Assembly: GCA_016235245.1 (NCBI GenBank)
Contig: JACRLO010000001.1
Location: forward strand, 62,001 to 126,000
Length of the DNA stretch: 64,000 bases
Direction of reading: 5' to 3'
From: Nitrospirota bacterium
GTDB lineage: Bacteria > Nitrospirota > Thermodesulfovibrionia > Thermodesulfovibrionales > UBA6898
Shown: piece by piece, positions 1 through 64,000 of the stretch
How the letters are laid out: each line of letters opens with the position of its first letter
Numbering within the stretch: the first letter of the stretch is position 1
Position numbers and translations under genes: made by a program
The notes under the pieces: generated by a model
What the model saw: only the letters and a program-made list of their open reading frames with translations
Databases searched by the model: none
Told to the model about the DNA's origin: nothing

Positions 1-1
1 C

Positions 2-259
2 TACATATCGGTATTGGCTGATCCGACGTTTGGGGGAGTTACGGCAAGTTTCGCCATGCTTGGAGATGTTATCATTGCTGAACCGAGGAGCCTGATAGGA
101 TTTGCCGGCCCGAGAGTCATTGAACAGACGATCAAACAGCAGCTGCCTGAAGATTTCCAAAGGGCAGAGTTTCTCCTGGATCATGGCATGATAGACATGG
201 TCGTTGACCGGAAGAATCTGAAAAAAACCATTGGCCAAATTATAGGGATTCTTTCATGA
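2..259 (+). CDS. accD: Acetyl-CoA carboxylase carboxyltransferase subunit beta, C-terminal part
   Basis: Only the last 85 codons are in the window; the reading frame is open to the left edge. AccD pairs with AccA to move the carboxyl group from carboxybiotin to acetyl-CoA, giving malonyl-CoA for fatty acid synthesis in the cytoplasm. The crotonase-like carboxyltransferase core is recognisable from [12 protein letters not shown] and [11 protein letters not shown]. The N-terminal zinc-binding part lies outside. The stop overlaps the folC start by 4 bases (ATGA), so the two are probably translationally coupled. The partner accA is about 10 kb downstream on the same strand. Confidence 0.95.
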
Positions 260-1560
260 GCTATGAGGGCACGATAGCCTATCTCTACAGCCTTCAGAAA
301 TACGGCATAAAGTTCGGTCTGGATAATATCAGGCGACTCATGGCAGCGTTTGACAATCCCCAGGACTCATTCTATTCGATCCATGTAGCGGGGACCAACG
401 GAAAAGGTTCAACCTCTGCGATGATCGAATCCCTGCTGAGAACGTCAGGAGTTACGACCGGACTGTTTACGTCTCCTCATCTCGTGAGCTTTACCGAGAG
501 GATACGGGTCAACGGCAGGGAGATATCCGAGGCCGAAGTAGTAAGTCTCGCCGGGGAAGTGCGAAGGGTTGCCGAAACAATCCCCGGGTTTTTGCCGACA
601 TTTTTCGAAGTGACTGCCGCTATGGCATTTCTGTATTTCAGAAAGATGCACGTTGCATGGGCAGTTGTTGAAGTTGGCATGGGCGGCAGGCTTGATGCAA
701 CGAACATCCTTACGCCCGAGGCATCCGTTATTACGGCTATCGATATTGACCACGGCGATTTTTTGGGCTCCACACTCGGGGAGATCGCGGGAGAAAAAGC
801 GGGCATCATCAAGCAGGGCGTTCCCGTGATCAGCGCCTTGCAGCGTCCCGAGGCTGCCGAAACGCTGAAACACGCGGCAGATAAGTGCAATGCGCAACTG
901 ATTACATACGGGAAGGATTTTTCGGCTGAGATTACTGCTGATGAACTTGTCGGTATCAGGATTAATTATCGCGGAGACAGGGAATACCGCGATCTTTCAC
1001 TGCAGATTGCCGGAAGACATCAGGCACTGAATGCTGCCCTGGCGGTAAGGACCATGGAAGAGGTCGTTAAGACGCATCCGGATATGCACTGCGACATCAG
1101 GCAGGGGCTGGCAGACACCCGCTGGCCTGGAAGACTTGAGTTTGTGAAGGACCATCCGCCGATACTTATCGATGGCGCGCATAATCCCCACGCTGCAGCG
1201 GTGCTTGCAGAATACCTCAGGAAGGCGCTTGGGCTGTATAGCAGAATAATCCTGATCATGGGTATCATGAACGACAAGGACAGAAAAGGGATCATGACAC
1301 CTCTGCTGCCTCTTGCCTCAGAAATCATATTCACCGCTGCCGGCTATGGCAGGGCAGCATCTCCTGAAACACTTGCGGCTGAAGCCCGCGGCCTCGGATA
1401 CCTCGCGCATACCGCCCTGACCGTGGCAGATGCGCTGAATCTGGCGGAACGGCTCGCTCTGCAGGGCGATCTTATTGTCGTGACCGGTTCGTTCTACACA
1501 ATCGGAGAGGTGAAAGAGGCGCTCGGCCCCAAAGGCGTACTTGCCAGGCTGAGAGAATGA
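256..1560 (+). CDS. folC: Folylpolyglutamate synthase / dihydrofolate synthase
   Basis: The 434-residue protein has the Mur-ligase-like layout of FolC, which attaches glutamate to dihydropteroate and to folates using ATP. The P-loop is seen at residues about 45-55 (GTNGKGST). A glycine-rich [14 protein letters not shown] segment and the C-terminal ligase domain motif [10 protein letters not shown] follow. Length is normal for the family. The ATG overlaps the accD stop by 4 bases, a common accD-folC arrangement. Whether the enzyme does one or both activities cannot be told from sequence. Confidence 0.95.
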
Positions 1561-1582
1561 TAAAGACCGTGAGGGGTCATCA

Positions 1583-3580
1583 TTGATCAGCGGAGCGGCA
1601 AAAAAAATCCTCGTTGCTGCGGCTTTTTGCCTTTTCAGTTTCTGCCAATCACATTTCATTGACCGCTGCCACGCTGCAGATACGCATACCGAAATCACCT
1701 GCGATACGCTTGAGTATTTCTCTGAAACGAAAAAATATATCGCTGCGGGCACGGTAAAAGTCACTCAGAATGACACAACGGTCGAGGCTGATACAATGGT
1801 CTATTTTGAAGAGACCGGCGATGTAACAGCCTCTGGGAATGTGCGGTATGACGATCTGCAGGCCTTCTTTACCGCAAAGAAGGCTGAGATGAACATGGAG
1901 AAGAAGACCGGCAGACTTTTTGATGCTGACATCCTCTTCAAAAGCGATAACTATCATCTCAGCGGCAGAGAGATCGAGAGAAAAGCGGAAAACGAGTTCT
2001 ACAGCAGGGACGACATAAATGTGACAACCTGTGACGGACCTGTGGCTGCATGGTGTTTTCGCGGCAGAGAGATGAACCTGGTTATCGGCGATCAGATTAC
2101 TGCCCGGGACGTATCATTCCGCGTCAGGGATTTTCCTCTGTTCTATTCCCCCCGGCTTTGGGCTCCGATAAGCAATGACAGGAAAACCGGTTTTTTGATG
2201 CCTACGCTCAGCAGCGGCAGTTCGCACGGACCGGGCCTCAATATCCCCTTATACTGGGCGATTGCAGAAAACAGGGATGCAACGTTTCAGCTCGATGCCT
2301 ATGCGCGGCAGGGGATCGGCACCGGCATGGAATACCGCTATATCGAACCGGGTGGTCTTCAGAGTGCATGGCGGCTGTACCATATCCGCGACCATCAGCT
2401 GCATACTGATTTTACGGAGTTCAAGGCACTGCATGATGACCGGTCTTCGGGCGGCATAGGGCTGTTTCTGAATGCCAATTTCGTAAACGAGAAGGATTAT
2501 TACCGGGAGATCACTTCTCAGAAGGTTTTTTACCGCGAAATCAGTCCGAACAATGAGAAAAATATACAGCGGTTTCTCGAAACTACGGCAGAGGTCAATA
2601 TCCCCTTTGACAACGCACGCGCCTATTTCCTTGCGCAGTACTGGGTCGATCTCAACTACGCTACCGGCGACATCCCGCAGAAACTCCCCGAGATAGGCGT
2701 GGTCATGAATTACAGGCGTTTTGGAAATTTCCTCGTTTCGGCAGAGGCGTCTGCAGCAAACTTCTGGAGGAAAAACGGTATCTCGGCGCACAGACTTGAT
2801 CTATATCCAACCGTGCTTCATGTTGTCGGCAGCGATGTGGTTCTGTCCCAGTTCGTTGCTGTAAGAGGAAGTGCCTACGATTTTTATCACGATACCGGAG
2901 CGGCAGGCAGCACTCAGCGGCTTGCGTTCGAATATGACGGGAACATCCATGCCCGTTTCAGCAGGAGATATGATTCTGTCACGCATGTGATTGAGCCGAC
3001 GATCCGCTATCACTATATATCGGACTCACCAAATGACCTTCTGTATACCTTCGACGCATGGGAACTGCAGGGCAAGACATCCAGGCTTGAACTCAGCATA
3101 CTTAACCGGATTCTCTTTAAGGGGATGGAACGGATAGCAGCACGGATCACCCAGCCTTTTGATATGAATCAGGGCGACAGACCGTTCAGACCATTGGAAT
3201 TTGATCTTGCTACGCAGATGCCCGTCCCCGCAAAAATAAGCGCAGCCTATGACGTCCATACGGGCAAGCTGCAGTCGGTGAGTTCCGATATCATACTGCC
3301 CTTTTCGTACGGTGCCGTAAGCTTCGGTCAGCGTTACCATAGAACAGATGATATCATGGTCTTTCGGGCTGGCATTGCGGTGCAGCCGGTCAAACCCATT
3401 CAGGTGGGTCTCGAGGTTCGGTACGATGCAAAGGGCGAAGGGTTAAGACAGGTGGGCGCTCGTGCGCAATATACCGGCCAGTGTTGGAGTGCCAGGCTGG
3501 AGGCGACAAAAAAGCCGGGTGACTTCACGGTCCAGGTGATGTTCGATCTTTTTGGTGTTACGGCCAAACGTCCGCAATAA
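1583..3580 (+). CDS. lptD: LPS-assembly outer membrane protein LptD (OstA)
   Basis: The 665-residue protein fits LptD, the outer-membrane beta-barrel that with LptE inserts lipopolysaccharide into the outer leaflet. A signal peptide (residues about 1-31, ending near CHA) is followed by an OstA/LptA-like beta-jellyroll (about 33-150: TCDTLEYFSETKKYIAAGTV) and a long region of alternating barrel strands. DRKTGFLMPT resembles the LptD barrel entry. The start is TTG, with GAGGGG about 6-8 bases upstream; no in-frame ATG fits better. It follows folC by 22 bases and is probably in the same operon. Its presence shows a diderm, LPS-bearing cell. Confidence 0.9.
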   Translation: MISGAAKKILVAAAFCLFSFCQSHFIDRCHAADTHTEITCDTLEYFSETKKYIAAGTVKVTQNDTTVEADTMVYFEETGDVTASGNVRYDDLQAFFTAKKAEMNMEKKTGRLFDADILFKSDNYHLSGREIERKAENEFYSRDDINVTTCDGPVAAWCFRGREMNLVIGDQITARDVSFRVRDFPLFYSPRLWAPISNDRKTGFLMPTLSSGSSHGPGLNIPLYWAIAENRDATFQLDAYARQGIGTGMEYRYIEPGGLQSAWRLYHIRDHQLHTDFTEFKALHDDRSSGGIGLFLNANFVNEKDYYREITSQKVFYREISPNNEKNIQRFLETTAEVNIPFDNARAYFLAQYWVDLNYATGDIPQKLPEIGVVMNYRRFGNFLVSAEASAANFWRKNGISAHRLDLYPTVLHVVGSDVVLSQFVAVRGSAYDFYHDTGAAGSTQRLAFEYDGNIHARFSRRYDSVTHVIEPTIRYHYISDSPNDLLYTFDAWELQGKTSRLELSILNRILFKGMERIAARITQPFDMNQGDRPFRPLEFDLATQMPVPAKISAAYDVHTGKLQSVSSDIILPFSYGAVSFGQRYHRTDDIMVFRAGIAVQPVKPIQVGLEVRYDAKGEGLRQVGARAQYTGQCWSARLEATKKPGDFTVQVMFDLFGVTAKRPQ

Positions 3581-3640
3581 GTAACATCAGCCAGAGGAAG
3601 ATCGGCCCTCTTCAGTGTCAGTCTGATGCTTCTTCGTTAC
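3581..3640. other. Nested inverted repeat between convergent genes
   Basis: The short gap between lptD and the convergent APS-kinase-like gene holds CATCAG (3585-3590) paired with CTGATG (3623-3628) around an inner AGAGG/CCTCT pair (3593-3597 and 3607-3611). GTAAC and GTTAC lie at the two ends. It could act as a two-way transcription stop, but there is no T-run, so that role is inference. Confidence 0.3.
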
Positions 3641-3650
3641 GCATGCCGGG

Positions 3651-4184
3651 TTACGATCTATTTCGGGAGCGTTCGATAAATCTGACGATCAGTTCTGCAG
3701 CATCCGCAACCGAGACCTTTTCCGCATCAATGACCACTTCGGGATTCAGGGGTTCTTCATACGGGACATTAAGGCCTGGGACTGGCCACCCTGCCATGCC
3801 TTTTTGATAAATCCCCCTCGGCGCTCCATGCGTCTCTCTCCGCTGATGTTCTCTCTGCCTGCAGACATCCAGAGAACATTTAAGATAAACCTCGGCAAAT
3901 GACGGTATTGACTGCCGGGCCAGTTGGCGCCATCTCGAGAGGTTCCCCGTGGCGTCAATGATTACATCATGTCCAAGGTCGGACAGGGTCTTTGCCAGGT
4001 AAACAAGACTTCGGTAGACCATATCCCTCTCTGCTTCGGAATAGGTGGGTTGCGGCGTAACAATACGCCGCAGGTCATCCATGCGCAGTATGACGAAAGC
4101 CGCATTACGCTCTTTCACGTTATCGGCTATTGTGCTTTTGCCGCTGCCGGGCAAACCGGTGAACCATAATACAAGACCGTTCAT
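3651..4184 (-). CDS. APS-kinase-like P-loop kinase
   Basis: The 177-residue protein begins with a Walker A motif (FTGLPGSGKST, residues 8-18) and resembles CysC, which phosphorylates adenylyl sulfate to PAPS. DATGNLSRWRQLAR and EVYLKCSLDVCRQRE match the family's later motifs. The usual GDNxR substrate loop is replaced by RMDDLRR (about residues 34-40), and no sulfate-assimilation gene is adjacent, so the substrate is not certain. It stands alone between lptD and the HD-GYP gene. It could instead be a related small-molecule kinase. P-loop kinase is sure; APS kinase is likely. Confidence 0.7.
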   Translation of the reverse strand: MNGLVLWFTGLPGSGKSTIADNVKERNAAFVILRMDDLRRIVTPQPTYSEAERDMVYRSLVYLAKTLSDLGHDVIIDATGNLSRWRQLARQSIPSFAEVYLKCSLDVCRQREHQRRETHGAPRGIYQKGMAGWPVPGLNVPYEEPLNPEVVIDAEKVSVADAAELIVRFIERSRNRS

Positions 4185-4237
4185 TTTTACATCTTAGCCT
4201 GACATCATGCAAATGGCAAGCAGATCCGACCGTGTGG

Positions 4238-4243
4238 TAAAAT
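4238..4243 (+). promoter_or_regulatory. -10-like hexamer directly before the HD-GYP gene
   Basis: TAAAAT lies 5 bases before a GTG codon that gives the expected N-terminus of the HD-GYP protein. No ribosome binding site precedes the GTG. The upstream -35 candidate (near 4214) is weak. The arrangement matches the dnaE start and suggests a leaderless transcript. Confidence 0.4.
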
Positions 4244-4248
4244 GGCAT

Positions 4249-5232
4249 GTGATTCAAAAACGGATTAAGGTATCTGCCCTGAAGATAGGCATGAATGTTG
4301 TTCTGCCTGCCTCCTGGTTCAGCCATCCCTTCCTGAAAAGCAGCTTCGCGATCAGTTCCCAGGAGGAGATAGACAAGATCATCGAATGTGGATTCGATGA
4401 GGTGATGGTCAGACTGCCTGATGAAGCAGATGGTAAAGAGGCACTGCCAGCTGAAGATGTCCCCGTGCCTCCGAAGGCCTGGATGTCATCAGCCCTTATC
4501 CCGCCAGAACTGAGCGAAGCCATCCATGACAGGAAGCTTAACCCTGAGAAAAAGGCAAAAGTTGTCTATGCCTCGTCCCTGAAGCTGATGGAGCGGCTTC
4601 TGCAGAATCCCAGCGCAGAGAATATCGGCGAGGCGAAGAAGGGCGTCGCCGAGATTGTTGATTTGATCGTCTCGGATACAGAGACGTCCGAGAGCCTGCT
4701 GAAAATCACTTCTCACGATTACTATACCTACACACATTCCGTAAATGTAGGGGTCTATGCGATCATGCTTGCCAAGACCCATTTCAGGGGATCGGACGGG
4801 CACGATATGCATGAGCTCGGTGCAGGGTTCTTTCTTCATGACATCGGCAAGGTGCATATCGATCCTGCAATCATTAACAAACCTGGCAGACTTACGGATA
4901 GCGAGATGGGACAAATGAGATCTCATCCCTATCAGGGGTACAAGATCCTTTCCGAAACAGCTCATCTCACGGATGAGTGCAGGGCAATTGTCATGGAGCA
5001 TCATGAGCGGGATGATGGCCTGGGATACCCCAGGCGTCTTAAGGGCAATGATATTCATGTGTACGGCAGGATATGTTCTGTTGCCGATGTGTTTGATGCA
5101 CTTACCGCGGAGAGATCGTATAAGCAGAAAAAGACGACATTTGAGTCTCTCAGGATAATGCGGGATGAAATGCTCAACCACTTTCACCGGGATCTGTTCG
5201 AGGAGTTCGTGCTGCTTTTCAGCAACAAGTAA
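4249..5232 (+). CDS. HD-GYP domain cyclic-di-GMP phosphodiesterase
   Basis: The 327-residue protein has an N-terminal DUF3391-like domain (IKVSALKIGM, residues about 6-110) and a C-terminal HD-GYP domain. The metal-binding HDIGK motif, an H..E..HH pattern (MEHHERDDGLGYP) and the GYP-loop tyrosine-proline are all present, so it is probably active on cyclic-di-GMP. I chose GTG 4249 because it gives a DUF3391-type start and sits just after a -10-like box; an ATG at 4207 in frame is the alternative. There is no receiver domain or membrane segment. It is convergent with the TPR-pseudokinase gene, 6 bases apart. Confidence 0.85.
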   Translation: MIQKRIKVSALKIGMNVVLPASWFSHPFLKSSFAISSQEEIDKIIECGFDEVMVRLPDEADGKEALPAEDVPVPPKAWMSSALIPPELSEAIHDRKLNPEKKAKVVYASSLKLMERLLQNPSAENIGEAKKGVAEIVDLIVSDTETSESLLKITSHDYYTYTHSVNVGVYAIMLAKTHFRGSDGHDMHELGAGFFLHDIGKVHIDPAIINKPGRLTDSEMGQMRSHPYQGYKILSETAHLTDECRAIVMEHHERDDGLGYPRRLKGNDIHVYGRICSVADVFDALTAERSYKQKKTTFESLRIMRDEMLNHFHRDLFEEFVLLFSNK

Positions 5233-5238
5233 CTATTC

Positions 5239-6462
5239 TCAGGCTTTTCTGCTTTTTGAAAGCTCCCTGATATCAGTCAATATCTCCTCAATGTCCTGAT
5301 AGCGGTCTTCCCGGACTTTGCGGATGCATCTGATGACGATCTCGTCAAGCCATTCAGGAACATCATGCGCAACATCCATTACCCTTACCGTGCCGAGGCC
5401 ATCGAGATGCCCCGTCAGCATTTCATAGAGAATGACGCCCATCGAGAAAATATCAGCCCTCACATCAAGCTCGAGGTCCCGTGTTTTTTCCGGCGCGAGA
5501 TAGGCTGTTGAAAGGGGTTTTTTTGAGAATGAGATGCTGTTATGCGTATCAACAAAAATATTTTCCGGGCTCATGAGGCCATAACCTCTGCCGGCCTTAT
5601 GTGCATCCTGAAGAGACTTCAGGATCTGGAACCAGAGTTTGAAGCTGTATTTCGGTTCTATCTTGCCTGACTTGATAACGCTGCGGATGGATGTCTTACC
5701 GACCGTGTCTTCCTCTTCTTCTGCCTGTTGCGGCGAAAGTGCCTGGATCTTTTCTCTTACATCCCTGAACGTTGGGTCTGCATGGTCTATCTGCCGGTAC
5801 ACATCAAGGGCTTTATCAGGCTGGTCCGTTTTTTCGAGCTTGAAGGCATAGGCATAAAAGTCCTCGATCGTTGATTGGTCAACCGGTTTGTCCCGGAGCA
5901 TAAGGCCGAACATCTCGGCAGCCTCCGTAAGCATGCCTTCTGCCTCAAGCAGTCTTGCTGCGTTCCGGTAGTCGCCTGCCTCGCGGTATGCCCTGATCGC
6001 CGGCAGTCTTCTGCCTGCCTGCTCCATGATGACCGCCTCATCGGCCTTCTTCCCTGCCTTGCGATAAAGTTTTGCCGCCTCCTCGAATTCACCCTCACGA
6101 ATCGAGACCTCTGCAGCATCTTCAATGTTGCCGTCCTTTTCGTACATCTCCTTTGCCTTTGCAGAAACACCCAGAAGATCATACAGCGATGCGGCCCTTC
6201 TGAAATCTCCTCCCTTTTCATAAAACGCTGCAGCCTTTTTCAGGTCCTTCAGTTTTGTCTCATACACATGAGCGGCCGAGACGAACTTGCCGGCCTTTTC
6301 AAAGCGGTCTGCCTCGTTCTGATAATCCTCCTTCAGGGTCGTCTTCATCTTCCTGCCGAGGGTCTGCTGGTAGATGAATTTGGCCAGAAAAAAGAGCGCG
6401 ATCAGCGCCGGTATCGCAAGGAGGGCAAAGAGGGCGGTTAGTCCGTTGGAGGCCTGTTCCAT
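5239..6462 (-). CDS. Membrane-anchored TPR-like protein with C-terminal pseudokinase half-domain
   Basis: The 407-residue protein has one N-terminal membrane helix (about residues 9-29), a charged stretch, then about ten short helical repeats of the form YEKGGDFRRAASLY (about 45-240), as in SNAP/TPR solenoids. The last 135 residues match only the C-lobe of Hanks-type Ser/Thr kinases: SPENIFVD where HRDLKPENILV is expected, then YLAPEK, RADIFSMGVILYEMLTG and a terminal helix with a conserved arginine. The ATP-binding N-lobe, catalytic Asp, its Lys partner and the DFG motif are missing, so it should not phosphorylate. A scaffold or sensor role is inference. A related solenoid is encoded at 48505-50010 without the kinase part. 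Confidence 0.75.
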   Translation of the reverse strand: MEQASNGLTALFALLAIPALIALFFLAKFIYQQTLGRKMKTTLKEDYQNEADRFEKAGKFVSAAHVYETKLKDLKKAAAFYEKGGDFRRAASLYDLLGVSAKAKEMYEKDGNIEDAAEVSIREGEFEEAAKLYRKAGKKADEAVIMEQAGRRLPAIRAYREAGDYRNAARLLEAEGMLTEAAEMFGLMLRDKPVDQSTIEDFYAYAFKLEKTDQPDKALDVYRQIDHADPTFRDVREKIQALSPQQAEEEEDTVGKTSIRSVIKSGKIEPKYSFKLWFQILKSLQDAHKAGRGYGLMSPENIFVDTHNSISFSKKPLSTAYLAPEKTRDLELDVRADIFSMGVILYEMLTGHLDGLGTVRVMDVAHDVPEWLDEIVIRCIRKVREDRYQDIEEILTDIRELSKSRKA

Positions 6463-6497
6463 AAGTGTCTATTATATCAGAAAAAAATGCTCTTTCA

Positions 6498-6527
6498 TTG
6501 ACCTTCAAACTGACCATCGGGTAAAAT
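6498..6527 (+). promoter_or_regulatory. Probable dnaE promoter
   Basis: TTGACC (6498-6503), an 18-base spacer and TAAAAT (6522-6527) form a good sigma-70-type promoter. The -10 ends 5 bases before the dnaE ATG, so transcription should begin at or next to the start codon. Confidence 0.6.
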
Positions 6528-6532
6528 TCCCT

Positions 6533-9500
6533 ATGCATTCACACGCGGATTACGTATCCCTCCACCTGCATACAGAATACAGCCTCCTTGATGGTGCAAT
6601 TCGTATTGAGGACCTGATCAAACAGGCAAAAGAATTCAGGATGCCGGCAATAGCCATGACTGATCATGGCAATCTGTTCGGCGCCGTTGATTTCTATCGC
6701 CAGTGCACGCATGCCGGAATCAAGCCGATCATCGGCTGCGAGGTCTATGTTGCACCGCGAAGCCGTTTTGACAAGACCCAGACCAGTGAGGACGAATATT
6801 CCTCATTCCATCTCATCCTCCTTGTCCGTGACGATGCGGGTTACAGAAATCTCCTGACGCTCGTAAGCAAGGCCTCTTTGGAGGGTTTTTACTATAAGCC
6901 CCGCATCGATATGGACCTCCTCGAACAATACAGCGGCGGGCTGATAGGCTTGTCTGCATGTCTGAAAGGAGAGATACCCTACTATCTCCAGAGAGGCATG
7001 ATTGATAAGGCGCGTGAACGGGCGCTGGCGTACAAGCATATCCTCGGCCCCGAGAACTTTTACTTCGAAATACAGGCAAACGGCCTCCCTGAACAGGCTG
7101 TCGTGAACAGCCAGCTCATAGAGCTCGGCAAGGAACTGCATATCGGACTTGTTGCGACGAATGATTGCCATTATCTGAGAAAGGATGATGCAAAGGCGCA
7201 TGAGGTGCTTCTCTGCATCCAGACAGGCAAGACGCTCAAGGACACCGCACGCATGAAGTTCAGCACCAACGAATTCTATCTCAAATCTCCCGGGGAGATG
7301 ATCGATACGTTCAAGGACACCCCTGAGGCAATCAGAAACTCGATCGTGATTGCGGAACGCTGCAACCTGGAGCTCAAACACAAGAACCTGCTGCCGCAGT
7401 TCAAGCCCGACAACGGCGAGGACGCAGAGACCTATCTCTCTCTTCTTTCCCATGAAGGCCTTGAGCGGAAGATCGGGAAAGATGCGCCGCAGAACTACCA
7501 GGACAGGCTCAACAGCGAGCTGAGCATGATCAAAAAGATGGGCTTCACCTCCTATTTTCTGATCGTCTGGGACTTCATCCATCACGCAAAGAGTAAAGGC
7601 ATCCCGGTAGGGCCGGGAAGAGGCTCCGCGGCAGGAAGCCTTGTCTCTTTCTGCCTGGATATCACTGAGATAGACCCGATCAAATATAAGCTTCTTTTTG
7701 AGCGCTTCCTGAATCCTGAAAGGGTGAGCATGCCTGATATAGACGTTGATTTCTGCCAGGACAGGAGGCAGGAGGTCATCAATTATGTCACCCAGAAATA
7801 CGGGGCCGAGTACGTAGCCCAGATCATCACCTTTGGGACGATGAAGGCCAAGGCTGCGATCCGGGATGTGGGGCGTGCCATGGACATACCCTATGCAGAG
7901 GTGGACCGCATTGCGAAGCTTATCCCTCATGATCCGAAGATCACGATCGAATCTGCATTGGCTGCGGAGCCGCAGCTGAAGCAGGCCTATGAAACGGACG
8001 AGGGCGTAAAGGAACTGCTGAATATCGCGATGCGGCTCGAAGGTCTCAACAGACATGCTTCCACCCATGCGGCAGGTGTGGTCATATCTCCCGAGCCGAT
8101 CACCAACTATGCCCCGCTCTACAGGAACCCTTCGGATGAAAGCATCGTAACCCAGTTCGAGATGAAGGCCCTTGAAAAAGTAGGGCTGCTCAAATTCGAC
8201 TTCCTGGGGCTGAAGACACTCACGGTCATCGAAAAGACCCTGGCCTACATTAAACAGAGCAAGGATGTCCTTGACCTTGCAACCATACCGATTGATGATC
8301 AGCAGACCTATGCTCTGCTCAGTTCAGGACAGACCGCGGGCGTGTTTCAGCTTGAAAGCGAAGGCATGCGCGACATCCTGATCAGGATGCAGCCGAACCG
8401 CTTTGAGGACCTGATCGCCCTTGTTGCCCTGTACCGGCCAGGGCCGATGCAGTGGATCGATGATTTTATCAAGCGGAAAAAAGGGGATACCAAGGTTACG
8501 TACATGATGCCCCAGCTTAAGGAGATCCTTGACGAGACCTATGGCATCATCCTGTATCAGGAACAGGTCATGCTGATCGCAAACAGGATCGCGAATTTCT
8601 CGATGGGACAGGCAGACGTGCTCAGAAAGGCGATGGGGAAAAAGAATATTGAGGAGATGGAGAAACAGAAAGAGGGCTTCATCAAAGGTGCGGTCGAAAA
8701 TAATATTACCGAGAAAAAAGCTGCGCGGCTCTTCGATGTGATGGCTCCTTTTGCGTTGTACGGTTTCAACAAATCACACTCTGCAGCATACGCCTTTATC
8801 GCGTATCAGACGGCATATCTCAAGGCGCATTATCCTGTTGAGTTCATGGCGGCAACGCTGACCCTCGATATGAGCGATACGGACAAGATCGTAAAGTCCA
8901 TCAATGAGTGCCGGAAGATGAAGATAGAGATGCTGCCGCCTGACATCAACCTCTCGGGCAGGGAGTTCAGGGTAATCGGCAACTCCATACGCTTTGGTCT
9001 CGAAGCGGTAAAGGGTGTGGGCGGCGCGGCTATAGAATTGGTGCTTGAAGTGAGGGAGGCTGGAGGCCCCTTTACCTCCATCGCCGATCTCATAAAGAGG
9101 GCGGACACCAGAAAAGTAAATAAAAAAGTGCTCGAAGGCCTGGTAAAGGCAGGCGCTTTTGATTCTCTCGGCGTGACACGTGCAGCAGCAATGGAAGCGG
9201 TCACGGATCTCCTTAATGGAAGCGGGAAAAGCTCCAGAAATGTCAATCAGGTGAGCATGTTCGGCGATGAACTCCCGGAGCCTGCTCCGGTTGGCGCTGA
9301 GTGGGACGAAGCAGAACTTCTGAACAATGAAAAAGAGGCGCTCGGTTTTTATATTACCGGCCATCCGCTCACAAAGTACGATACGCTGCTTTCCCGGCTC
9401 AAGGCAAAAAAGACGTCAGATCTTGAGCATGCGCCTGACAAGACAGAGGTCCTTATCGGCGGCATTTTACGGACGGTCAAAAAGAAAAATGTAAAATCAT

Positions 9501-9934
9501 CGGGAGAGCTCATGGCTTACCTGACGCTCGAAGATGACGAGGGCAGCGTTGAAGTCATCATATTTCCGAACCTCTACAAGAGCGCATTTGAACGCCTGAA
9601 GAAGGACGCGGTTGTCCTGGTGAAGGGAAGCATTGACAAGGACGAAAAGGGTGTGAGATTGCGCGGGCTGGAAGTCTCTAACCTCGAGGATGCAGGAAGG
9701 AAGAGCATCAGGAAGATGGAGATCTCGCTGCCGGAATCCCAGGGCAGCAGCCAGGGCCTGCAGAATATCCGCTCACTGGTCATGGAGTATCCCGGTGACT
9801 GCCAGCTCTACCTCAGGATAAGAGGTGACAAGTCCCAGACCCTGATCGCAACGAGTATTTCTATCAAGCCTGACACGGCGCTGGTGAAAAGACTTGAAAC
9901 CATGATAGGCAAGGGAGCGATAACCGTCTCATGA
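6533..9934 (+). CDS. dnaE: DNA polymerase III alpha subunit
   Basis: The 1133-residue protein is the replicative polymerase DnaE. An N-terminal PHP domain starts at once ([17 protein letters not shown], residues 5-21). The polymerase core shows [12 protein letters not shown] with the catalytic aspartates and [12 protein letters not shown], then helix-hairpin-helix and OB-fold parts ([13 protein letters not shown]). The frame is open for 53 codons further upstream, but the ATG at 6533 gives the standard N-terminus and lies right after a promoter. No ribosome binding site is seen, in keeping with a leaderless message. The stop overlaps accA by 4 bases. Confidence 0.97.
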
Positions 9935-10923
9935 TCAAATACTACCTCGAATTCGAAAAGCCGATTGAAGAGCTTGAGCTCAAGATGGAAGAACTCAAGA
10001 GACTCTCCGACGGCAAGGACATTAATCTTTCAGGCGAGATCAAAAAGCTCGAAAAGAAGATCAGGGAGCTCCGGACAGAGATCTACGCCAACCTTACGCC
10101 CTGGCAGAAGACACTGCTTGCCCGTCACCCTGACCGGCCCTACACGCTTGATTATATCGGCCTCATGACCGAGGATTTCATCGAGCTTCACGGCGACAGG
10201 AGGTTTGCTGACGACAAGGCTATTGTCGGCGGCCTTGCAAAGCTGAAGGGCGGTCTGCCTGTTGTGATCATCGGCCATCAAAAGGGCCGGGGCACAAAGG
10301 AGAGAATACACAGAAACTTTGGGCAGCCGCACCCCGAAGGCTACCGAAAGGCCATGAGGCTTATGGAGCTGGCAGAGAAGTTCAAGCGACCGATCATCAC
10401 ACTTATTGATACTCCAGGGGCATATCCCGGCATTGGTGCTGAAGAGCGGGGCCAGGGCGAGGCAATTGCGTCAAGCCTCATGCATATGTCGCGTCTGAGG
10501 GTTCCGATCATTGCGGTGGTAATCGGCGAAGGAGGCAGCGGCGGTGCTCTTGCGCTGAGTGTTTCTGACAGGCTCTATATGCTCGAACATTCGGTCTATT
10601 CGGTCATCTCTCCTGAAGGATGCGCTGCGATTCTCTGGAAGAAGAGCGAACTGGGGCCTGAGGATTTCGCGAGGGCCTCAGAGGCTTTGAAGATGACGGC
10701 CGAAGACCTTCTTGGCTTTAAGATTATTGACGAGATTATTCCGGAGCCTTCAGGCGGAGCGCACCGCGACCCCGAGATGATGGCAAAAAGCATTTCGGAC
10801 AAGATCTTCGAGGCCCTTGAAGAGCTTAAAGCAAAGACCCCGGGGAAACTGGTCGAAGACCGTTACAAAAGGCTCAAGAAGATCGGCAGCTTCACTGAAG
10901 AAACAAACAGGGAGTCTGCGTAA
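9931..10923 (+). CDS. accA: Acetyl-CoA carboxylase carboxyltransferase subunit alpha
   Basis: The 330-residue protein is AccA, partner of AccD in the carboxyltransferase step of malonyl-CoA synthesis. It has the N-terminal helical pair typical of AccA ([19 protein letters not shown]), then the crotonase-like core with [34 protein letters not shown] and [11 protein letters not shown], which form the acyl-CoA site. The length is slightly above the usual 315-320. It overlaps dnaE by 4 bases (ATGA), the widespread dnaE-accA coupling. It is convergent with the sigma-factor gene 10 bases away. Confidence 0.96.
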
Positions 10924-10933
10924 TCAATCGCCC

Positions 10934-12343
10934 TTAAACGCCTGCAGCCGCGAAATGGACCCGCAGTTTCTTTATGGCTGTTGTCTCGATCTGCCTGATC
11001 CGTTCTCTGGTCAGGCCGAATTCATTGGCCAGCATTTCGAGCGTCTGTTCTTCCCTGTCGAGGCTGAACCGTCCGCGGAGGATCTTCTCTTCCTTGGGGT
11101 CGAGAAGAGATATCGCGCTCCGCACCTTTTCTTTGAGATCGCTATGAATGAGGGCTGCAAGCGGCGACTGCATCGACTTGTCCTCAATGAAGTCGATCAT
11201 CTCGGAGTCATCTTCGCCGACCGGGGTATGCAGAGAGAGCGGGTCCCGCGACATCTCAAGCAGTCCCCTCACCTTATGCTCAGGCATCTTCATCCGTGCT
11301 GCAATGGTCTCCGGGGAGGGATCTTCAGCCAACTCATTGGTCAGCTGCTTAGACACCTGGATGATCCTGGTCAACTCATCCGCTGTATGCACCGGGAGGC
11401 GTATCAGCCGCGACTGCCTTGAGAGCGCACGCGTGATCGCCTGTTTGATCCAGCACATGGCATAGGTGCTGAATTTAAACCCCCTCCGATAGTCGAACAG
11501 ATCAACAGCCCTCATCAGCCCGATATTCCCCTCCTGAATGAGGTCGAGCATGCTCATTCTTCCCATGCTGGCATAACGTCTTGCCGCGCTTACGACGAGT
11601 CTCAGATTTCCCTCGATCAGGACATTTCTGGCCTCATGGATCTCAGCCCGTGCATGGCTGAACGTCCGGAGAACGTCCTGCATGGTCTCAAGCGGTGTGC
11701 CGGTCTTTTCTTTGAACGTATTTCTTTCCGCTAAAGCCTTTCTGGCATTCATGCCGGCAAGCCTCTCTCCTGTTGCATGCACCTCGGCATCTATCTCGCT
11801 GAACACCCCTTCGACGAAATCAAAGCGCAGTCTGAGCGCATTGACCCTGGCAGGCAATTTATCACGGTACAGTGATGCGGTCTTCAGCCGTTGCAGCCGT
11901 TCTATCTGCCGCACCGCGTCGACGAATTTCTTTTTCTCGTCATCCTTGATCTGCTCCGGGTCGGACGATAAACGGATGACCTCGTTCAGGTGCATCTTGC
12001 CAAACTGCACGTCGTTTCCGGCCTGCAGCAGTTTTTCGACCGCAGAAGGCAGGGAGAAGAGGGCTGCTATAGCCCGTTCCCAGCTGTCTTCGATCTGTCG
12101 TGCGACCTCAAACTCCCGGCTTCTTTTCAGGAGTGGTGTCGAACCGATCTCATTCAGGTACATCTTGAGTGGATCGCAGGACTCATAGCCGTCAGCAGGG
12201 TCTTCTTCGGCAGAGGCTTCTTCCGCATGGCTGTCAACAGCATGCTCCATCACCATCTCCTCCGGTTCTTCGGAAAGTTCTTCCGTATGATCCAGGACAT
12301 CGCTGTCCGCATACTCCGGATCAAGGTCCAAAACGTTATTCAT
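10934..12343 (-). CDS. RpoD-like sigma-70 family RNA polymerase sigma factor
   Basis: The 469-residue protein has an acidic N-terminal tail (about 1-55), region 1.2 (DPLKMYLNEIGSTPLLKRSRE), a helical non-conserved stretch (about 90-225), region 2 (NLRLVVSAARRY, LDLIQEGNIGLMRAVDLFDY, FKFSTYAMCWIKQAITRAL), region 3 and region 4 ending GLTRERIRQIETTAIKKLR. Region 2.4 keeps the Gln and Thr that read the -10 element. Of the two adjacent tryptophans used in strand opening, the first is replaced by Cys (AMCW). This favours an RpoD-like alternative factor rather than the housekeeping one, though the latter cannot be excluded. Good Shine-Dalgarno (GGGAGG) precedes the ATG. Confidence 0.85.
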   Translation of the reverse strand: MNNVLDLDPEYADSDVLDHTEELSEEPEEMVMEHAVDSHAEEASAEEDPADGYESCDPLKMYLNEIGSTPLLKRSREFEVARQIEDSWERAIAALFSLPSAVEKLLQAGNDVQFGKMHLNEVIRLSSDPEQIKDDEKKKFVDAVRQIERLQRLKTASLYRDKLPARVNALRLRFDFVEGVFSEIDAEVHATGERLAGMNARKALAERNTFKEKTGTPLETMQDVLRTFSHARAEIHEARNVLIEGNLRLVVSAARRYASMGRMSMLDLIQEGNIGLMRAVDLFDYRRGFKFSTYAMCWIKQAITRALSRQSRLIRLPVHTADELTRIIQVSKQLTNELAEDPSPETIAARMKMPEHKVRGLLEMSRDPLSLHTPVGEDDSEMIDFIEDKSMQSPLAALIHSDLKEKVRSAISLLDPKEEKILRGRFSLDREEQTLEMLANEFGLTRERIRQIETTAIKKLRVHFAAAGV

Positions 12344-12491
12344 GGCAAACCTCCCTGCTGGACTGACTTAATTTCTCTTTCTGCGGGTGCCGGAATGATC
12401 TCACGACATCGTGCTATTAGCGTAAATCGTCCGAAAGGTCCGAAGATATCAGCGGAAGTAGTTTTATTCGTCAAATTATGGGCAGAGCCGC

Positions 12492-12507
12492 GTAAGGTTT
12501 TCCTTAC
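12492..12507. other. Small perfect hairpin between sigma factor and response regulator
   Basis: GTAAGG (12492-12497) and CCTTAC (12502-12507) pair around a TTTT loop. It lies 48 bases beyond the response-regulator stop and upstream of the sigma-factor gene. It lacks a T-run, so a terminator role is only possible. I see nothing else in the 211-base gap. Confidence 0.3.
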
Positions 12508-12554
12508 AGGGCAGCGAGGCAGATGCAGGGAGAAGACGGAGACCTGCGTAATGC

Positions 12555-13193
12555 TTAATCGGTCAGTTTATTCTTTATTGCATACTGGATAAGGTCAGCG
12601 TTGTTCTGCATCTGCATCTTCTGCAGGATGCGCGTCCTGAAGGTGCTGATCGTCTTGGGGCTGAGGGACATGTCATAGGCGATCTCCTTCAGGGACCTGC
12701 CCGCAGCGATCATGCGCATCACCTGGAACTCCCGGGTCGACAGGGTCTCATGGAGTGGCTTGTCGCTCTCCCCGGTAAGGTGACTTGCAAGGAAGTCGGC
12801 CAGGGACGGACTGATGTACCGCCCGCCGCGGACGATCTTCCTGATGGCAGCGATCAGCTCATCAGGCGCTGACTTCTTGGTCATATAGCCTGAGGCGCCC
12901 GATCTCAGGGCACGCACCGCATACTCTTCTTCGGCGTAGATGCTCAGGATCAGCACCGGCATGGACGGTCTCAGTTTTTTTATCTCGTCAAGGGCCTCGA
13001 GTCCGCTCATTTCAGGCATTGAGATGTCGAGCAGCGCTACGTCGAAACTGCCATTCCTGACCTTCTCGACAGCCTCTTTGCCGCTGCCGGCCTCTTCCAC
13101 TTTTCTGACGATGCCGCCCTCCTCAAGTATCTGCCTGAGCCCCTTTCGGACAATAGGATGGTCATCTGCGATAAGGATCTTATACATGGTCAC
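12555..13193 (-). CDS. NarL/FixJ-type two-component response regulator
   Basis: The 212-residue protein has a receiver domain (residues 4-120) with the acidic pair DD at 10-11, phospho-acceptor Asp56 (ALLDISMPEMSG) and Lys in MTKKSAP, then a LuxR-type helix-turn-helix (about 148-210: LSTREFQVMRMIAAGRSLKE). It should bind DNA when phosphorylated by its partner kinase. The GTG start overlaps the kinase stop by 4 bases (GTGA). The ATG two codons later, with AGAGGTGA just upstream, is an equally good start. Its targets are not visible from the sequence. Confidence 0.92.
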   Translation of the reverse strand: MTMYKILIADDHPIVRKGLRQILEEGGIVRKVEEAGSGKEAVEKVRNGSFDVALLDISMPEMSGLEALDEIKKLRPSMPVLILSIYAEEEYAVRALRSGASGYMTKKSAPDELIAAIRKIVRGGRYISPSLADFLASHLTGESDKPLHETLSTREFQVMRMIAAGRSLKEIAYDMSLSPKTISTFRTRILQKMQMQNNADLIQYAIKNKLTD

Positions 13194-16100
13194 CTCTTTT
13201 CTGAGCGTTTTCCGGACGGGATCCGGACGGTCACAACAGTTCCCTTGCCTGCAGTTCCCTGGATAGTCACTTCACCGCTGATTTCGCGCACCCGTTCACG
13301 CATGCCGATCAGGCCTAATGATGTGCTCTTGCCGAATTCCTGACTGGAGATTCCTTTGCCATTGTCCGTTATCTCAAGAATGATATTTTTCTTGTCTGCG
13401 ATGAGGCGGATCGATACTGCTTTAGCCCCTGAATGCCTTGCGACATTGGTCAGCGCTTCCTGAAAGATGCGGAAAAGAGCGACAGCAGACTCATCGGTCA
13501 GGCCGGGGATTTTACTGACAAGGTCGAGCGAGCAGGGGATACCGGTGCGCTTTATAAAAGCAGCAGCCTCCTGCTTAATGGCCACCGGCAGACCGAGATG
13601 ATCCAGCACTCGCGGCCGCAGTTCCTCACAAATCCTCTGTATATCTGCAACAGCATTATCAAGCAGTCCGATGACCGATAAGGCAGCCTTCTTTATGGGG
13701 GCCTGATCGTTGTAGCGGTTCTTCAATATAGACAACTCCATCCCTGCTGCAGTAAGGATCTGGCCCAGTTCGTCATGGATCTCTCTGGCGATCTTCGTAC
13801 GTTCCTCTTCCCGAGCCTCCTGCAGATGAGCTGAAAATGCGCGCAGCTGCTCCCGGGAAGCGGTCAGCTCTTCCTCGATGGAGAACCGATGCACAGCCTC
13901 GCCGACCAGCGGCGTAATGGTTTCGATAAAGTCAATGATCTGCAGCGGGAATGCATCCTTTTGGGGATCAGCAAGGTGTAGAGCGCCGATTACCTCGGTG
14001 CGGTACCGTACCGGGACCACGGCCAGAGAGGAAAACCCTTCGCGGATGCAGGCATGCCGGTAAAAGTCACGCAGATTTTTGGAGCAAAGGCTGGACGTGT
14101 CGTTGCAGACAAAAGAACCTTCTCCTGTCATAAAACCCGTCTCGACCCTGCGGGGCTTTTCGTCAATCACCCTGATGCAGGCGCAGGAGTCTTTCCCAAG
14201 CGAGAGGCAGTCCTCCTGCTTCAGGAACTTATTGCTGAACCCGCTATGCGCTGCAAACGGGACATCCCCTTCCCCCCCCACAATCCGTATGCCGACAGAG
14301 CTGCATCCGCACCAGCTCTTAAGCTGGCTGACAAGGGCATTCAGATATTCGGAACGCGAGGCAGTGGCGGATAAGAGCTTGAGCACATTGTTGGCTGCCT
14401 CGGTCTGGCGTTCCTGTGCCTTGCGTTCGGTAATGTCAAAGACAGTTGAGCGGGTCATTATGAAATTATTGTCCCTGTCACGCATAGCCGTGGCATTCAG
14501 AAGGATCGGCAGCAATGTTCCATCCTTGCGGATCAGCTCGAATTCGACTTCCCTGATAGATCCTGATTTCAGGAATTTCGGAAAAAGCTGCTTAAACCGT
14601 TTTCTGCTCTCCCTGGCATGAAACTCATCTATCTTTCTGCCGATCACTTCGTCCCTTTCATATCCCAGCCAGGAGAGTTCAGTGTCATTAATGCTGACGA
14701 TCCTGCCCTCCTTGTCCAGAGAGTGATAGCCACAGGGGGCATTGTTGTACAGGTCTTTGATCTCAGCAGAAGATGCCAAAAGAGAGCTTTCGGCCTCGAT
14801 CCTTTTCTTCTCTGCGGCCATGGCTTCGATCGCAAAGGATATATCGTCTGCAAGTGAAGAAAGCAGGTTGAGCTCTTCGTCCGTAAAGAAGTGGGGGGTT
14901 TCGGCATATGCAGTGAGTGCACCGACGACTGCGGAGCCAGCATGCAGGGGAAAGGCTGCAGATGAGCGAAAACCCGCCTTCATTGCAGACTCTCGCCAGG
15001 GCTGCATCGTCGGGTCATTTTCTATGTCCGGGCATACCATGACCTTCCCTTCGACGATCGCCCTCCCGGTTGGCCCCCGCCCTTCAGGGACGTCCATCGC
15101 GATGATCGTGATGCGGTCAAGGTATTTGCCGCTGTCCCCTGCGCTGGCAATTGGTTCGACCTTTGACGTTTGAGGGTCAAGGAGTCCGATCCATGCCATC
15201 TTAAAGAGTTTGCTGTCAATAATAATGCGGCAGGTCTGTTCAAACAGTCTTTCGGGATCGTGGATGCGGACAATGGCCTCGTTCACCCGTGACAGGACCG
15301 AGTAGAGCGCGTTTATGCGTGCAAGCCTTCTTTCTGCCTTTCTGCGTTCATATATCTCTGCTTCAAGGTCGTCATTGAGAGCCGCCAGTTCAGAAGTGCG
15401 CATCCGTATACGCTCCTCAAGCTCATCGTGTGCTCGCTGCAGTTCCTCCGCTGCCTGCTTGCGCTCAGTAATGTCGCGGTGAATCCCGATAAAACCAATA
15501 ATATTGCCTTGGACATCTTTAACTTTAGTGCCAAGCGTTTCAGCATAAAAGAGCGACCCGTCCCTCCGCCGATACCGAACCTCAAAAGGCATGGAGTCCA
15601 CATTTGTCTGATTCAGATAGACTTCCCTTCCAATCCTCTCATACGTGTCTCCGTCCGGATAAAAGATCTCGGCAGAACGGCCGATGATCTCATCCGGTGA
15701 ATAGCCGAAAAGCCTTTCTACCGCAGGATTGACCATTAGCACTCTTCTCTGCATGTCAGCGAATACCACAGCATCGGTGATGGAATTAAACATCGCCTCA
15801 AACTCGGATTTGCTTCTGGCCAGAGCTGCTTCAGACTTTTTGCGGTCGGTAATGTCAATCAGGACGTGGACTGCTCCGCGCGGAAAGCCCCGATCGTCCA
15901 GCAGGGGAGTGCCGTAACCCAGCAGGTGTCTGATTGTGCCATCGTCGAAGACCAGGCTGAACTCGAAGTCCTGTACATGTTCGCCGCGGGCAGCCCGCTG
16001 CGCAGGAAGCTCCTCAAGCCTTAGTTCACGTCCATCCTTGAGCGCCCTGAAATGACGCGGCCTCACCTTAGAAGGCGCTGACAGCGAGACCTCAGCGCCG

Positions 16101-16627
16101 TGCGGTTGCTTAAGCAGGTCATCTGCTGCGCGATTTCCTGTCATGTGGGTTGAATCAGGGTCATGGACGATAATAACAGGAGTCGGCACAGCCTCTAGCA
16201 CAGTGGCCAATTCCTCCGCCCGTTCACGTTCACGCAGCCCACTCTCCCGAAGCGCCTCCTCTGCTCGCTTACGCTCCGTGATATCGAAAGCATAAATGCG
16301 TGCGACATTGAATTGCGGAATAAGCTGGATAGTTTCGTGGAAAATCCTATCCTTGACTACCACCTCGAGGGAAAAGGAACATTCGGATTTCCTATTCAGG
16401 TCATCCAGAATGACACCCAGTTCCAGAGGCAGGAATATAGCCGCATCCTTCTTGTCCAAGCCCAGACCGTCAAGAATACGGACAGCTCCGGGGTTGATAA
16501 ATACGACGTTGCCGGAAATATCCACCTCGATGACCGGATTCGGATTCAGTTGAGGAAAGGAGGCGAGGTGCTTTATCAGCTCATCTGATTTCCTGTTTTC
16601 GTCTTCTTCTGTTATCGAATTTTCCAT
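13190..16627 (-). CDS. Multi-PAS/GAF soluble sensor histidine kinase
   Basis: From Met at 16627 the protein has 1145 residues: PAS (about 20-115), PAS (about 135-260), PAS (about 270-390), coiled coil, GAF (about 455-620), PAS (about 640-760), a cysteine-rich GAF (about 770-910), HisKA_3 with phospho-acceptor His near 950 (IAREIHDELGQIL), and HATPase_c ending GLIGMRERV..GTAGKGT. No membrane segment or signal peptide is seen, so it senses in the cytosol, perhaps redox, heme or small ligands. I prefer 16627 to the longer frame (to 16735) because GCAGGAGCA directly precedes this ATG. It is coupled to the downstream NarL-type regulator. Confidence 0.9.
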   Translation of the reverse strand: MENSITEEDENRKSDELIKHLASFPQLNPNPVIEVDISGNVVFINPGAVRILDGLGLDKKDAAIFLPLELGVILDDLNRKSECSFSLEVVVKDRIFHETIQLIPQFNVARIYAFDITERKRAEEALRESGLRERERAEELATVLEAVPTPVIIVHDPDSTHMTGNRAADDLLKQPHGAEVSLSAPSKVRPRHFRALKDGRELRLEELPAQRAARGEHVQDFEFSLVFDDGTIRHLLGYGTPLLDDRGFPRGAVHVLIDITDRKKSEAALARSKSEFEAMFNSITDAVVFADMQRRVLMVNPAVERLFGYSPDEIIGRSAEIFYPDGDTYERIGREVYLNQTNVDSMPFEVRYRRRDGSLFYAETLGTKVKDVQGNIIGFIGIHRDITERKQAAEELQRAHDELEERIRMRTSELAALNDDLEAEIYERRKAERRLARINALYSVLSRVNEAIVRIHDPERLFEQTCRIIIDSKLFKMAWIGLLDPQTSKVEPIASAGDSGKYLDRITIIAMDVPEGRGPTGRAIVEGKVMVCPDIENDPTMQPWRESAMKAGFRSSAAFPLHAGSAVVGALTAYAETPHFFTDEELNLLSSLADDISFAIEAMAAEKKRIEAESSLLASSAEIKDLYNNAPCGYHSLDKEGRIVSINDTELSWLGYERDEVIGRKIDEFHARESRKRFKQLFPKFLKSGSIREVEFELIRKDGTLLPILLNATAMRDRDNNFIMTRSTVFDITERKAQERQTEAANNVLKLLSATASRSEYLNALVSQLKSWCGCSSVGIRIVGGEGDVPFAAHSGFSNKFLKQEDCLSLGKDSCACIRVIDEKPRRVETGFMTGEGSFVCNDTSSLCSKNLRDFYRHACIREGFSSLAVVPVRYRTEVIGALHLADPQKDAFPLQIIDFIETITPLVGEAVHRFSIEEELTASREQLRAFSAHLQEAREEERTKIAREIHDELGQILTAAGMELSILKNRYNDQAPIKKAALSVIGLLDNAVADIQRICEELRPRVLDHLGLPVAIKQEAAAFIKRTGIPCSLDLVSKIPGLTDESAVALFRIFQEALTNVARHSGAKAVSIRLIADKKNIILEITDNGKGISSQEFGKSTSLGLIGMRERVREISGEVTIQGTAGKGTVVTVRIPSGKRSEKR

Positions 16628-16868
16628 TGCTCCTGCCCTGGGCTTCTGCCTGTTTCCGGCCAACAAGTTTCTATATTTTATCATGAAAGGCCGATGGCAA
16701 GACTGCAGAAGGAGCAGAAAGATTTTGTAGGGCAATACTTACATCGTGCTCCCGAGATTCCGACATAAATAGTCCAATGTCCCTCTTGAATAACCACGTC
16801 ACAGGCAGCAAAATGATTACAGGAAGGAACTGCTGCTCGACATTCTGCATTTCAACGGAGGAAAGACG

Positions 16869-17099
16869 ATGTCATATCAGGATGAAGTAGAAAAAATCGC
16901 ATACGAACTTTACGAAGCAAGCGGGAGGATTAGCGGCCGTGATCTTGACAACTGGATTGAGGCAGAGCACATCGTGGCACGCAAGTATGCTCAGAAGAAA
17001 AGCGGGAACAGGCAGGGAAAAGAAACTACAGCAGACTGCGGCAAAAATGTCCCTCAGAAGCGCAAACAGCCGGCTGGCGACAGGATGGCAGTGGCATAA
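16869..17099 (+). CDS. DUF2934 domain protein
   Basis: The 76-residue protein carries the DUF2934 signature IAYELYEASGRISGRDLDNWIEAEHIV (split here as IAYELYEASGR and DLDNWIEAEHIV, residues 10-36), followed by a basic, low-complexity tail. The family's function is unknown. A strong GGAGG lies 6 bases before the ATG. It opens the run of small plus-strand genes that diverges from the sensor kinase and is 2 bases from the next gene. Confidence 0.75.
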   Translation: MSYQDEVEKIAYELYEASGRISGRDLDNWIEAEHIVARKYAQKKSGNRQGKETTADCGKNVPQKRKQPAGDRMAVA

Positions 17100-17101
17100 G
17101 T

Positions 17102-17533
17102 ATGGGCTTTTTGTATGCAGAAGACCACAACAAGCTGTTCAAACAACTGCAGGAATCTTACTGCCTTCGACCTGAAGATATACTTTTCGTCAATAATATC
17201 GCTGGATGGTGCAGACAGCAGGGCATTCAGGAACCTGACAGGGAAAGGCCGCTTAAACTCGTCACGAGCAGTCCGCAGGGCTGCAAGATGCTGATCAGTC
17301 GTGTCGCCACTGATCAGGAGATCGAGCAGCGGATCAATGCTCTGCGCATCAGAAATCAGCTTAATAGTGCTACAGAGGACCTGGCAGAGAGACTGAACTC
17401 GGACAGAAAGAAGTTTGCCTATCTTTTTTTGGCGGAATACGCCGCAAGCCTGCCGGAGATCGGGCAGGACGAACTGCTGGCAGATGTCTGGGCGTTTAAA
17501 GAAATGGAACGGCTGAATTTTTTCAAGGCGTAA
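17102..17533 (+). CDS. Unknown small protein in DsrC-like gene run
   Basis: I do not recognise this 143-residue protein. It looks soluble and helical, with three cysteines (YCLRP, GWCRQ, GCKML) in the first 65 residues and an acidic, leucine-rich helix at the C-terminus (FLAEYAASLPEIGQDELL). It starts 2 bases after the DUF2934 gene with only a weak AGGATGG upstream, so translation is likely coupled. Ten bases separate it from the next gene, so the four genes probably form one transcript. Confidence 0.65.
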   Translation: MGFLYAEDHNKLFKQLQESYCLRPEDILFVNNIAGWCRQQGIQEPDRERPLKLVTSSPQGCKMLISRVATDQEIEQRINALRIRNQLNSATEDLAERLNSDRKKFAYLFLAEYAASLPEIGQDELLADVWAFKEMERLNFFKA

Positions 17534-17543
17534 AGGAGGAACA

Positions 17544-17915
17544 ATGGGCTACACAGTTGTCGCACTAAAAAATAGAATCATGGAGATGTACCCGGAGATC
17601 GAAACAAACGGTGTCATGATGAGTCTTGTCTTCAATAAGGATAACGATACCTATTTTATCAGTTTCAGCAAAGGGCTGAATGCATTTGCTACCCATCTGC
17701 AAAGGAATGAAGTTGATAAATGTATGGACGGCATCAAATTCGTCTTTTTGGGTTTTCAGATAGGACGCTGGCTGCAGAGTTTCGTATCCGGTCAGACGCA
17801 GACAACCGACAGTCCTGCCTTACAAACCGGCCGTCAGCAGGAGCCGGAGCGCGGCCATTACCGATGGCCCGACAACAGGAAGGAGGAGCCATGGGCTACA
17901 CAGTTGTCGCACTAA
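17544..17915 (+). CDS. Small protein duplicating the N-terminal domain of the next gene
   Basis: The 123-residue protein has no recognised family. Residues 1-83 match residues 1-82 of the following DsrC-like protein at about half of positions, and 19 of the first 20 residues are identical. After residue 85 the sequence becomes hydrophilic and unlike the partner (QTGRQQEPERGH), and its end runs through the next gene's ribosome binding site, overlapping it by 25 bases. AAGGAGGA stands about 5 bases before the ATG. It looks like a tandem duplicate that lost or never had the DsrC part. Confidence 0.7.
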   Translation: MGYTVVALKNRIMEMYPEIETNGVMMSLVFNKDNDTYFISFSKGLNAFATHLQRNEVDKCMDGIKFVFLGFQIGRWLQSFVSGQTQTTDSPALQTGRQQEPERGHYRWPDNRKEEPWATQLSH

Positions 17916-18137
17916 AAAATAAAATCATGGAGATGTACCCGGAGATCGAGAAGAACGGCATCCTTGTGGGTCTTGTCTTCCATGAAGAAAAGAATGCCTA
18001 TGTCGTCAATTTCAGAAAAGGGGCCCATCTGCTCTCTACCCATCTTGAGAAGAAGGATGCTGATGAGTGTATGGACGGGTTTAAATGCGTACATCTGGGA
18101 GGCCAGATAGGGCAGTTCATTAAGAATTTTATTAGTG
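17544..18137 (+). repeat. Tandem gene-segment duplication
   Basis: Two copies of an 82-83 codon domain start at 17544 and 17891, 347 bases apart. The first 59 bases of the copies differ at only one position, while the remainder has diverged to about 45% amino-acid identity. Each copy has its own AAGGAGG-type ribosome binding site. Confidence 0.85.
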
Positions 18138-18502
18138 ACCGGCCCCCGGTGCCGGAGATGCTGATGATAGAATGCTGTGGATATTCAGCCTGTATTGATA
18201 ATGACGGCTATCTGCTAAATTTTCATGACTGGAATGAAAGCATTGCCTTCGGTCTGGCAGAGAGGGAGGGAATAAAGGAACTGACCGATGATCAGATCGA
18301 TATTCTGAAATTCGTTAGAGCCCACTACGAGCAGTACAATTATTTTCCGATCATCAGATCTATCTGTAAGAACCTGCATCAGGATAAGGACTGCCTCAGC
18401 GAAAAGTTTGTGAATCCGGCTATTGTATGGAAGCTGGCCGGGCTGCCGAAACCCGACGCAGTGATCATGAATCTCCTGGAGCATAACGAACCGCCCACAT
18501 GA
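17891..18502 (+). CDS. DsrC/TusE-like protein lacking both redox cysteines, with extra N-terminal domain
   Basis: The 203-residue protein joins an 82-residue unknown domain, duplicated from the gene before, to a DsrC/TusE-like domain. The DsrC match is clear: a short strand pair (ACIDNDGYLLNFHDWNE), then AEREGIKELTDDQIDILKF, VRAHYEQYNYFP and WKLAGLPKP at the end. DsrC carries sulfur on a Cys in the last residues (GCV) and a second Cys about ten before; here those places are DAV and IVW, so persulfide chemistry at these sites is not possible. Other cysteines (ECC, AC, CK) lie elsewhere. A regulatory role is inference. AAGGAGGA precedes the ATG. Confidence 0.75.
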   Translation: MGYTVVALKNKIMEMYPEIEKNGILVGLVFHEEKNAYVVNFRKGAHLLSTHLEKKDADECMDGFKCVHLGGQIGQFIKNFISDRPPVPEMLMIECCGYSACIDNDGYLLNFHDWNESIAFGLAEREGIKELTDDQIDILKFVRAHYEQYNYFPIIRSICKNLHQDKDCLSEKFVNPAIVWKLAGLPKPDAVIMNLLEHNEPPT

Positions 18503-18542
18503 CAAAAATAAGGAATAGTGCCACGATTCACAGCCTCGGCAT

Positions 18543-18565
18543 TGCCTGGCAGAATTAACCAGGCA
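18543..18565 (+). other. Hairpin between DsrC-like and CBS genes
   Basis: TGCCTGG (18543-18549) pairs perfectly with CCAGGCA (18559-18565) around a 9-base loop. There is no T-run. It may protect or separate the upstream transcript from the CBS gene that starts 21 bases later. Confidence 0.4.
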
Positions 18566-18586
18566 CTGAATAGTAGGAGGGTTATC

Positions 18587-19030
18587 ATGTCCTGTATTAC
18601 CGCAAGAGATATCATGTATCCGAGGGTAAGTATTCCGGCCAAAATGAAGGGGGATGAAGTGGTCCAGAAGCTGATGTGTCCCTATCCTGCTCTGCCGGTA
18701 ATTAACGATGATTATGAGGTCGTCGGTATCGTCTCTGAATTCGATCTTTTAAGTGCCGTCAAAGAGGGAAGGACGATCCACGAGTTCAGCGCCGAATCGA
18801 TCATGAGCTGCGGCCATCCTGACCACAACGTCTGCAGCAAACCGGTCACCGTGTCGGTAGAGACATCGGTCGAAGACCTTGCATCTTTGCTGTTTTCTGA
18901 CAGCTTCACGGTCCTTCCGGTCGTGCAGGACAAGATGCTGGTCGGACTTATCACCAGAAAAAGCGTGATAAATGCGATGGCAGAACAGGGATACTGGCAT
19001 GAGATGGATTTCCAAAAGAGAACACCATAG
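18587..19030 (+). CDS. Stand-alone CBS-pair protein
   Basis: The 147-residue protein is little more than two CBS motifs: residues about 3-62 (ARDIMYPRVSIP, LPVINDDYEVVGIVSEFDLL) and about 72-140 (MSCGHPDHNVCSKPVTVS, LPVVQDKMLVGLITRKSV). CBS pairs bind adenine nucleotides and usually signal energy state; the partner is unknown. The ATG at 18587 follows TAGGAGG by 6 bases, which is why I do not use the longer frame from 18518. Two cysteines in the inter-CBS loop are unusual. It lies 84 bases after the DsrC-like gene on the same strand. Confidence 0.88.
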   Translation: MSCITARDIMYPRVSIPAKMKGDEVVQKLMCPYPALPVINDDYEVVGIVSEFDLLSAVKEGRTIHEFSAESIMSCGHPDHNVCSKPVTVSVETSVEDLASLLFSDSFTVLPVVQDKMLVGLITRKSVINAMAEQGYWHEMDFQKRTP

Positions 19031-19085
19031 TTGGATTGATCAGGGATGCAGCAGGCTGCTCTTTTCGGGGGGAAATGACTTCTGA

Positions 19086-19091
19086 TATAAT
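19086..19091 (+). promoter_or_regulatory. Probable -10 box of the TPR lipoprotein gene
   Basis: A perfect TATAAT lies 30 bases before the ATG, which also has a GGGAGCC ribosome binding site. No clear -35 is seen 16-18 bases upstream. Confidence 0.5.
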
Positions 19092-19121
19092 ACGAACAAA
19101 TTTTATCCCCGGGAGCCTGAC

Positions 19122-19679
19122 ATGAAAAAAATCGCTGTTGTCGTTTTACTTTCTGTAGTTGCCGCGTATGGTTGCCAGCAAAAAGAGGGCTCAGCCCCTC
19201 AGTTCCAGCCGCCTGTCGGACAGCAGGGGCAGATGCCTGCAGGAAGCGGACCGCTGCAGGGCTTTGATAAGGTGAAGATGCTTCAGGATGCAGCGGCCAA
19301 AGACCCGAAGAATATCAATGCATGGACCGAACTTGGCAATATTTTGATGGATTCAAAACGGTATGCAGAGGCGGTCGATCCATATCAAAAGGCCCTTGCC
19401 ATCGATCCGAAAAATGTTGATATCCGTGTTGACATGGGGACCTGCCTGAGAGAGTCGGGCAAGCCTGATATGGCAGTTGCTGAATATAAGAAAGCCCTTG
19501 AGATTAATCCCAATCATATCAATGCGAACAAGAATATGGCAGTTGTATTGGCATATGACCTCAAAGACGCCAAACAGGCGGGGAAATATTTTGAAAAGGC
19601 ACTTTCGCTTGCGCCGAATGCACCGGATGCCGGAGCGATCAAGGCAGAGATTGAAAAGTTAAAGGCTGCGGCAAAGTAA
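19122..19679 (+). CDS. TPR-repeat lipoprotein
   Basis: The 185-residue protein has a lipoprotein signal peptide with lipobox AAYGC (Cys18), a Gln/Pro-rich linker (about 19-50) and three TPR units (about 60-165) with the usual W..LG.......A...Y..AL..DP pattern. It is expected on a membrane facing the periplasm, as a protein-interaction scaffold. A terminator-like hairpin follows, so it is probably a single-gene transcript. No specific partner is indicated. Confidence 0.85.
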   Translation: MKKIAVVVLLSVVAAYGCQQKEGSAPQFQPPVGQQGQMPAGSGPLQGFDKVKMLQDAAAKDPKNINAWTELGNILMDSKRYAEAVDPYQKALAIDPKNVDIRVDMGTCLRESGKPDMAVAEYKKALEINPNHINANKNMAVVLAYDLKDAKQAGKYFEKALSLAPNAPDAGAIKAEIEKLKAAAK

Positions 19680-19712
19680 TACCTTATCTTTTTCTCTGCA
19701 ACGTAACTTCAG

Positions 19713-19752
19713 GGGGCAAGGGCTGGGCTGATTGAGCCAGGGCCATTGCCCC
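19713..19752 (+). terminator. Imperfect GC-rich stem-loop after TPR lipoprotein gene
   Basis: GGGGCAAGGGC (from 19713) pairs with GGCCATTGCCCC (to 19752) around AGCC/GGCT and a short loop. It lies 33 bases after the stop codon. No T-run follows, so it may be a rho-independent-like pause or an RNA end-protecting hairpin. The uvrC promoter begins just after it. Confidence 0.45.
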
Positions 19753-19781
19753 TTGAAACTTCCCGCCCTTATCTTTAATCT
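19753..19781 (+). promoter_or_regulatory. Possible uvrC promoter
   Basis: TTGAAA (19753-19758), a 17-base spacer and a weak TAATCT (19776-19781) precede uvrC. The second of two in-frame ATGs (19788) lies 6 bases after the -10. No ribosome binding site is present, as at dnaE and pilM. Confidence 0.4.
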
Positions 19782-21665
19782 ATGCCTATGCAGGAAAAAC
19801 TTGCGACAATGCCGGGCAAGCCCGGTGTTTACCTCTTCAAGGACGACCAGGACAAGATCCTGTATGTAGGCAAGGCAAAGGTTCTGAAAAACCGCGTAAG
19901 GAGCTATTTTCAGAAAGCTGCAGGCCTTGACGAGCGCAAATCTGCCATGATGAAGAGCGTTGCAGATTTTGAGTTCACCGTCACAGGCAATGAGCTTGAG
20001 GCGCTCATCCTCGAGGCAAATCTGATCAAGCAGCACAAGCCCCGGTACAATATCCTGCTGCGGGATGACAAGAGCTATCCCTATCTGAAACTCACGCTTG
20101 ATGAAAAGTGGCCGAGGCTTGAGGTCGTCAGAAGGATCCAGAAAGGGAATGCACGCTACTTTGGGCCCTATGTTCCTGCAGGTGCCATGTGGGAAACCCT
20201 CTCCTTTATCAGAAATCATTACCAAATCCCGACCTGCAGATATTCACTCGAAAAGCGGATGCGTCCCTGTATCCAGTTTCAGATCAGAAAATGCAGTGCC
20301 CCCTGCTCCGGTGAAGTCGACCATGCAGACTATATGCAGATGATCAGGGAGGTCGAGTTTCTTCTGGAGGGAAAGAACAAAAAACTGATTGAATCACTCG
20401 AAACAAAAATGACGCTCCTTGCCGATGAGATGCGCTTTGAGGAGGCGGCGATAATCAGGGACAGGATCAGGGCAATACAGTCAGTGTCAGAGTCCCAGAA
20501 GGTGGTTTCAGCCGAGCTTGGGGACGCTGATGTCATAGGTTTCTTCAGGCAGGCTGATATTACAGTGTTTAAGCTTTTTTTCATCAGAAACGGCGTGATG
20601 ATCGGGACAAGGGATTTTGAACAGAACCATACAACAGGAGAGAAAGACGGCTACCTTTTCAGGAACTTCATTGAGCAGTTCTATGGCAGGGAGATCATCC
20701 CAGCTCCTGAGCTCTACTGTTCTAAAATTCCTGAAGACAAGGCTCTGCTTGCTCAATGGCTGTCAGAGAAGAGAGGAGGAAGCGTCAGGATCATGGTTCC
20801 GGTGCGGGGGATAAAGCGGAAGCTGGTGAGCATGGCAGAGGAAAACAGCCAGGAGATCATAAAAACCAGAAAAGCAGATGCAGACCCGGAACTGATGTCA
20901 GAGGTTGCTTCACTTCTGGGGCTGAAGAAGGTCCCTGAAAGCATCGGCGCCTTCGACATATCGAATATAACCGGGACCTCTGCCGGAGGAGCTTTTGTAG
21001 TTTGGCGGGCCGGTGCTTTTGATAAGTCACTGTACCGCAATATCAGTATGGATACAGTCAAAGGCCCTGATGACTATGCCATGATGAGGGAGATGGTCAG
21101 GAGAACGGTCAAAAGTATAGGCGAAGGGCAAAGGGCGAAGGGCCGCTACAGGGAAGGCGAAGAAACGAATGAGGGGGAAAAAGAGCTTCTGTCAGCATTG
21201 CCGGACCTGATCATAATTGACGGCGGGAGGGAACACCTGCATGCAGCACTGGAAGTTTTTGATTCCCTTTACTTCCCTCCTTGCCAAGGGGGGACTGAGG
21301 GGGGTGATAATTGTCGTCCTGTTGTGATCGGCCTCGCAAAGGACCCTGACAGGATATTCATAAAGGACCGGGATGAACCTATACTCATTGATGACAGCAG
21401 GCCTGCCTCCCTGCTGCTGAGGAGGATACGTGATGAGGTCCACCGGTTTGCGATCCGCTATCACCGGAAGCAGCGTGCAAAGAGGATGTTCGATTCAACG
21501 CTTGACAGCATCTACGGTCTTGGCAGAAAGAGGCGTTTTGCATTGCTTGATCGTTTTGGCAGTATAGAGGCAATAAAAAAGGCCTCGGTTGAGGATATCG
21601 CCGGGTTAAAGGGCTTCACAAAGAAGCTGGCAGAGGAAGTGCTGAAAGGGCTGGCGGGGAAATAG
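19782..21665 (+). CDS. uvrC: Excinuclease ABC subunit C
   Basis: The 627-residue protein is UvrC, which makes both cuts in nucleotide excision repair. It has the GIY-YIG nuclease (residues about 9-90: PGVYLFKDDQDKILYVGKAK), a cysteine-bearing segment (CSAPCSGEVD), the UVR motif (about 205-240), the RNase H-like C-terminal nuclease (GAFDISNITGTSAGGAFVVW, LIIIDGGREHL) and a terminal HhH pair. Two stretches, about residues 443-466 and 497-511, are insertions in the C-terminal nuclease that read like translated repeat DNA. ATG 19782 or 19788 could be the start; the second fits a leaderless message. Confidence 0.95.
   Translation: MPMQEKLATMPGKPGVYLFKDDQDKILYVGKAKVLKNRVRSYFQKAAGLDERKSAMMKSVADFEFTVTGNELEALILEANLIKQHKPRYNILLRDDKSYPYLKLTLDEKWPRLEVVRRIQKGNARYFGPYVPAGAMWETLSFIRNHYQIPTCRYSLEKRMRPCIQFQIRKCSAPCSGEVDHADYMQMIREVEFLLEGKNKKLIESLETKMTLLADEMRFEEAAIIRDRIRAIQSVSESQKVVSAELGDADVIGFFRQADITVFKLFFIRNGVMIGTRDFEQNHTTGEKDGYLFRNFIEQFYGREIIPAPELYCSKIPEDKALLAQWLSEKRGGSVRIMVPVRGIKRKLVSMAEENSQEIIKTRKADADPELMSEVASLLGLKKVPESIGAFDISNITGTSAGGAFVVWRAGAFDKSLYRNISMDTVKGPDDYAMMREMVRRTVKSIGEGQRAKGRYREGEETNEGEKELLSALPDLIIIDGGREHLHAALEVFDSLYFPPCQGGTEGGDNCRPVVIGLAKDPDRIFIKDRDEPILIDDSRPASLLLRRIRDEVHRFAIRYHRKQRAKRMFDSTLDSIYGLGRKRRFALLDRFGSIEAIKKASVEDIAGLKGFTKKLAEEVLKGLAGK
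21275..21306 (+). repeat. Repeat-like palindrome inside uvrC
   Basis: CCCTCCTTG followed by CCAAGGGGGG and a GAGGGGGG tract lies in frame within uvrC, encoding a Pro-Cys-Gly-rich loop that other UvrC proteins lack. It has the same character as the CCCTCC/GGGGAGG palindromes at 23801-23914 and 63325-63368. A purine-rich GGGCAAAGGGCGAAGGGC stretch about 150 bases earlier encodes the other insertion. Confidence 0.6.
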
Positions 21666-21764
21666 ATTTCAAACTTCGATGTATAGGCTTTCCCGAAAAC
21701 ACCGGCGTTGCGTTTCCGAGCATCAGCTCTTCTCCCTCACATTTTCCGGATCACGGGACCGAAC

Positions 21765-22682
21765 TCAATAATCCCCCGAGGCGCCTCCTCCTCCGGAGGA
21801 ACCTCCGCCGCCGGAAAATCCACCGCTGCCACCGCTACTACTGCTGCTTCTGCTGGTGGAGCTGGAAAACCGCACATACATGCCCAGGATACCCAACAGT
21901 GCTCCGGAACAGACATAAAACAGCCATGCAAGAAGACTTGTCTCAGCCATCATCCAGTATCCCGCCACCGGACCGCAGACCGCACCTCCCAAGGCGCCAA
22001 AGGTGGACTTTGATCGCTTCATCCTTCCTGGCAGGAACTCCTCGCCAAGAACTAATTTAAACAGTACCGAAATAAGAGAAGCCCCGAGCATCATTAAAAG
22101 TGCGTAGGTAAATACCGTGTCACTGTTTTCAGAGATATACCGTAAAAAACTTCCGCCCCAGAAATCACGAAGCACGGAAGCACTGTATTGCCCTTTCAGG
22201 ACCGGAATAATAGCGTCGATCCCTTCCAGAATTCCTGCGTCGTAATCACCCGCCCTGAATTTAGGGGCCATTATGTTATCTGTAATTCTTCCGGCGGCAA
22301 GATCGGTCATTTTCTCTTTAAGTGCCCTGCCGGCCGCGATCCGGATCTTACCTTCCTTCTGTACCACGATCAGGATGACGCCGTTATCAAGTTTTGACGC
22401 TCCGGTATTCCAGGATCTAAAGACCTTTAGCGCAAACTCTTCCATCAACTGGCCTTCCAATGTCGGAACGGTCAAAACCATTATTTGATTGGAGCTGGTC
22501 CGATCAAGGGTATTGAGCATTTCCTCCATGCGGGATTTGACATCCGGTGAGATTATGCCGGCGTAGTCATTGACATATCCCAGAATCTCCGGAACCTCAA
22601 GCGCATGAGCAACCGGCACGAACAATGCCAGCAATAAAGCTGCTGCCCATATACATCGTATCCTGTAAGCTGCTCTCTTCAT
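21765..22682 (-). CDS. TPM-domain (YgcG-type) membrane protein
   Basis: The 305-residue protein has a signal peptide (about 1-27), a TPM domain (about 30-165: VNDYAGIISPDVKSRMEEML, DNGVILIVVQKEGKIRIAAGR), membrane helices near 190-215 and 240-270, and a Ser/Gly-rich tail of about 35 residues. TPM proteins are periplasmic-facing and have been linked to membrane-protein quality control and to phosphatase activity; the role here is not known. The gene lies 15 bases after an unknown secreted protein gene and is likely cotranscribed with it. Confidence 0.85.
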   Translation of the reverse strand: MKRAAYRIRCIWAAALLLALFVPVAHALEVPEILGYVNDYAGIISPDVKSRMEEMLNTLDRTSSNQIMVLTVPTLEGQLMEEFALKVFRSWNTGASKLDNGVILIVVQKEGKIRIAAGRALKEKMTDLAAGRITDNIMAPKFRAGDYDAGILEGIDAIIPVLKGQYSASVLRDFWGGSFLRYISENSDTVFTYALLMMLGASLISVLFKLVLGEEFLPGRMKRSKSTFGALGGAVCGPVAGYWMMAETSLLAWLFYVCSGALLGILGMYVRFSSSTSRSSSSSGGSGGFSGGGGSSGGGGASGDY

Positions 22683-22697
22683 CTTTCGATAGTCCTC

Positions 22698-23564
22698 TTA
22701 TTCCGACGGATTGTCGCTCCAACTCTGCATGCCCACGACCCACTCGCTTTTTTCCTTTGCCATATCGATTGTGCCATATTTTTTTTCTTTGCCTGAATGA
22801 TCGGTGATAAACAGAATCGCCTTATCTCCGTTTACATAACCTTCTGAAAATTTAGCGTTCTTCGGCATCATCGCAACAGCCAATTCCTTCATCGTCTTGA
22901 GTTCTTTGTCAGTTATCTGTTCGGATTCTTCCTTTGGCATGGTCTTTCTCATCTCCTTGATATCCATGCTCTTTATTCTCTTGTTATGTGCCATGTACGC
23001 CTTCCATACATCGCCGCCATCTGCAGGAAGTTTCGTGCCGACCTTCTTGCTTTGAGGTACTGCTATATCGGCACTGAAGGTGATGTCATAGCTGTATGAA
23101 ACATCATCGAATCCTGATTTCTGGGGAGACTTTGTGAACGAGCGGCCGGAGATAGAACTGCCGGTAACCGCCTTTGGTTCGAAAACCTCGAAGCTGGACC
23201 CGCCGCTTACGGTCATTTTGAATCGGTTATGATTCACTTCAAAACTTATCACCTTTTTGTCGGCATCGATCGTATGCCTGACACAGTGCAATTTCCCGGC
23301 CTTCACCTGGTCATAAATCCCCATGGGTTCCTTTGCTACCTCAACGGTAACCGGGGCATCGCACATAAGAACTACCACATCCTTCTTCTTTTTGTCGAAG
23401 AAGCCCGGCCGTGAATATGCAAGAACATGCGTTATCTCAACCGTCTTTCCGTCAACTGTGAGCTTTCCCTTTGCCGTGTTTTCGGCACCTGCCGGTACAA
23501 CATTAACAGCAAACATGAAAATTCCCAGACATATTGCAGCAACTGCTGATAAATAACTTTTCAT
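22698..23564 (-). CDS. Unknown secreted protein
   Basis: I do not recognise this 288-residue protein. A signal peptide (about 1-27, ending PAGA) is followed by a beta-rich region with KKDVVVLMCDAPVTVEV and a Ser/Gly segment, then a helical stretch (MDIKEMRKTMPKEES) and a short terminal beta part (EGYVNGDKAILFITDHSGK). The end resembles lumicin-like or DUF4878-type folds in which a modified residue load is tested, but I cannot name a family. It is predicted periplasmic. An AGGGGAGGAA site precedes the ATG, and the TPM-domain gene follows. Confidence 0.7.
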   Translation of the reverse strand: MKSYLSAVAAICLGIFMFAVNVVPAGAENTAKGKLTVDGKTVEITHVLAYSRPGFFDKKKKDVVVLMCDAPVTVEVAKEPMGIYDQVKAGKLHCVRHTIDADKKVISFEVNHNRFKMTVSGGSSFEVFEPKAVTGSSISGRSFTKSPQKSGFDDVSYSYDITFSADIAVPQSKKVGTKLPADGGDVWKAYMAHNKRIKSMDIKEMRKTMPKEESEQITDKELKTMKELAVAMMPKNAKFSEGYVNGDKAILFITDHSGKEKKYGTIDMAKEKSEWVVGMQSWSDNPSE

Positions 23565-24096
23565 TTGATTCCTCCCCTGTCAGATGTTTGCGGGCTGTTT
23601 TTTGACAGGCTGCCGCCGATTACTGCCCAAATCAACTGCAAGGCAGTATGATTCGTGTGCTGATCATCTGTTTTAAACATGTGATATACCCGGGATGAAT
23701 GCCTTGTTTCTGTCCCCTGCGTAAGTTTAATGAAACATATGGGAAATGTAAATACTAAAAATCACCCAAAATGAAGCAATTTGGTATACACGGAAAAATC
23801 ATAACCCCTCCTCTTATCTTAAGGGGAGGTACATTCACCCACTTGAGGCCTGTCCTCCCTAGTGGAGGATAAGAGCCAACAGTAGGTGCTTTACGCAGGG
23901 GTTGGGGGAGTTATGCAGATCGCTCATAACTGAAGCATGACAAATATGGCTTAAGGGCGCTGAGGTCATACGAGCGCTTTATTGCTGATATGCTACAATA
24001 ATATCGCTTTGTGGCACAGTAATAAGTCAGTCTCAAGTTGTTCAGTTTTGAAGTTGAAGGCTCCATGAAGAGCCAGGCAAATAAAGGGGAACAGCA
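23565..24096. other. 532-base intergenic region
   Basis: This is the longest gap in the window. It separates the divergent secreted-protein and PfkB-kinase genes. It holds the palindromic repeat at 23801-23914 and, just before the kinase gene, a GGCTC/GAGCC hairpin (24059-24074) and an AGGGGA ribosome binding site. The frames show no convincing gene and no recognisable RNA gene. Confidence 0.6.
23801..23914. repeat. Nested palindromic intergenic repeat
   Basis: The ends are ATAACCCCTCC at the left and GGGGGAGTTAT at the right. Inside lie CTCTTATCTTAAGGGGAGG and its near reverse complement CCTCCCTAGTGGAGGATAAGAG. The form is that of a short non-coding dispersed element. Related CCCC/GGGG palindromes lie in uvrC and near 63.3 kb. 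Confidence 0.6.
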
Positions 24097-25029
24097 ATGA
24101 ATATATTCATCTCGGGTTCTATGGCATATGACAGGATTATGGACTTTCCCGGTTCGTTAGCCGACTACATCCTGCCGGACAAGATCCATGTACTGAATGT
24201 CTGCTTCAATGTCACCAGCTTGACAGAGAAGTTCGGCGGTACTGCCGGCAATGTCGCCTATTCCCTCAGCCTGCTTGGCGAAAAACCGGTCATCATTGCA
24301 ACGATCGGCAAGGACTATGAAACCTATTTTGATTGGCTGAAATCCCACTCCATATCGAATGAAGTCATCACGATCATCAGGGAGGAGTTCACTGCCGGTG
24401 CGTACATCACCACTGACAAGTCAGACAACCAGATCACGGGCTTTAATCCGGGGGCGATGAAACAGGCAACGAACTATGACCTGAGCGCTGCAGATCCGAA
24501 CGATTCGGTCGTACTCCTTGCCCCGGGCAACCTTCAGGATATGATCGGCTATGCCTCACGCTGCAGGGAAAGAGCCATACCTTACATCTGCGATCCCGGC
24601 CAGTCGCTGACCCTGTGGACCGGCGATCAGCTCAGGGATTGGATAAGCGGTTCCATGATGCTGATCACGAATGATTACGAACTTGAGGTTATCATAAAGA
24701 TGACCGGCATGAGGAAAGAAGAGATCCTCGGTCTGACGAAGATGATCATCACCACGCTTGGCGATAAAGGCTCTCTCATCAGCATGAGCAGCCGGGACAT
24801 AACAATTCCTGCGGCAAAGGCCTCCAACGTCGTAGACCCAACAGGCGCCGGAGATGCCTATCGCTCCGGCCTTTTGAAGGGTTTTGCCATGGGAAAGAGT
24901 ATCGAAGACGCCGCAAAGATCGGCGCAGTGGCTGCAGCCTATGCGGTGGAACACTACGGCACTCAGGAGCACTGCTATACGCATGAGGAATTTTCAGAAC
25001 GATATCAGCAGAATTTCGGCGTACTGTAA
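24097..25029 (+). CDS. PfkB/ribokinase-family sugar or nucleoside kinase
   Basis: The 310-residue protein has the ribokinase fold: an N-terminal GSMAYDRIMDFP strand, the substrate loop GGTAGNVAYSLSLLG (residues about 48-62), and the C-terminal signature VVDPTGAGDAYRSG with the catalytic Asp (about 246-259). It phosphorylates a sugar or nucleoside with ATP; overall similarity to adenosine-kinase-like members is a weak guess. AGGGGA lies 8 bases before the ATG. It stands alone on this strand, convergent with the PsiE-like gene 8 bases away. Confidence 0.88.
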   Translation: MNIFISGSMAYDRIMDFPGSLADYILPDKIHVLNVCFNVTSLTEKFGGTAGNVAYSLSLLGEKPVIIATIGKDYETYFDWLKSHSISNEVITIIREEFTAGAYITTDKSDNQITGFNPGAMKQATNYDLSAADPNDSVVLLAPGNLQDMIGYASRCRERAIPYICDPGQSLTLWTGDQLRDWISGSMMLITNDYELEVIIKMTGMRKEEILGLTKMIITTLGDKGSLISMSSRDITIPAAKASNVVDPTGAGDAYRSGLLKGFAMGKSIEDAAKIGAVAAAYAVEHYGTQEHCYTHEEFSERYQQNFGVL

Positions 25030-25037
25030 CAGCCTGG

Positions 25038-25478
25038 TTACTGTTCGAGTTTCTGTGCCTTGACAGAGAGGTAATAGGCAACCATCAGGGTTATCACCAC
25101 AAAGGCGCTTAGCCCTATTTCGTAAAGCTTCTCATTGGGAACATGCTCCATGAACGATGTCTGGGCCTCTATCAGAAGAATTCTTCTTACCGCAGCAATA
25201 ATGCCGATGGCAAGGAAAGGGGCCAAAACAAACTTCTGTTTTTTCAGGAATCTGATTACGGTCCAGAGCAGTTCAAGAATGATCAGGGCAAGGAGCACAT
25301 CGTTGATCAGATGAATAATGGCGTCCCGGGTCGGATTTACAAGATTCAGAACCGCATAGTAAAAGATAAAACCGCATGCTGCAAGCAGCAGCAGGGCAGC
25401 AACGACATGCAGGACCATGTCTGCCTTTACCAGTCCCCTGCGGAATAACTCTGTGAGATCAGCCTTGTTCTGTTCCAT
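25038..25478 (-). CDS. PsiE-like integral membrane protein
   Basis: The protein (146 residues from the ATG at 25478) has four membrane helices and matches the phosphate-starvation-inducible PsiE family, whose function is unknown. The order is a short N-terminal tail, helix (about 18-42: VVAALLLLAACGFIFYY), helix, basic linker KKQKFVLAPFLAIG, and two further helices. The upstream ATG at 25493 lies within the TATAAT of a likely promoter, so the second ATG is preferred. The gene is small and probably transcribed alone. Confidence 0.8.
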   Translation of the reverse strand: MEQNKADLTELFRRGLVKADMVLHVVAALLLLAACGFIFYYAVLNLVNPTRDAIIHLINDVLLALIILELLWTVIRFLKKQKFVLAPFLAIGIIAAVRRILLIEAQTSFMEHVPNEKLYEIGLSAFVVITLMVAYYLSVKAQKLEQ

Positions 25479-25491
25479 AGTAATGGAAGTC

Positions 25492-25497
25492 ATTATA
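25492..25497 (-). promoter_or_regulatory. Probable -10 box of the PsiE-like gene
   Basis: TATAAT on the minus strand lies 13 bases before the preferred ATG at 25478. This places transcription start downstream of the more distal ATG at 25493. The -35 region is not clear. Confidence 0.45.
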
Positions 25498-25504
25498 CCA
25501 TGCG

Positions 25505-26797
25505 TCAGACAGATTGTTCCGGACCATATCCCGTTCGACGGGCAATGAGCACGACAAGCCAGGACAGGGCAATGGCGACTCCAAGAATACCGGCTGAGGC
25601 GATAACATTGTTGAGCAGCGCAGGTTTTATCGCCAGGATAGCACCAAGAAAAAGCATCATAAGGCCTGAAATGAGTTTAAGCTTTCGCCCCTGCCACTCG
25701 GTAAGTTTCCGTGCGCCGAGCGTTATCGTAAATGCAGCAACAATAATCGACAGGGGGATAATGTAGACAAGGTTATAAAGGCCGAGGTAAAGGTAATAGG
25801 TTGCCGGGGAGAGGTTATGCAGTGTCAGGATTCTGGTAAAGACCATCGGGAACCCGGCAGTGCAGAGCAGTTCATAGGTGTTGGCAGCAAGCGCAAGCAC
25901 CATGGTCCCGCCCAACATTGACGCAAGAGACGTTGATTTGAGCAGATTTCTCATTCTTTCAAATAGCCTCGGCTTTGCACCTTCCGGTATTGAGAGTGAG
26001 ACCCCTTTTTTAAAGAAGAAAAAGTCCTTGATATTGATCGCTGCTACGATAAGACTTACAACGCCGGCCGTAAGGGTTATGGCAGAGAGATTACCGGCAA
26101 GCATGAAGAGGTTAAGCCAGGCTGCCATGAAGAGAAAATAGATCATGCCTGAGAAGAGGACAAACGTGCCGCCGATCATCATCATCCTGACCCGCGAACG
26201 TGCATGAACCAGGAGACTCAGAAGAAAGAAGAGTACAAAGAAAGCGCAGGGATTAAAGCTGTCCAATCCCCCCAGTACAACAGTTATCAGCGGCAGCGAT
26301 ACCCTGGATTGATCAATAACCCCCAATAAAGGAAGTTTAATGGTCCTTTCCGTTTCATTTTCCACAGGCTGCGTCAGCCTGTCCGCCGGATCAGCGCATT
26401 CGCTTTCAAGACAGCCTATGATGGACTTTTCCATTTCCGTTTTTTCCCTCTCGGAAAAGCCGACAAATACCCTGCGGTCAATGAATGTTACCGGCACGCC
26501 GGTTGATTTAATGCCGGCACTCTTCGTCATCCGGGAAAAGAACTGTGCATTTGCAGAATTCTGCCATACCTCATACGATTCAATGACAATTTGCGGATAG
26601 CGCTCTTTGATCGCGGCAAGAAATTCCTTTTCATGGGCGCAGTGAGGACATCCGCTACCCCAAAAAAAATAGATCTTGACGGTATTCTGCGGCTGCCGGG
26701 TTGTATCCGCAAAAGCGGGCCGCGCGCAGGTAAAGACCAATACCGGCAGCATACACACACATACAAGAAGCAACATATTGCCGCGTATCCGGATCAT
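25505..26797 (-). CDS. Thioredoxin-domain / DsbD-like membrane redox protein
   Basis: The 430-residue protein has a signal peptide, a periplasmic thioredoxin-like domain with GCPHC (Cys50 and Cys53, about residues 38-130), and a membrane part of about seven helices resembling the DsbD/CcdA electron-carrying domain. Its two membrane cysteines are likely those in FNPCAFF and LLCTAGFP. The layout suggests transfer of reducing power across the inner membrane to periplasmic disulfides, perhaps for cytochrome maturation. It overlaps the upstream YyaL-type gene by 4 bases. Confidence 0.85.
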
Positions 26798-28623
26798 TGC
26801 TTCTCCGGAGTCATGCCAAATCTGTAATCGAGTGCCATGAGAAAAAACGTATAGGCTGTCGGCGCCTGCCTGACTGAGCCAAAGAATGCCCTGGCAGTCT
26901 TTGACGCCATCTCGAGGATATCCTGGTCCCCCGTAATACTGCCAAGGCGGAGGAGATTGAAGAGCGCAATGGAATTCCCCGAAGGTATTGCTCCATCATA
27001 GACCTCTTTCTGTCGGACAAGCAGTTCCTCGCCGTCATCTGCGGTAAAGAAAAAGCCGCCATGGTTATGGTCCCAAAAATGGTCAATGAAAATCCGGTTA
27101 AGCGCGAGGGCTTCCTCAAGATACCGTGCTTCAGAAGTTGCCAGATGAAGCGCGATAAGCCCTGAGATAAAAAAGGCATAGTCGTCTGCAGAAGCAGGAA
27201 GTGATGCATCCCCCTGTCGATAACGATGAAGAAGCCTTCCCTCCGGTGTGCGAAGCCGGGCCAGGATAAAATCGGCAGCACGTGATGCAATAACCTTATA
27301 TTCTGGTTTTTGAAAAACCTCTGCTGCTCTGGCAAAAGCCGTTATCATAAGGCCATTCCAGTCGGTCAGGACCTTGTCATCCTTGCCGGGGGGTATGCGG
27401 CCTGCACGATGGGAATACAGACGGGTAAGGGCTGCTTCTATGCGGTCAGCCAGGTCTTTTTCCGCAGCTTCTGTTCCTGCGGTATTCAGATTCTTCTCCC
27501 GGTGAAAAATATTTAAACCTGAAGAACTCCCTGATGCCTGCTCTGCAAAATTACCCTCCTTGCTGATATTGAAAAACGCGCAGATGATTTCCGCGTCCTG
27601 ATGGCCAAGAACCTCGAAAATTTCCTCATGTCTCCAGAGGTAGAATCGACCCTCTTCTCCTTCACTGTCAGCGTCTTCAGCCGAATAAAAGCCGCCCTCA
27701 GGAGATGTCATGTCCCGATGGACATAGAGAAGAATATCCTCTGCCGTTTTTCGGTATGCCTCGTTTCCTGTTGTCTGAAAAGCCTCGGTATACGCGATAC
27801 AGAGCATCGCCTGATCATAGAGCATCTTCTCGAAATGAGGCAGCAGCCAATGAGCATCTGTCGAATAGCGATGGAAACCAAAACCGACATGATCATAGAT
27901 GCCGCCATCTCTCATGGCATCGAGGGTCTTTGTGACCATCTGCATCGCCTCCCTGTTGCCTGTGCTCCCGGCATATCGCAGGAGGAAAAGCAGAATATGC
28001 GGTGTTGGAAACTTGGGGGCCTGGCTGAATCCCCCGTTTTCATGGTCGAACTGATGCCTTAACTGCTCAAAGGCATCGTGAAAAACAGATTCCACCGGCT
28101 CTTCCATCGCAACAGGCGCATTTCCACGCCTGAGTCGGTCAATCACTTCTTCGGAAAGCTTCATGAGCTTCGGCAGGTCAGATTCCCATAGGCTTTTCAG
28201 GCGCGGGATCATATCAAGCATGCCAATCCTGCCGAAACTGGCCTGCCTGGGGAAATAGGTGCCGGCAAAAAACGGATGTCTGTTGGGGGCCATGATGATG
28301 GTAAGAGGCCAGCCTCCGCTGCCCGTCATGAGCTGGCAGACTGTCATGTAGACATTATCTATGTCAGGCCTTTCTTCGCGGTCTACCTTGATGGATACGA
28401 AGGTCTCGTTCATCAGTTCCGCCACGCGCTCGTCTTCAAAAGACTCCTTTTCCATGACATGGCACCAGTGGCAGGTTGAATATCCTATCGAAAGAAAGAC
28501 CGGTTTGTTATCTCTTACTGCTTTATCAAAGGCCTCCGGTCCCCATGGATACCAGTCTACAGGGTTATAGGCATGCTGCAGCAGATAAGGACTTTTTTCA
28601 GAGATGAGTCTGTTGGGGTTCAT
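26794..28623 (-). CDS. YyaL-type protein: DUF255 thioredoxin-like domain plus alpha/alpha barrel
   Basis: The 609-residue protein begins with the conserved DUF255 segment [18 protein letters not shown] and a thioredoxin-like CHWC (Cys51, Cys54) with [11 protein letters not shown], followed by a long six-hairpin-like helical domain (about 180-600, [28 protein letters not shown]). The family (YyaL/spermatogenesis-associated protein 20) is widespread, but its reaction is not settled. No signal peptide is present, so it is cytosolic. It overlaps the DsbD-like gene by 4 bases and follows a small coiled-coil gene by 65. Confidence 0.9.
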
Positions 28624-28688
28624 AATACTGATCCGTTGATCTGTTCCGGCTGCACCCGAAGTCCTCCCAGGCGCTCTGCAGGTGTCTG

Positions 28689-28934
28689 CTACTTGATAAG
28701 CAGCTTGCTGGCGAAAAGGGTTTTTCTCATATCATCGATTTTGTTCTGGAGTTCGATGACCTCGTCTTTAAGCTTGCCGTTGCCGGAATGCTGCATGATC
28801 TTTGCTTTTTCCAGCAGAAGCACCCCTAACTCGGCAAGCTTGCCCGGCAGTTCTTCAAGAGTTGAAGCGCCTTTGACGTAGTTGCTGCCCCGTAATGTAG
28901 CAAGTTCGATCAGTTGCCGAAGGTTCTCGTCCAT
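28689..28934 (-). CDS. Small coiled-coil protein of unknown function
   Basis: The 81-residue protein has no family I can name. Most of it is predicted helix, with a heptad-like C-terminal half ([20 protein letters not shown]). GGAGAG lies about 7 bases before the ATG, and a plausible promoter lies further up. It is the first gene of a likely operon with the YyaL-type and DsbD-like genes. Confidence 0.6.
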
Positions 28935-28967
28935 AAGCTCTCTCCATTATTCTTCCGGTCTGGTTAA

Positions 28968-28996
28968 AGACTATCAGAATTCAATGCCATGGTCAA
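28968..28996 (-). promoter_or_regulatory. Possible promoter of the small-protein/YyaL/DsbD-like operon
   Basis: On the minus strand TTGACC (28991-28996), a 17-base spacer and TAGTCT (28968-28973) precede the 81-residue gene. The -35 is good and the -10 weak. Confidence 0.45.
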
Positions 28997-29043
28997 ATTC
29001 TATTTCTAAGAGATTCGGGTATGCTTAAGCCGTGACGGACCTG

Positions 29044-31650
29044 TCACGTGAGGTATTTGTTCTTTACAAAATCGAGCTCATCTCCTGCGGTATTCAGCCT
29101 GCCGGCGAGTCTTTCATACAGAAGTTCATGCAGGATCCTGGAGTAGAGCGGACCTTGAGGCAGCCCCAGCTTTTTCAGATCATTCCCTTTGAGCATTGGC
29201 CGGACCTTCTGGAGTTCAACAAGAAAATGGGAGATGTCCCGCTTCTTCCCCGTATCTTTTGTCAAAGACATCGAAAAGAGGACAATTTCCAATTCCTTCC
29301 CGCAGAGAAGGTTGTAGAGACTGACCGGATTCTTAGAAGGAAGTCCGGCAATGATCTCCCGCTGCTGTTTCATCCCCTCAAGAATGATGTTCCTGGCCTT
29401 GGGCGGCGTTGAGAGCCGGGCAACCGCATCAGCGCGTTCACGGTCATCGAGGTGGGACAGGAGCGTCATAAGATAGAGTATTCCCTTTTCAATCTTCTGG
29501 TCGAGATAAAGGAGGTTATACCAGGCAAGGGTCTCGGCAGTGGATTCGAGTTCGGCCTCGAGCTGCTTGTCAAAGACGATCTTCTCATGGATTACTTTCA
29601 GCAGACCGTGATCAGACAGCCTCTTCAGGGTAAGTACCGGATTAGTTTCATGCAGTGACAGAAGAAGCTCCTCATACAGGCGTGATCCTGAAAGCCTGGT
29701 AAATAGATTCATCTCGATGGCTGATTTCATCAAAAATGCAGTATGCCGGCTCAGCCTGAACCCGAACCGCTCAGAGAAGCGTATTGCACGAAATGCGCGG
29801 GTAGGATCTTCCACAAAACTGAGGTTATGAAGGACGCGGATAGTCTTTTCTTTCAGATCTCGCTGACCGCCGAAAAAGTCGATGAGAAGGCCAAAGTCGT
29901 TGGAGTTAAGCCTGATGGCAAGAGTGTTGATCGTGAAATCCCTGCGGTACAGGTCTTTTTTAATCGAAGATGATTCTACCTTTGGAAGTGCTGCCGGTGA
30001 TTCGTAATATTCCGTACGGGCAGTAGCAATATCGATACGCAGTGTGCCCAGCTTGACCTGGGCTGTGCCGAACTTATCATGAGGCTTGACTTTCGCCCCA
30101 ATCTGCGCTGCAAGGATATTTGCAAAGCCGATACCGTCTCCTTCGACCACAAGATCAATATCAAGATTTTCTTTTCCGAGAAGGAGGTCCCTCACCGATC
30201 CTCCGACCAGATACGCACTGAACCCCAAACGTTCGGCAATCGTACCGGAGAGCTTCAGAATACTGAATATCTCTGCGGGGAACCTGTCTCTGAGCCAGGA
30301 GGAAAGGTTACGGCTCGAATAATGGATATCAGCGGTTTCATCCCTGTCGATACGCCGTTTTTTCAGAAATTCCTCATAAAGCACCCTGAGCAGGTCCGTC
30401 CTTGTGATAGCGCCAGCGATCCTCTGCCCCTCCAACACCGGCATAAATTTCTGATTGTGCTCAATCATCATTGTCTCGATGTCCCTGATTGGGGTATCTG
30501 CGGTTACCGTCAGTTTTTCCGTCGAACAGAAATCAGCAATGCGGTTCTTCTTGAAGCCGTGAAAGATCGCTTTTTCTACGGTCTCACGTGATATCAGCCC
30601 GGCATATTCACCATCTTTTATTACTGGCAGAACATTGACACCAAACTTGGTCATCGTATCTTCTGCTTCTCTGATCGCACTTTCCCAGGGGATTGTAATG
30701 ACCGGACTCGTCATAATATCAGCAGCGACTTTACCCGGCTTGATATGGTCTGGAATCCTCCTGAGAACCTCTTCTTCGACGGTCTCCAGGGAATCGCCCT
30801 TGATGCTGGCCGATGCAGCCGCATGGTGGCCGCCTCCGCCAAATTCTTTCAAAAGGGCAGCAACATCAAACTCTTTCACCCTGCTGCGGCCGACCAGGAT
30901 AATCCTCCCCTGCATGCCCAATATCAGAACAACGGCATCGATGTCCTCCAGATCCATGACTTTATGCGCCAGGAGAGCTGCATCGCCGAAATAGGAATCC
31001 CGCGAAGTTGTTGAAATCATGACTCGTATACCTTTGATGATCAGTTCCCGTGAAGATTTCAGAAGGTCGTTGAGAATCTCCAGTTCTTCCTTCCCCAAAT
31101 CGGTCTTCACATATTCCGAGACAATATTGAGGATGGCCCCCCGTTTAATGAGATACGATACGGCGCTCAGATCACGCTCGGTAGTGGAAGGGAAAAGAAA
31201 GCATCCCGTTTCCTCGTAGATACCCAGGGCAAGGATGGTTGCCTCCATCGGGTCCGGGTGAAGCCCCTTTTCCTTAAGCAGCTCGGTAAAGATCGTCGCC
31301 GTTGCCCCCACGGTTTCTATCCGCTCGTCATTGCTGCGGATGTCACCTTCTTCAACAGGGTGATGGTCAAAGATATGAACCCGAACATTTTTGTTCTTTA
31401 CGACATCAGAGAATATACCGATCCGGTCCGGCTGTTTGGTATCAACAATGATAAGCCTCGTTATCCCGGAAGGTTCAATGTCCCTGAGCTTCCGGATCTC
31501 CACGGGCCGGAAAACCTCTATAAAATCCCGGACCTTGCGCTCCTGTGATCCCGGAAATGCAAGGAAGGCATCCGGGAAGAGCTTCTTCGCCGCAATCATG
31601 GATGCAAGTGAGTCGAAATCAGCATTGAGGTGAGAGGTGATAATTTCCAC
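29044..31650 (-). CDS. DHH / CBS-pair / tRNA nucleotidyltransferase fusion protein
   Basis: The 868-residue protein joins three modules. A DHH/DHHA1 phosphoesterase (about 1-300) shows HLNADFDSLASM, FDHHPVEEGD and GGGGHHAAASAS. A CBS pair follows (about 308-430: ADIMTSPVITIP, LPVIKDGEYAGLISRE). Then a class II poly(A) polymerase/tRNA nucleotidyltransferase (about 460-860) shows LVGGSVRDLLLG, the DIDLV catalytic aspartates and YRRDFTINTLA. Members of this fusion type are A-adding or CCA-adding enzymes; the CBS pair may sense adenylates. The ORF has its own ATG but no strong promoter. It lies 38 bases after the GGDEF gene. Confidence 0.9.
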   Translation of the reverse strand: MEIITSHLNADFDSLASMIAAKKLFPDAFLAFPGSQERKVRDFIEVFRPVEIRKLRDIEPSGITRLIIVDTKQPDRIGIFSDVVKNKNVRVHIFDHHPVEEGDIRSNDERIETVGATATIFTELLKEKGLHPDPMEATILALGIYEETGCFLFPSTTERDLSAVSYLIKRGAILNIVSEYVKTDLGKEELEILNDLLKSSRELIIKGIRVMISTTSRDSYFGDAALLAHKVMDLEDIDAVVLILGMQGRIILVGRSRVKEFDVAALLKEFGGGGHHAAASASIKGDSLETVEEEVLRRIPDHIKPGKVAADIMTSPVITIPWESAIREAEDTMTKFGVNVLPVIKDGEYAGLISRETVEKAIFHGFKKNRIADFCSTEKLTVTADTPIRDIETMMIEHNQKFMPVLEGQRIAGAITRTDLLRVLYEEFLKKRRIDRDETADIHYSSRNLSSWLRDRFPAEIFSILKLSGTIAERLGFSAYLVGGSVRDLLLGKENLDIDLVVEGDGIGFANILAAQIGAKVKPHDKFGTAQVKLGTLRIDIATARTEYYESPAALPKVESSSIKKDLYRRDFTINTLAIRLNSNDFGLLIDFFGGQRDLKEKTIRVLHNLSFVEDPTRAFRAIRFSERFGFRLSRHTAFLMKSAIEMNLFTRLSGSRLYEELLLSLHETNPVLTLKRLSDHGLLKVIHEKIVFDKQLEAELESTAETLAWYNLLYLDQKIEKGILYLMTLLSHLDDRERADAVARLSTPPKARNIILEGMKQQREIIAGLPSKNPVSLYNLLCGKELEIVLFSMSLTKDTGKKRDISHFLVELQKVRPMLKGNDLKKLGLPQGPLYSRILHELLYERLAGRLNTAGDELDFVKNKYLT

Positions 31651-31688
31651 GTGGTTACCGCCAGCGCCGCTGACCGGGAAACGATACG

Positions 31689-33083
31689 CTAATCGAAAAC
31701 AATTGCACGGTCTCTGCCACTCTTTTTTGCCTCGTACAGGGCATCATCAGCAGCAGAAATGAGTTCATCGTGGGTTTTGATCCTGGCATTGGGAAAGGCT
31801 GAAATGCCGATGCTGACGGTTATGCCGGCCATGTTCCTGAGAATTCTGAACTTGTGGCTCTTGATCGCCGTGCGCATCCTCTCTGCCTCTGCTATGGCCC
31901 CTTCAACAGGCGTCTGGGGAAGCATGACGATAAACTCTTCTCCCCCGTAGCGCGCAAGCACATCACTCTTGCGTGTGTGATGTTTCAGCAGCAGGGCAAA
32001 TTCTTTCAGCACGGCATCGCCGATTTTGTGACCGTAAGAATCGTTTATTTTCTTGAAGAAATCAATATCGAGCATGAGACAGCTTATCGGCAAAGCATAC
32101 CGCTCCGAACGACTGAACTCCTCAATAATGCGGTGATAAAAATAACGTATATTGTAAATACCGGTCAGGTAGTCAGTGATGGCAAGTTTTTCAAGTCTTG
32201 TCTTCTCATCCTCTATCTGTGCGAAAAGAAAGGCATTGTAGAGTGTATTAGCAGATGCATCTGATATCGTCTTCAAGAGCCTGATTTCATTTTCCGTAAA
32301 CGCATGCTGTTTTCTCGATGTCCTCAGAAACAGGGTACCGATGACCTTCTCCTTAAAGATAATCGGCATAACGAGAATAGAGCGAATGCCCAGAGGGGCC
32401 ACGATATCCCGTACGGACGACATCAGCGGATCAGAAGTGATATCCCGTATAATGACCGGCTTCTTGTTGATCAGGGCCTCCTCAATCTCCGGATATTTCT
32501 TAAGACTGAGCTTGATCGCGATGAGATCCGGCGTCTCGAAGCTGGCCACCACATAGGCATACTTATGGAGCCAGTCAATTCTTACGATCGAGCACCGCGT
32601 GACCGGCATGACCTCGGCGATTTTCTTGACGATCAGATATAAGAGTTCTTTGGAATCGAGCGTCGATGAGATGAGCTGCGTAAAGTCGTTAACGATCTGC
32701 AGGTTGTAGACCTCCTGCTTCAATGCAATGTTCGCCTCTTTCAGACCGATAATCATCTGGAGCTTGTGATCGAGGTCCTCATCAAGAAACGGTTTGTACA
32801 TATAAAGACCTGCGTTATGGGCAATAGACGCCTGGATACCCTTTTCTCTGCCGCCTGCAATCATGGTAATAACCGGCGTGTCTGACGTCCGCCCGGAAAT
32901 AAGGGGCAGAAGCGAATTTTCTGTAATAACTGCAGAGGGAGATTTTGTTGAAAGGGCGTCAAACAGTTCTTCAGCTGAATCACAGTTCAAACAACGGTAT
33001 TTTCTTGAGCCTCTGAAGAAGGACTCAAGAAAAGTTATAACAGATCTATTTCTTGCAAAAAGCAGTAGGGTCTTTTTTTTCAT
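31689..33083 (-). CDS. Diguanylate cyclase with degenerate receiver and GAF domains
   Basis: The 464-residue protein has a receiver-like domain (about 4-115), a GAF domain (about 140-290) and a GGDEF domain (about 305-464) with an intact active site RYGGEEF, so it should make cyclic-di-GMP. In the receiver the N-terminal acidic pair is missing (FARNR), and the acceptor position reads ENSLLP with Asn or Glu, while the KP motif stays. It probably is not phosphorylated. TTGACA and GATAAT 17 bases apart precede it. The downstream neighbour is the tRNA nucleotidyltransferase fusion. Confidence 0.9.
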   Translation of the reverse strand: MKKKTLLLFARNRSVITFLESFFRGSRKYRCLNCDSAEELFDALSTKSPSAVITENSLLPLISGRTSDTPVITMIAGGREKGIQASIAHNAGLYMYKPFLDEDLDHKLQMIIGLKEANIALKQEVYNLQIVNDFTQLISSTLDSKELLYLIVKKIAEVMPVTRCSIVRIDWLHKYAYVVASFETPDLIAIKLSLKKYPEIEEALINKKPVIIRDITSDPLMSSVRDIVAPLGIRSILVMPIIFKEKVIGTLFLRTSRKQHAFTENEIRLLKTISDASANTLYNAFLFAQIEDEKTRLEKLAITDYLTGIYNIRYFYHRIIEEFSRSERYALPISCLMLDIDFFKKINDSYGHKIGDAVLKEFALLLKHHTRKSDVLARYGGEEFIVMLPQTPVEGAIAEAERMRTAIKSHKFRILRNMAGITVSIGISAFPNARIKTHDELISAADDALYEAKKSGRDRAIVFD

Positions 33084-33116
33084 AACCGCTTATTTTTATG
33101 AGTTTTTATTGCCTCT

Positions 33117-33145
33117 ATTATCCCAGTTTTCGTGCTGTCTGTCAA
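33117..33145 (-). promoter_or_regulatory. Promoter of the GGDEF gene
   Basis: On the minus strand a perfect TTGACA (33140-33145), a 17-base spacer and GATAAT (33117-33122) form a strong sigma-70-type promoter. The leader to the ATG at 33083 is about 27 bases. Confidence 0.7.
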
Positions 33146-33215
33146 AACAAAAGGAGATGTAACAACTCAGATGTTTAGACGGCAGCCTGTGCTAATAACC
33201 TGTTTAGGTTGGCGA

Positions 33216-33273
33216 CTAACTACCTATGCGCACTCCAGAGCGTAAACCGGCAGAACACCCGACGGGTAGTTAG
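33216..33273. other. Spaced inverted repeat at the end of the Pit gene
   Basis: CTAACTACC (33216-33224) and GGTAGTTAG (33265-33273) are perfect reverse complements 40 bases apart, and the second overlaps the Pit stop codon. It could form a long-loop stem in the 3' end of the transporter message. Confidence 0.35.
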
Positions 33274-34262
33274 GAGAAGAGCAGTATTGCTTTGCAGATG
33301 AGCCAGGCAAGGATTGCACAGGCAGGAAGGGTAATGAGCCATGCCAGAACAATATTGCCTCCAACCCCCCAGCGGACAGCCGAGAGTCTTTTGGAGGCTC
33401 CCACGCCCATAATGGTCGAGGAAATAATATGGGTTGTCGAAAGAGGAAGGCCAAAATGTGAGGCAACTTCTATGACGGTCGCAGCAGATGCCTCAGCGGC
33501 AAATCCATGAATTGGCTTAAGATTGACAAGCTTTACGCCGAGAGTCTTGATAATCTTCCAGCCTCCAAATGCAGTTCCCAGTCCCATTGCCGTTGCGCAG
33601 AGAGCTATGACCCACAGCGGCACATTGAAATCGGGGATTACATGAGCGCTCAGCAGTGCCATGGTGATAATTCCCATAGTTTTTTGGGCATCGTTGTTGC
33701 CATGGCTGAAGGCCATGTACGCAGCAGATGCGATCTGAGACCTGTTGAATATTTTCGAGACCAGCGCAGGAGAAGAGCGCCTAAATACCAGGATGAGAAG
33801 ATGCATAAGAAAAAAACCAAGCACGAGACCTACGACGGGCGACAATAAAAGACCTCCCAGTATCTTATACACGCCTTTTTGGATAATGACCCCTGTCCCT
33901 GATGTTGCTATGGCCGCACCCACAAGACTTGAAAGGATCGCGTGACTCGATGATGTCGGAAGACCGAAATACCAGGTAATAAGATCCCATATAATGGCAG
34001 ACAGGAGCGCTGAAATGACCGTAATCTGGGTGACTGCTGATGCCTCGACAAGCCCTGAGCCGACCATCTTTGCAACCGCAGTGCCGGCAAAGGCCCCGGC
34101 GATATTGAGAATAGCTGCCATGGATACGGCAACCTTGGGCGAAAGCACTCGGGTAGAAACAGAGGTTGCGATGGCGTTTGCCGTATCGTGAAAGCCATTA
34201 ATAAAATCAAAGACCGTTGCGAGGACTATGACGCAGACAAGAAGGGTAATAGAATCATGCAT
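33270..34262 (-). CDS. PiT-family inorganic phosphate transporter
   Basis: The 330-residue protein has about ten membrane helices and the duplicated signatures of PiT transporters: FINGFHDTANAIATSVSTRVL near the N-terminus and SHGNNDAQKTMG near residue 190. It moves phosphate with a cation across the inner membrane. The ATG overlaps the DUF47 gene by 8 bases, the common DUF47-pit pair. The length is short compared with E. coli PitA, as in many lineages with the two-gene form. Confidence 0.92.
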   Translation of the reverse strand: MHDSITLLVCVIVLATVFDFINGFHDTANAIATSVSTRVLSPKVAVSMAAILNIAGAFAGTAVAKMVGSGLVEASAVTQITVISALLSAIIWDLITWYFGLPTSSSHAILSSLVGAAIATSGTGVIIQKGVYKILGGLLLSPVVGLVLGFFLMHLLILVFRRSSPALVSKIFNRSQIASAAYMAFSHGNNDAQKTMGIITMALLSAHVIPDFNVPLWVIALCATAMGLGTAFGGWKIIKTLGVKLVNLKPIHGFAAEASAATVIEVASHFGLPLSTTHIISSTIMGVGASKRLSAVRWGVGGNIVLAWLITLPACAILAWLICKAILLFS

Positions 34263-34872
34263 ATTTCAGAACAATGGATTCAATAACGTTGGCAACGTCT
34301 TCACACTTATCAGAGGCATCTTCAAGATGTTCGTAGATCTCTTTCCACTTGATGATCAGGATCGGGTCCTTGATTTCATCAAACAATTTCCCGAGAGCAT
34401 CCCGGAAATCCCTGTCAATCCTGTTTTCAAGCCTGTTTATCTCAATACAATATTCCTGGACATGGCTGTAGTTCTTTTCCTTGAGCTTCTGGATAGCCTT
34501 ATGCATCACCTCTGTTGTTATCAGAAGGTCTTTTGACATGGAAATCGCCTCTTTTGTTGACTCCTTCAGTCTGAAAACTATAATCCGGTCAACCGCTCCC
34601 CAGATAAGGTCGAGAACATCATCGAGGCTTGCGACAAGCTCATGCAGGTCCTCCCTGTCGATAGGCGTGATAAAGGTCTTATTCAGCTGTTTCATCACCT
34701 CATGAGTCAGGATATCGCCTTCCTGCTCGACCTCATAAATCTCCTTTGCCCTCGCCTCGAGATTGTCGAAATTCTCCATAAGTGATACCAGAAGTCCTGC
34801 AGCCTTTGTCAGATTCTGTGACGCGCGGTCAAAGATCTCAAAAAAATCTACTTCTTTAGGAAAAAGTTTCAT
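34255..34872 (-). CDS. DUF47 / PhoU-like Pit accessory protein
   Basis: The 205-residue all-helical protein matches DUF47 (FFEIFDRASQNLTKAAGLL, ADRIIVFRL-type helix at about 90-100, CEDVANVIESIV at the end). Members of this family accompany PiT transporters and probably control them. It overlaps the transporter gene by 8 bases, giving coupled translation, and has GAGGGC about 6 bases before its ATG. No enzyme activity is expected. Confidence 0.9.
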   Translation of the reverse strand: MKLFPKEVDFFEIFDRASQNLTKAAGLLVSLMENFDNLEARAKEIYEVEQEGDILTHEVMKQLNKTFITPIDREDLHELVASLDDVLDLIWGAVDRIIVFRLKESTKEAISMSKDLLITTEVMHKAIQKLKEKNYSHVQEYCIEINRLENRIDRDFRDALGKLFDEIKDPILIIKWKEIYEHLEDASDKCEDVANVIESIVLKYA

Positions 34873-34951
34873 ATATAGCCCTCAGGAAATAGGATATACA
34901 AAGGCGAATTAGATGTCAAATATAAAGTCTCTGAAAATAGCAGCACCCGCA

Positions 34952-36046
34952 TTACGAAACCGACAATGTTTTTTGAACCGCCTGCTGAACTGCCTTTCCG
35001 GGTATGTTACCCTGTATCTTGACCCTTCCTATCTGCTCAGGGAGAATAAACTTCACGTCACCGGAAACGGTTTTTTTGTCCAGTTTCATGGCGTCAAAGA
35101 ACGCGGAGAGGTCGATGCCGGCAGGTATTTCGGTCGGAAGGCCGAATATTTTTATGAGGTGCTGTATTCTTGAGACCTCCTCGCTGCTTATAAGACCGAC
35201 TTCATGGGCGATCATGGCCTCAACATGCATTCCGATGCCAACTGCTTCGCCGTGGAGGAACGTGGTATATCCCGTAGCAGTCTCGATTGCATGCCCAATG
35301 GTATGACCGAAATTCAATATGGCCCTGAGACCTGACTCGCGCTCATCGCGTGATACGACATCAGCCTTGATTTCACAGGAGCGTCTGATAATATGGATAA
35401 GGTCGTCAGGGTTAAGGCTCAGGAGGGTTTCCCGTTTCTTCTCAAGAAAATCAAAAAAAGTGCTGTCCCAAATGATGCCATACTTGATAATTTCGGCCAT
35501 TCCGGCGAGGAAATTTCTCCGCGAAAGCGTATGGAGTGTGCTGATGTCAACCCAGACAAGCCTCGGCTGCCAGAACGTCCCAATCATATTTTTCCCGAGG
35601 GCATGATTGACGCCTGTCTTTCCGCCTACGGAGCTGTCAACCTGCGCCAGAAGCGTAGTAGGCACCTGGATGAAATCAATCCCTCTCATATAGGTTGAGG
35701 CTGCATATCCGGCAATGTCGCCGATGACTCCGCCGCCAAGCGCTATCACGACCGAGCGTCTGTCGAATCGCATCCTGAGCAGCTGTTCATAAATCCGCTC
35801 TACCGACAAGAGGTTTTTGTATTCCTCTCCGTCAGGAAGAATGATCTCGATGATTTCAAAGCCGGAGCCTGTGAGTGAAGCTGCCAGTGCTTTACCATAA
35901 AGATCATAGACAGTCGGATTGCTCACAATTGCAGCCTTTTTGCTGAAATCAAAGCGTTCGAGACTTTTCCCAAGATCCTTCAGGATGCCGCTGCCTGTGG
36001 CAATGGTATAGCTTCTTTCTCCCAGCTCTACCCGTATCTTGTTCAT
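34952..36046 (-). CDS. aroB: 3-dehydroquinate synthase
   Basis: The 364-residue protein is AroB, which turns DAHP into 3-dehydroquinate, the second shikimate-pathway step, with NAD and a metal. The NAD loop GGGVIGDIAGYAA and VPTTLLAQVDSSVGGKTGVNH lie at about 100-155. The metal ligands appear as Glu in MAEIIKYG, and as His in GHTIGHAIE and FLHGEAVGIG. It overlaps aroK by 4 bases. A compact aroC-aroK-aroB group is therefore present, with aroC first. Confidence 0.95.
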   Translation of the reverse strand: MNKIRVELGERSYTIATGSGILKDLGKSLERFDFSKKAAIVSNPTVYDLYGKALAASLTGSGFEIIEIILPDGEEYKNLLSVERIYEQLLRMRFDRRSVVIALGGGVIGDIAGYAASTYMRGIDFIQVPTTLLAQVDSSVGGKTGVNHALGKNMIGTFWQPRLVWVDISTLHTLSRRNFLAGMAEIIKYGIIWDSTFFDFLEKKRETLLSLNPDDLIHIIRRSCEIKADVVSRDERESGLRAILNFGHTIGHAIETATGYTTFLHGEAVGIGMHVEAMIAHEVGLISSEEVSRIQHLIKIFGLPTEIPAGIDLSAFFDAMKLDKKTVSGDVKFILPEQIGRVKIQGNIPGKAVQQAVQKTLSVS

Positions 36047-36546
36047 GACATTTTTCCTATTATTTCGCCAGCAATCTCAAGAGGTGTCTTGCCTTCCGTA
36101 TCAATCATTATTCCCGCCTTCTCATAAAATGGCTGTCTCGCTGCTAACAGTTCTGATATTCTCAGCAGCCTGTCTTCACTCTGCAGAAGAGGCCGATCAC
36201 TATTGCCGGCAGTACGAAGCATAATTGTCTCGGGGCCTGCGGTGAGGCAGAAGATACGGCCATGGGCCCTCAGCGCATTCAGGTTTTCCTCCCTCAAAAC
36301 AGCTCCCCCTCCTGTAGATATAATAATGCCCTGCTCTGACGCAACCTGCAGGATGGCTGCAGTCTCGATCTGCCGGAAATACTCTTCTCCGTTACAGGAA
36401 AAAATCTCAGGAATGGTTTTCTGCTGCGAGGCTTCAAGCTCCCGGTCTATATCGACGAGCCTCATGCCGCACAGCCGGGCCAGCTCCCTGGCAACAGCAC
36501 TTTTCCCTGTCCCCATAAATCCAGTCAATACGATATTTGTCAACAT
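36043..36546 (-). CDS. aroK: Shikimate kinase
   Basis: The 167-residue protein has the Walker A GFMGTGKSAV (about residues 8-17), DIDRELEASQ and the shikimate-binding GGGAVLREEN. It phosphorylates shikimate at O3. I take the ATG at 36546 because it gives a normal N-terminus (MLTNIVLTGF); an open frame continues 66 codons upstream into aroC without similarity. It follows aroC by 22 bases and overlaps aroB by 4. Confidence 0.93.
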   Translation of the reverse strand: MLTNIVLTGFMGTGKSAVARELARLCGMRLVDIDRELEASQQKTIPEIFSCNGEEYFRQIETAAILQVASEQGIIISTGGGAVLREENLNALRAHGRIFCLTAGPETIMLRTAGNSDRPLLQSEDRLLRISELLAARQPFYEKAGIMIDTEGKTPLEIAGEIIGKMS

Positions 36547-36568
36547 AACCCAGTCTGAAACATGCCCG

Positions 36569-37762
36569 TCAGAATTTCCGGATATATGATCGGTAGCTCT
36601 TATAATTGCGCGAAATCTCTTCCTTGCTGTCACCACCGAATTTCTCGAGAAAAGCATTCGCAATAGTGAGGGCAACCATGGCTTCGCCCACCACAGCAGC
36701 CGCAGGCACAGCGCAGACGTCTGAACGCTCGTATGCTGCCGCAAGGGGACGTTTCGTTACAATGTCCACGGATGCAAGAGGCTTCCTCAGGGTCGGAATC
36801 GGTTTCATGGCTGCAGTCAGGGTGACTGGCATTCCGTTGGTCATCCCCCCTTCGATGCCGCCGGCATGATTTGTTTTTCTGAAAAAAGGCATTACTTCTG
36901 GGTCTGTTGATTTCCGGTAATATATTTCGTCCATCACTTCCGAACCGGGCAGTCCGCCCATGGCAAAGCCGCTGCCGATTTCAACGCCTTTTATCGCCTG
37001 AATGCTCATGAGCGCCTGTGCCAGCCGGCCATCAAGCTTCCTGTCCCACTGAATATGACTGCCTAACCCCATCGGCAGGCCTGTGGCAAAGACCGTAAAC
37101 AGGCCGCCAAGCGAATAGCCATTTTTAATGGCCTTGTCAATAGCTGCAATCATTTTGCCTGATGCGACGGTATCAGGGCATCTGACCGATGATTTTTCTG
37201 CCAGTTTGAATAGGGCCAACAGCTGTTTTTCTGTTGCACATGCCGGTTTCTTAACGCCGGCAGCTCCGATCTGAATCACGTAGCTTCCGACCGTTATGTC
37301 AAAAACCGAAAGTATTCTCTTGGCAATAGCGCCCAGTGCCACCCGCATGGCAGTTTCTCTGGCGCTCGATCGCTCCAGAATATCCCGCATATCTTTCGTA
37401 TTATATTTTACGGACCCGGCAAGATCTGCATGGCCCGGTCGAGGTTTGGTAACCGGAGGGATGGAAAGAGCATCCGTTTCGTATTCGGACATGCCCTTCT
37501 GCCAATTATCCCAGTCCTTATTGACAATCTGCAGCGCGATCGGGGCACCCAAGGTCTTGCCCCATCGTACGCCCGAAATAATTTCTCCGTGGTCCGTCTC
37601 GATCTTCATCCTGCCGCCGCGGCCATATCCGCCCTGCCGCCGCTTCAGGTCCCGGTCAATATCGTCCGAGGAGAGGGAAAATCCTGAAGGGATTCCATCA
37701 ATAATCCCTGTAAGGGCCTTCCCGTGCGACTCGCCTGATGTAAGAAATCTCAGATGCGCCAT
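36569..37762 (-). CDS. aroC: Chorismate synthase
   Basis: The 397-residue protein is AroC, which makes chorismate from EPSP with reduced FMN. It starts RFLTSGESHGKALTGIIDGIP and has RRQGGYGRGGRMKIE, RSSARETAMRVALGA and GGIEGGMTNG. These surround the FMN and substrate site. GGAGAG lies about 3 bases before the ATG. It heads the aroC-aroK-aroB group. The 163 bases between it and gspN contain no gene that I can see. Confidence 0.96.
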   Translation of the reverse strand: MAHLRFLTSGESHGKALTGIIDGIPSGFSLSSDDIDRDLKRRQGGYGRGGRMKIETDHGEIISGVRWGKTLGAPIALQIVNKDWDNWQKGMSEYETDALSIPPVTKPRPGHADLAGSVKYNTKDMRDILERSSARETAMRVALGAIAKRILSVFDITVGSYVIQIGAAGVKKPACATEKQLLALFKLAEKSSVRCPDTVASGKMIAAIDKAIKNGYSLGGLFTVFATGLPMGLGSHIQWDRKLDGRLAQALMSIQAIKGVEIGSGFAMGGLPGSEVMDEIYYRKSTDPEVMPFFRKTNHAGGIEGGMTNGMPVTLTAAMKPIPTLRKPLASVDIVTKRPLAAAYERSDVCAVPAAAVVGEAMVALTIANAFLEKFGGDSKEEISRNYKSYRSYIRKF

Positions 37763-37925
37763 GCTCTCCGTTTATACCTCTCTTTCCTGATAACGACTTT
37801 ATTCTGTCACTATGTTATTGAAATCATAAGAGTAAAGTAAATAGAAGTCTTATGTACTGTCTGGGCCCTGTATGGCAAAATATGACACGAGAAGTTTATG
37901 GGATAATGGACCGTTTTCCTCATCT

Positions 37926-38675
37926 TCATGAATTGAGTGTCATTTTATATTGCCCGGGTGAAACTTTATAGCGCTCGAGCGGCAGGAGCATAAAATCGTT
38001 CCAGTCGCTGGGGAAAAGTTCAAGCGTAAGGCTCCTCTGACCGCCGAGTATCTCGCCGGAGAGCCTTGCATATCCTTTGCCTCCCTCAAAGGCAAGAGAC
38101 CTGACCGTTATCCTGTCACCTTCAACGGACAGGGCGCCTTTGCCCTTCTCAAAAAGGTTCGGCGGCAGATCGAACCCCGACACAGAAAGCTTTTTCCAGC
38201 TGATCTGTTCAGCCTTGACTTCAATATCGGCTTTTCTGCCTGATACGGTCACTCTGCCGGAAATCGGCGCAGTGAAAGAAACCTCTGCAGGCACGATCAA
38301 CGCTGCGGTATCAAAGGGGACGTCGTGAAAGCTAGCCTCTCCTTTGACACTGCCGTCAAGGCCCGCAGACAAAACAGCCGTTATCTCTTTTGAATGTACG
38401 TCTATCCCTATACGCCCGAAAATGAGCGGCAGGAGGTGAATATCGAGTGTCGCCTCATCGAGCAGCAACAGCCTCGCGCCCTCCTTGCCGGCAAAGGATG
38501 CATTCGTGAAATGGTACCCTGTCAGAAAGTTACCGCCTGACTTGCCGGCACTCAACACCACTGCCTGCTGAGCATCGTTAAACTTCGATATGATCTGCAA
38601 AGGCGTAAGAAAAAAGAAGAACGTAAGAAAGACCGTCAGTATTACGGCGGCCAGGACAACGACGATCTTTTTCAT
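37926..38675 (-). CDS. gspN: Type II secretion system protein N
   Basis: The 249-residue protein has a single N-terminal membrane helix (about 5-27) and a periplasmic beta-rich region typical of GspN (HSKEITAVLSAGLDGSVKGE, VEGDRITVRSLAF). Its role in secretion is minor or variable among species. It is the last gene of the gsp operon and overlaps gspM by 4 bases. Identification rests on position and the weak family pattern. Confidence 0.75.
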   Translation of the reverse strand: MKKIVVVLAAVILTVFLTFFFFLTPLQIISKFNDAQQAVVLSAGKSGGNFLTGYHFTNASFAGKEGARLLLLDEATLDIHLLPLIFGRIGIDVHSKEITAVLSAGLDGSVKGEASFHDVPFDTAALIVPAEVSFTAPISGRVTVSGRKADIEVKAEQISWKKLSVSGFDLPPNLFEKGKGALSVEGDRITVRSLAFEGGKGYARLSGEILGGQRSLTLELFPSDWNDFMLLPLERYKVSPGQYKMTLNS

Positions 38676-39166
38676 GTGATGTGAGAAACCAGGAGACTGA
38701 TATTGAGCAGGGTCGGATTTTCAAAGCTGACCGCAATCGAGCACTTTTTTACCTTCACCAGCACGCCGGCGTTTAATATCCGGTATATGAAGTTAACTGA
38801 TGTATTGATGTCTACGCCCTCGATCTTAAGCTCATAATCGTCTCCTTTGAACCGGGCATCCTCTCTGTGCGTAATAAAATGTATCTTTTTCAGGTTCTTT
38901 GAAAGTCCGCATTCGGTTGCGATCTTTTCGGTCTCTGATACAAAATTTTTGTTCTTGCTCTCTTCAACCCTTGCCTTCAGGGCCTTTGTCTCTTCCGACA
39001 TGGAAATAAGTCCGGCCCTGTTGCCGCTCATCTCGGCATACACGGACTCCATCAGCGCAAGCCTTTTCAGGGCACCGTTCACCCCTGCATGAAGGAAAAG
39101 AACTGCAATAAACAGCAAGGCAAGGGCTCCGGCAGCAACAAGCAGCTTTTTCTTATCATTATTCAT
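38672..39166 (-). CDS. gspM: Type II secretion system protein M
   Basis: The 164-residue protein has a cytosolic N-terminus, one membrane helix (about 8-27), a coiled-coil stretch (ETKALKARVEESKNKNFV) and a ferredoxin-like periplasmic end. In known systems GspM binds GspL in the inner-membrane platform. It overlaps gspL by 8 bases and gspN by 4. The sequence itself is weakly conserved, so the call leans on operon order. Confidence 0.75.
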   Translation of the reverse strand: MNNDKKKLLVAAGALALLFIAVLFLHAGVNGALKRLALMESVYAEMSGNRAGLISMSEETKALKARVEESKNKNFVSETEKIATECGLSKNLKKIHFITHREDARFKGDDYELKIEGVDINTSVNFIYRILNAGVLVKVKKCSIAVSFENPTLLNISLLVSHIT

Positions 39167-40130
39167 GGATTGTCACCTCTAATGCAAACCCGGATTTACC
39201 GTCCGGCATGTTCTTCGTCTCGAGGAGCTGAACCTCGCCGAAACTTTTTTTCAGGGTGTTTCTGAATTGGTCTGCGGAAGCGTAGTCTGCAGCGTCTCCC
39301 TTAAGCAGGACCTTGTTGCCATCCATAGTGATCTCTTTCACTCTGACCCCTTCCCGCGAACTCTCCGATACCGACCTGAGGGTCCCGAGCACCTCAATCC
39401 CCTTGAAGGCCCGGTAGTTCTGCTTCAGTTCGGTCAGTTTCGACTGAACGCCGTAATACAGGTCAGACGGCATCTTCTGGTTCGGGAACAGGCTGGCGTA
39501 TACAGAAGACACTTCTTTGGTTATCCTGGATTCTTTCTTCAGAACAAGGAAATACCTGACCGAGAGTCCAGCCGTAAATACCAGCAGGACAGCTGCTGCA
39601 TACAGAAATAACGTCCGGTAAACGTTCATCGCCTTTCTCTTGTTTTTTTCTCCGGTGAGACCCGAAGGCGCAAGGTTAAGCGCTGTCTTATAGAAAAGTC
39701 CTGCATCAGCGCAATATTCAGAAAGCCTGTTGTCCCATACAGGAGAAAGTGTGGTAAGGTTCAGTCCGGCCTTTACAAATGGGGCTATATATTTTTCTGC
39801 GGCCTCCTTTTTCAAGGCAAACACAATCCCTTCGGTGCCATTTTCAGCAGTCGCGAGAGGGTAAAAATCGAACAGAAGCTCCGAAGAAGGAGACAGAAAA
39901 AGACCTTCCATCTCAAAGGGAAGAATCTCTCTTATTTTGTCGCCTTCCAGATGAGGCAGAACGCACTTGCGCATCGAGAAAGCGTCAAGGCCGATATAAA
40001 GCCTGATGTCCCTGTTCCTTTGCAGTGACGGCAGAAGATCTTCGATCTTTTCTGCCGCATCAGAGGACCGTTTCGCCTCCTCGTCATACAGGCGGAACCC
40101 GCCGTTTTCCTCATAGAGACATAAAGCCAT
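39159..40130 (-). CDS. gspL: Type II secretion system protein L
   Basis: The 323-residue protein has an actin-like cytosolic part, shorter than in Vibrio or Klebsiella (about 1-160), a membrane helix (about 172-190: FLYAAAVLLVFTAGLSVRYF) and a periplasmic ferredoxin-like domain (about 235-323). GspL recruits the GspE ATPase to the inner membrane and contacts GspM. It shares one base with gspK and overlaps gspM by 8. The short cytosolic domain is a common variant. Confidence 0.8.
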   Translation of the reverse strand: MALCLYEENGGFRLYDEEAKRSSDAAEKIEDLLPSLQRNRDIRLYIGLDAFSMRKCVLPHLEGDKIREILPFEMEGLFLSPSSELLFDFYPLATAENGTEGIVFALKKEAAEKYIAPFVKAGLNLTTLSPVWDNRLSEYCADAGLFYKTALNLAPSGLTGEKNKRKAMNVYRTLFLYAAAVLLVFTAGLSVRYFLVLKKESRITKEVSSVYASLFPNQKMPSDLYYGVQSKLTELKQNYRAFKGIEVLGTLRSVSESSREGVRVKEITMDGNKVLLKGDAADYASADQFRNTLKKSFGEVQLLETKNMPDGKSGFALEVTIHE

Positions 40131-40999
40131 TATTGTTCCCTCCAGTATTTTAGGACTGCCCTGCCCCCGCCCAGATCAAAACCGGCCTCCGCAGTCTCTA
40201 TCAAGTCATTGCGCTCTGCCTTTACGGTCACATTATAGCTGGTACTTTTCACCGTTATGAGATCTGATATATGATAGCCGATCTTTTCCATGCCAGGTAC
40301 ATTTAGCAGGTCGGCCGTCTTTATAAAGGGTTTGCTTTCCCTTACTTCAATGATTCTTCTTGCCAGCGTATCAGTCATCTCCGGGTGAAGGGACTTCAAG
40401 AGAGGCAGGTCGGCCGTATTTATATTTATCATCACCCTTTCGCTTCCGAAAACCGTAATGTAAGGCTCAACAGCCTTCAAAACATCGTCTGGAAAGATAT
40501 AGCTCAACTCCGACAAAGAAAAGAGCAACTGATTCTTGGCACGGTCCTCGCCGCCCGGCACCCTCGGAATGTTATCAGCATCGATGAAGTCCGCAAGTCT
40601 GTCGGCATACTCTTCGCTGATCTTGAGTTCCCGCAGAAGCCTTCTGAAGATATTGCAGCTGGTTTCGCTCAGAACCGGATTCCCTGAACCGAGCAGATTC
40701 ACATTGAACTTGCTGTTATTGTCTTCCAGAAAGAGCCCGACAGTCGTATCTTCAATCTTCTCTTCAAAAGAGATGACTCTCTGGTCACTGAAATTGGTCT
40801 GTGATAACAGTTCAGCAGCCTTTTCTGCCGTAAGGATATAGGCTGACTTAACCAGCAGTGACATCCTTTCAGACTCATTGAAATTATTGGCCGTATTTAC
40901 ATATCCATACACTGTCCCGGCAAAATGAATTACCGCAGCCGTAGTGACTGCCAGTATCAGCAGTACGATAACAAGGACATAGCCTTTTCTAGAGCGCAT
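40130..40999 (-). CDS. gspK: Type II secretion system minor pseudopilin K
   Basis: The 289-residue protein has a basic leader, a hydrophobic N-terminal helix (GYVLVIVLLILAVTTAAVIHF) and a large helical domain with SAM-like hairpins (IIEVRESKPFIKTADLLNVPGM). GspK caps the pseudopilus tip with GspI and GspJ. Position 5 after the Gly of the leader is not Glu, as is typical for GspK. It overlaps gspJ by 11 bases. Confidence 0.85.
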   Translation of the reverse strand: MRSRKGYVLVIVLLILAVTTAAVIHFAGTVYGYVNTANNFNESERMSLLVKSAYILTAEKAAELLSQTNFSDQRVISFEEKIEDTTVGLFLEDNNSKFNVNLLGSGNPVLSETSCNIFRRLLRELKISEEYADRLADFIDADNIPRVPGGEDRAKNQLLFSLSELSYIFPDDVLKAVEPYITVFGSERVMININTADLPLLKSLHPEMTDTLARRIIEVRESKPFIKTADLLNVPGMEKIGYHISDLITVKSTSYNVTVKAERNDLIETAEAGFDLGGGRAVLKYWREQ

Positions 41000-41579
41000 C
41001 GTTCAGCATGAGAGAGCATATCTGGGAATATGTCTCGCCCTCTTTGCCTCCTTTCAGCAGGAGTGATAACTTCACGTCTTTCGGGACCTTCTTAAGCTTT
41101 GTCGAATCATATACTTTATCGTATCCCTCATCCAGCACCTGTGCACTGAAGCCCTCAACATCTTTGAGAACGGTTATTTTTATCGGTTGTCCGCCCTTTA
41201 CTACATCCGCAACCGTCTTTAGGATATTCAGCCTGCCCTCCTTGTCTTCCACCACCTCATAACTGATCACCTTCAGCCCGTCCCTGAAAAAGCAGGTGAA
41301 GGTGAGCCGTGAAGCAGGCTTGCCGTAGAAGTCCTTCTCTTCGATCTTAATGCCCGTATAATCCGTATTTCTGGCATAGTATATACTCTCAACCTCTTTC
41401 CTGATCATGCTTAAGAGGTTAAAGGCCTGCTCCTTCTCCTGCATCTTTTCGTATACGCCTGCCGTGCCTTTTTTTACCGTAAACAGAAGCGTGTAGGCCG
41501 ACCCGATGACCACTGCGGCTATGGCAAGCGCCACGAGTATCTCGATCAGCGTGAAGCCGCTTTTATTGCCAGCCTCCAT
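40989..41579 (-). CDS. gspJ: Type II secretion system minor pseudopilin J
   Basis: The 196-residue protein has a prepilin leader and cleavage site KSG/FTLIEILVALAIA (Glu at +5), then a beta-rich head domain. GspJ is part of the pseudopilus tip complex. It is 1 base from gspI and overlaps gspK by 11 bases. The head ends with CSLMLNDAL. Confidence 0.85.
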   Translation of the reverse strand: MEAGNKSGFTLIEILVALAIAAVVIGSAYTLLFTVKKGTAGVYEKMQEKEQAFNLLSMIRKEVESIYYARNTDYTGIKIEEKDFYGKPASRLTFTCFFRDGLKVISYEVVEDKEGRLNILKTVADVVKGGQPIKITVLKDVEGFSAQVLDEGYDKVYDSTKLKKVPKDVKLSLLLKGGKEGETYSQICSLMLNDAL

Positions 41580-41580
41580 A

Positions 41581-41904
41581 TCATTTCCTCATGTAAACAA
41601 GGAGCGATGCCTCATCCCTGCCGGACCTGGCCATTGAGGTGACCTTCTTCAGGTGATATTGCGCATCTTCCGTCTTTATCTCGTATTCTATACCGTCTTT
41701 TGTGCCGGTCAGTTCTATGAGTTTTCCGGTCCTGTAAAGGTAGAGGTTTTCCTTTGCCCGAAGCACAAGCCTAAGGCTGTCTTTCTTCCTGCCAAAGACA
41801 TCGATATGATAGGAAAATGAGGTAAGCACCACCAGAAATACCCCGCTCACAATCGCAAGAGAGACCAGGACCTCGATAAGGGTGAACCCCTTCATCTTAC
41901 TCAT
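41581..41904 (-). CDS. gspI: Type II secretion system minor pseudopilin I
   Basis: From the ATG at 41904 the protein has 107 residues, with a short leader MSKMKG/FTLIEVLVSLAI and a small head domain. The ATG lies within the end of gspH (8-base overlap), with AAGGAAG upstream. The longer frame to 41940 gives an unlikely leader and deeper overlap. GspI forms the tip complex with GspJ and GspK. Confidence 0.85.
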   Translation of the reverse strand: MSKMKGFTLIEVLVSLAIVSGVFLVVLTSFSYHIDVFGRKKDSLRLVLRAKENLYLYRTGKLIELTGTKDGIEYEIKTEDAQYHLKKVTSMARSGRDEASLLVYMRK

Positions 41905-42358
41905 CGAACTTCCTTTTGCCTTCCTCAATCTCGACTTCACCAGAGAGGTTATTCAGTATGATAGACGTCTCTCTCCCATTTTTCGTGAGATAAAACGCAA
42001 TGAGTTCTTCCTGTATCGAAGGGCTGAAGGTGACGATTACCTGGCCTTCTTTTACGGTTCCTTTCGAGGGGATAAAAACCTCCCATATCTCGCCCTCGTT
42101 CATATCGATAATCCTGGGCTTATCTTTTGCCTCGCCCCTTGCACCACGTACCCTGAACTGGCGTTCTTTGAAGTCGATCGTAAAGAATATCTCTTTTTTT
42201 GTAGCAACAGCCTCATTCCTGAGCTTTCTGAGGGTCGAGGCAAGCGCAGCGTTATCGTCCTTTACCAGTCCGCCCCAGACGCTCGGGAATGATATAAAGG
42301 CAAGCGTCGTGATTATGAACAGGACAACAAGCAGTTCTAACAGGGTAAACCCTCTCAT
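41897..42358 (-). CDS. gspH: Type II secretion system minor pseudopilin H
   Basis: The 153-residue protein has a very short leader (MRG/FTLLELLVVLFII), the conserved Glu at +5 and a beta-sheet head with a charged end (EIEEGKRKFDE). GspH joins the tip to the major GspG shaft. It is 90 bases from gspG, the only sizeable gap inside the operon, and that gap shows nothing notable. Confidence 0.85.
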   Translation of the reverse strand: MRGFTLLELLVVLFIITTLAFISFPSVWGGLVKDDNAALASTLRKLRNEAVATKKEIFFTIDFKERQFRVRGARGEAKDKPRIIDMNEGEIWEVFIPSKGTVKEGQVIVTFSPSIQEELIAFYLTKNGRETSIILNNLSGEVEIEEGKRKFDE

Positions 42359-42448
42359 ACACAGTCACCTTCAGACACTGCCGGCGTTGGCTTCGCAGTC
42401 AACTCCTTAATTCCTCATATCCGGCCGTATGCGCAGCTTGAATCCGTA

Positions 42449-42943
42449 TCACTCCAACTCCCAGTTTTTTATGTCAGCGTCCTTGCCGTCTCCTCCCGGC
42501 TTTCCGTCAGAGCCATAGGAGATCATATCAAAATCGCCATGGCTTCCCGGAGACAGATACAGATAAGGGTTTCCCCAGGCATCCTTCGGTATTTTATTCT
42601 TCTCCAGGTACCCGTCATCCTTGTATTTTTTCGGTATGGGTTCTGATGCCGGCTTTGTGATGAGGGCATCGAGCCCCTGATCGGTTGTGGGATACAGGCC
42701 GTTGTCAAGTTTGTAAAGCTTCAGGGCAGTCTCAAGGTTTTTCATCTGCAGCTTTGTCTCTGCTATCTTGGCGTCGTCAGTACGACCAAGCATCTTCGGC
42801 GCCACAAGAGCGGCCAAAATACCAAGGATGAATACCACAACAAGCACCTCGATAAGCGTAAAGCCCTTCTGTCTTTGGTGGTTGGTGGTTGGTGGTTGGG
42901 GTCCGACAAAACCCGAAACGTTCTGTAAACTCTGCATCCGCAT
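42449..42943 (-). CDS. gspG: Type II secretion system major pseudopilin G
   Basis: The 164-residue protein is the main pseudopilus subunit. Its head shows the GspG features LYKLDNGLYPTTDQGLDALI, a WGNPYLYLSPG segment and SYGSDGKPGGDG, which binds calcium in this family. The prepilin leader is unusually long (27 residues before KG/FTLIEVL) and holds a PQPPTTNHQ stretch made by TTGGTGG repeats. GGAGAAG precedes the ATG. It lies 10 bases from gspF. Confidence 0.92.
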   Translation of the reverse strand: MRMQSLQNVSGFVGPQPPTTNHQRQKGFTLIEVLVVVFILGILAALVAPKMLGRTDDAKIAETKLQMKNLETALKLYKLDNGLYPTTDQGLDALITKPASEPIPKKYKDDGYLEKNKIPKDAWGNPYLYLSPGSHGDFDMISYGSDGKPGGDGKDADIKNWELE

Positions 42944-42953
42944 ATTCTTCTCC

Positions 42954-44117
42954 TTATTTAATGATCTGGTTCATCTGGAATATGGGCAGGAGAATGGATA
43001 TCACCATAAAGCCCACAACTGCACCCATCACCAGGATGATTGAAGGTTCAAGCACCCGGAGAAAGTTGTCGATCGATTTTCTGAAATCTCTTTCCGCCAT
43101 ATCCGCTATCCTTTCGAGCGGTCCTTCAAGCCCACCGGTCTTCTCGCCGGTTATCACCAGCTGAAGAAATGTCGGGGGCAGAAAAAGTGCGAGATCTGAC
43201 AGTTTTTTCCCTTCTTTGACTTCTTTCTTGATCCTGTCTATCTCTGATGCAAGGTACTCGCTGCCCGAAACGTCCCTGGAATATTCGAGCGCCTTTATTA
43301 TCGGGACCCCTCCTGCAAGAAGAAGGCTCAGGACCCTGCAGAATCTTGAGATAGAAAGGTTCCTGAATGACTTCAAGGGAGAATAAAACAGCTTTTTTGA
43401 TATCTGCATCGTCTGTTTCCGGTAATAGACCCTGCCCGAAAAAAAAGCGGCTGCTGCAGCAATGATCAGCAGATACCAGTACCCGTAGAGAAAATTGCTA
43501 AGCCCCATGAATATTCTCGTTATATAGGGCAATGGTATTTTCTGGTCCATGAATATTCCGGTCACCTTTGGAAAGACAAAGACAAAGACAAAAAATATCA
43601 GCAGCAGTGAGACCGTAACCATAAAGATAGGGTATATCAGTGCCGATCTGACCTTGTCTTTCAGTTCCTTCTCCCTCTCTAAAAAACCGGCAAGGCTCGC
43701 AAGCACAATATCCAGCCTCCCTGATTCTTCACCTGCCCTCACCATAGAGGCAGCATACTGAGGGAAGAAGTCCTTTCTGAGCTCCATGGCGCCGGAAAGG
43801 CTGAGGCCCTTCACAACATTATTGTAGACGTCCTCCATAACCTTCTTCACATTTCCCACGGTTTCTCCGGAGATTGACTGGATAGCGGCAGGCACCAGGA
43901 CGCCAGAAGATATCATTGCAGAAAGGTTAATGAAGATATCGGAAATGCTTAGACCCTTTTCGAGCCTGAAGCCTGATTTTTCATCCTTCCCGATCTCCTT
44001 TACGTAAAGGCCCTTTTTCCTGAGGTCAACAATAGCTTCATCTTCATCTCGCGAGAAGGTCTTGCCGCTTATCTCCCTGCCTTTGGTATTGTAAGCGAGA
44101 TACTTAAAATTCGGCAT
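42954..44117 (-). CDS. gspF: Type II secretion system inner-membrane protein F
   Basis: The 387-residue protein has two homologous cytosolic helical bundles and three membrane helices (about 160-180, 205-225, 360-385), with the family motifs ASMVRAGEESGRLDIVL and LVITGEKTGGLE. It sits in the platform and works with the GspE ATPase. The ATG at 44117 overlaps gspE by 14 bases and gives the typical MPNFKYLAYNTKG start; the longer frame to 44150 does not. Confidence 0.92.
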   Translation of the reverse strand: MPNFKYLAYNTKGREISGKTFSRDEDEAIVDLRKKGLYVKEIGKDEKSGFRLEKGLSISDIFINLSAMISSGVLVPAAIQSISGETVGNVKKVMEDVYNNVVKGLSLSGAMELRKDFFPQYAASMVRAGEESGRLDIVLASLAGFLEREKELKDKVRSALIYPIFMVTVSLLLIFFVFVFVFPKVTGIFMDQKIPLPYITRIFMGLSNFLYGYWYLLIIAAAAAFFSGRVYYRKQTMQISKKLFYSPLKSFRNLSISRFCRVLSLLLAGGVPIIKALEYSRDVSGSEYLASEIDRIKKEVKEGKKLSDLALFLPPTFLQLVITGEKTGGLEGPLERIADMAERDFRKSIDNFLRVLEPSIILVMGAVVGFMVISILLPIFQMNQIIK

Positions 44118-45627
44118 AATCCTGGTTTGTAACTCTGAGCACTTCTTCAAGGGTGGTGCTCCCCTTCTTTACCTTGCTGATCCCGTCATCCATAAGCGTC
44201 GCCATGCCTTTTTGGACCGCTCTCTGCTTGATGGTCCTTGCGTCCTTCTTGGCAAGGACCAGATCTTTTATCTCTTCGTCTATCGAGAGGAACTCAAAGA
44301 TTCCTGTCCTGCCCAGATAGCCTTTGCCCCTGCATTCCGGGCAGCCCTTGCCCTTGTACACGGTCTCAACATCTTTCAATGCAGGAAACCCTGACTTTTC
44401 TCCTGGACTGAGTGCCACCGGCGTTTTGCAGAAATCGCATACCTTCCTCACGAGCCTCTGAGCAAGCACTCCAGACAGTGATGACGCAACCAGGAAAGGT
44501 TCAATCTCCATATCCACCAGTCTCGTGACAGCCGAGGCCGAGTCGTTTGTATGCAGTGTAGAGAGGACCAGATGGCCGGTGAGAGAGGCCTGTATGGCGA
44601 TCTCTGCGGTCTCCCGGTCCCGAATCTCGCCCACCATTATAATATCAGGGTCCTGCCTGAGTACTGACCTGAGGCCGGCAGCGAAATTCAGGTTTATTTT
44701 CGGGTTCACCTGGATCTGTCCAACCCCTCTAATCTGATATTCCACGGGGTCTTCGATCGTGATGATATTTTTCTCCTCGCTGTATATCTTGAGCAGGCTG
44801 CCGTACAGTGTCGTTGTCTTTCCGGAACCCGTGGGGCCTGTTACAAGCAGTATGCCATTTGACCGGGAAAGCAGAGACGCAAACTGAGGCATCCTGCTTT
44901 CACCAAGTCCAAGCTCCTCAAGGCTCATTACACCCTTCATGCGGTCGAGTATCCTCAATACCGCCCTCTCACCGAAAAAAGTAGGAATAATAGAAACCCT
45001 TATGTCGATGTCCTTACCGCCTACAATAAGGCGGATACGCCCATCCTGAGGCAGCCTCTTTTCAGCGATATCCAGATTGGCAAGCACTTTGATGCGTGAG
45101 ATGAGTGCGTCCTGAATTATCTTGGGCGGCGTTATGAGCTTTTTCAGTATTCCATCTATCCTGAACCTCACCTCAAGCTCCCTCTCGTAAGGCTCAATAT
45201 GGATATCACTCGCCCTCTCTTTCACCGCTTCAAGAAAAAGGGCATTAAGCAGTTTTATAACCGGCGCCTCGTCCTTCAGTTCAAGGAGGTCTTTTGGCAG
45301 CTCGGCTGACTGCGAGAACATCTTCAGGTCTTCCCCGGAGATTTCTCCCATGACCGTTTGTGCGGACGGAATAAGGCTGTAGGCCTGGTTGAGCAGACTC
45401 AAGAGCGTCTCTTCAGGGCATAACCCGTATTCAAAACCGAGGCCGAACTTCTTTGCCATGTCGCGCAGGGCGAATCTGCCGTTGTCATCGCAGACCAGGC
45501 CGAATAATGTATTGTCTTCCTTCTTGTACACAAGGAACCGGTTGTTCCTTGAAAACTCAAAGGGGACATCCTTCAGCACGCTGACATCGATATCAGAGAT
45601 CTGAAGGGAGTTGACTTCCCGGCTCAC
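44104..45627 (-). CDS. gspE: Type II secretion system ATPase E
   Basis: The 507-residue protein drives pseudopilus assembly. It has an N-terminal domain, the Walker A GPTGSGKTTTLYGS, Asp box, Walker B (DIMVGEIRDRETAEIA) and a zinc module with two CxxC pairs (CDFC, CPEC). Secretion ATPases of this type act as hexamers on the inner membrane via GspL. The ATG overlaps gspD by 4 bases. Confidence 0.95.
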   Translation of the reverse strand: MSREVNSLQISDIDVSVLKDVPFEFSRNNRFLVYKKEDNTLFGLVCDDNGRFALRDMAKKFGLGFEYGLCPEETLLSLLNQAYSLIPSAQTVMGEISGEDLKMFSQSAELPKDLLELKDEAPVIKLLNALFLEAVKERASDIHIEPYERELEVRFRIDGILKKLITPPKIIQDALISRIKVLANLDIAEKRLPQDGRIRLIVGGKDIDIRVSIIPTFFGERAVLRILDRMKGVMSLEELGLGESRMPQFASLLSRSNGILLVTGPTGSGKTTTLYGSLLKIYSEEKNIITIEDPVEYQIRGVGQIQVNPKINLNFAAGLRSVLRQDPDIIMVGEIRDRETAEIAIQASLTGHLVLSTLHTNDSASAVTRLVDMEIEPFLVASSLSGVLAQRLVRKVCDFCKTPVALSPGEKSGFPALKDVETVYKGKGCPECRGKGYLGRTGIFEFLSIDEEIKDLVLAKKDARTIKQRAVQKGMATLMDDGISKVKKGSTTLEEVLRVTNQDYAEF

Positions 45628-47528
45628 TGGTCCTTCACCTTCACGTCGGGTTCAATATGCTCTTTGAGGCTGGACTTGTCATCAGACATCTGTCTGGTAA
45701 AATCAGCCTTCTTCCGCTCTGAGAGGGCCGCAAGGTCAGCGGAATTCCTTATGATATGTGGAGTCAGAAATACAACCAGGTTCGTTTTTGTCTTGTTCAC
45801 GGACTTGAACTTGAAAAGATATCCCAGATACGGTATGTCGCCAAGCCCCGGCACCTTGGTAATTATTTCCTCGCCCTTTTCCTGCATTAGGCCGCTAATT
45901 ACAACGGTCTGGTTATCCCTCACAACAACGGAAGTCTTTGTTGAACGCTTTGTCGTGGTCGGGCCCACCTCGGTAAGGATACGCACGTTGGTCTCCTGCT
46001 TCAGGGAGGAAATCTCCTGATAGAGGTCGAGCTTGACATACTCCCCTTCGGTTATCTGAGGTGTCAGCTTGAGCATAATGCCCACGTCCTTCCGCTCGAT
46101 TACATTGAAGAGGCTTCCTGTGGACGTACCCGTCGTATTGGTCTCTCTCTTTGATATAAATGGCACATTCTCTCCGACAATAATCTCAGCTTCTTTATTG
46201 TCAGAGGTGAGTATCTGGGGCGTCGAGAGCACATTCACCGCGTCCCTGAACTCATTGACGCTGAAGAGGGCTGAAAATCCGGGGATAGTCAGATTGGTCG
46301 TTGTCGTTCCGTCAGAGACCGGCACACTGAAAAAATTGCCCATGCCGCCTACAGACATACCGGCCAGCCCATTGATGATTTCGAGCATGGAGTTGCTGTC
46401 CATCGTTCCGAACCCTGCGACCGCGCCCTCGCCATTGTTCCGGGCTATGGTGCGCCATTTGGAACCAAGCTCTTTGAGCTTATCCAGTGACGCCTCCACA
46501 ATCATGGCCTCCACATACACCTGTTTGCGCCGCTTGTCCAGGTCCTTGATAATGCCCAACAGGTTCTGGTAAAGCCCGGCAGGCGCATTTACAATGAGCG
46601 AATTCGTCGCCTTGTCTGCCGTGATCGTAACCTTACTTTTCGTATCCTGGGGCTGTTTTGCCTTTTCCTCAATACCCTTGACAACGCCGTCCAACACCTT
46701 TGCCATCTCGATCGCATCAGCGTTTTCAAGAAAATAGACCTTGATGTTACCTGTCATATCTATCTGCGGAATATCAAGGAGGGCAACAAGTTTCTTTATC
46801 GATTCTTTGGCATAGTTCGAGCCGATCAGAATAAGGGCATTGAGCCTGGTATCTGCCATGACCCGAATCTCATCGCCCCCGATCACGGCCTTGTCCTTTT
46901 TCTGCAGCGACTCATTGATCGTTTTCGCCATATCTTCCGCCACACCGTTTTTGATCTGGTATAACTCAGGATCATCCTTCGCAAGTGGCTGGTCCACAAA
47001 GGAAAGAATATGCTCGATCCTCTGTATGTTCAGCGCATTTTCGACAAGCAGCAGGTAATTGCCCGTCCCGAATACCGAGACATGACCGTCCTTTGAGATA
47101 AGGGGCTGAAAAAATTTCAGGGCATGTTCAGCGCTTATGTGGCTCAGCGGTATAAGCTTTGTGATATACGCATCCGTGGCCTTCCCCTCTGCAACCTCGG
47201 GGGAGAGAGCCTTTGCCTGGCCGACAGGGACTATCTTGAGCAGGTTGCCAGGCGCCGGTATCAGGGTATAACCCTTCAGATTGAGCACCGAGGTAAAGAG
47301 AGAAAAGGCCTCATCAGCCGATATCTTCGAGGGCGCCATAATCGTGATCTTGCCCTTCAGCGTCTCATCGAATATGAAATTCTTCCCCGTCACCTCGCTG
47401 ATGAACTTCACCACATTGGTAAGCTCAACATCCTGCAGGTTCACTGCTATGAGGTTTTTCTTCGTTTCGGCAGAAACGACCGAAACCAGCAGAAAAACAA
47501 CCAGAAGACATATACCGATTTTCTTCAC
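45624..47528 (-). CDS. gspD: Type II secretion system secretin D
   Basis: The 634-residue protein has a signal peptide, N0 domain (about 25-95: NVVKFISEVTGKNFIFDETL), N1-N3 domains and the C-terminal secretin barrel (ILTSDNKEAEIIVGENVPFI, VPGLGDIPYLGYLFK). It forms the outer-membrane channel. An S-domain-like charged tail follows. It is 10 bases from gspC and overlaps gspE by 4. The order C-D-E-F-G-H-I-J-K-L-M-N is the canonical one. Confidence 0.94.
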   Translation of the reverse strand: MKKIGICLLVVFLLVSVVSAETKKNLIAVNLQDVELTNVVKFISEVTGKNFIFDETLKGKITIMAPSKISADEAFSLFTSVLNLKGYTLIPAPGNLLKIVPVGQAKALSPEVAEGKATDAYITKLIPLSHISAEHALKFFQPLISKDGHVSVFGTGNYLLLVENALNIQRIEHILSFVDQPLAKDDPELYQIKNGVAEDMAKTINESLQKKDKAVIGGDEIRVMADTRLNALILIGSNYAKESIKKLVALLDIPQIDMTGNIKVYFLENADAIEMAKVLDGVVKGIEEKAKQPQDTKSKVTITADKATNSLIVNAPAGLYQNLLGIIKDLDKRRKQVYVEAMIVEASLDKLKELGSKWRTIARNNGEGAVAGFGTMDSNSMLEIINGLAGMSVGGMGNFFSVPVSDGTTTTNLTIPGFSALFSVNEFRDAVNVLSTPQILTSDNKEAEIIVGENVPFISKRETNTTGTSTGSLFNVIERKDVGIMLKLTPQITEGEYVKLDLYQEISSLKQETNVRILTEVGPTTTKRSTKTSVVVRDNQTVVISGLMQEKGEEIITKVPGLGDIPYLGYLFKFKSVNKTKTNLVVFLTPHIIRNSADLAALSERKKADFTRQMSDDKSSLKEHIEPDVKVKDQ

Positions 47529-47538
47529 AATAGCCCCC

Positions 47539-48381
47539 CTAATTGATATGGTATACCTGAGTCATCGGTACGCCATTCCTTATTATGTCCAGTTCCATCC
47601 TGTCCAGCTCTTTTATCATATTGAATATCTTCACCCCGTCACCCGGCGAATTCAGGTCTATTTTGTTTGCCCTGAGAATAATGTCTTCATTCTTCAGTCC
47701 CAAATTTTCATACACACCCCCCAGCCTGACTTCTTTGACCACGAAACCTTCTTGCCTGCCTTCTTTAAGAAGCGGCATAAGCCGGGCGCCCGTAAGCAGC
47801 TCATTGGGGTTTTCGAGAAATTTCTTGATCTGCTCCCTGTCAAAGGTCATTTCTTTGCTGTTTTTCATCGTCTGACTGGCAAAGGCCGCGGTTGAGGGGT
47901 TTTTTGAAGCAACAGATTCTATATTCGGAAACAGGAGTTCGAATCGTCTGCCGTCATCGGAGATGGTCACTTTGTCTGCTGAGACGGCAGCCAGTTTCCC
48001 GGCGCCAAAGACATCCTCCCCGAGCCTGAAAAGCCTCTGCATGGAACCCTTATTTTCTATAAAGGCATATCCGGGCTTATACGTTATAACGCCCTTTAAG
48101 ACAAGTCCTTTCGGGTCTGTCGCCGTGCCAGACTCCTTCTGGATAACTGAAAATCTGGCGCCCTTTATGCCAAAAGGGTTTTTCTCAACAACAGCAGCAA
48201 AGCTTTTTACGGATTGCAAATCCTTCATTCCGGAAGACTTGTCTTCCGTCTTCGTCACGGTCCCCTTTGTCGAGACAAGTTCAAAAATCTTTCCCAGATT
48301 AAATGAAACTGACAGGACAAGGACAGCAACGCCTGCGGTATTCAGAAACGCGCTCTTTCTAAAAAAATCCATCGTTTTCAT
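47539..48381 (-). CDS. gspC: Type II secretion system protein C
   Basis: The 280-residue protein has an N-terminal membrane helix (about 12-30), a homology region with FGIKGARF (about 75-150), and a C-terminal PDZ domain (about 195-280: GLKNEDIILRANKIDLNSPG). GspC links the inner-membrane platform to the GspD secretin and the PDZ may pick substrates. It is the first gene of the operon; a TATAAT lies 17-22 bases upstream. Confidence 0.85.
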   Translation of the reverse strand: MKTMDFFRKSAFLNTAGVAVLVLSVSFNLGKIFELVSTKGTVTKTEDKSSGMKDLQSVKSFAAVVEKNPFGIKGARFSVIQKESGTATDPKGLVLKGVITYKPGYAFIENKGSMQRLFRLGEDVFGAGKLAAVSADKVTISDDGRRFELLFPNIESVASKNPSTAAFASQTMKNSKEMTFDREQIKKFLENPNELLTGARLMPLLKEGRQEGFVVKEVRLGGVYENLGLKNEDIILRANKIDLNSPGDGVKIFNMIKELDRMELDIIRNGVPMTQVYHIN

Positions 48382-48397
48382 AGATTACCAGAAGGCT

Positions 48398-48403
48398 ATT
48401 ATA
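48398..48403 (-). promoter_or_regulatory. Probable -10 box of the gsp operon
   Basis: TATAAT on the minus strand lies 16 bases before the gspC ATG. The -35 region, about TGATTT at 17 bases spacing, is weak, so an activator may be needed. This would give a leader of about 10 bases. Confidence 0.4.
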
Positions 48404-48504
48404 TAACAAAAATGACCACCAAATCAGGTTGCTACGAGTTGAAACCTTAGCGATGCCGTACACTTAAGAGGAGACTGCCATGGAAAACTTGCAGGTTTGC
48501 CGGA

Positions 48505-50010
48505 TCATGGTGAGAGTCGGGAAACCCTCTGACTGACATCCATATATTGGTAATCTTCGGCTAAGATCTTGTTATAGATAGTTCTGGCATCATCAGTCTT
48601 GCCTGAAATTTCATAATAGAGCGCCAGATAGTAGTATGGTTCGAGATTTGACCTGTTGACCGGCTCATTGTTGATCGCTTTATTGAACTTCTCAATAGCA
48701 AGGTGCGCCATGCCTTTCTGGCCAAATATCCTGCCGATAGCTACAGAGGCGGTTTTATAATCAGGGGATTCAGGTTCTATCTTCTGAAGAACTGTCAGCG
48801 CATTATCAATAAGTTCAAGCTGCATAAAGTGCTTGCCTGCCCGCAGATATTCACCGCCTTTTGCATAGAGTTCTGCAACCTTCCTGTCGATTTGTCCGGT
48901 CTTCTGATATGCCTCCGCTGCAGGGATATAGTTCCCCGCCTTTTCAAAGGCTTCGGCCGCCTTTGAAAAATCATTTCCCCTGAGGTACATCTCTGCCGCA
49001 TCGTTGAAGGAGCCGGCCATGGCGTATAACTCACCGGCCTTCAAATAGCTGCCCGCCTCCATACATATCTCTGCAGCCAGCAGAAGGTCACCTGCCTTTT
49101 CGGCAAACAACGCCGCCTCCTGCAGCTGTCCTTTCCGATAAGATATGTTTGACAGGATCTCATGTTGTCTTCTGAACTCCCCGCCTCTGCCAAATAATTC
49201 TGCTGCCTTTTCAGGATTGCCCGAGTGCAGATAGCATTCTCCAGCCCGGAGGAAATCGCCCTTCAGCTCATGCGCAGCCGCGGCATCATAAAAGAGACGC
49301 GCACGTTCAAAGATCCTGATCGCCTTGTCATATTGACCGGCTTTTTCATACAGTTTCCCGCTCATAAGCGCATATCTGCTTCCGGATGCTTCCATGGATA
49401 CAGGATTTCTCTGCTCGATAAAGCAGGCCTCATAAGACTCGGCTGCCTTCATGAAGTCACCAGCTTTTTCATAGAGCTCAGCCGCTTTAAGGTAATGCCT
49501 GCCCTTTTCATACATGAGTGCCGCATTTTTATCATCCTGAATCTTGAGAAAAAGTTCGGCAGCCCTTGTGTTGTTTCCGGCCTTTTGAAAAAATAGCGCT
49601 GCCTTTTCAAGGTCTCCGGTCTTTTCATGGATCTCGGCTGCAGAGGCATACTCCTCTGCCTCAAGATACTGAACTGCCGCCTTTTCATAGGCATTGATCG
49701 ACTGATAAAGCTGGGCTGCTGTTTTATGGTCCTTTTCGGTCAGTGCCTTTTTTATCCTCCTTTTGATGACTTTTTCTTCTGCTCGATTCATGCTCTTTTC
49801 GGCAAAGTATCTTCTCAGAGGTTGAAACGGCCGTAGAAAGACGCCAAGAAGAACCGACAATATTTTTTTGGCAATAACAAACAGGATAAGAAGGAGTATG
49901 GCTGCGAGAAAATAGTGGACATACTCTGCTGCCCACGGGATATGCAGATAGCCGGCGATTACCCCTGCAATATCATGCAGCGGGGATATGAGATCATGAA
50001 TAAATTTCAT
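48505..50010 (-). CDS. Membrane-anchored TPR-like solenoid protein next to the T2SS operon
   Basis: The 501-residue protein has one membrane helix (about 31-55: FLAAILLLILFVIAKKI), a basic linker and about fifteen repeats of the type YEKAGDFMKAAESYE to near residue 430, then a terminal TPR pair. It has the same layout as the protein at 5239-6462 but no kinase part. It probably faces the cytosol as a scaffold. No family name fits. It lies 123 bases upstream of gspC on the same strand; a role in secretion is inference. Confidence 0.75.
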   Translation of the reverse strand: MKFIHDLISPLHDIAGVIAGYLHIPWAAEYVHYFLAAILLLILFVIAKKILSVLLGVFLRPFQPLRRYFAEKSMNRAEEKVIKRRIKKALTEKDHKTAAQLYQSINAYEKAAVQYLEAEEYASAAEIHEKTGDLEKAALFFQKAGNNTRAAELFLKIQDDKNAALMYEKGRHYLKAAELYEKAGDFMKAAESYEACFIEQRNPVSMEASGSRYALMSGKLYEKAGQYDKAIRIFERARLFYDAAAAHELKGDFLRAGECYLHSGNPEKAAELFGRGGEFRRQHEILSNISYRKGQLQEAALFAEKAGDLLLAAEICMEAGSYLKAGELYAMAGSFNDAAEMYLRGNDFSKAAEAFEKAGNYIPAAEAYQKTGQIDRKVAELYAKGGEYLRAGKHFMQLELIDNALTVLQKIEPESPDYKTASVAIGRIFGQKGMAHLAIEKFNKAINNEPVNRSNLEPYYYLALYYEISGKTDDARTIYNKILAEDYQYMDVSQRVSRLSP

Positions 50011-50105
50011 TTTTTATGCTTTCACCGAAGTATCCGTGGCTTAACAACCTTTCTATAGCCATGCGCTTTCATCTGTCTGTATCGGAGTCCTGATGAACGC
50101 AAGAC

Positions 50106-50137
50106 AAAAAAAAGGGCGGGGGTTTAGCCCGCCCTTT
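50106..50137 (-). terminator. Rho-independent terminator after the Ig-like lipoprotein gene
   Basis: On the minus strand AAAGGGCGGG and CCCGCCCTTT form a perfect stem with a short loop and run into eight T residues (50106-50113). It stands 34 bases after the stop codon and separates this gene from the TPR protein gene. Confidence 0.85.
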
Positions 50138-50171
50138 CTCATGTATGCCCTACAAAATGGCTCGTCAATTC

Positions 50172-51872
50172 CTATGGCACGATCGTTGTCGTTAAGGTCA
50201 ATGTGCCACTCGCATGTCCCGCTGCGGAGGCTGTCACTAATGTGGCCAGCGTATTTGTAGCTGTAAGCGGCCCTGCTGTAGACGTGTGCGTCAGCGTAGC
50301 GGTACACGTTCCCCCAGGCACCAACGAGCACGGAGCTGGGATCGTTGCGGAGAGTACAGATGTTGCAAAATCTGCAGTAGGAACCGCCGGGGTATCCGAT
50401 GTCTTAGTGAGAGTAAACGTTGCAGCAGCGCATGCTGCACTGTCGTTATTATGCACCGTAAGGTTATAGGTTACGGAAGCAGGAAGAACACCCCCGGCTG
50501 AAATATTTTGTGCTACGCCGGGCACAACTGTTATTGTTGGCGCAGCTGCTGTACAGATTCCAGCAGTAATCGTAATCGTTACGGTCACTGTTGCACCTGC
50601 AGAATCCCGAACCTGTACCGTAACCGCTCCGGCTGCCGTTCCAGGAGCAACGGTAGCAGTAAAGGTCCCATTGGCCGCCACTGCCGATAAGGTCACCGAC
50701 GGGTTACTTGCAGTGACGCTGTAAGCCGGGTTTCCACCGGTGATGGTGAAGATTCGACTGCCGCCAGCCAAGCCGTCTATAGTCGCAGACGTCGGGAAGA
50801 CTGCCAGGGCCTGCGTCACACGGATAGGAACAGTGCCGATCACGACTCCCTCCACCTTTGCAGTCACCGTACATGTCCCCTCTGTTACAGGGGCGGTAAA
50901 TACACTCGCGGCCACACCGTCAGTTGTCTGTCCAAATGGCGTTACTGTTCCGCACGTTGTCGAGAAATTCACTGTTGTGCCGTCAGGCGCTTTTGCGCCG
51001 GTATTGAGCATAACAATAGCGGTTAAATCAGATGTGCCGCCCGGGGCTACCGTCAGAGGATCAGCCGTAAGCGATGAAGCTGCAGCCGAAACCACAACCG
51101 GCCGCAGGAAGAGGGTCACCATATTGGCAGCCCCATTACCCGCAAAAGCAGTGACATTGACGTGTGTCTCTGTGTCCCGGATAGATGTTGGGGAGACCTT
51201 AAATATAGCCTTAGCCTGACCATATACATTCGTTTCCGTTTCAGCTCTGACCACTACCGCTTCTGCATGGCTCGTGCCCCAGGAAACTCCCCAACCCCCA
51301 AGAACAGGAACCCCTCCTGCATCAAAGATTGTGGCCAATACTTCAAAGGTATCATCAGCATCTGATTCAAACAGCGTAAAATCGGACACTTCATTATATG
51401 TGCTGTTGCCGGGGACGCTATTTACTTCCATAGACATGCTGGTTGCAAGCACATCGTTTGTAGAGAAGTAAACGGTCTTCCGGTCTCTTACGATCCCTGA
51501 GCCGGCAGTAACCTGTGCAACGATCGTGGCAAACCCAGGGGTAGTCGAGGAGAGTCTTACCTCGGCATTACCCTGGCTGTTCGTAGTTGCGGTTACTGCA
51601 CTCAAGATTCCGGTTAATGACATGTTCGTAAAGCTCACGGGATAATTAGCAACAGCATTGCCGTTGCCGTCAAGCACCCTGGCCTTTAAGGTGATAAAGG
51701 AATTCGTCTGGGCGATAAATTGAACCGGGAGCAGCTTAACTACCGAAGGCACACCGGTATTTACGCCAGGAGGTGCTGCTGAACTGCCAGTCCCTCCACC
51801 GCCGCATCCGGCAAGGAGCACTGTCATGCAGATCAATAGTATAAATATTGGCAATAATAATTTATTTTTCAT
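50172..51872 (-). CDS. Lipoprotein with bacterial Ig-like repeats
   Basis: The 566-residue protein has a lipoprotein signal peptide with lipobox VLLAGC and a GGGG linker. About five Ig-like modules follow: two Big_1-type (residues about 45-145, 150-260), another (about 262-360, VTPFGQTTDG), a BACON/cadherin-like unit (about 365-445) and a last unit with paired cysteines (about 447-566). It is expected on the cell surface, possibly a T2SS- or pilus-associated adhesin; that is inference. The ATG at 51872 has AGGAGG 5 bases upstream. A strong terminator follows. Confidence 0.8.
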   Translation of the reverse strand: MKNKLLLPIFILLICMTVLLAGCGGGGTGSSAAPPGVNTGVPSVVKLLPVQFIAQTNSFITLKARVLDGNGNAVANYPVSFTNMSLTGILSAVTATTNSQGNAEVRLSSTTPGFATIVAQVTAGSGIVRDRKTVYFSTNDVLATSMSMEVNSVPGNSTYNEVSDFTLFESDADDTFEVLATIFDAGGVPVLGGWGVSWGTSHAEAVVVRAETETNVYGQAKAIFKVSPTSIRDTETHVNVTAFAGNGAANMVTLFLRPVVVSAAASSLTADPLTVAPGGTSDLTAIVMLNTGAKAPDGTTVNFSTTCGTVTPFGQTTDGVAASVFTAPVTEGTCTVTAKVEGVVIGTVPIRVTQALAVFPTSATIDGLAGGSRIFTITGGNPAYSVTASNPSVTLSAVAANGTFTATVAPGTAAGAVTVQVRDSAGATVTVTITITAGICTAAAPTITVVPGVAQNISAGGVLPASVTYNLTVHNNDSAACAAATFTLTKTSDTPAVPTADFATSVLSATIPAPCSLVPGGTCTATLTHTSTAGPLTATNTLATLVTASAAGHASGTLTLTTTIVP

Positions 51873-51903
51873 AGTTCCTCCTAATTGGTAGCTGCCGTCA
51901 TCA

Positions 51904-52533
51904 TTACTGACAGGTCTCAAAGTCATCTATCCAGAAATCATATTCAATCGGGAAATAGCCAGTGCCGAAATCATTCCTATATTTGCAGTAGTATTTTGCC
52001 ACATAATGGGTAGGTCTTTCAGAGGGAACATTTATGCCGCCAACCAAGGCGCTCCAGAAATCATGCTTTCTCTGTATATCAATGAGCGGAACTGAACATG
52101 TTGACGCTGTGCTGTCAGTAAGGATGCAGTTTGGATAGAACGTCAATGAAGGGATGACCGGAGCGGAAGGGTCTTCAACTGCCCTGAGATAGGTTATGGT
52201 GCATTCCTCTACACTTGCCGGAAAAGGAGGATTCGCAACACCGCTTTCATTCAGCCTCTTGGCAAGTATGTTTATCTCTGCGTCCACCCGGAAAAGACCT
52301 TTTTCATACGTCGCAACACCGTTAGCATCGACAGAGCAGACATGAACATTTGCATCAATATCCGGCGTCAGGTCCGTCGTTGTCGGAACCCCTTTAATGC
52401 TTACGGACTGGATCACGATGCCTGTATCGCTGCTTCCGGTAGAGCCGGGCGCTCCAACATCACCGCCACCGCAACTGAAAAGCGGCAATGTCAGCAAAAC
52501 CATCAAGCCTGATATAAGAACTTTACCTTTCAT
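51904..52533 (-). CDS. Lipoprotein of unknown function
   Basis: The 209-residue protein has a lipobox LPLFSC (Cys21), a Gly/Ser-rich linker and a beta-rich domain with six cysteines (HVCSVDANG, EECTITYL, PNCILTD, STCSVPL, KYYCKYR, FETCQ), suggesting disulfides. I do not recognise a family. AAGGAG lies 7 bases before the ATG. It is 31 bases from the Ig-like gene and likely cotranscribed, so the two may work as a surface pair. Confidence 0.7.
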   Translation of the reverse strand: MKGKVLISGLMVLLTLPLFSCGGGDVGAPGSTGSSDTGIVIQSVSIKGVPTTTDLTPDIDANVHVCSVDANGVATYEKGLFRVDAEINILAKRLNESGVANPPFPASVEECTITYLRAVEDPSAPVIPSLTFYPNCILTDSTASTCSVPLIDIQRKHDFWSALVGGINVPSERPTHYVAKYYCKYRNDFGTGYFPIEYDFWIDDFETCQ

Positions 52534-52620
52534 GTTTCACTCCTTGTTTCTATATTTCAATGTTATTGGCAATTTGCAATTAACTTAAATATCTGCTCAT
52601 AGCTTCTCTGTCATTCCTGC

Positions 52621-52679
52621 AGTTCCTGCGCAACAATCCCGTTGCGTTTAGGCACCTGCTTTCATCCGCAACAGGAACT
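52621..52679 (-). other. Structured element immediately after pilQ
   Basis: AGTTCCTG (52621-52628) pairs with CAGGAACT (52672-52679). Inside, CGCAAC (52629-52634) pairs with GTTGCG (52641-52646), and a second CGCAAC near 52667 offers a competing partner. The outer stem touches the pilQ stop codon. It could stabilise or end the pil transcript. Confidence 0.5.
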
Positions 52680-54878
52680 CTATTTTAGACTGACGTTGCT
52701 CTCGATGACTCTGGGCGTAACAAATACAATAATTTCAAATTGATTCTTGGAATTATTATCATTCTTGAATAATTGTCCAAGAAGCGGGACTTTACTCAGG
52801 CCCGGAATGCCTTGATCACTATGCGACTCACTATATTTGTAGACCCCGCCGACAACAAGAGTCTCACCATTGTTTACAAGGACTTTTGTCTTAATGTCCG
52901 TATTGGTGGTATCTGCTCCGACATTTCCGCCGGCATTGATTAATTGCAGCAATTCTTTTTTCACAATTGAAAGATCAAGAATTATCGCGCCGGCCGGAGT
53001 AATTTTTGGCGTAACTTTAAGCGTGAGATCAACCGGAACTGTTTGTAATTTTGGCTGTCCATCTTTATCCGTGGAAGGCAGCTGTAACTCACGCCCCTGC
53101 TTAATGGATGCTTCGATGTTGTTCATCGTCAGGAGCCTTGGATTTGACAATATCTTCCCTTTTTTATTCTCCTCCATGGCCGATAGACGAACGTCGAGTG
53201 CCATAGTGCCTGCTCTATTGATAAATCCGAACCCGAGCTGTCCTGCTATAGATGACGCAGGCACATTAACCAGGAAATTGCCAGGCGCTGCAGTTCCGGC
53301 CAAGCCCTGGTTGCCGACACCGTATGTTCCATTTCCAGTAGCTTTCGATGCAAATGCTCCCCACTGAACACCAAGGTCGTGTAAATAGTCCGTATTGACT
53401 TCAACGATTCTCGCCTCAATTAAAACCTGTCTGGCCTGCAAATCTTCCGTATCGATATCTTTCAGAAGGGCCTCTACTTTCTGCAGGTTCAGTTCAAGAT
53501 CGTTAACGATGATATTGCTACTGTCTTTGTCAGTACTCAAACTACCCCTTGAACTGAGCACCTTAGCCTTGTCAATAGCTTCCTTGATCTTATCCACATT
53601 GGCGTAGTTCACGGTAAAGATCTTCGTAACAAGATCACCGGCTTCAGACTGGGCCTTTTTGTTATTTTTTATTTCATCAAGCTCTTTCGCTACCGCAGTA
53701 GTCGGTAAAACCCTGATGATATTGCCGTCAACAATTTTGGACAGATGGAACGTCCTCATGATAATGTCGAGAGCCTGATCCCAGGGCACATTAATTAGTT
53801 TTAGGGTTATTTTTCCTTTCACTTCGGGATTAACAACGATATTATATCCGCTTACATCTCCCAGTAGCCTGAATATGGGAATAATATCCGCATCCTGGAA
53901 ATCAAGAGAAATCTTCTTGCCCGAATAGGCCCCATCGGTTGTAGTGGCAGATACCGCTGATTCTTTGGCAACAACTGCCGGTTCCGATGCAACAGGCGCC
54001 GCACCAGCGGCCGATTCTTTGGCTGCGTTAGTCGATGCACGCTGAGGCTGGGCATCTTCCTTGTTCATAAGCGATATTTCAATTGAGTTACCGATTGCCG
54101 TTACATCGAAATTTGTTTTTTCCTTCAGGTCAAGCACGATACGCAGTTTGTCCTTGTGCTTTCCCGCCCGTATGCCTTTAAGAGGAGACATAGTTTGAGA
54201 CGGTAAGGCAGCACGTAACGCCGTGTCAGGGATATCAACAACAATACGCTCATTCACGGGGAAGACATTCGGAATCATTGTACCATTGCCGCTGATGATT
54301 ACTTTTACCGTATCAGCTGATTTCTTTATGGTTATGCTGTTTATTTCGGTAGCTCTGGATGCTGCAGGCGATGCTTCTTTTTCTGCCGGGACCTCTACCG
54401 CAACAAGTCTTACCAAAGGCTTAGGATCTGCTTCAATGCTTTTGGCCTCGGTAAAAACCATAGGATCATCTTTTTTGATGGAAAGAATAAGCGTGTTGTC
54501 TTTATATTCAGGGCTAAGGGAGGAAGGGCTCTGCAGAACAATATCAAGCCTTGTCATACGTGTCGGCGAATCGATCTGCTGAGGCACAACTTCAGTGACC
54601 ATGCCATTATCGGAAACGATCTTGTCCGTAAATGCACCAATGCTCATGTCTGGAATTTCGATGGTCGCTCTGTAGGGATCGTTTGTCTTGTTCAGCGTAT
54701 AGGTGAATGGCTTGCTGCTCTGGATCGTAAGACTGTTTTCATCAACCCTGAGTGAGGTAAGGGCAGGAACTTCGATTGTCTGGGATGACTGCTTGACTGC
54801 CTGCGTATTTGCGCAACCCAGCAGCGCTATCAGGACAAAAATAGTTATTAATGGTTTCAGGAGTGTATATTTTCTCAT
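52680..54878 (-). CDS. pilQ: Type IV pilus secretin PilQ
   Basis: The 732-residue protein has a lipoprotein-like signal (LLGC), two AMIN-type beta domains (about 40-135 and 180-270: KLRIVLDLKEKTNFDVTAIG), a linker, the N0 domain (about 325-395: DVSGYNIVVNPEVKGKITLK), N1 and the secretin barrel (VPLLGQLFKNDNN). It forms the outer-membrane pore for type IV pili. It shares one base with pilP and is the last gene of the operon. Confidence 0.95.
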   Translation of the reverse strand: MRKYTLLKPLITIFVLIALLGCANTQAVKQSSQTIEVPALTSLRVDENSLTIQSSKPFTYTLNKTNDPYRATIEIPDMSIGAFTDKIVSDNGMVTEVVPQQIDSPTRMTRLDIVLQSPSSLSPEYKDNTLILSIKKDDPMVFTEAKSIEADPKPLVRLVAVEVPAEKEASPAASRATEINSITIKKSADTVKVIISGNGTMIPNVFPVNERIVVDIPDTALRAALPSQTMSPLKGIRAGKHKDKLRIVLDLKEKTNFDVTAIGNSIEISLMNKEDAQPQRASTNAAKESAAGAAPVASEPAVVAKESAVSATTTDGAYSGKKISLDFQDADIIPIFRLLGDVSGYNIVVNPEVKGKITLKLINVPWDQALDIIMRTFHLSKIVDGNIIRVLPTTAVAKELDEIKNNKKAQSEAGDLVTKIFTVNYANVDKIKEAIDKAKVLSSRGSLSTDKDSSNIIVNDLELNLQKVEALLKDIDTEDLQARQVLIEARIVEVNTDYLHDLGVQWGAFASKATGNGTYGVGNQGLAGTAAPGNFLVNVPASSIAGQLGFGFINRAGTMALDVRLSAMEENKKGKILSNPRLLTMNNIEASIKQGRELQLPSTDKDGQPKLQTVPVDLTLKVTPKITPAGAIILDLSIVKKELLQLINAGGNVGADTTNTDIKTKVLVNNGETLVVGGVYKYSESHSDQGIPGLSKVPLLGQLFKNDNNSKNQFEIIVFVTPRVIESNVSLK

Positions 54879-55408
54879 TATTCCTCCTCCTTGCGGAGTT
54901 TCAGTATAGTATCCTTGATTTTGAGCTGACCTTTGTAGTCTTTGACCTTTTCGGTAATGATTACTGAATCAGGAGTAATTTCACGAACTTTACCGCCATA
55001 TATCCCCAAGGTCATACCTTTTCGAATCGTAAATGATTTATTGTCCGGCAGGGTTATCATAGCATAAGACTGCTGCCGGTCCCATACGATTGCAATCAGT
55101 TTTATCTCGTCAACATCAAAGGATTCAACGGGAGAAGCTCCCTTCAAGGCCTGGCGAGTACCGGTCGGTTTAACTTCAACGAGAGAGGTAAATGGATCTC
55201 TCCGGTCCTTGGGTTCATAGACATACACTTCTTTCTCGACCTTGATTTCGGCAGTCGGCACTGCAGCCTGCTGAGATGGAGCCGCAGGCACAGGCTTCGC
55301 TGCCTCAGGTTTCTTTGGAGCCGCAGGCTGTTTACCACCGCAGCCTGATACTATGAACAAAGCAGTTGAAAGAACAAAGACAAGAAGTATCTTCCCGGTT
55401 TTCATCAT
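54878..55408 (-). CDS. pilP: Type IV pilus lipoprotein PilP
   Basis: The 176-residue protein has a lipobox IVSGC (Cys22), a Pro/Ala-rich linker and a C-terminal beta-domain with the family motif YEPKDRRDPFTSLV and IAIVWDRQQSYAMI. PilP links the PilN-PilO inner-membrane pair to the PilQ secretin. It overlaps pilO by 4 bases and pilQ by 1. Confidence 0.92.
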   Translation of the reverse strand: MMKTGKILLVFVLSTALFIVSGCGGKQPAAPKKPEAAKPVPAAPSQQAAVPTAEIKVEKEVYVYEPKDRRDPFTSLVEVKPTGTRQALKGASPVESFDVDEIKLIAIVWDRQQSYAMITLPDNKSFTIRKGMTLGIYGGKVREITPDSVIITEKVKDYKGQLKIKDTILKLRKEEE

Positions 55409-56016
55409 TTTGCACCCGCCGGAGCCGGGGCCTTGGCTGCCTCCGCATCAGAAACTGAAGAAAAGGTTGCGGCAGTAAATGAGACCTGCAATGATGTTCC
55501 GCTTTTTTCTTTCTTGGGGCTTCCGAGTTTCATATTAGAAATATTGACAATCCTGTTCAGTTTGGTGAGACTGCTGAGAAAATATCCAAGATTATGATAT
55601 GAACCGACGACATCAACCGATACCGGTATTTCATGAACAATGCCGCTCGGATGCGCCTTTTTTGGGGACGGTTTCCACGATTTTATCTCAAGACCGGCTG
55701 CAATTCCCATATCAGAAACCTGTTTTAAGAGGCTTGATATTTCTTTCTCATCAGGGAGTTGTTCTTTCAGTTCATTGATCCTTTTTACCAGTCTTTCATT
55801 TTCTGTCTTCAATACGTCAAGCTTGGCAGCTTTTGCCTGGCTGGCAGCGATTTCGTTATTCTGTTTGTCGATCTGTGTTTCCAGAACCTTGATCTGCTTC
55901 AGCTTAGGACTAATCACCAGAAACAGTACCAGCAGCGCGATGATGATCGACGGCAGTACCGCAACGATTATTTTCACATAAGAGGGCAAGGTCTTTATAT
56001 CAAGTTTGATTGCCAT
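55405..56016 (-). CDS. pilO: Type IV pilus alignment protein PilO
   Basis: The 203-residue protein has an inner-membrane helix (about 14-35), a coiled coil (LETQIDKQNNEIAASQAKAA) and a ferredoxin-like periplasmic domain with the family feature VDVVGSYHNLGYFLSSL. It pairs with PilN and PilP in the alignment complex. It is 1 base from pilN and overlaps pilP by 4. Confidence 0.92.
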   Translation of the reverse strand: MAIKLDIKTLPSYVKIIVAVLPSIIIALLVLFLVISPKLKQIKVLETQIDKQNNEIAASQAKAAKLDVLKTENERLVKRINELKEQLPDEKEISSLLKQVSDMGIAAGLEIKSWKPSPKKAHPSGIVHEIPVSVDVVGSYHNLGYFLSSLTKLNRIVNISNMKLGSPKKEKSGTSLQVSFTAATFSSVSDAEAAKAPAPAGAK

Positions 56017-56017
56017 A

Positions 56018-56557
56018 TTATGCTTTCACCTTGAACGTTAATTTGAATGAATATACGGTAGTGGTGGCTACCTTTGACTGTACCGACTCCTGAAGATATA
56101 CATCCGTAAAGAGCTTGGAGTTCTTCAGGTTATTGACATAATTGACAACGTCGGTATTGGTAAACGCGGTGCAGGAAAGCGATACGTCCAACCCCTTAAC
56201 CTCCGCGTTCCCCAGCCAAACTCCAGCGGGCAAAAGTGCGCTGATCTCATCAAGGATCTTGATCGGACGGGATTTGTTTCTTCCAAGCTCCTCAATAATA
56301 TCCTTGCGCTGTTGAAACGTTTTATTCAGTTTTTCGAAGTCTTCGACCGCTTTTATTTTTTCTTTAAGTGCAGCGATGGTTTTTTCGTTTTCCTTAACCT
56401 TCGCCTCCTTGGCTGATACCGTGGAACTGAAGTGGTAGGTGATATAGGTGAATATCGCTCCAACGGCTAAGGTAAGAAGAACCGCATAAATCAGAAAAGC
56501 CGGGACAGGCTTCTGCTTTTTCTTCTTTTTGGTTGAGAGTAAATTGACTTTTATCAT
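56018..56557 (-). CDS. pilN: Type IV pilus alignment protein PilN
   Basis: The 179-residue protein begins with the PilN motif MIKVNLLSTK, which binds PilM in the cytosol. A membrane helix (about 20-42), coiled coil and ferredoxin-like periplasmic domain (ISALLPAGVWLGNAEVKG) follow. It overlaps pilM by 4 bases. Confidence 0.92.
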   Translation of the reverse strand: MIKVNLLSTKKKKKQKPVPAFLIYAVLLTLAVGAIFTYITYHFSSTVSAKEAKVKENEKTIAALKEKIKAVEDFEKLNKTFQQRKDIIEELGRNKSRPIKILDEISALLPAGVWLGNAEVKGLDVSLSCTAFTNTDVVNYVNNLKNSKLFTDVYLQESVQSKVATTTVYSFKLTFKVKA

Positions 56558-57606
56558 CTGTCGCCCTGATTTCTGAGGGCAAGCCCGACCGCTACAGCCA
56601 TCATAGGGGCTATTTCCTCAATATAAGAAACATCAAACTTTTTTGGGATCTTGATGTTTCTGAACGGTTCTGCAATCTTTGTCTCTATGCCCGAACGTTC
56701 GGCAATCATGGAGGAGAAATTCCTGATAAGGCCGCATCCCCCGCTTAGGATGACTTCCGCGATATCCTCATGCACGGTTGTGCTCCGGTAGTAATCAAAG
56801 GAGCGGCTGATCTCACTGAGGATCTCTTCAGACGCCGATTCAATTACGGCGTTTGCATCTTCCGGTGATACATTTTCAACCGACTCGCCCCGTTTCAGTT
56901 TTTCCGCGAGTTCATAGGTAATATTGAATTCTCTCTGCAGCGCCTCGGTATGCAGATTGCTGCCAAGGGAACTGTCCCTGGTAAAGACTGATATGCCGCC
57001 CTTCAGAATACTCATATTGATTGTACTTGCGCCGATATTGAGCAGGGCAACATTTTTTCCGGGCTCAATCTCGTAATTGATCCCGTACATATTCTCGAGT
57101 GCGAACGAATCGATATCAACAACGATTGGCGTGAGACCGGCTTCTTTGACCACCTGGATATATTCGTTAATAATATCTTTTTTTACGGCAACAAGAATAA
57201 CGTCCATCTGACCCGGTTCATCTTTAGGGCCTATGATCTGGAAATCAAGATTAACGTCTTCAATATCAAAAGGCACATATTGCTCCGCCTCAAACTTAAT
57301 TGATTCAGAGAGTTCTTCCTCTGACATTTCAGGCAGAGATATTCTTTTGATAATAACGGAGGAATGGCCCGAAATAGAGATGGCTGCGTTCTGCGCCCTG
57401 ATCCCTGCTGTTTTGAGCATCTCCTTCAGAGAGTCAACAAGACGCAGAGAGTCGATAATTGAGCCGTCAACAATGAGTTCAGGCGGCAGAGAATGGAGAT
57501 GACAAAGCTCAAGCTCATACCCGCCTTTTGACTCTTTGAGCTTCACCGCTTTGACATAGCTCGAGCCGATGTCTAACCCGATTGATCCTTTTCCGCTAAA
57601 AAACAT
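56554..57606 (-). CDS. pilM: Type IV pilus assembly ATP-binding protein PilM
   Basis: The 350-residue protein has an actin-like fold with SIGLDIGSSYVKAVKLKE (about 7-24), VVDIDSFALEN, LLNIGASTINMSIL and ILSGGCGLIRNF, as in PilM, which sits on the cytosolic face and binds PilN. It opens pilM-N-O-P-Q. The ATG lies 6 bases after a -10 box and has no ribosome binding site, so the transcript is probably leaderless. Confidence 0.95.
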   Translation of the reverse strand: MFFSGKGSIGLDIGSSYVKAVKLKESKGGYELELCHLHSLPPELIVDGSIIDSLRLVDSLKEMLKTAGIRAQNAAISISGHSSVIIKRISLPEMSEEELSESIKFEAEQYVPFDIEDVNLDFQIIGPKDEPGQMDVILVAVKKDIINEYIQVVKEAGLTPIVVDIDSFALENMYGINYEIEPGKNVALLNIGASTINMSILKGGISVFTRDSSLGSNLHTEALQREFNITYELAEKLKRGESVENVSPEDANAVIESASEEILSEISRSFDYYRSTTVHEDIAEVILSGGCGLIRNFSSMIAERSGIETKIAEPFRNIKIPKKFDVSYIEEIAPMMAVAVGLALRNQGDR

Positions 57607-57612
57607 AGCTTA

Positions 57613-57641
57613 TGAATACCAGAAAAAAAAGCTCTTGTCAA
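57613..57641 (-). promoter_or_regulatory. Promoter of the pilMNOPQ operon
   Basis: On the minus strand TTGACA (57636-57641), a 17-base T-rich spacer and TATTCA (57613-57618) are followed after 6 bases by the pilM ATG. The match to the sigma-70 consensus is good and spacing ideal. Confidence 0.7.
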
Positions 57642-57715
57642 GTATTTTTTTTGTATTTATTTCAGAGAGTTCAAACTGAACCCTAAGAAAATGCTTTAAG
57701 AAATGCCCATTAAAG

Positions 57716-58594
57716 TTACAAATTGAGGTTTCTTTCAATGATAATTTTTTCATTTTTCGTCATACCAATCCCGAACAGAGAACCCAGGGAATCCTTCAGT
57801 CTAACATAGGCATTATCACGGATTCCGCCGACAATATCCCTGCTTAGAGGTATGCCATTTTTCGCTTTCCTGCAGTCTGATTCGTCAAGTATGACCTCTG
57901 ACAAATCAGTGAGTGCATGGTCAATAGTTGACACGCATGGCGAGTCGTCGGTTATCCCCTGTTGCAGCATGTCAAAAGTCACTGATGCATCACTCGTAAA
58001 GAAACCGATACCTGTTCTTTTAAGCGCCGTGATATGAGCTCCTGTGCCCAGCATAAGACCGATGTCATCGCAGAGCGTTCGTATGTAAGTGCCTTTTGAA
58101 CAGGAGACCGCTATCTCAACATAGGGGAGTTCTACCAGCAGAATATTAATATCGTAGATCTCAACCGGCCGCTCTGCTCTTTCTACTTCCATGCCTTTCC
58201 TGGCCAGTTTATAAAGGGGCTGGCCGTTGAGTTTAATCGCAGAATACATCGGAGGTTTCTGCATTATTTTGCCGATGAATTGATTGACAACGCTGATAAT
58301 ATGTTCTGGTGTAAATGTCGGGACATCCTTTATTTCAATAACCTTACCGTCGGCATCAAGGGTGTCGGTCCTTTCGCCTAATTTCAGCCTCGCTTGATAG
58401 GTCTTGTCTTTATCAAGAAGAAAGCGGCTTACCTTCGTAGCCTCGTTCAGGCAGACGAGAAGAACTCCCGTTGCCATAGGATCAAGGGTGCCGGTATGAC
58501 CGGCTTTTCTGACTCCCAGCAGTCTCTTCACATTCGTGACTGCCTGCTGGGAGGTTATTCCTTTTGGCTTGTCGAGATTGATAATAATATTCAT
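57716..58594 (-). CDS. truB: tRNA pseudouridine(55) synthase
   Basis: The 292-residue protein makes pseudouridine at tRNA position 55. GHTGTLDPMATGVLLVCL with the catalytic Asp lies near residue 39, followed by KTYQARLKLGERTDTLDADG and SKGTYIRTLCDDIG. A C-terminal PUA-like end (about 225-292) is present. It is the last gene of the infB-rbfA-nrnA-truB group, 60 bases after nrnA. No clear terminator follows. Confidence 0.95.
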   Translation of the reverse strand: MNIIINLDKPKGITSQQAVTNVKRLLGVRKAGHTGTLDPMATGVLLVCLNEATKVSRFLLDKDKTYQARLKLGERTDTLDADGKVIEIKDVPTFTPEHIISVVNQFIGKIMQKPPMYSAIKLNGQPLYKLARKGMEVERAERPVEIYDINILLVELPYVEIAVSCSKGTYIRTLCDDIGLMLGTGAHITALKRTGIGFFTSDASVTFDMLQQGITDDSPCVSTIDHALTDLSEVILDESDCRKAKNGIPLSRDIVGGIRDNAYVRLKDSLGSLFGIGMTKNEKIIIERNLNL

Positions 58595-58654
58595 GGATAT
58601 GAGATAACGAGAGGGAATATCAGAAGGATACTGTTCCGAAAATGTTCCGTTGTT

Positions 58655-59611
58655 TCATCTCTTCGGCTGGACGTTTCTGCCTGCCGTAAAGAGGGTCTTT
58701 TTCAGCGATGTGAGATCTGTCCTGGCCCTGAAGCCAGCAGCATTCCTGTGTCCCCCGCCGCCATAGAGCGCAGCGATTTTTGCAACATTTGCCTGCCCCT
58801 TGGATCTCATGCTCACTTTCCAGCGGCCATCCTCGGTCTCCCTGATGAGCGCAGAGATGGCAACAGAATCGATCATGCGCGGAACATTAGCAAAATTCTC
58901 CGTGTCCGCTTCGACAGTCCCGGTCTTCCTGAACATAGCTCTGGTGACATGGATCAGGGCTACGTTGTCCCTGATTTCAAGCGTGCCAAGACAAAGATTA
59001 AGCAGGTCAAACCGGTTCTTATTCCAACGCTCGTACAAATGCTCGGATATAACGCCCGGTTGTGCACCGGCATCGATAAGCTCAGCGCTTGCCCTGAGCA
59101 CGTCAGAACTGGTGTTACTGTATCTGAAGGTTCCTGTGTCAACCGCTATTGCCGTGTACAGATTTGTCGCCATAGATTTTGTAAGCCCGATATTCAAGGC
59201 TTTTATCAGATGAAATACCATCAGTCCGGTTGCGGCCGCAGTTGGTTCAACCCATCGGATGTCACCGAAGGGCGATTCAGTTTCGTGGTGGTCAATGACA
59301 ACAGATTTGGCGAATGAATAACCCTCAAGCGCTGCCCGTTCCGGACTGTTGCAATCTAAAAGAATAAGCAGAGGGTTTTTTCTAAGTTGATACCCTAGCG
59401 AGGATTTACACTTCTTGTGCCCTGGCATAAACCGGTACGGTTCAGGTACGGGATCCCGGTCAAAGATATGGACTTTTTTCCCATGCGCCTCAAGCGCTTC
59501 AGCAAGGGCAAGACAGGAGCCCAATGCATCACCGTCAGGATTAATATGCGTTGCAAGAAGAAAAGCCTGCTCTTTTCTGAGAGCAGTCAGGAGGCTTTCA
59601 GGAACTTTCAT
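58655..59611 (-). CDS. nrnA: Bifunctional oligoribonuclease / PAP phosphatase NrnA
   Basis: The 318-residue protein has DHH-family motifs ATHINPDGDALGS (about 19-31), LLDCNSPERAAL, VIDHHETES and the DHHA1 end GGGGHRNAAGF. It degrades very short RNA and can remove the 3'-phosphate from PAP. It overlaps rbfA by 14 bases; rbfA-nrnA-truB is a common order. If APS is made into PAPS here, PAP removal would matter, but that is inference. Confidence 0.92.
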   Translation of the reverse strand: MKVPESLLTALRKEQAFLLATHINPDGDALGSCLALAEALEAHGKKVHIFDRDPVPEPYRFMPGHKKCKSSLGYQLRKNPLLILLDCNSPERAALEGYSFAKSVVIDHHETESPFGDIRWVEPTAAATGLMVFHLIKALNIGLTKSMATNLYTAIAVDTGTFRYSNTSSDVLRASAELIDAGAQPGVISEHLYERWNKNRFDLLNLCLGTLEIRDNVALIHVTRAMFRKTGTVEADTENFANVPRMIDSVAISALIRETEDGRWKVSMRSKGQANVAKIAALYGGGGHRNAAGFRARTDLTSLKKTLFTAGRNVQPKR

Positions 59612-59954
59612 CTTCTGTCTTAATTTTTCTCAGGAGGCTGTCTATTTTAGAGCCGTATTCAATAGACGTGTCGAGTCTGAACTCCACCGTCGGGATAAAT
59701 TTCATTTTGAGCCGTTTACCGAGAGCCGCTCGGATAAAGGGTTTGGCGTCGTTGAGGACATGGAGAGTCTGTTCCCGGTCTTCCGGTTTCAGTACGCTCA
59801 CAAAAATACGAGCCGACTTAAGGTCATCGGACATATCTGCCCCGGTTACGGTTACAAAACCGATTCTCGGGTCCTTCAGCCGATACATGATAATGTCAGC
59901 AACCTCCTCGCGGACAAGGTCGCCAACCCTCTGCGAACGTTTATAGGGAAGCAT
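59598..59954 (-). CDS. rbfA: Ribosome-binding factor A
   Basis: The 118-residue protein has a single KH-like domain (RVGDLVREEVADIIM, DPRIGFVTVTGADMSDDLKSA) typical of RbfA, which helps mature the 30S subunit and 16S rRNA 5' end. GAGGTGA lies 5 bases before the ATG. It is 119 bases downstream of infB. A TATTAT/TATATT-rich stretch lies in that gap, so an extra promoter is possible. Confidence 0.93.
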   Translation of the reverse strand: MLPYKRSQRVGDLVREEVADIIMYRLKDPRIGFVTVTGADMSDDLKSARIFVSVLKPEDREQTLHVLNDAKPFIRAALGKRLKMKFIPTVEFRLDTSIEYGSKIDSLLRKIKTEDESS

Positions 59955-60073
59955 CGATCACCTCATAAGATATGCAGCGCATAAAAATATAATAAACGAT
60001 TTTCTTTTCTAAAGATAGGTTGCAGTCAGCGACCCGCGGATACGGGCCGCACTGAACATGAGGGACGGTTTGA

Positions 60074-62530
60074 TTAAAGCTTGGTAGCGATCTTTTCTAT
60101 GATATAGTTTTCAATGATGTCACCGAGCTTCAGATCATTGAAATTCTCTATAAGGATACCGCATTCGTATCCCGTCTGAACTTCCTTCACATCGTCCTTC
60201 TGCCTCTTCAGACTTGCGATCTTGCCTTCGTAGGCAACAACGCTATCCCTGATGACACGGATGCCGTCGCTTACCCGTGTCATATAGCCATCGATGACGG
60301 AGCATCCCGCTATCGTACCGAGTCTGGAAACAGGAAAAAGCTGCCTGACCTCCGCCCTGCCAAGGATCTTCTCCTTGAGTGTCGGCTCAAGCATACCCTC
60401 TAGGGCTTTTTTGACGTCGTCGATCGCCTCATAAATAATATTGTAGAGCCGAATATCAACGCCCTCTTTTTCTGCTGTTTGCGCCGCCTTGGTCTCGGGC
60501 CTCACATTGAAGCCGATAATGATGGCATTTGATGCTGTTGCTAGCATGACGTCTGACTCATTAATACCGCCGACAGAACAATGTATGACCTTAACCTTGA
60601 CCTCAGGATGTATTATGTTCTCAAAGGCCGCCTTGATCGCTTCAACGGAGCCCTGAACATCACCCTTAATGATTATGTTCAACTCCTTGATCTGGCCTTC
60701 CTTGATCTGGGTATAGAGCTCATCAAGGGTAAGCTTTTTTGCCTTTGCTATTTCCAAAGAACGCTGCTTCTGAAGTCTCGTCATGGCGATCTGACGGGCA
60801 CGTTTTTCGTCATCGACCACCGTAAAGACATCGCCGGCTGCAGGCACTTCAGAAAAACCTATCACCTCAACCGGTGTTGACGGGCCAGCCTCCTGGATCC
60901 TTTTCCCTGTATCATCGAGCAACGCCCTGACCTTGCCGACATGCGAGCCAGAAAGGAGCGCATCTCCAATTTTGAGTGTGCCGGCCTGGACAAGCAGGGT
61001 TGCAACGGGCCCTCTTCCCTTATCGAGCTTTGCTTCAATAATCGTACCTTTGGCTCTTCTGTCGTGGTTTGCCTTCAGTTCCAGGACTTCAGCCTGAAGC
61101 AGGATCATTTCAAGAAGATGCTCTATGCCAATACGCTTTTTTGCAGAAACTTCGACAAAGATATTATGGCCGCCCCAATCCTCCGAGATAATACCCTGCT
61201 CAGAGAGCTCGTTTCTTACACGGGTTAAATTGGCATCCGGCTTATCAATCTTGTTGATGGCTACAACGATAGGGACATTTGCGGCCTTGGCGTGATTGAT
61301 AGCCTCTTTTGTCTGCGGCATAACGCCGTCATCGGCAGCGACAACAAGGACAACAATATCCGTAACCTTGGCGCCCCTCGCTCTTAAAGCGGTAAAGGCC
61401 TCATGCCCCGGTGTATCAAGAAATACAATATCTTTCCCCTTAAGATTTACCTTATAGGCACCGATATGCTGGGTTATGCCGCCTGCCTCGGTTTCCGTAA
61501 CTTTAGTTTCCCTGACAGCGTCCAGAAGGGAGGTCTTGCCGTGGTCAACATGTCCCATTATGGTTATGACGGGGGCGCGGTGCTGAAGGTCTGCCGCATT
61601 TTCCTGCGTCTCTTCGTCGACCTGATAATCGTCTTCCACTGAAGCAAGTTCCAGTTTAATGCCAAAGCTGTCGGCAATAAGCAGTGCCGCATCCGTATCA
61701 ACCGGCTGGTTAATGGTGGTCGTCATATCTCCTAACGCCATGAACTTTTTGATGACATCGCCGCTTTTGATGCCGATAAGTTCTGCAAATTCCTTGACTG
61801 ACATGCCCTCACGGAGTTTAAGATTCTTTTTCCGTGGAGCGGTCGAGAGGACAGGCTGCTTTTCATCTTTATAGGATGATTTGGACCCGCCGAACCCTCT
61901 TTTTTGTGACCTCGGATCCCATTTCCTCGGTTCAACCTTCCTGATACTCGTGAAGGCTTTCTGGAGTCCCGGCTTCGCCTTGAACTTTTCTATCTTTTCA
62001 GCTTCGCTCTCTTTCTTGAACCGGTCAGGAACAGCAACATCCTCGTCCTTCTCAGGTATTGCCGGCGCAGCAGCAAGCTCAACTTCGGGCTCGTCCATTA
62101 CGAGGGGAGGAGGCTCGCTTGGCAAAGTCGGCTCAAGCTTTATGGTTTTTTCCATCTTGTCTTTATGCGGTTTGGCCAGCTTTTGAGCTTTCTTATGCTC
62201 CTCTTTCTTGGCGACATCCTTATGCTCTGCCGCTGTTTCTGCCATAGGCTCCGTCTGAACTTCTGCCTTTATTTCCTCTATCTTCTGTTCTTCCATTTCT
62301 GCTGCCTCTTTGGCAGGCTCAGGCATCGATTTCGGTTCTTCAACAGGAGGCGGAGGAGGCTCTACAGGCTCCAAAACGGCCAGAGTTCTTGCTATTTTGT
62401 CTGCGATCGATGAATCGATGCTTGAGGAATGGGATTTCCCTTCAAAGCCCATGTCGGCAAGTTCGTCAAGGATGTCCTTGCTGTTTCTGTTCAACTTCTT
62501 TGCTAATTCGTATATCCTGACTTTTGCCAT
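60074..62530 (-). CDS. infB: Translation initiation factor IF-2
   Basis: The 818-residue protein has an IF2N module (residues 1-50: [19 protein letters not shown]), a charged Glu/Lys/Pro linker (about 50-230), a second IF2N (about 240-300) and the G domain with [29 protein letters not shown] and [12 protein letters not shown], followed by domains II-IV. It brings initiator tRNA to the ribosome. AAGGACA lies 8-9 bases before the ATG. It starts a group with rbfA, nrnA and truB and diverges from rpmB. Confidence 0.97.
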
Positions 62531-62590
62531 GTTGTTTTGTCCTTAGCTATGCGACGTGCTGCAGATAGAATACTGCGCCGAGTGATAATC

Positions 62591-62619
62591 TTGTAACAAG
62601 AGTTTTAAAATGTTATCAT
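62591..62619 (+). promoter_or_regulatory. Possible promoter of rpmB
   Basis: TTGTAA (62591-62596), a 17-base spacer and TATCAT (62614-62619) lie upstream of rpmB. The sequence CTTGTTACAAG is a palindrome, so the same spot offers a -35-like box on the other strand for infB. Confidence 0.5.
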
Positions 62620-62659
62620 AACCAACTATGATTATGCAATGTAGAAAGGGGGAATGAAC

Positions 62660-62848
62660 GTGGCAAGCTGTTATGCATGTGGCAAGAAAAAGACGGTTGG
62701 CAATAATGTCAGCCATGCAAACAACAGGACGAAACGGCAGATTCTGCCGAATCTCCAGAGGAAGCGGATACAGACTGATGCCGGGATCAAGCGCGCCTAT
62801 GTCTGCACACGCTGCCTGAGGACTGGAACGGTAAAAAAGGTCGTCTGA
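62660..62848 (+). CDS. rpmB: 50S ribosomal protein L28
   Basis: The 62-residue protein matches L28: [20 protein letters not shown], then LPNLQRKRI and CTRCLR. Two CxxC pairs (CYAC, CTRC) form the zinc-binding variant. I choose GTG 62660 because it is 7 bases from GGGGG and gives the usual Met-Ala N-terminus; the ATG at 62654 lies only one base from that site. The stop overlaps the next gene by 1 base. Confidence 0.9.
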
Positions 62849-63297
62849 TGAAAAAGGCTGAAACCGTTCTCGGCCCGATGCTGAAACAACTCGGGATCGA
62901 GAACGGAGTGAGGCTTGAGCGGCTCCGCAACGACTGGTCTGACATCTTCGAAATAAGTATCTCTTCCCATATGTTTCCGGCAACACTTACCGAGGGGGAA
63001 CTGCTTCTGCATGTTGAATCACCCGCCTGGATGCAGCAACTTACGTATTATAAAAAAGAGATCATCCGGAAGCTTTCTTCATACGCTGTAACTGATGTTC
63101 GGTTCAGTCTGGGGAGGATCACGCAAAAGAAACCGAAGCAAGCAGCGGAGAGGCCGATGAGGCCGCTTTCGCCCGATGAGATTTCATTTGCAGCATCGGT
63201 CGTTGCCGACATCAGGAATGAAGCGCTGAAGGATTCCATCCGGAAGGCTATCGAAAAATCGCTCGCTGCAGACAGAAAACCAGGTCAAAACAGGTGA
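62848..63297 (+). CDS. DciA-like DUF721 protein
   Basis: The 149-residue protein has the DUF721 fold: helix (VLGPMLKQLGIENGV), W-D motif (LRNDWSDIFEISISSHMFPATL), and VESPAWMQQLTYYKKEIIRKL. DciA-type members load the replicative helicase, though many DUF721 proteins are untested. A basic, helical C-terminus (about 105-149) is lineage-variable. It shares one base with rpmB and is probably cotranscribed with it. Confidence 0.85.
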   Translation: MKKAETVLGPMLKQLGIENGVRLERLRNDWSDIFEISISSHMFPATLTEGELLLHVESPAWMQQLTYYKKEIIRKLSSYAVTDVRFSLGRITQKKPKQAAERPMRPLSPDEISFAASVVADIRNEALKDSIRKAIEKSLAADRKPGQNR

Positions 63298-63324
63298 TGT
63301 TGTAATGCCTCAGTAAAGAAAGAA

Positions 63325-63368
63325 ACCCACCCCTGCACCCCTTTTGGGAGGGGAGATAAGGGATGGGT
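63325..63368. repeat. Palindromic CCCC/GGGG repeat between DUF721 and clpX
   Basis: ACCCACCCC (from 63325) and GGGATGGGT (to 63368) pair around a GCACCCCTTTTGGGAGGGG core. The element lies between convergent genes and resembles the 23801-23914 repeat. It may also stop transcription from both sides. Confidence 0.55.
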
Positions 63369-63422
63369 CGTATTTTGTGCTGTTATACCCCTTGTAACTG
63401 AAGGGTTACGCAATGCTCCAAA

Positions 63423-64000
63423 TTAAGCTGATTCTGCCTGCTTTTCGTACAGGAGAATCGGCTTTTCGTTTTTTATTACCGTGTCCTCGGTTATGAGACA
63501 TTCCTTGATGCCTTTTTGCGAAGGTATCTCATACATGACATCAAGCATGATCTCTTCAAGAATAGCTCGCAGACCGCGTGCTCCGGTCTTTCGCTGTATT
63601 GCCTTCCTCGCTATCGCAGATAGGGCTGTATCCGTGAACTTCAATCTCACGTTATCAAAAGAGAGCAGTTTCTGATACTGCTTGGTAAGCGCGTTCCTGG
63701 GCTCCGTAAGGATTTTTACGAGGGAAGCCTCATCCAGTTCTCCAAGCATGGTCACGACAGGAAGCCTTCCGACAAATTCAGGGATAAGTCCGTATTTGAT
63801 CAGATCACCCGGCTCTGCCATGCTGAGCACATCTGCAGTCTTCCTCTCGCTCTTTGGCGAAAGGGCGGAACCGAACCCTACGGTCTTTTTGCCCACGCGC
63901 TGCTCAACGATCCCGTCAAGGCCAGTGAATGCACCACCGCAGATAAAGAGAATATTTGTCGTATCTACCTGGATGAAATCCTGCTGGGGATGCTTCCTGC
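63423..64000 (-). CDS. clpX: ATP-dependent Clp protease ATP-binding subunit ClpX, C-terminal part
   Basis: The last 191 codons are visible; the frame is open at the right edge. ClpX unfolds proteins for ClpP. The matching stretches are [33 protein letters not shown] with the sensor-2-side arginine, [18 protein letters not shown] and the C-terminal small domain. The zinc-binding domain, Walker A and Walker B lie outside. It is convergent with the DUF721 gene. Confidence 0.95.

Follow-up and report, generated by a model that had tools for sequence, protein, structure and literature searches.

A DsrC-like protein domain of Nitrospirota, here labelled RSP, keeps the DsrC fold, lacks the functional C-terminal cysteines of DsrC, and has a new, invariant C-x8-C pair. 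In dissimilatory sulfate reduction, DsrC serves as the central carrier of sulfur. RSP is the DsrC-like half of a protein (D) encoded in a run of five small genes; the shared N-terminal domain, NTD (a label likewise coined in the present analysis), makes up the other half. It is well supported that the genes of this module are associated with genes for oxygen and peroxide stress. With middling confidence they are read here as forming, in Nitrospirota (Thermodesulfovibrionia), a cytoplasmic thiol-redox module that is two-component- and sigma-linked and would act in oxygen/peroxide stress, with RSP as the dithiol partner.

The window is a 64-kb stretch of the 3.25-Mb genome (G000) of an anaerobic bacterium. 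Among named relatives this genome is nearest to Nitrospirota MAGs, several of which carry the label Thermodesulfovibrionales or Thermodesulfovibrionia. Gene calling and Pfam searches placed on its plus strand a run encoding a DUF2934 protein, B, an NTD protein, an NTD:RSP fusion and a CBS pair. The features are as follows.

10934..12343, minus strand: RpoD-like sigma factor with regions 1.2, 2, 3 and 4 (Pfam).
12555..13193, minus strand: NarL/LuxR-type response regulator, whose orthologues remain next to the module.
13190..16735, minus strand: divergent soluble PAS/GAF histidine kinase (PAS/GAF/HisKA_3), likely start near 16627.
16869..17099, plus strand: gene A, DUF2934 protein, 76 aa (Pfam PF11154, E=1e-8).
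17102..17533, plus strand: gene B, 143 aa, with Cys21, Cys37 and Cys61, without a Pfam or NCBIfam name.
17544..17915, plus strand: gene C, 123 aa, diverged NTD paralogue with a single cysteine (Cys60), no Pfam match.
17891..18502, plus strand: gene D, NTD:RSP fusion, 203 aa (DsrC, E=2e-18, residues 99-190).
17891..18136, plus strand: NTD domain of D, residues 1-82, with C-x5-C at 60 and 66 (alignments A2 and A5, and model).
18155..18499, plus strand: RSP domain of D, residues 89-203, DsrC-like but lacking the cysteines of the C-terminus.
18365..18394, plus strand: C-x8-C motif of RSP, Cys159 and Cys168 of D, present in 36/36 full RSP sequences.
18587..19030, plus strand: gene E, CBS pair, 147 aa (PF00571, E=8e-18), ATG with Shine-Dalgarno sequence.
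18809..18835, plus strand: putative metal site CGHPDHNVC between the CBS repeats of E (orthologue alignment).

The five genes share one strand and A to D nearly touch, as a preliminary description of this DNA had stated. The gaps are 2 bp between A and B and 10 bp between B and C; C and D overlap by 25 bp, and 84 bp separate D from the ATG of E at 18587. The end of the run at 19030 was given correctly, and the identities assigned to the divergent kinase (PAS/GAF/HisKA_3), the NarL-type regulator and the RpoD-like sigma factor (sigma-70) were all upheld, as was the duplicated domain: C and D are 52-55% identical over their first 82 residues. The claim of good ribosome binding sites is true for four of the five genes: judged by eye, a clear Shine-Dalgarno sequence precedes A, C, D and E but not B. 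Upstream starts for D at 17720 and for E at 18518 were dropped, Shine-Dalgarno sequences and homologues favoring 17891 and 18587. The module proteins are small and have no obvious membrane segment.

The relationship of RSP to DsrC/TusE is seen in both sequence and structure, with a common fold and a profile match over the whole domain. D matches PF04358 (E=2e-18) and TIGR03342 (61.7 bits, cut-off 53.5). The RSP model, taken from a structure of D predicted from alignment A2 without separate RSP rows, has the DsrC fold, with Z scores of 9.9-12.2 to DsrC structures (best 1yx3, Z 12.2, rmsd 2.5, 103 aligned). The pLDDT is mostly 71-86 in the DsrC half and near 50 in the C-x8-C segment, which is its low-confidence part. 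The 36 full RSP sequences have a mean identity of 56% and 18 invariant positions; hits L027 and L050 were skipped and the truncated L093 was dropped. An alignment mixing NTD, RSP and fusion rows (A1) was also dropped, RSP being misaligned in it.

The differences from DsrC/TusE lie in the cysteines. In all 36 full sequences Cys70 and Cys79 of RSP (Cys159 and Cys168 of D) form the C-x8-C pair, Trp91 sits at the position of the canonical first arm cysteine (alignment A4), and the penultimate C-terminal cysteine is missing. The 7-8 residue insertion of true DsrC is gapped in all 20 RSP rows of A4 as compared with the canonical DsrC rows. RSP also differs from DsrC/TusE in being fused to NTD or to a thiol peroxidase. 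A canonical two-cysteine DsrC is encoded by a separate gene in the same genome (G000:C12); this and two further canonical DsrC sequences examined keep both arm cysteines and have no C-x8-C. Having no arm cysteines, D was ruled out as a canonical DsrC. The module had been suspected of a sulfur function, which in the DsrC or dissimilatory sense is not supported: both functional C-terminal cysteines are absent from 36/36 RSP sequences, and the canonical protein is encoded elsewhere. The loss of both arm cysteines, together with the fixation of another pair, argues against a role with sulfite reductase.

In A. vinosum DsrC, according to the accessible text of the published study, the penultimate cysteine (Cys111) carries sulfur and the upstream arm cysteine goes with DsrAB (PMC3397948). 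As a co-substrate of sulfite reductase, DsrC has this second arm cysteine about 11 residues upstream of the penultimate one, whereas 36/36 RSP sequences have tryptophan there; TusE, unlike RSP, keeps the penultimate cysteine. Under stress, RSP might nevertheless ferry persulfide sulfur for tRNA thiolation, Fe-S repair or sulfide homeostasis on its C-x8-C pair, as TusE and DsrC do on the C-terminal cysteine. Membership of RSP in the DsrC/TusE family favors this, and sulfur transfer by that family has an experimental basis in the same accessible text (PMC3397948). The counterpart of the Cys111 there described as receiving sulfur is, however, absent from all 36 RSP sequences (PMC3397948). Sulfur ferrying appears distinctly improbable, as the neighboring genes are those of oxidant defence rather than sulfurtransferases.

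RspA-type DsrC homologues share the fold of DsrC but are without one or both of its C-terminal cysteines; the group was reportedly named in a 2014 review by Venceslau et al. The missing C-terminal cysteines are common to the group and RSP, and RSP is set apart from the group as so defined by its C-x8-C pair, its fusions to NTD and thiol peroxidase, and its oxidant-defence context. DsrC proteins contain a helix-turn-helix and can bind DNA. RSP could thus be an RspA-type regulatory homologue in which C-x8-C brackets the helix-turn-helix and oxidation alters the binding of DNA or protein. This reading was retained because of a weak match of Pfam LexA_DNA_bind to residues 129-162 of D (E=0.004, under the cut-off), a stretch that includes the first cysteine, and the grouping of the module genes with a kinase, a NarL regulator and a sigma factor is in its favor. 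Against it are the acidity of RSP, with a pI of 4.7 in D and a median of 5.04 over 37 sequences, and the NTD and thiol-peroxidase fusions, which are unlike a classical repressor. A redox-switched regulator is therefore considered unlikely. Among viral proteins, dsrC_1 of SUP05 phages recalls RSP: in the accessible text it lacks the 7-8 residue insertion and one C-terminal cysteine (PMC4164917). It is viral, only its second C-terminal cysteine is missing, and that text mentions no NTD (PMC4164917).

NTD carries a cysteine pair of its own. In 64 sequences Cys60 is present throughout and Cys66, which completes C-x5-C, in 61. The three exceptions are gene C, in which phenylalanine replaces the second cysteine, and the corresponding genes of G001 and G002; they constitute a single-cysteine paralogue adjoining B. 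Neither NTD nor B has a family name in Pfam, NCBIfam or PHROGs, which gave insignificant hits only, and PDB sequence profiles yielded no convincing match for NTD. The NTD model, from D, consists of one helix, three strands and two helices, with block pLDDT values of 82-90. Fold comparison with VIA-align gave middling scores, Z about 4-5, against ribosome-hibernation factors and dsRBDs, including several HPF/YfiA entries at Z ~5 over 72-78 residues; these lie inside the tool's stated background range.

Gene fusions connect several of these parts. NTD and RSP form a single protein in G000, G002 and G006, and also in G035, G047 and G056, which belong to another family; additional members of the genus holding these last three have a frame of ~210 aa. 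In G023 a single 285-aa frame, situated after DUF2934 and B, joins thiol peroxidase to RSP (Redoxin E=4e-26, residues 24-163; DsrC-like E=3e-14, residues 184-272). A DUF2934:NTD fusion is found in G036. The existence of these three kinds of fusion joins DUF2934, NTD, RSP and thiol peroxidase in a chain, while B and the CBS protein are linked to the module by adjacency.

The neighborhood was followed in the window together with 79 loci (duplicates included), all gene-called and clustered by script, and by counting pairs within 3 kb in 61 whole genomes. Positions for the 61 genomes were transcribed by hand; chance expectation is 0.02-0.13 genomes per pair, and the genomes are related, so that the counts are not independent. 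The sequence sets include some near-identical pairs. DsrC matches less significant than about E=1e-19 counted as canonical DsrC/TusE and not as RSP, rubrerythrin rows had to reach about 105 bits, CBS was counted at about 50% identity or more, and the NTD rows G002:C23 and both of G057:C39 were omitted from the NTD counts. Among genomes having both members of a pair, NTD and RSP lie within 3 kb in 15/31 (expected 0.09) and RSP and superoxide dismutase (SOD) in 14/37 (expected 0.10). The corresponding figures are 10/33 for NTD-SOD, 9/22 for NTD-nitroreductase, 5/7 for NTD-CBS, 4/6 for B-CBS, 5/15 for both RSP-B and B-SOD, and 4/14 for NTD-B; SOD and nitroreductase pair with each other in 17/25. 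Thiol peroxidase is no more than 3 kb from NTD, RSP, B or CBS in seven of the 22 genomes carrying it (expected 0.11). Rubrerythrin co-location is low in this set (NTD 3/30, RSP 1/32, CBS 0/8); among named contigs, which were fetched by NTD similarity, it often adjoins NTD (for example in L120, L125, L128, L130, L132 and L137). Ferritin-like genes are present in several arrays of relatives, and the identities of SOD, nitroreductase, rubrerythrin, redoxin and cytochrome P460 are backed by Pfam. In the window genome SOD and nitroreductase are on another contig.

The preliminary description had held that the lack of a conserved neighborhood in relatives would count against a module; the neighborhood recurs in other Nitrospirota far above chance. 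It is subsets of the run that recur. The strict order A-B-NTD-NTD:RSP-CBS is seen only in the window genome, the sister genome G002 has a decayed version of it, and the closest relative shows B in decay. NTD was found in 51/198 Nitrospirota genomes at E<=1e-6. A scan of close relatives detected it at 39 public loci; almost all of these are from Nitrospirota, and a few bear the labels Deltaproteobacteria, Proteobacteria, Nitrospinota or Deferribacteres. RSP occurs in 39/61 relatives, and the full module is uncommon, since B is found in only 18/61 and CBS orthologues in only 8/61. A chance run of five genes was ruled out by co-location above chance and by the fusions. It could still be argued that there is no functional unit and that small stress genes have simply drifted into one oxygen-defence island, for the order varies, subsets occur, and in many of the 61 genomes NTD and RSP are located apart. 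This is barely credible in view of the three kinds of fusion and of how far co-location exceeds chance in several families.

The regulatory genes also stay with the module. All NarL matches of at least 62% identity (n=8 among 61 genomes) adjoin DUF2934, NTD, B or RSP, and the sigma-factor cluster is likewise next to the module in G001, G002, G006 and G016. In G009 the NarL orthologue and its kinase are divergent from a thiol peroxidase and a ferritin-like gene. The distant G057 has, on one strand, kinase, NarL, two NTD genes, sigma factor and RSP. DUF2934 genes stand ahead of B or NTD in G006, G016, G023 and G036, and in G017 such a gene faces NarL and the kinase. The kinase/NarL pair and the sigma factor probably control the five-gene run.

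B and E are the remaining cysteine-bearing proteins. In 15 full B sequences Cys21, Cys37 and Cys61 are present in 12, 13 and 13, respectively; several hits were passed over because their start could not be placed, and two short sequences were dropped. The best match of B among PDB sequence profiles was a designed repeat protein (E=0.0065), which is not convincing. One of five structure models was acceptable, from 4 sequences, the other four reaching 50-59 pLDDT; Foldseek gave no match for the B model at E<=0.001. Several zincin-type entries in the VIA-align list have Z of at most 4.9, inside background, from the single 4-sequence model. E carries two CBS motifs (PF00571, 2 stretches), as do standalone CBS-pair proteins, from which it differs by a conserved CGHxxHx(2,3)C insert between the repeats. 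The insert, CGH[AP][ED]Hx(2,3)C, is present in 9/9 E orthologues and missing from both neighboring paralogous CBS pairs compared.

These motifs allow another reading, in which C-x5-C, C-x8-C with a frequent histidine, and the CBS insert are metal sites and the module handles iron or zinc together with its ferritin-like neighbors. Retention of the insert in all nine orthologues and the arrays with ferritin-like genes are consistent with this. The histidine of RSP is not invariant, and NTD and RSP have just two invariant or nearly invariant cysteines each, so that metal handling is judged quite improbable.

The thiol-redox reading is preferred. The suggestion of a redox module in the preliminary description agrees with the neighbors (superoxide dismutase, nitroreductase, thiol peroxidase, rubrerythrin and ferritin-like proteins) and with the conserved cysteines of B, NTD, RSP and the CBS protein. 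The neighbors and the thiol-peroxidase fusion argue for peroxide/oxygen stress, and these two together with the exchange of cysteines are why D is read as a dithiol redox partner. The DsrC fold would have turned from a sulfur carrier of sulfite reductase into a dithiol/disulfide partner, its C-terminal arm losing both functional cysteines while the segment that follows the central helix gained the new C-x8-C pair. With its C-x5-C, NTD would be the dedicated partner domain of RSP, and the two presumably bind each other where they are separate proteins. Both cysteine pairs are predicted to be redox-active. RSP may swap electrons with thiol peroxidase where this is present, and elsewhere probably with other thiol proteins. 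The window genome gave no thiol peroxidase match at E<=1e-30, and RSP there must therefore be independent of it and need another partner. The single-cysteine paralogue C, the three-cysteine B and the CBS pair with its Cys/His insert may be accessory or sensing parts. In a more specific version, offered tentatively and with considerable doubt, the relocated C-x8-C passes electrons to or from thiol peroxidase and the C-x5-C of NTD, in whichever direction, forming a peroxide relay or sensor that links oxidant-defence enzymes to the NarL/sigma circuit, to which a metal-bearing CBS pair adds an energy signal.

Oxygen-defence sets of sulfate reducers in Desulfobacterota and Bacillota contain SOD, rubrerythrin and Tpx, the same kinds of enzymes as the module's neighbors; the accessible text mentions no DsrC-like partner, NTD or B (PMC11451228). 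A literature search, largely outside subscription papers, found no prior description of a C-x8-C DsrC relative, an NTD fusion or a thiol-peroxidase fusion. If the proposal is true, a protein of sulfur metabolism has been recruited for oxygen defence, with its sulfur-carrying cysteines removed and a new pair built in. The parts are small and free of any obvious membrane segment, so the idea is directly testable in vitro, and at least two protein families absent from Pfam and NCBIfam, NTD and B, would gain names.

The DsrC-like part of gene D, in which the small C-x5-C domain (NTD) is fused to a DsrC-like domain with C-x8-C and no C-terminal cysteines (RSP), is matched over residues 103-189 (window 18197-18457) by PHROG 17249, a phage family of unknown function (E=9.5e-14). 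This match agrees with the occurrence of phage-borne DsrC relatives.

Two further genes of note lie elsewhere in the window:
25505-26797, - strand, glutaredoxin-like protein
26794-28623, - strand, Thioredox_DsbH (YyaL-like) protein

YyaL-like genes are also present in the redox arrays of relatives, the clusters that hold module parts with oxidant-defence genes, at loci L067, L107, L122, L123 and L130. The largest arrays are L122 and L123, where a single strand carries gene B, cytochrome P460, an unnamed 148-aa gene, RSP, a YyaL-like gene, nitroreductase, two rubrerythrins and NTD; farther upstream of the array in L122 are a CBS pair and a ferritin-like gene. In G001-G007 thiol peroxidase sits between SOD and nitroreductase. 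It seems to have been lost from the genome studied here (G000), in which SOD lies directly beside nitroreductase with no thiol peroxidase between them (G000:C5 29951-31179, L162).

In the closest relative, G002, the gene B counterpart is broken (L004 2435-2740, 102 aa), with either a deletion inside the gene or a shift of frame. The stretch from this gene to the kinase yielded no DUF2934 gene.

Judged by eye from the ORF list, window 41581-47528 holds a type IV pilus/type II secretion-like gene run with prepilin-like N-termini.

Inspection by eye of the divergent kinase (window 13190-16627) revealed a Cys-rich region at the second GAF domain that may serve to sense redox state or metal. In a different family, one strand of L145 (G057:C39) carries a kinase, a NarL-type regulator, two NTD genes, a sigma factor and RSP, and this set is possibly the ancestral unit.

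Follow-up and report, generated by a model that had tools for sequence, protein, structure and literature searches.

What can a protein of the DsrC family do when it carries neither of the cysteines on which the sulfur chemistry of this family depends, and why should it be joined to an additional N-terminal domain? The question is raised by a gene in a stretch of 64,000 nucleotides from a Nitrospirota bacterium (assembly GCA_016235245.1, contig JACRLO010000001.1, positions 62,001 to 126,000), referred to here as the window. It has a practical side, as dsrC counts serve as indicators of sulfur metabolism and annotation usually makes a DsrC-family protein a sulfur carrier. An earlier note on this DNA regarded the product as a cysteine-free DsrC relative fused to an unnamed domain of 82 residues, which may act as a sensor, its borrowed DsrC surface binding sulfite reductase or a similar partner. 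The features of the locus are collected in Table 1, where N and D stand for the N-terminal and the DsrC-like domain.

Table 1. Features around the N-D fusion gene (positions counted from the first nucleotide of the window).
Feature	Position	Strand	Basis
DUF2934 protein, opening the same-strand run	16869..17099	+	PF11154, E 1e-8
143-aa protein of the unnamed family c11	17102..17533	+	Found again next to N, D, Tpx or SOD genes of relatives
Second, stand-alone N-domain copy, 123 aa, tandem to the fusion	17544..17915	+	ORF; sequence comparison
N-D fusion gene, 203 aa	17891..18502	+	ORF translation; ribosome-binding site AAGGAGG upstream
N domain, residues 1-82 of the fusion	17891..18136	+	Alignments; models with pLDDT 82-84.5
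DsrC-fold domain (D), ~residues 91-190; CysA absent, W180 in place of CysB	18161..18460	+	PF04358, TIGR03342, structure matches
CX8C pair C159...C168, subfamily-specific	18365..18394	+	C159 kept in 71/74 and C168 in 69/74 distinct D sequences
CBS-domain protein directly downstream of the fusion; also in G002	18587..19030	+	PF00571; synteny

Two start codons come into consideration for the fusion gene. An in-frame ATG at 17720 would extend the reading frame to 260 residues, and the start at 17891 was favoured, as the one preceded by AAGGAGG and coinciding with the MGYT at which the relatives begin. Full-length orthologues of the fusion are found in the genomes G002 (76% identity) and G006 (60%).

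The C-terminal part of the protein does belong to the DsrC/TusE fold, as first proposed, and both the profile search and the comparison of an AlphaFold model with DsrC led to this family. Residues 99-190 match the Pfam DsrC family (PF04358) with an E-value of 2e-18 and 67.2 bits, against a cut-off of 24.9, and the fusion scores 61.7 bits with TIGR03342, whose cut-off is 53.5. The model, built from a 49-sequence alignment (mean pLDDT 84.5, pTM 0.54), aligns over residues 91-192 with the solved DsrC structure 3or1_C (Z 14.8, rmsd 2.0, 102 residues), and a second solved DsrC, 2xsj_C, reaches a TM score of 0.82 by target. With DsrC, the gamma partner of dissimilatory sulfite reductase, D also shares the D..GYL motif, W114 and the AGLPKP stretch. 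A search of a plasmid collection returned only partial matches in the DsrC/TusE range.

The differences lie in the cysteines and in the C-terminus. The penultimate cysteine of DsrC and TusE is strictly conserved and constitutes their sulfur-binding site (PMC3397948). At this place (CysA) a cysteine stands in 22 of 23 canonical DsrC sequences, whereas there is none among the common residues of 74 D sequences; the CysB place is likewise a cysteine in 22 of the 23 canonical proteins, but a tryptophan in 66 of the 74. The corresponding residues of the fusion are W180 and ~V191, so that both sulfur-carrying sites are lost, just as the earlier note had read them. Moreover, the C-terminus of D runs for ~15 residues beyond LPKP, about 11 more than in canonical DsrC, which ends 4 residues after this motif. 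By its fold D belongs with DsrC, but it lacks the residues of a DsrC/TusE sulfur carrier. TusE, the DsrC-family sulfur carrier of tRNA 2-thiouridine synthesis, has the same fold and, like D, no cysteine at the CysB position, but it retains the penultimate one. The dsrC_1 of SUP05 phages, as portrayed in the relevant part of PMC4164917, likewise differs from canonical DsrC in its C-terminal cysteines, as well as in a stretch of 7-8 residues; unlike D, it has a viral context, and that part of the source describes no N domain or ROS cluster.

The description as cysteine-free, however, does not hold. D carries the conserved C159 and C168, placed by the model in a helix (155-161) and at the start of the next (168-172), in columns that canonical DsrC fills with V and K, and N has a conserved pair of its own (C60 and C66). 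By the alignments, the D subfamily has swapped one cysteine pair for another. The CX8C motif is absent from three D proteins (G057, G075), and one locus of G057 (L071:4866-5580) holds a tandem pair of D-like genes without it. Two D members from Desulfobacterota-type genomes (L159:1477-1806 and L160:1477-1806) have a cysteine at CysB (IACKIAGIPK) together with CX8C and no CysA, and are possible intermediates.

The N domain has remained as nameless as it was first found, with no Pfam or NCBIfam family above cut-off and no significant match among PDB chain sequences (best E 0.04). Its conserved residues read MGYT...EMYPE...THLEKKDADEC-X5-C, and among 73 sequences C60 is invariant, with C66 and H51 conserved at 90% or more. 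When N is modelled alone from these sequences, an alpha-beta-beta-beta-alpha-alpha arrangement is obtained (pLDDT 82, pTM 0.64). Matches to tRNA synthetases and DUF1947 were dropped as below cut-off. A fold search with the model gave HPF/RaiA and dsRBD-like rows with Z ~5, the best one (4hei_A, Z 5.6) being tied with unrelated chains, and Foldseek gave a best E of 0.07; these weak rows were treated as a common arrangement and not as an assignment. No relative of N was found in viral contigs.

How widespread are these two domains? When a D profile was run over 101 relatives at the order level, 62 genomes scored at least 115 bits, followed by a gap down to 86 bits, the level at which canonical DsrC proteins appear. 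Passing the Pfam and TIGRFAM cut-offs without either working cysteine, the subfamily in these 62 genomes would cause misannotation. N occurs in 57 genomes of the same set, and 80 named GTDB loci with N come mostly from Nitrospirota (Thermodesulfovibrionia), with a few from Actinomycetota (Aquicultor), Syntrophobacteraceae and other Deltaproteobacteria; in genomes of these latter types D is present too. N and D are mostly separate neighbour genes; in the 21 pairs that were tabulated, D comes after N at a distance of 17-79 nt. Fusions of the two occur in the window genus (G000, which is the window genome, G002 and G006) and in the Thermodesulfovibrio-type genus g19. In a tree of D with 97 rows, canonical DsrC forms a single long, fully supported branch, and since well-supported branches of the tree force two gains, the N-D fusion arose at least twice. 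In one g19 genome (G083:C1:1104348-1104592), N is interrupted by stop codons or a frameshift beside an intact SOD gene, and no D was found there; either the locus is decaying or the assembly is in error.

The genomic company of N and D differs from that of DsrC. Same-strand genes of oxygen and ROS defence (SOD, rubrerythrin, nitroreductase, ferritin-like proteins and Tpx) lie within 4 kb of 46 of the 80 N loci and 15 of 47 D loci, as compared with none of 20 loci of canonical DsrC to which the same queries were applied, although these counts come from related loci and are not independent; no such gene was seen near the other 34 N loci and 32 D loci. In many families a single strand carries, in this order, an EncFtn-like or rubrerythrin gene, a nitroreductase, an Fe/Mn SOD, N and D, followed by a 2-oxoacid:ferredoxin oxidoreductase, DUF255, Tpx or WrbA-like gene, and the neighbour domains were confirmed with Pfam. 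The spacing is that of operons, with 11-30 nt between SOD and N in most cases and 17-27 nt between SOD and D; in g19, where the order is SOD, N-D fusion and PFOR, only 2 nt separate D from PFOR. SOD also stands upstream of N in three Actinomycetota/Aquicultor loci (L150, L151 and L153). In the window genome and in G002, no SOD or rubrerythrin gene lies near the fusion, and SOD and nitroreductase of the window genome are found together on another contig (C5). The fusion has left the ROS-gene neighbourhood in the window genome, and its link with ROS defence is one of family, not of position.

Most of these neighbours are iron proteins, and together with the conserved Cys/His sets of N and D they raise the possibility of an Fe- or Zn-binding pair, for instance an iron supply or buffer for Fe-SOD, rubrerythrin and ferritin-like proteins, with C-X5-C and H51 as ligands in N and C-X8-C and H163 in D. 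A 4Fe-4S ferredoxin gene often comes directly after N (13 adjacent pairs), which points in the same direction. H163, however, is kept in only 55 of the 74 D sequences, and the fusion of D to the thiol enzyme Tpx described below lends no support to metal binding, which we consider quite improbable.

Is there still a connection with sulfite reductase? The DsrC fold and the presence of dsrA in the hosts speak for a sensor whose DsrC surface would dock onto dissimilatory sulfite reductase or onto a partner in sulfur relay. However, neither the gene nor its relatives show any dsr linkage; CysA, CysB and a free penultimate C-terminus are all missing; and the window genome (3.25 Mb) has, away from the fusion, a dsrA and a normal DsrC that has kept its two cysteines (C12:78676-78993). 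N was recovered when it was sought in other genomes, as had been advised. As to tracking, dsrA is present in 96 of the 101 relatives, and its near-universality makes a comparison with D uninformative (within-family P 0.12). One genome that is 96% complete (G084) has D and no dsrA match. The association with SOD is of a different kind, as SOD occurs in 57 of 62 D-positive and 15 of 39 D-negative genomes (Fisher p 1e-8), and it persists in within-family permutations (P 0.0037), as does that between D and N (P 0.001); between N and SOD, once families are controlled, it is not significant (P 0.35). Given this co-occurrence, the ROS clusters and the Tpx fusion, the sulfite-reductase sensor of the earlier note is poorly supported and was judged very unlikely indeed. 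Relatives of family f3 (genera g12, g34 and others, sampled within the 101 genomes) mostly go without N, D and Fe/Mn SOD together and have kept dsrA.

A sensor of another sort, a redox-sensing transcription regulator, deserves more attention. Its helix-turn-helix-like part would bind DNA, and oxidation of C159 and C168 would switch the control of its own ROS-defence operon, inside which D is in fact located. A sub-threshold match to LexA_DNA_bind (E 0.004) covers residues 129-162 and ends beside C159, the two cysteines falling in and just after the HTH-like part, and sub-threshold HTH_36 matches appear in 2 of 19 members. The DsrC of A. vinosum reportedly binds DNA upstream of dsr, and cysteine-less DsrC relatives of the RspA type (reportedly treated by Venceslau et al. 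in 2014), which resemble D in belonging to the DsrC family without the canonical cysteines, have been proposed as regulators. Against such a role, the HTH scores are under the cut-offs, and an alignment of the regions upstream of SOD in five Thermodesulfovibrio-type operons reveals a conserved sigma-70-like TTGACA/TAT and no clear operator. A fusion to an enzyme also fits a regulator less well, and we deem this explanation unlikely. Among the papers searched for links between DsrC and SOD or HTH, none was relevant.

The enzyme in question is a thiol peroxidase. In G023, a protein of 285 residues joins Tpx (PF08534, 3.7e-26) in frame to a D domain (PF04358, 2.6e-14) at L069:9899-10756, a locus also recorded as L087:333-1190. 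It is syntenic with the window, both showing the order DUF2934, c11 and a third gene beside a divergent PAS sensor kinase/response regulator, with Tpx-D as the third gene in G023. No second Tpx-D was found among 176 genomes of the order, so this fusion is a single case. Hybrids of a peroxiredoxin with its own reductant domain exist, such as Prx-Grx. Tpx-D resembles them in joining a peroxiredoxin to a domain with a cysteine pair, but here the partner has a DsrC fold instead of a thioredoxin fold, and its activity is putative.

Taken with the cysteines and the gene neighbourhoods, this architecture is consistent with D and N being a thiol-redox accessory of oxygen- and ROS-defence enzymes, an explanation to which we give an even chance. 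D would represent a DsrC branch departed from dissimilatory sulfur metabolism, which would serve SOD, rubrerythrins, ferritin-like proteins, nitroreductase and thiol peroxidase as an accessory. Its redox chemistry would most likely have shifted from the cysteines of the C-terminal arm to C159-X8-C168, and N, whose small alpha/beta fold carries a separate C-X5-C, would act jointly with D as a thiol-redox adaptor. Such an adaptor may hold its clients reduced or in touch with their electron donor; these would be the ROS enzymes or 2-oxoacid:ferredoxin oxidoreductase, an oxygen-labile enzyme encoded beside some of them. The family and its genomic context are well supported; from them we infer the chemistry, that is, redox-active cysteine pairs, binding between N and D, and a partner among these enzymes. 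The conserved pair could instead bind metal or be structural. A more specific version, in which the DsrC fold was recruited as a thiol-redox module by moving its cysteines from arm to core and became, with a new small partner, a reductant or redox adaptor for Tpx, SOD and rubrerythrin in anaerobic Nitrospirota, is put forward tentatively and is rather doubtful as a whole. Even so, these observations suggest a testable new role for the DsrC fold in the oxygen survival of sulfate-reducing Nitrospirota, and the same involvement for N, an undescribed family of small proteins.

Some observations concern the remaining genes. A small 4Fe-4S ferredoxin gene follows N after ~15-95 nt at L085, L087, L090, L096, L108, L126, L127, L128, L130 and L139, and this pairing, mostly without an adjacent D, is a second conserved partnership of N. 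The stand-alone N copy of the window overlaps the fusion gene by 25 nt and is 52% identical to its N domain; at the nucleotide level, the tandem genes agree at 58 of the first 60 positions and at 120 of the remaining 186, and the same pair in G002 agrees at 52 of the first 60. The neighbours of the fusion in the window genome are the DUF2934, c11 and CBS proteins and a TPR protein. It is uncertain whether the CBS-domain protein is a member of the N/D system; the DUF2934 gene recurs at the Tpx-D locus and again close to the fusion of G006. The c11 protein has no Pfam or NCBIfam match, and members of its family, ~140 residues long and in some cases with three cysteines, are encoded near N, D, Tpx or SOD genes at L044, L065, L087, L099, L191, L200 and L210.
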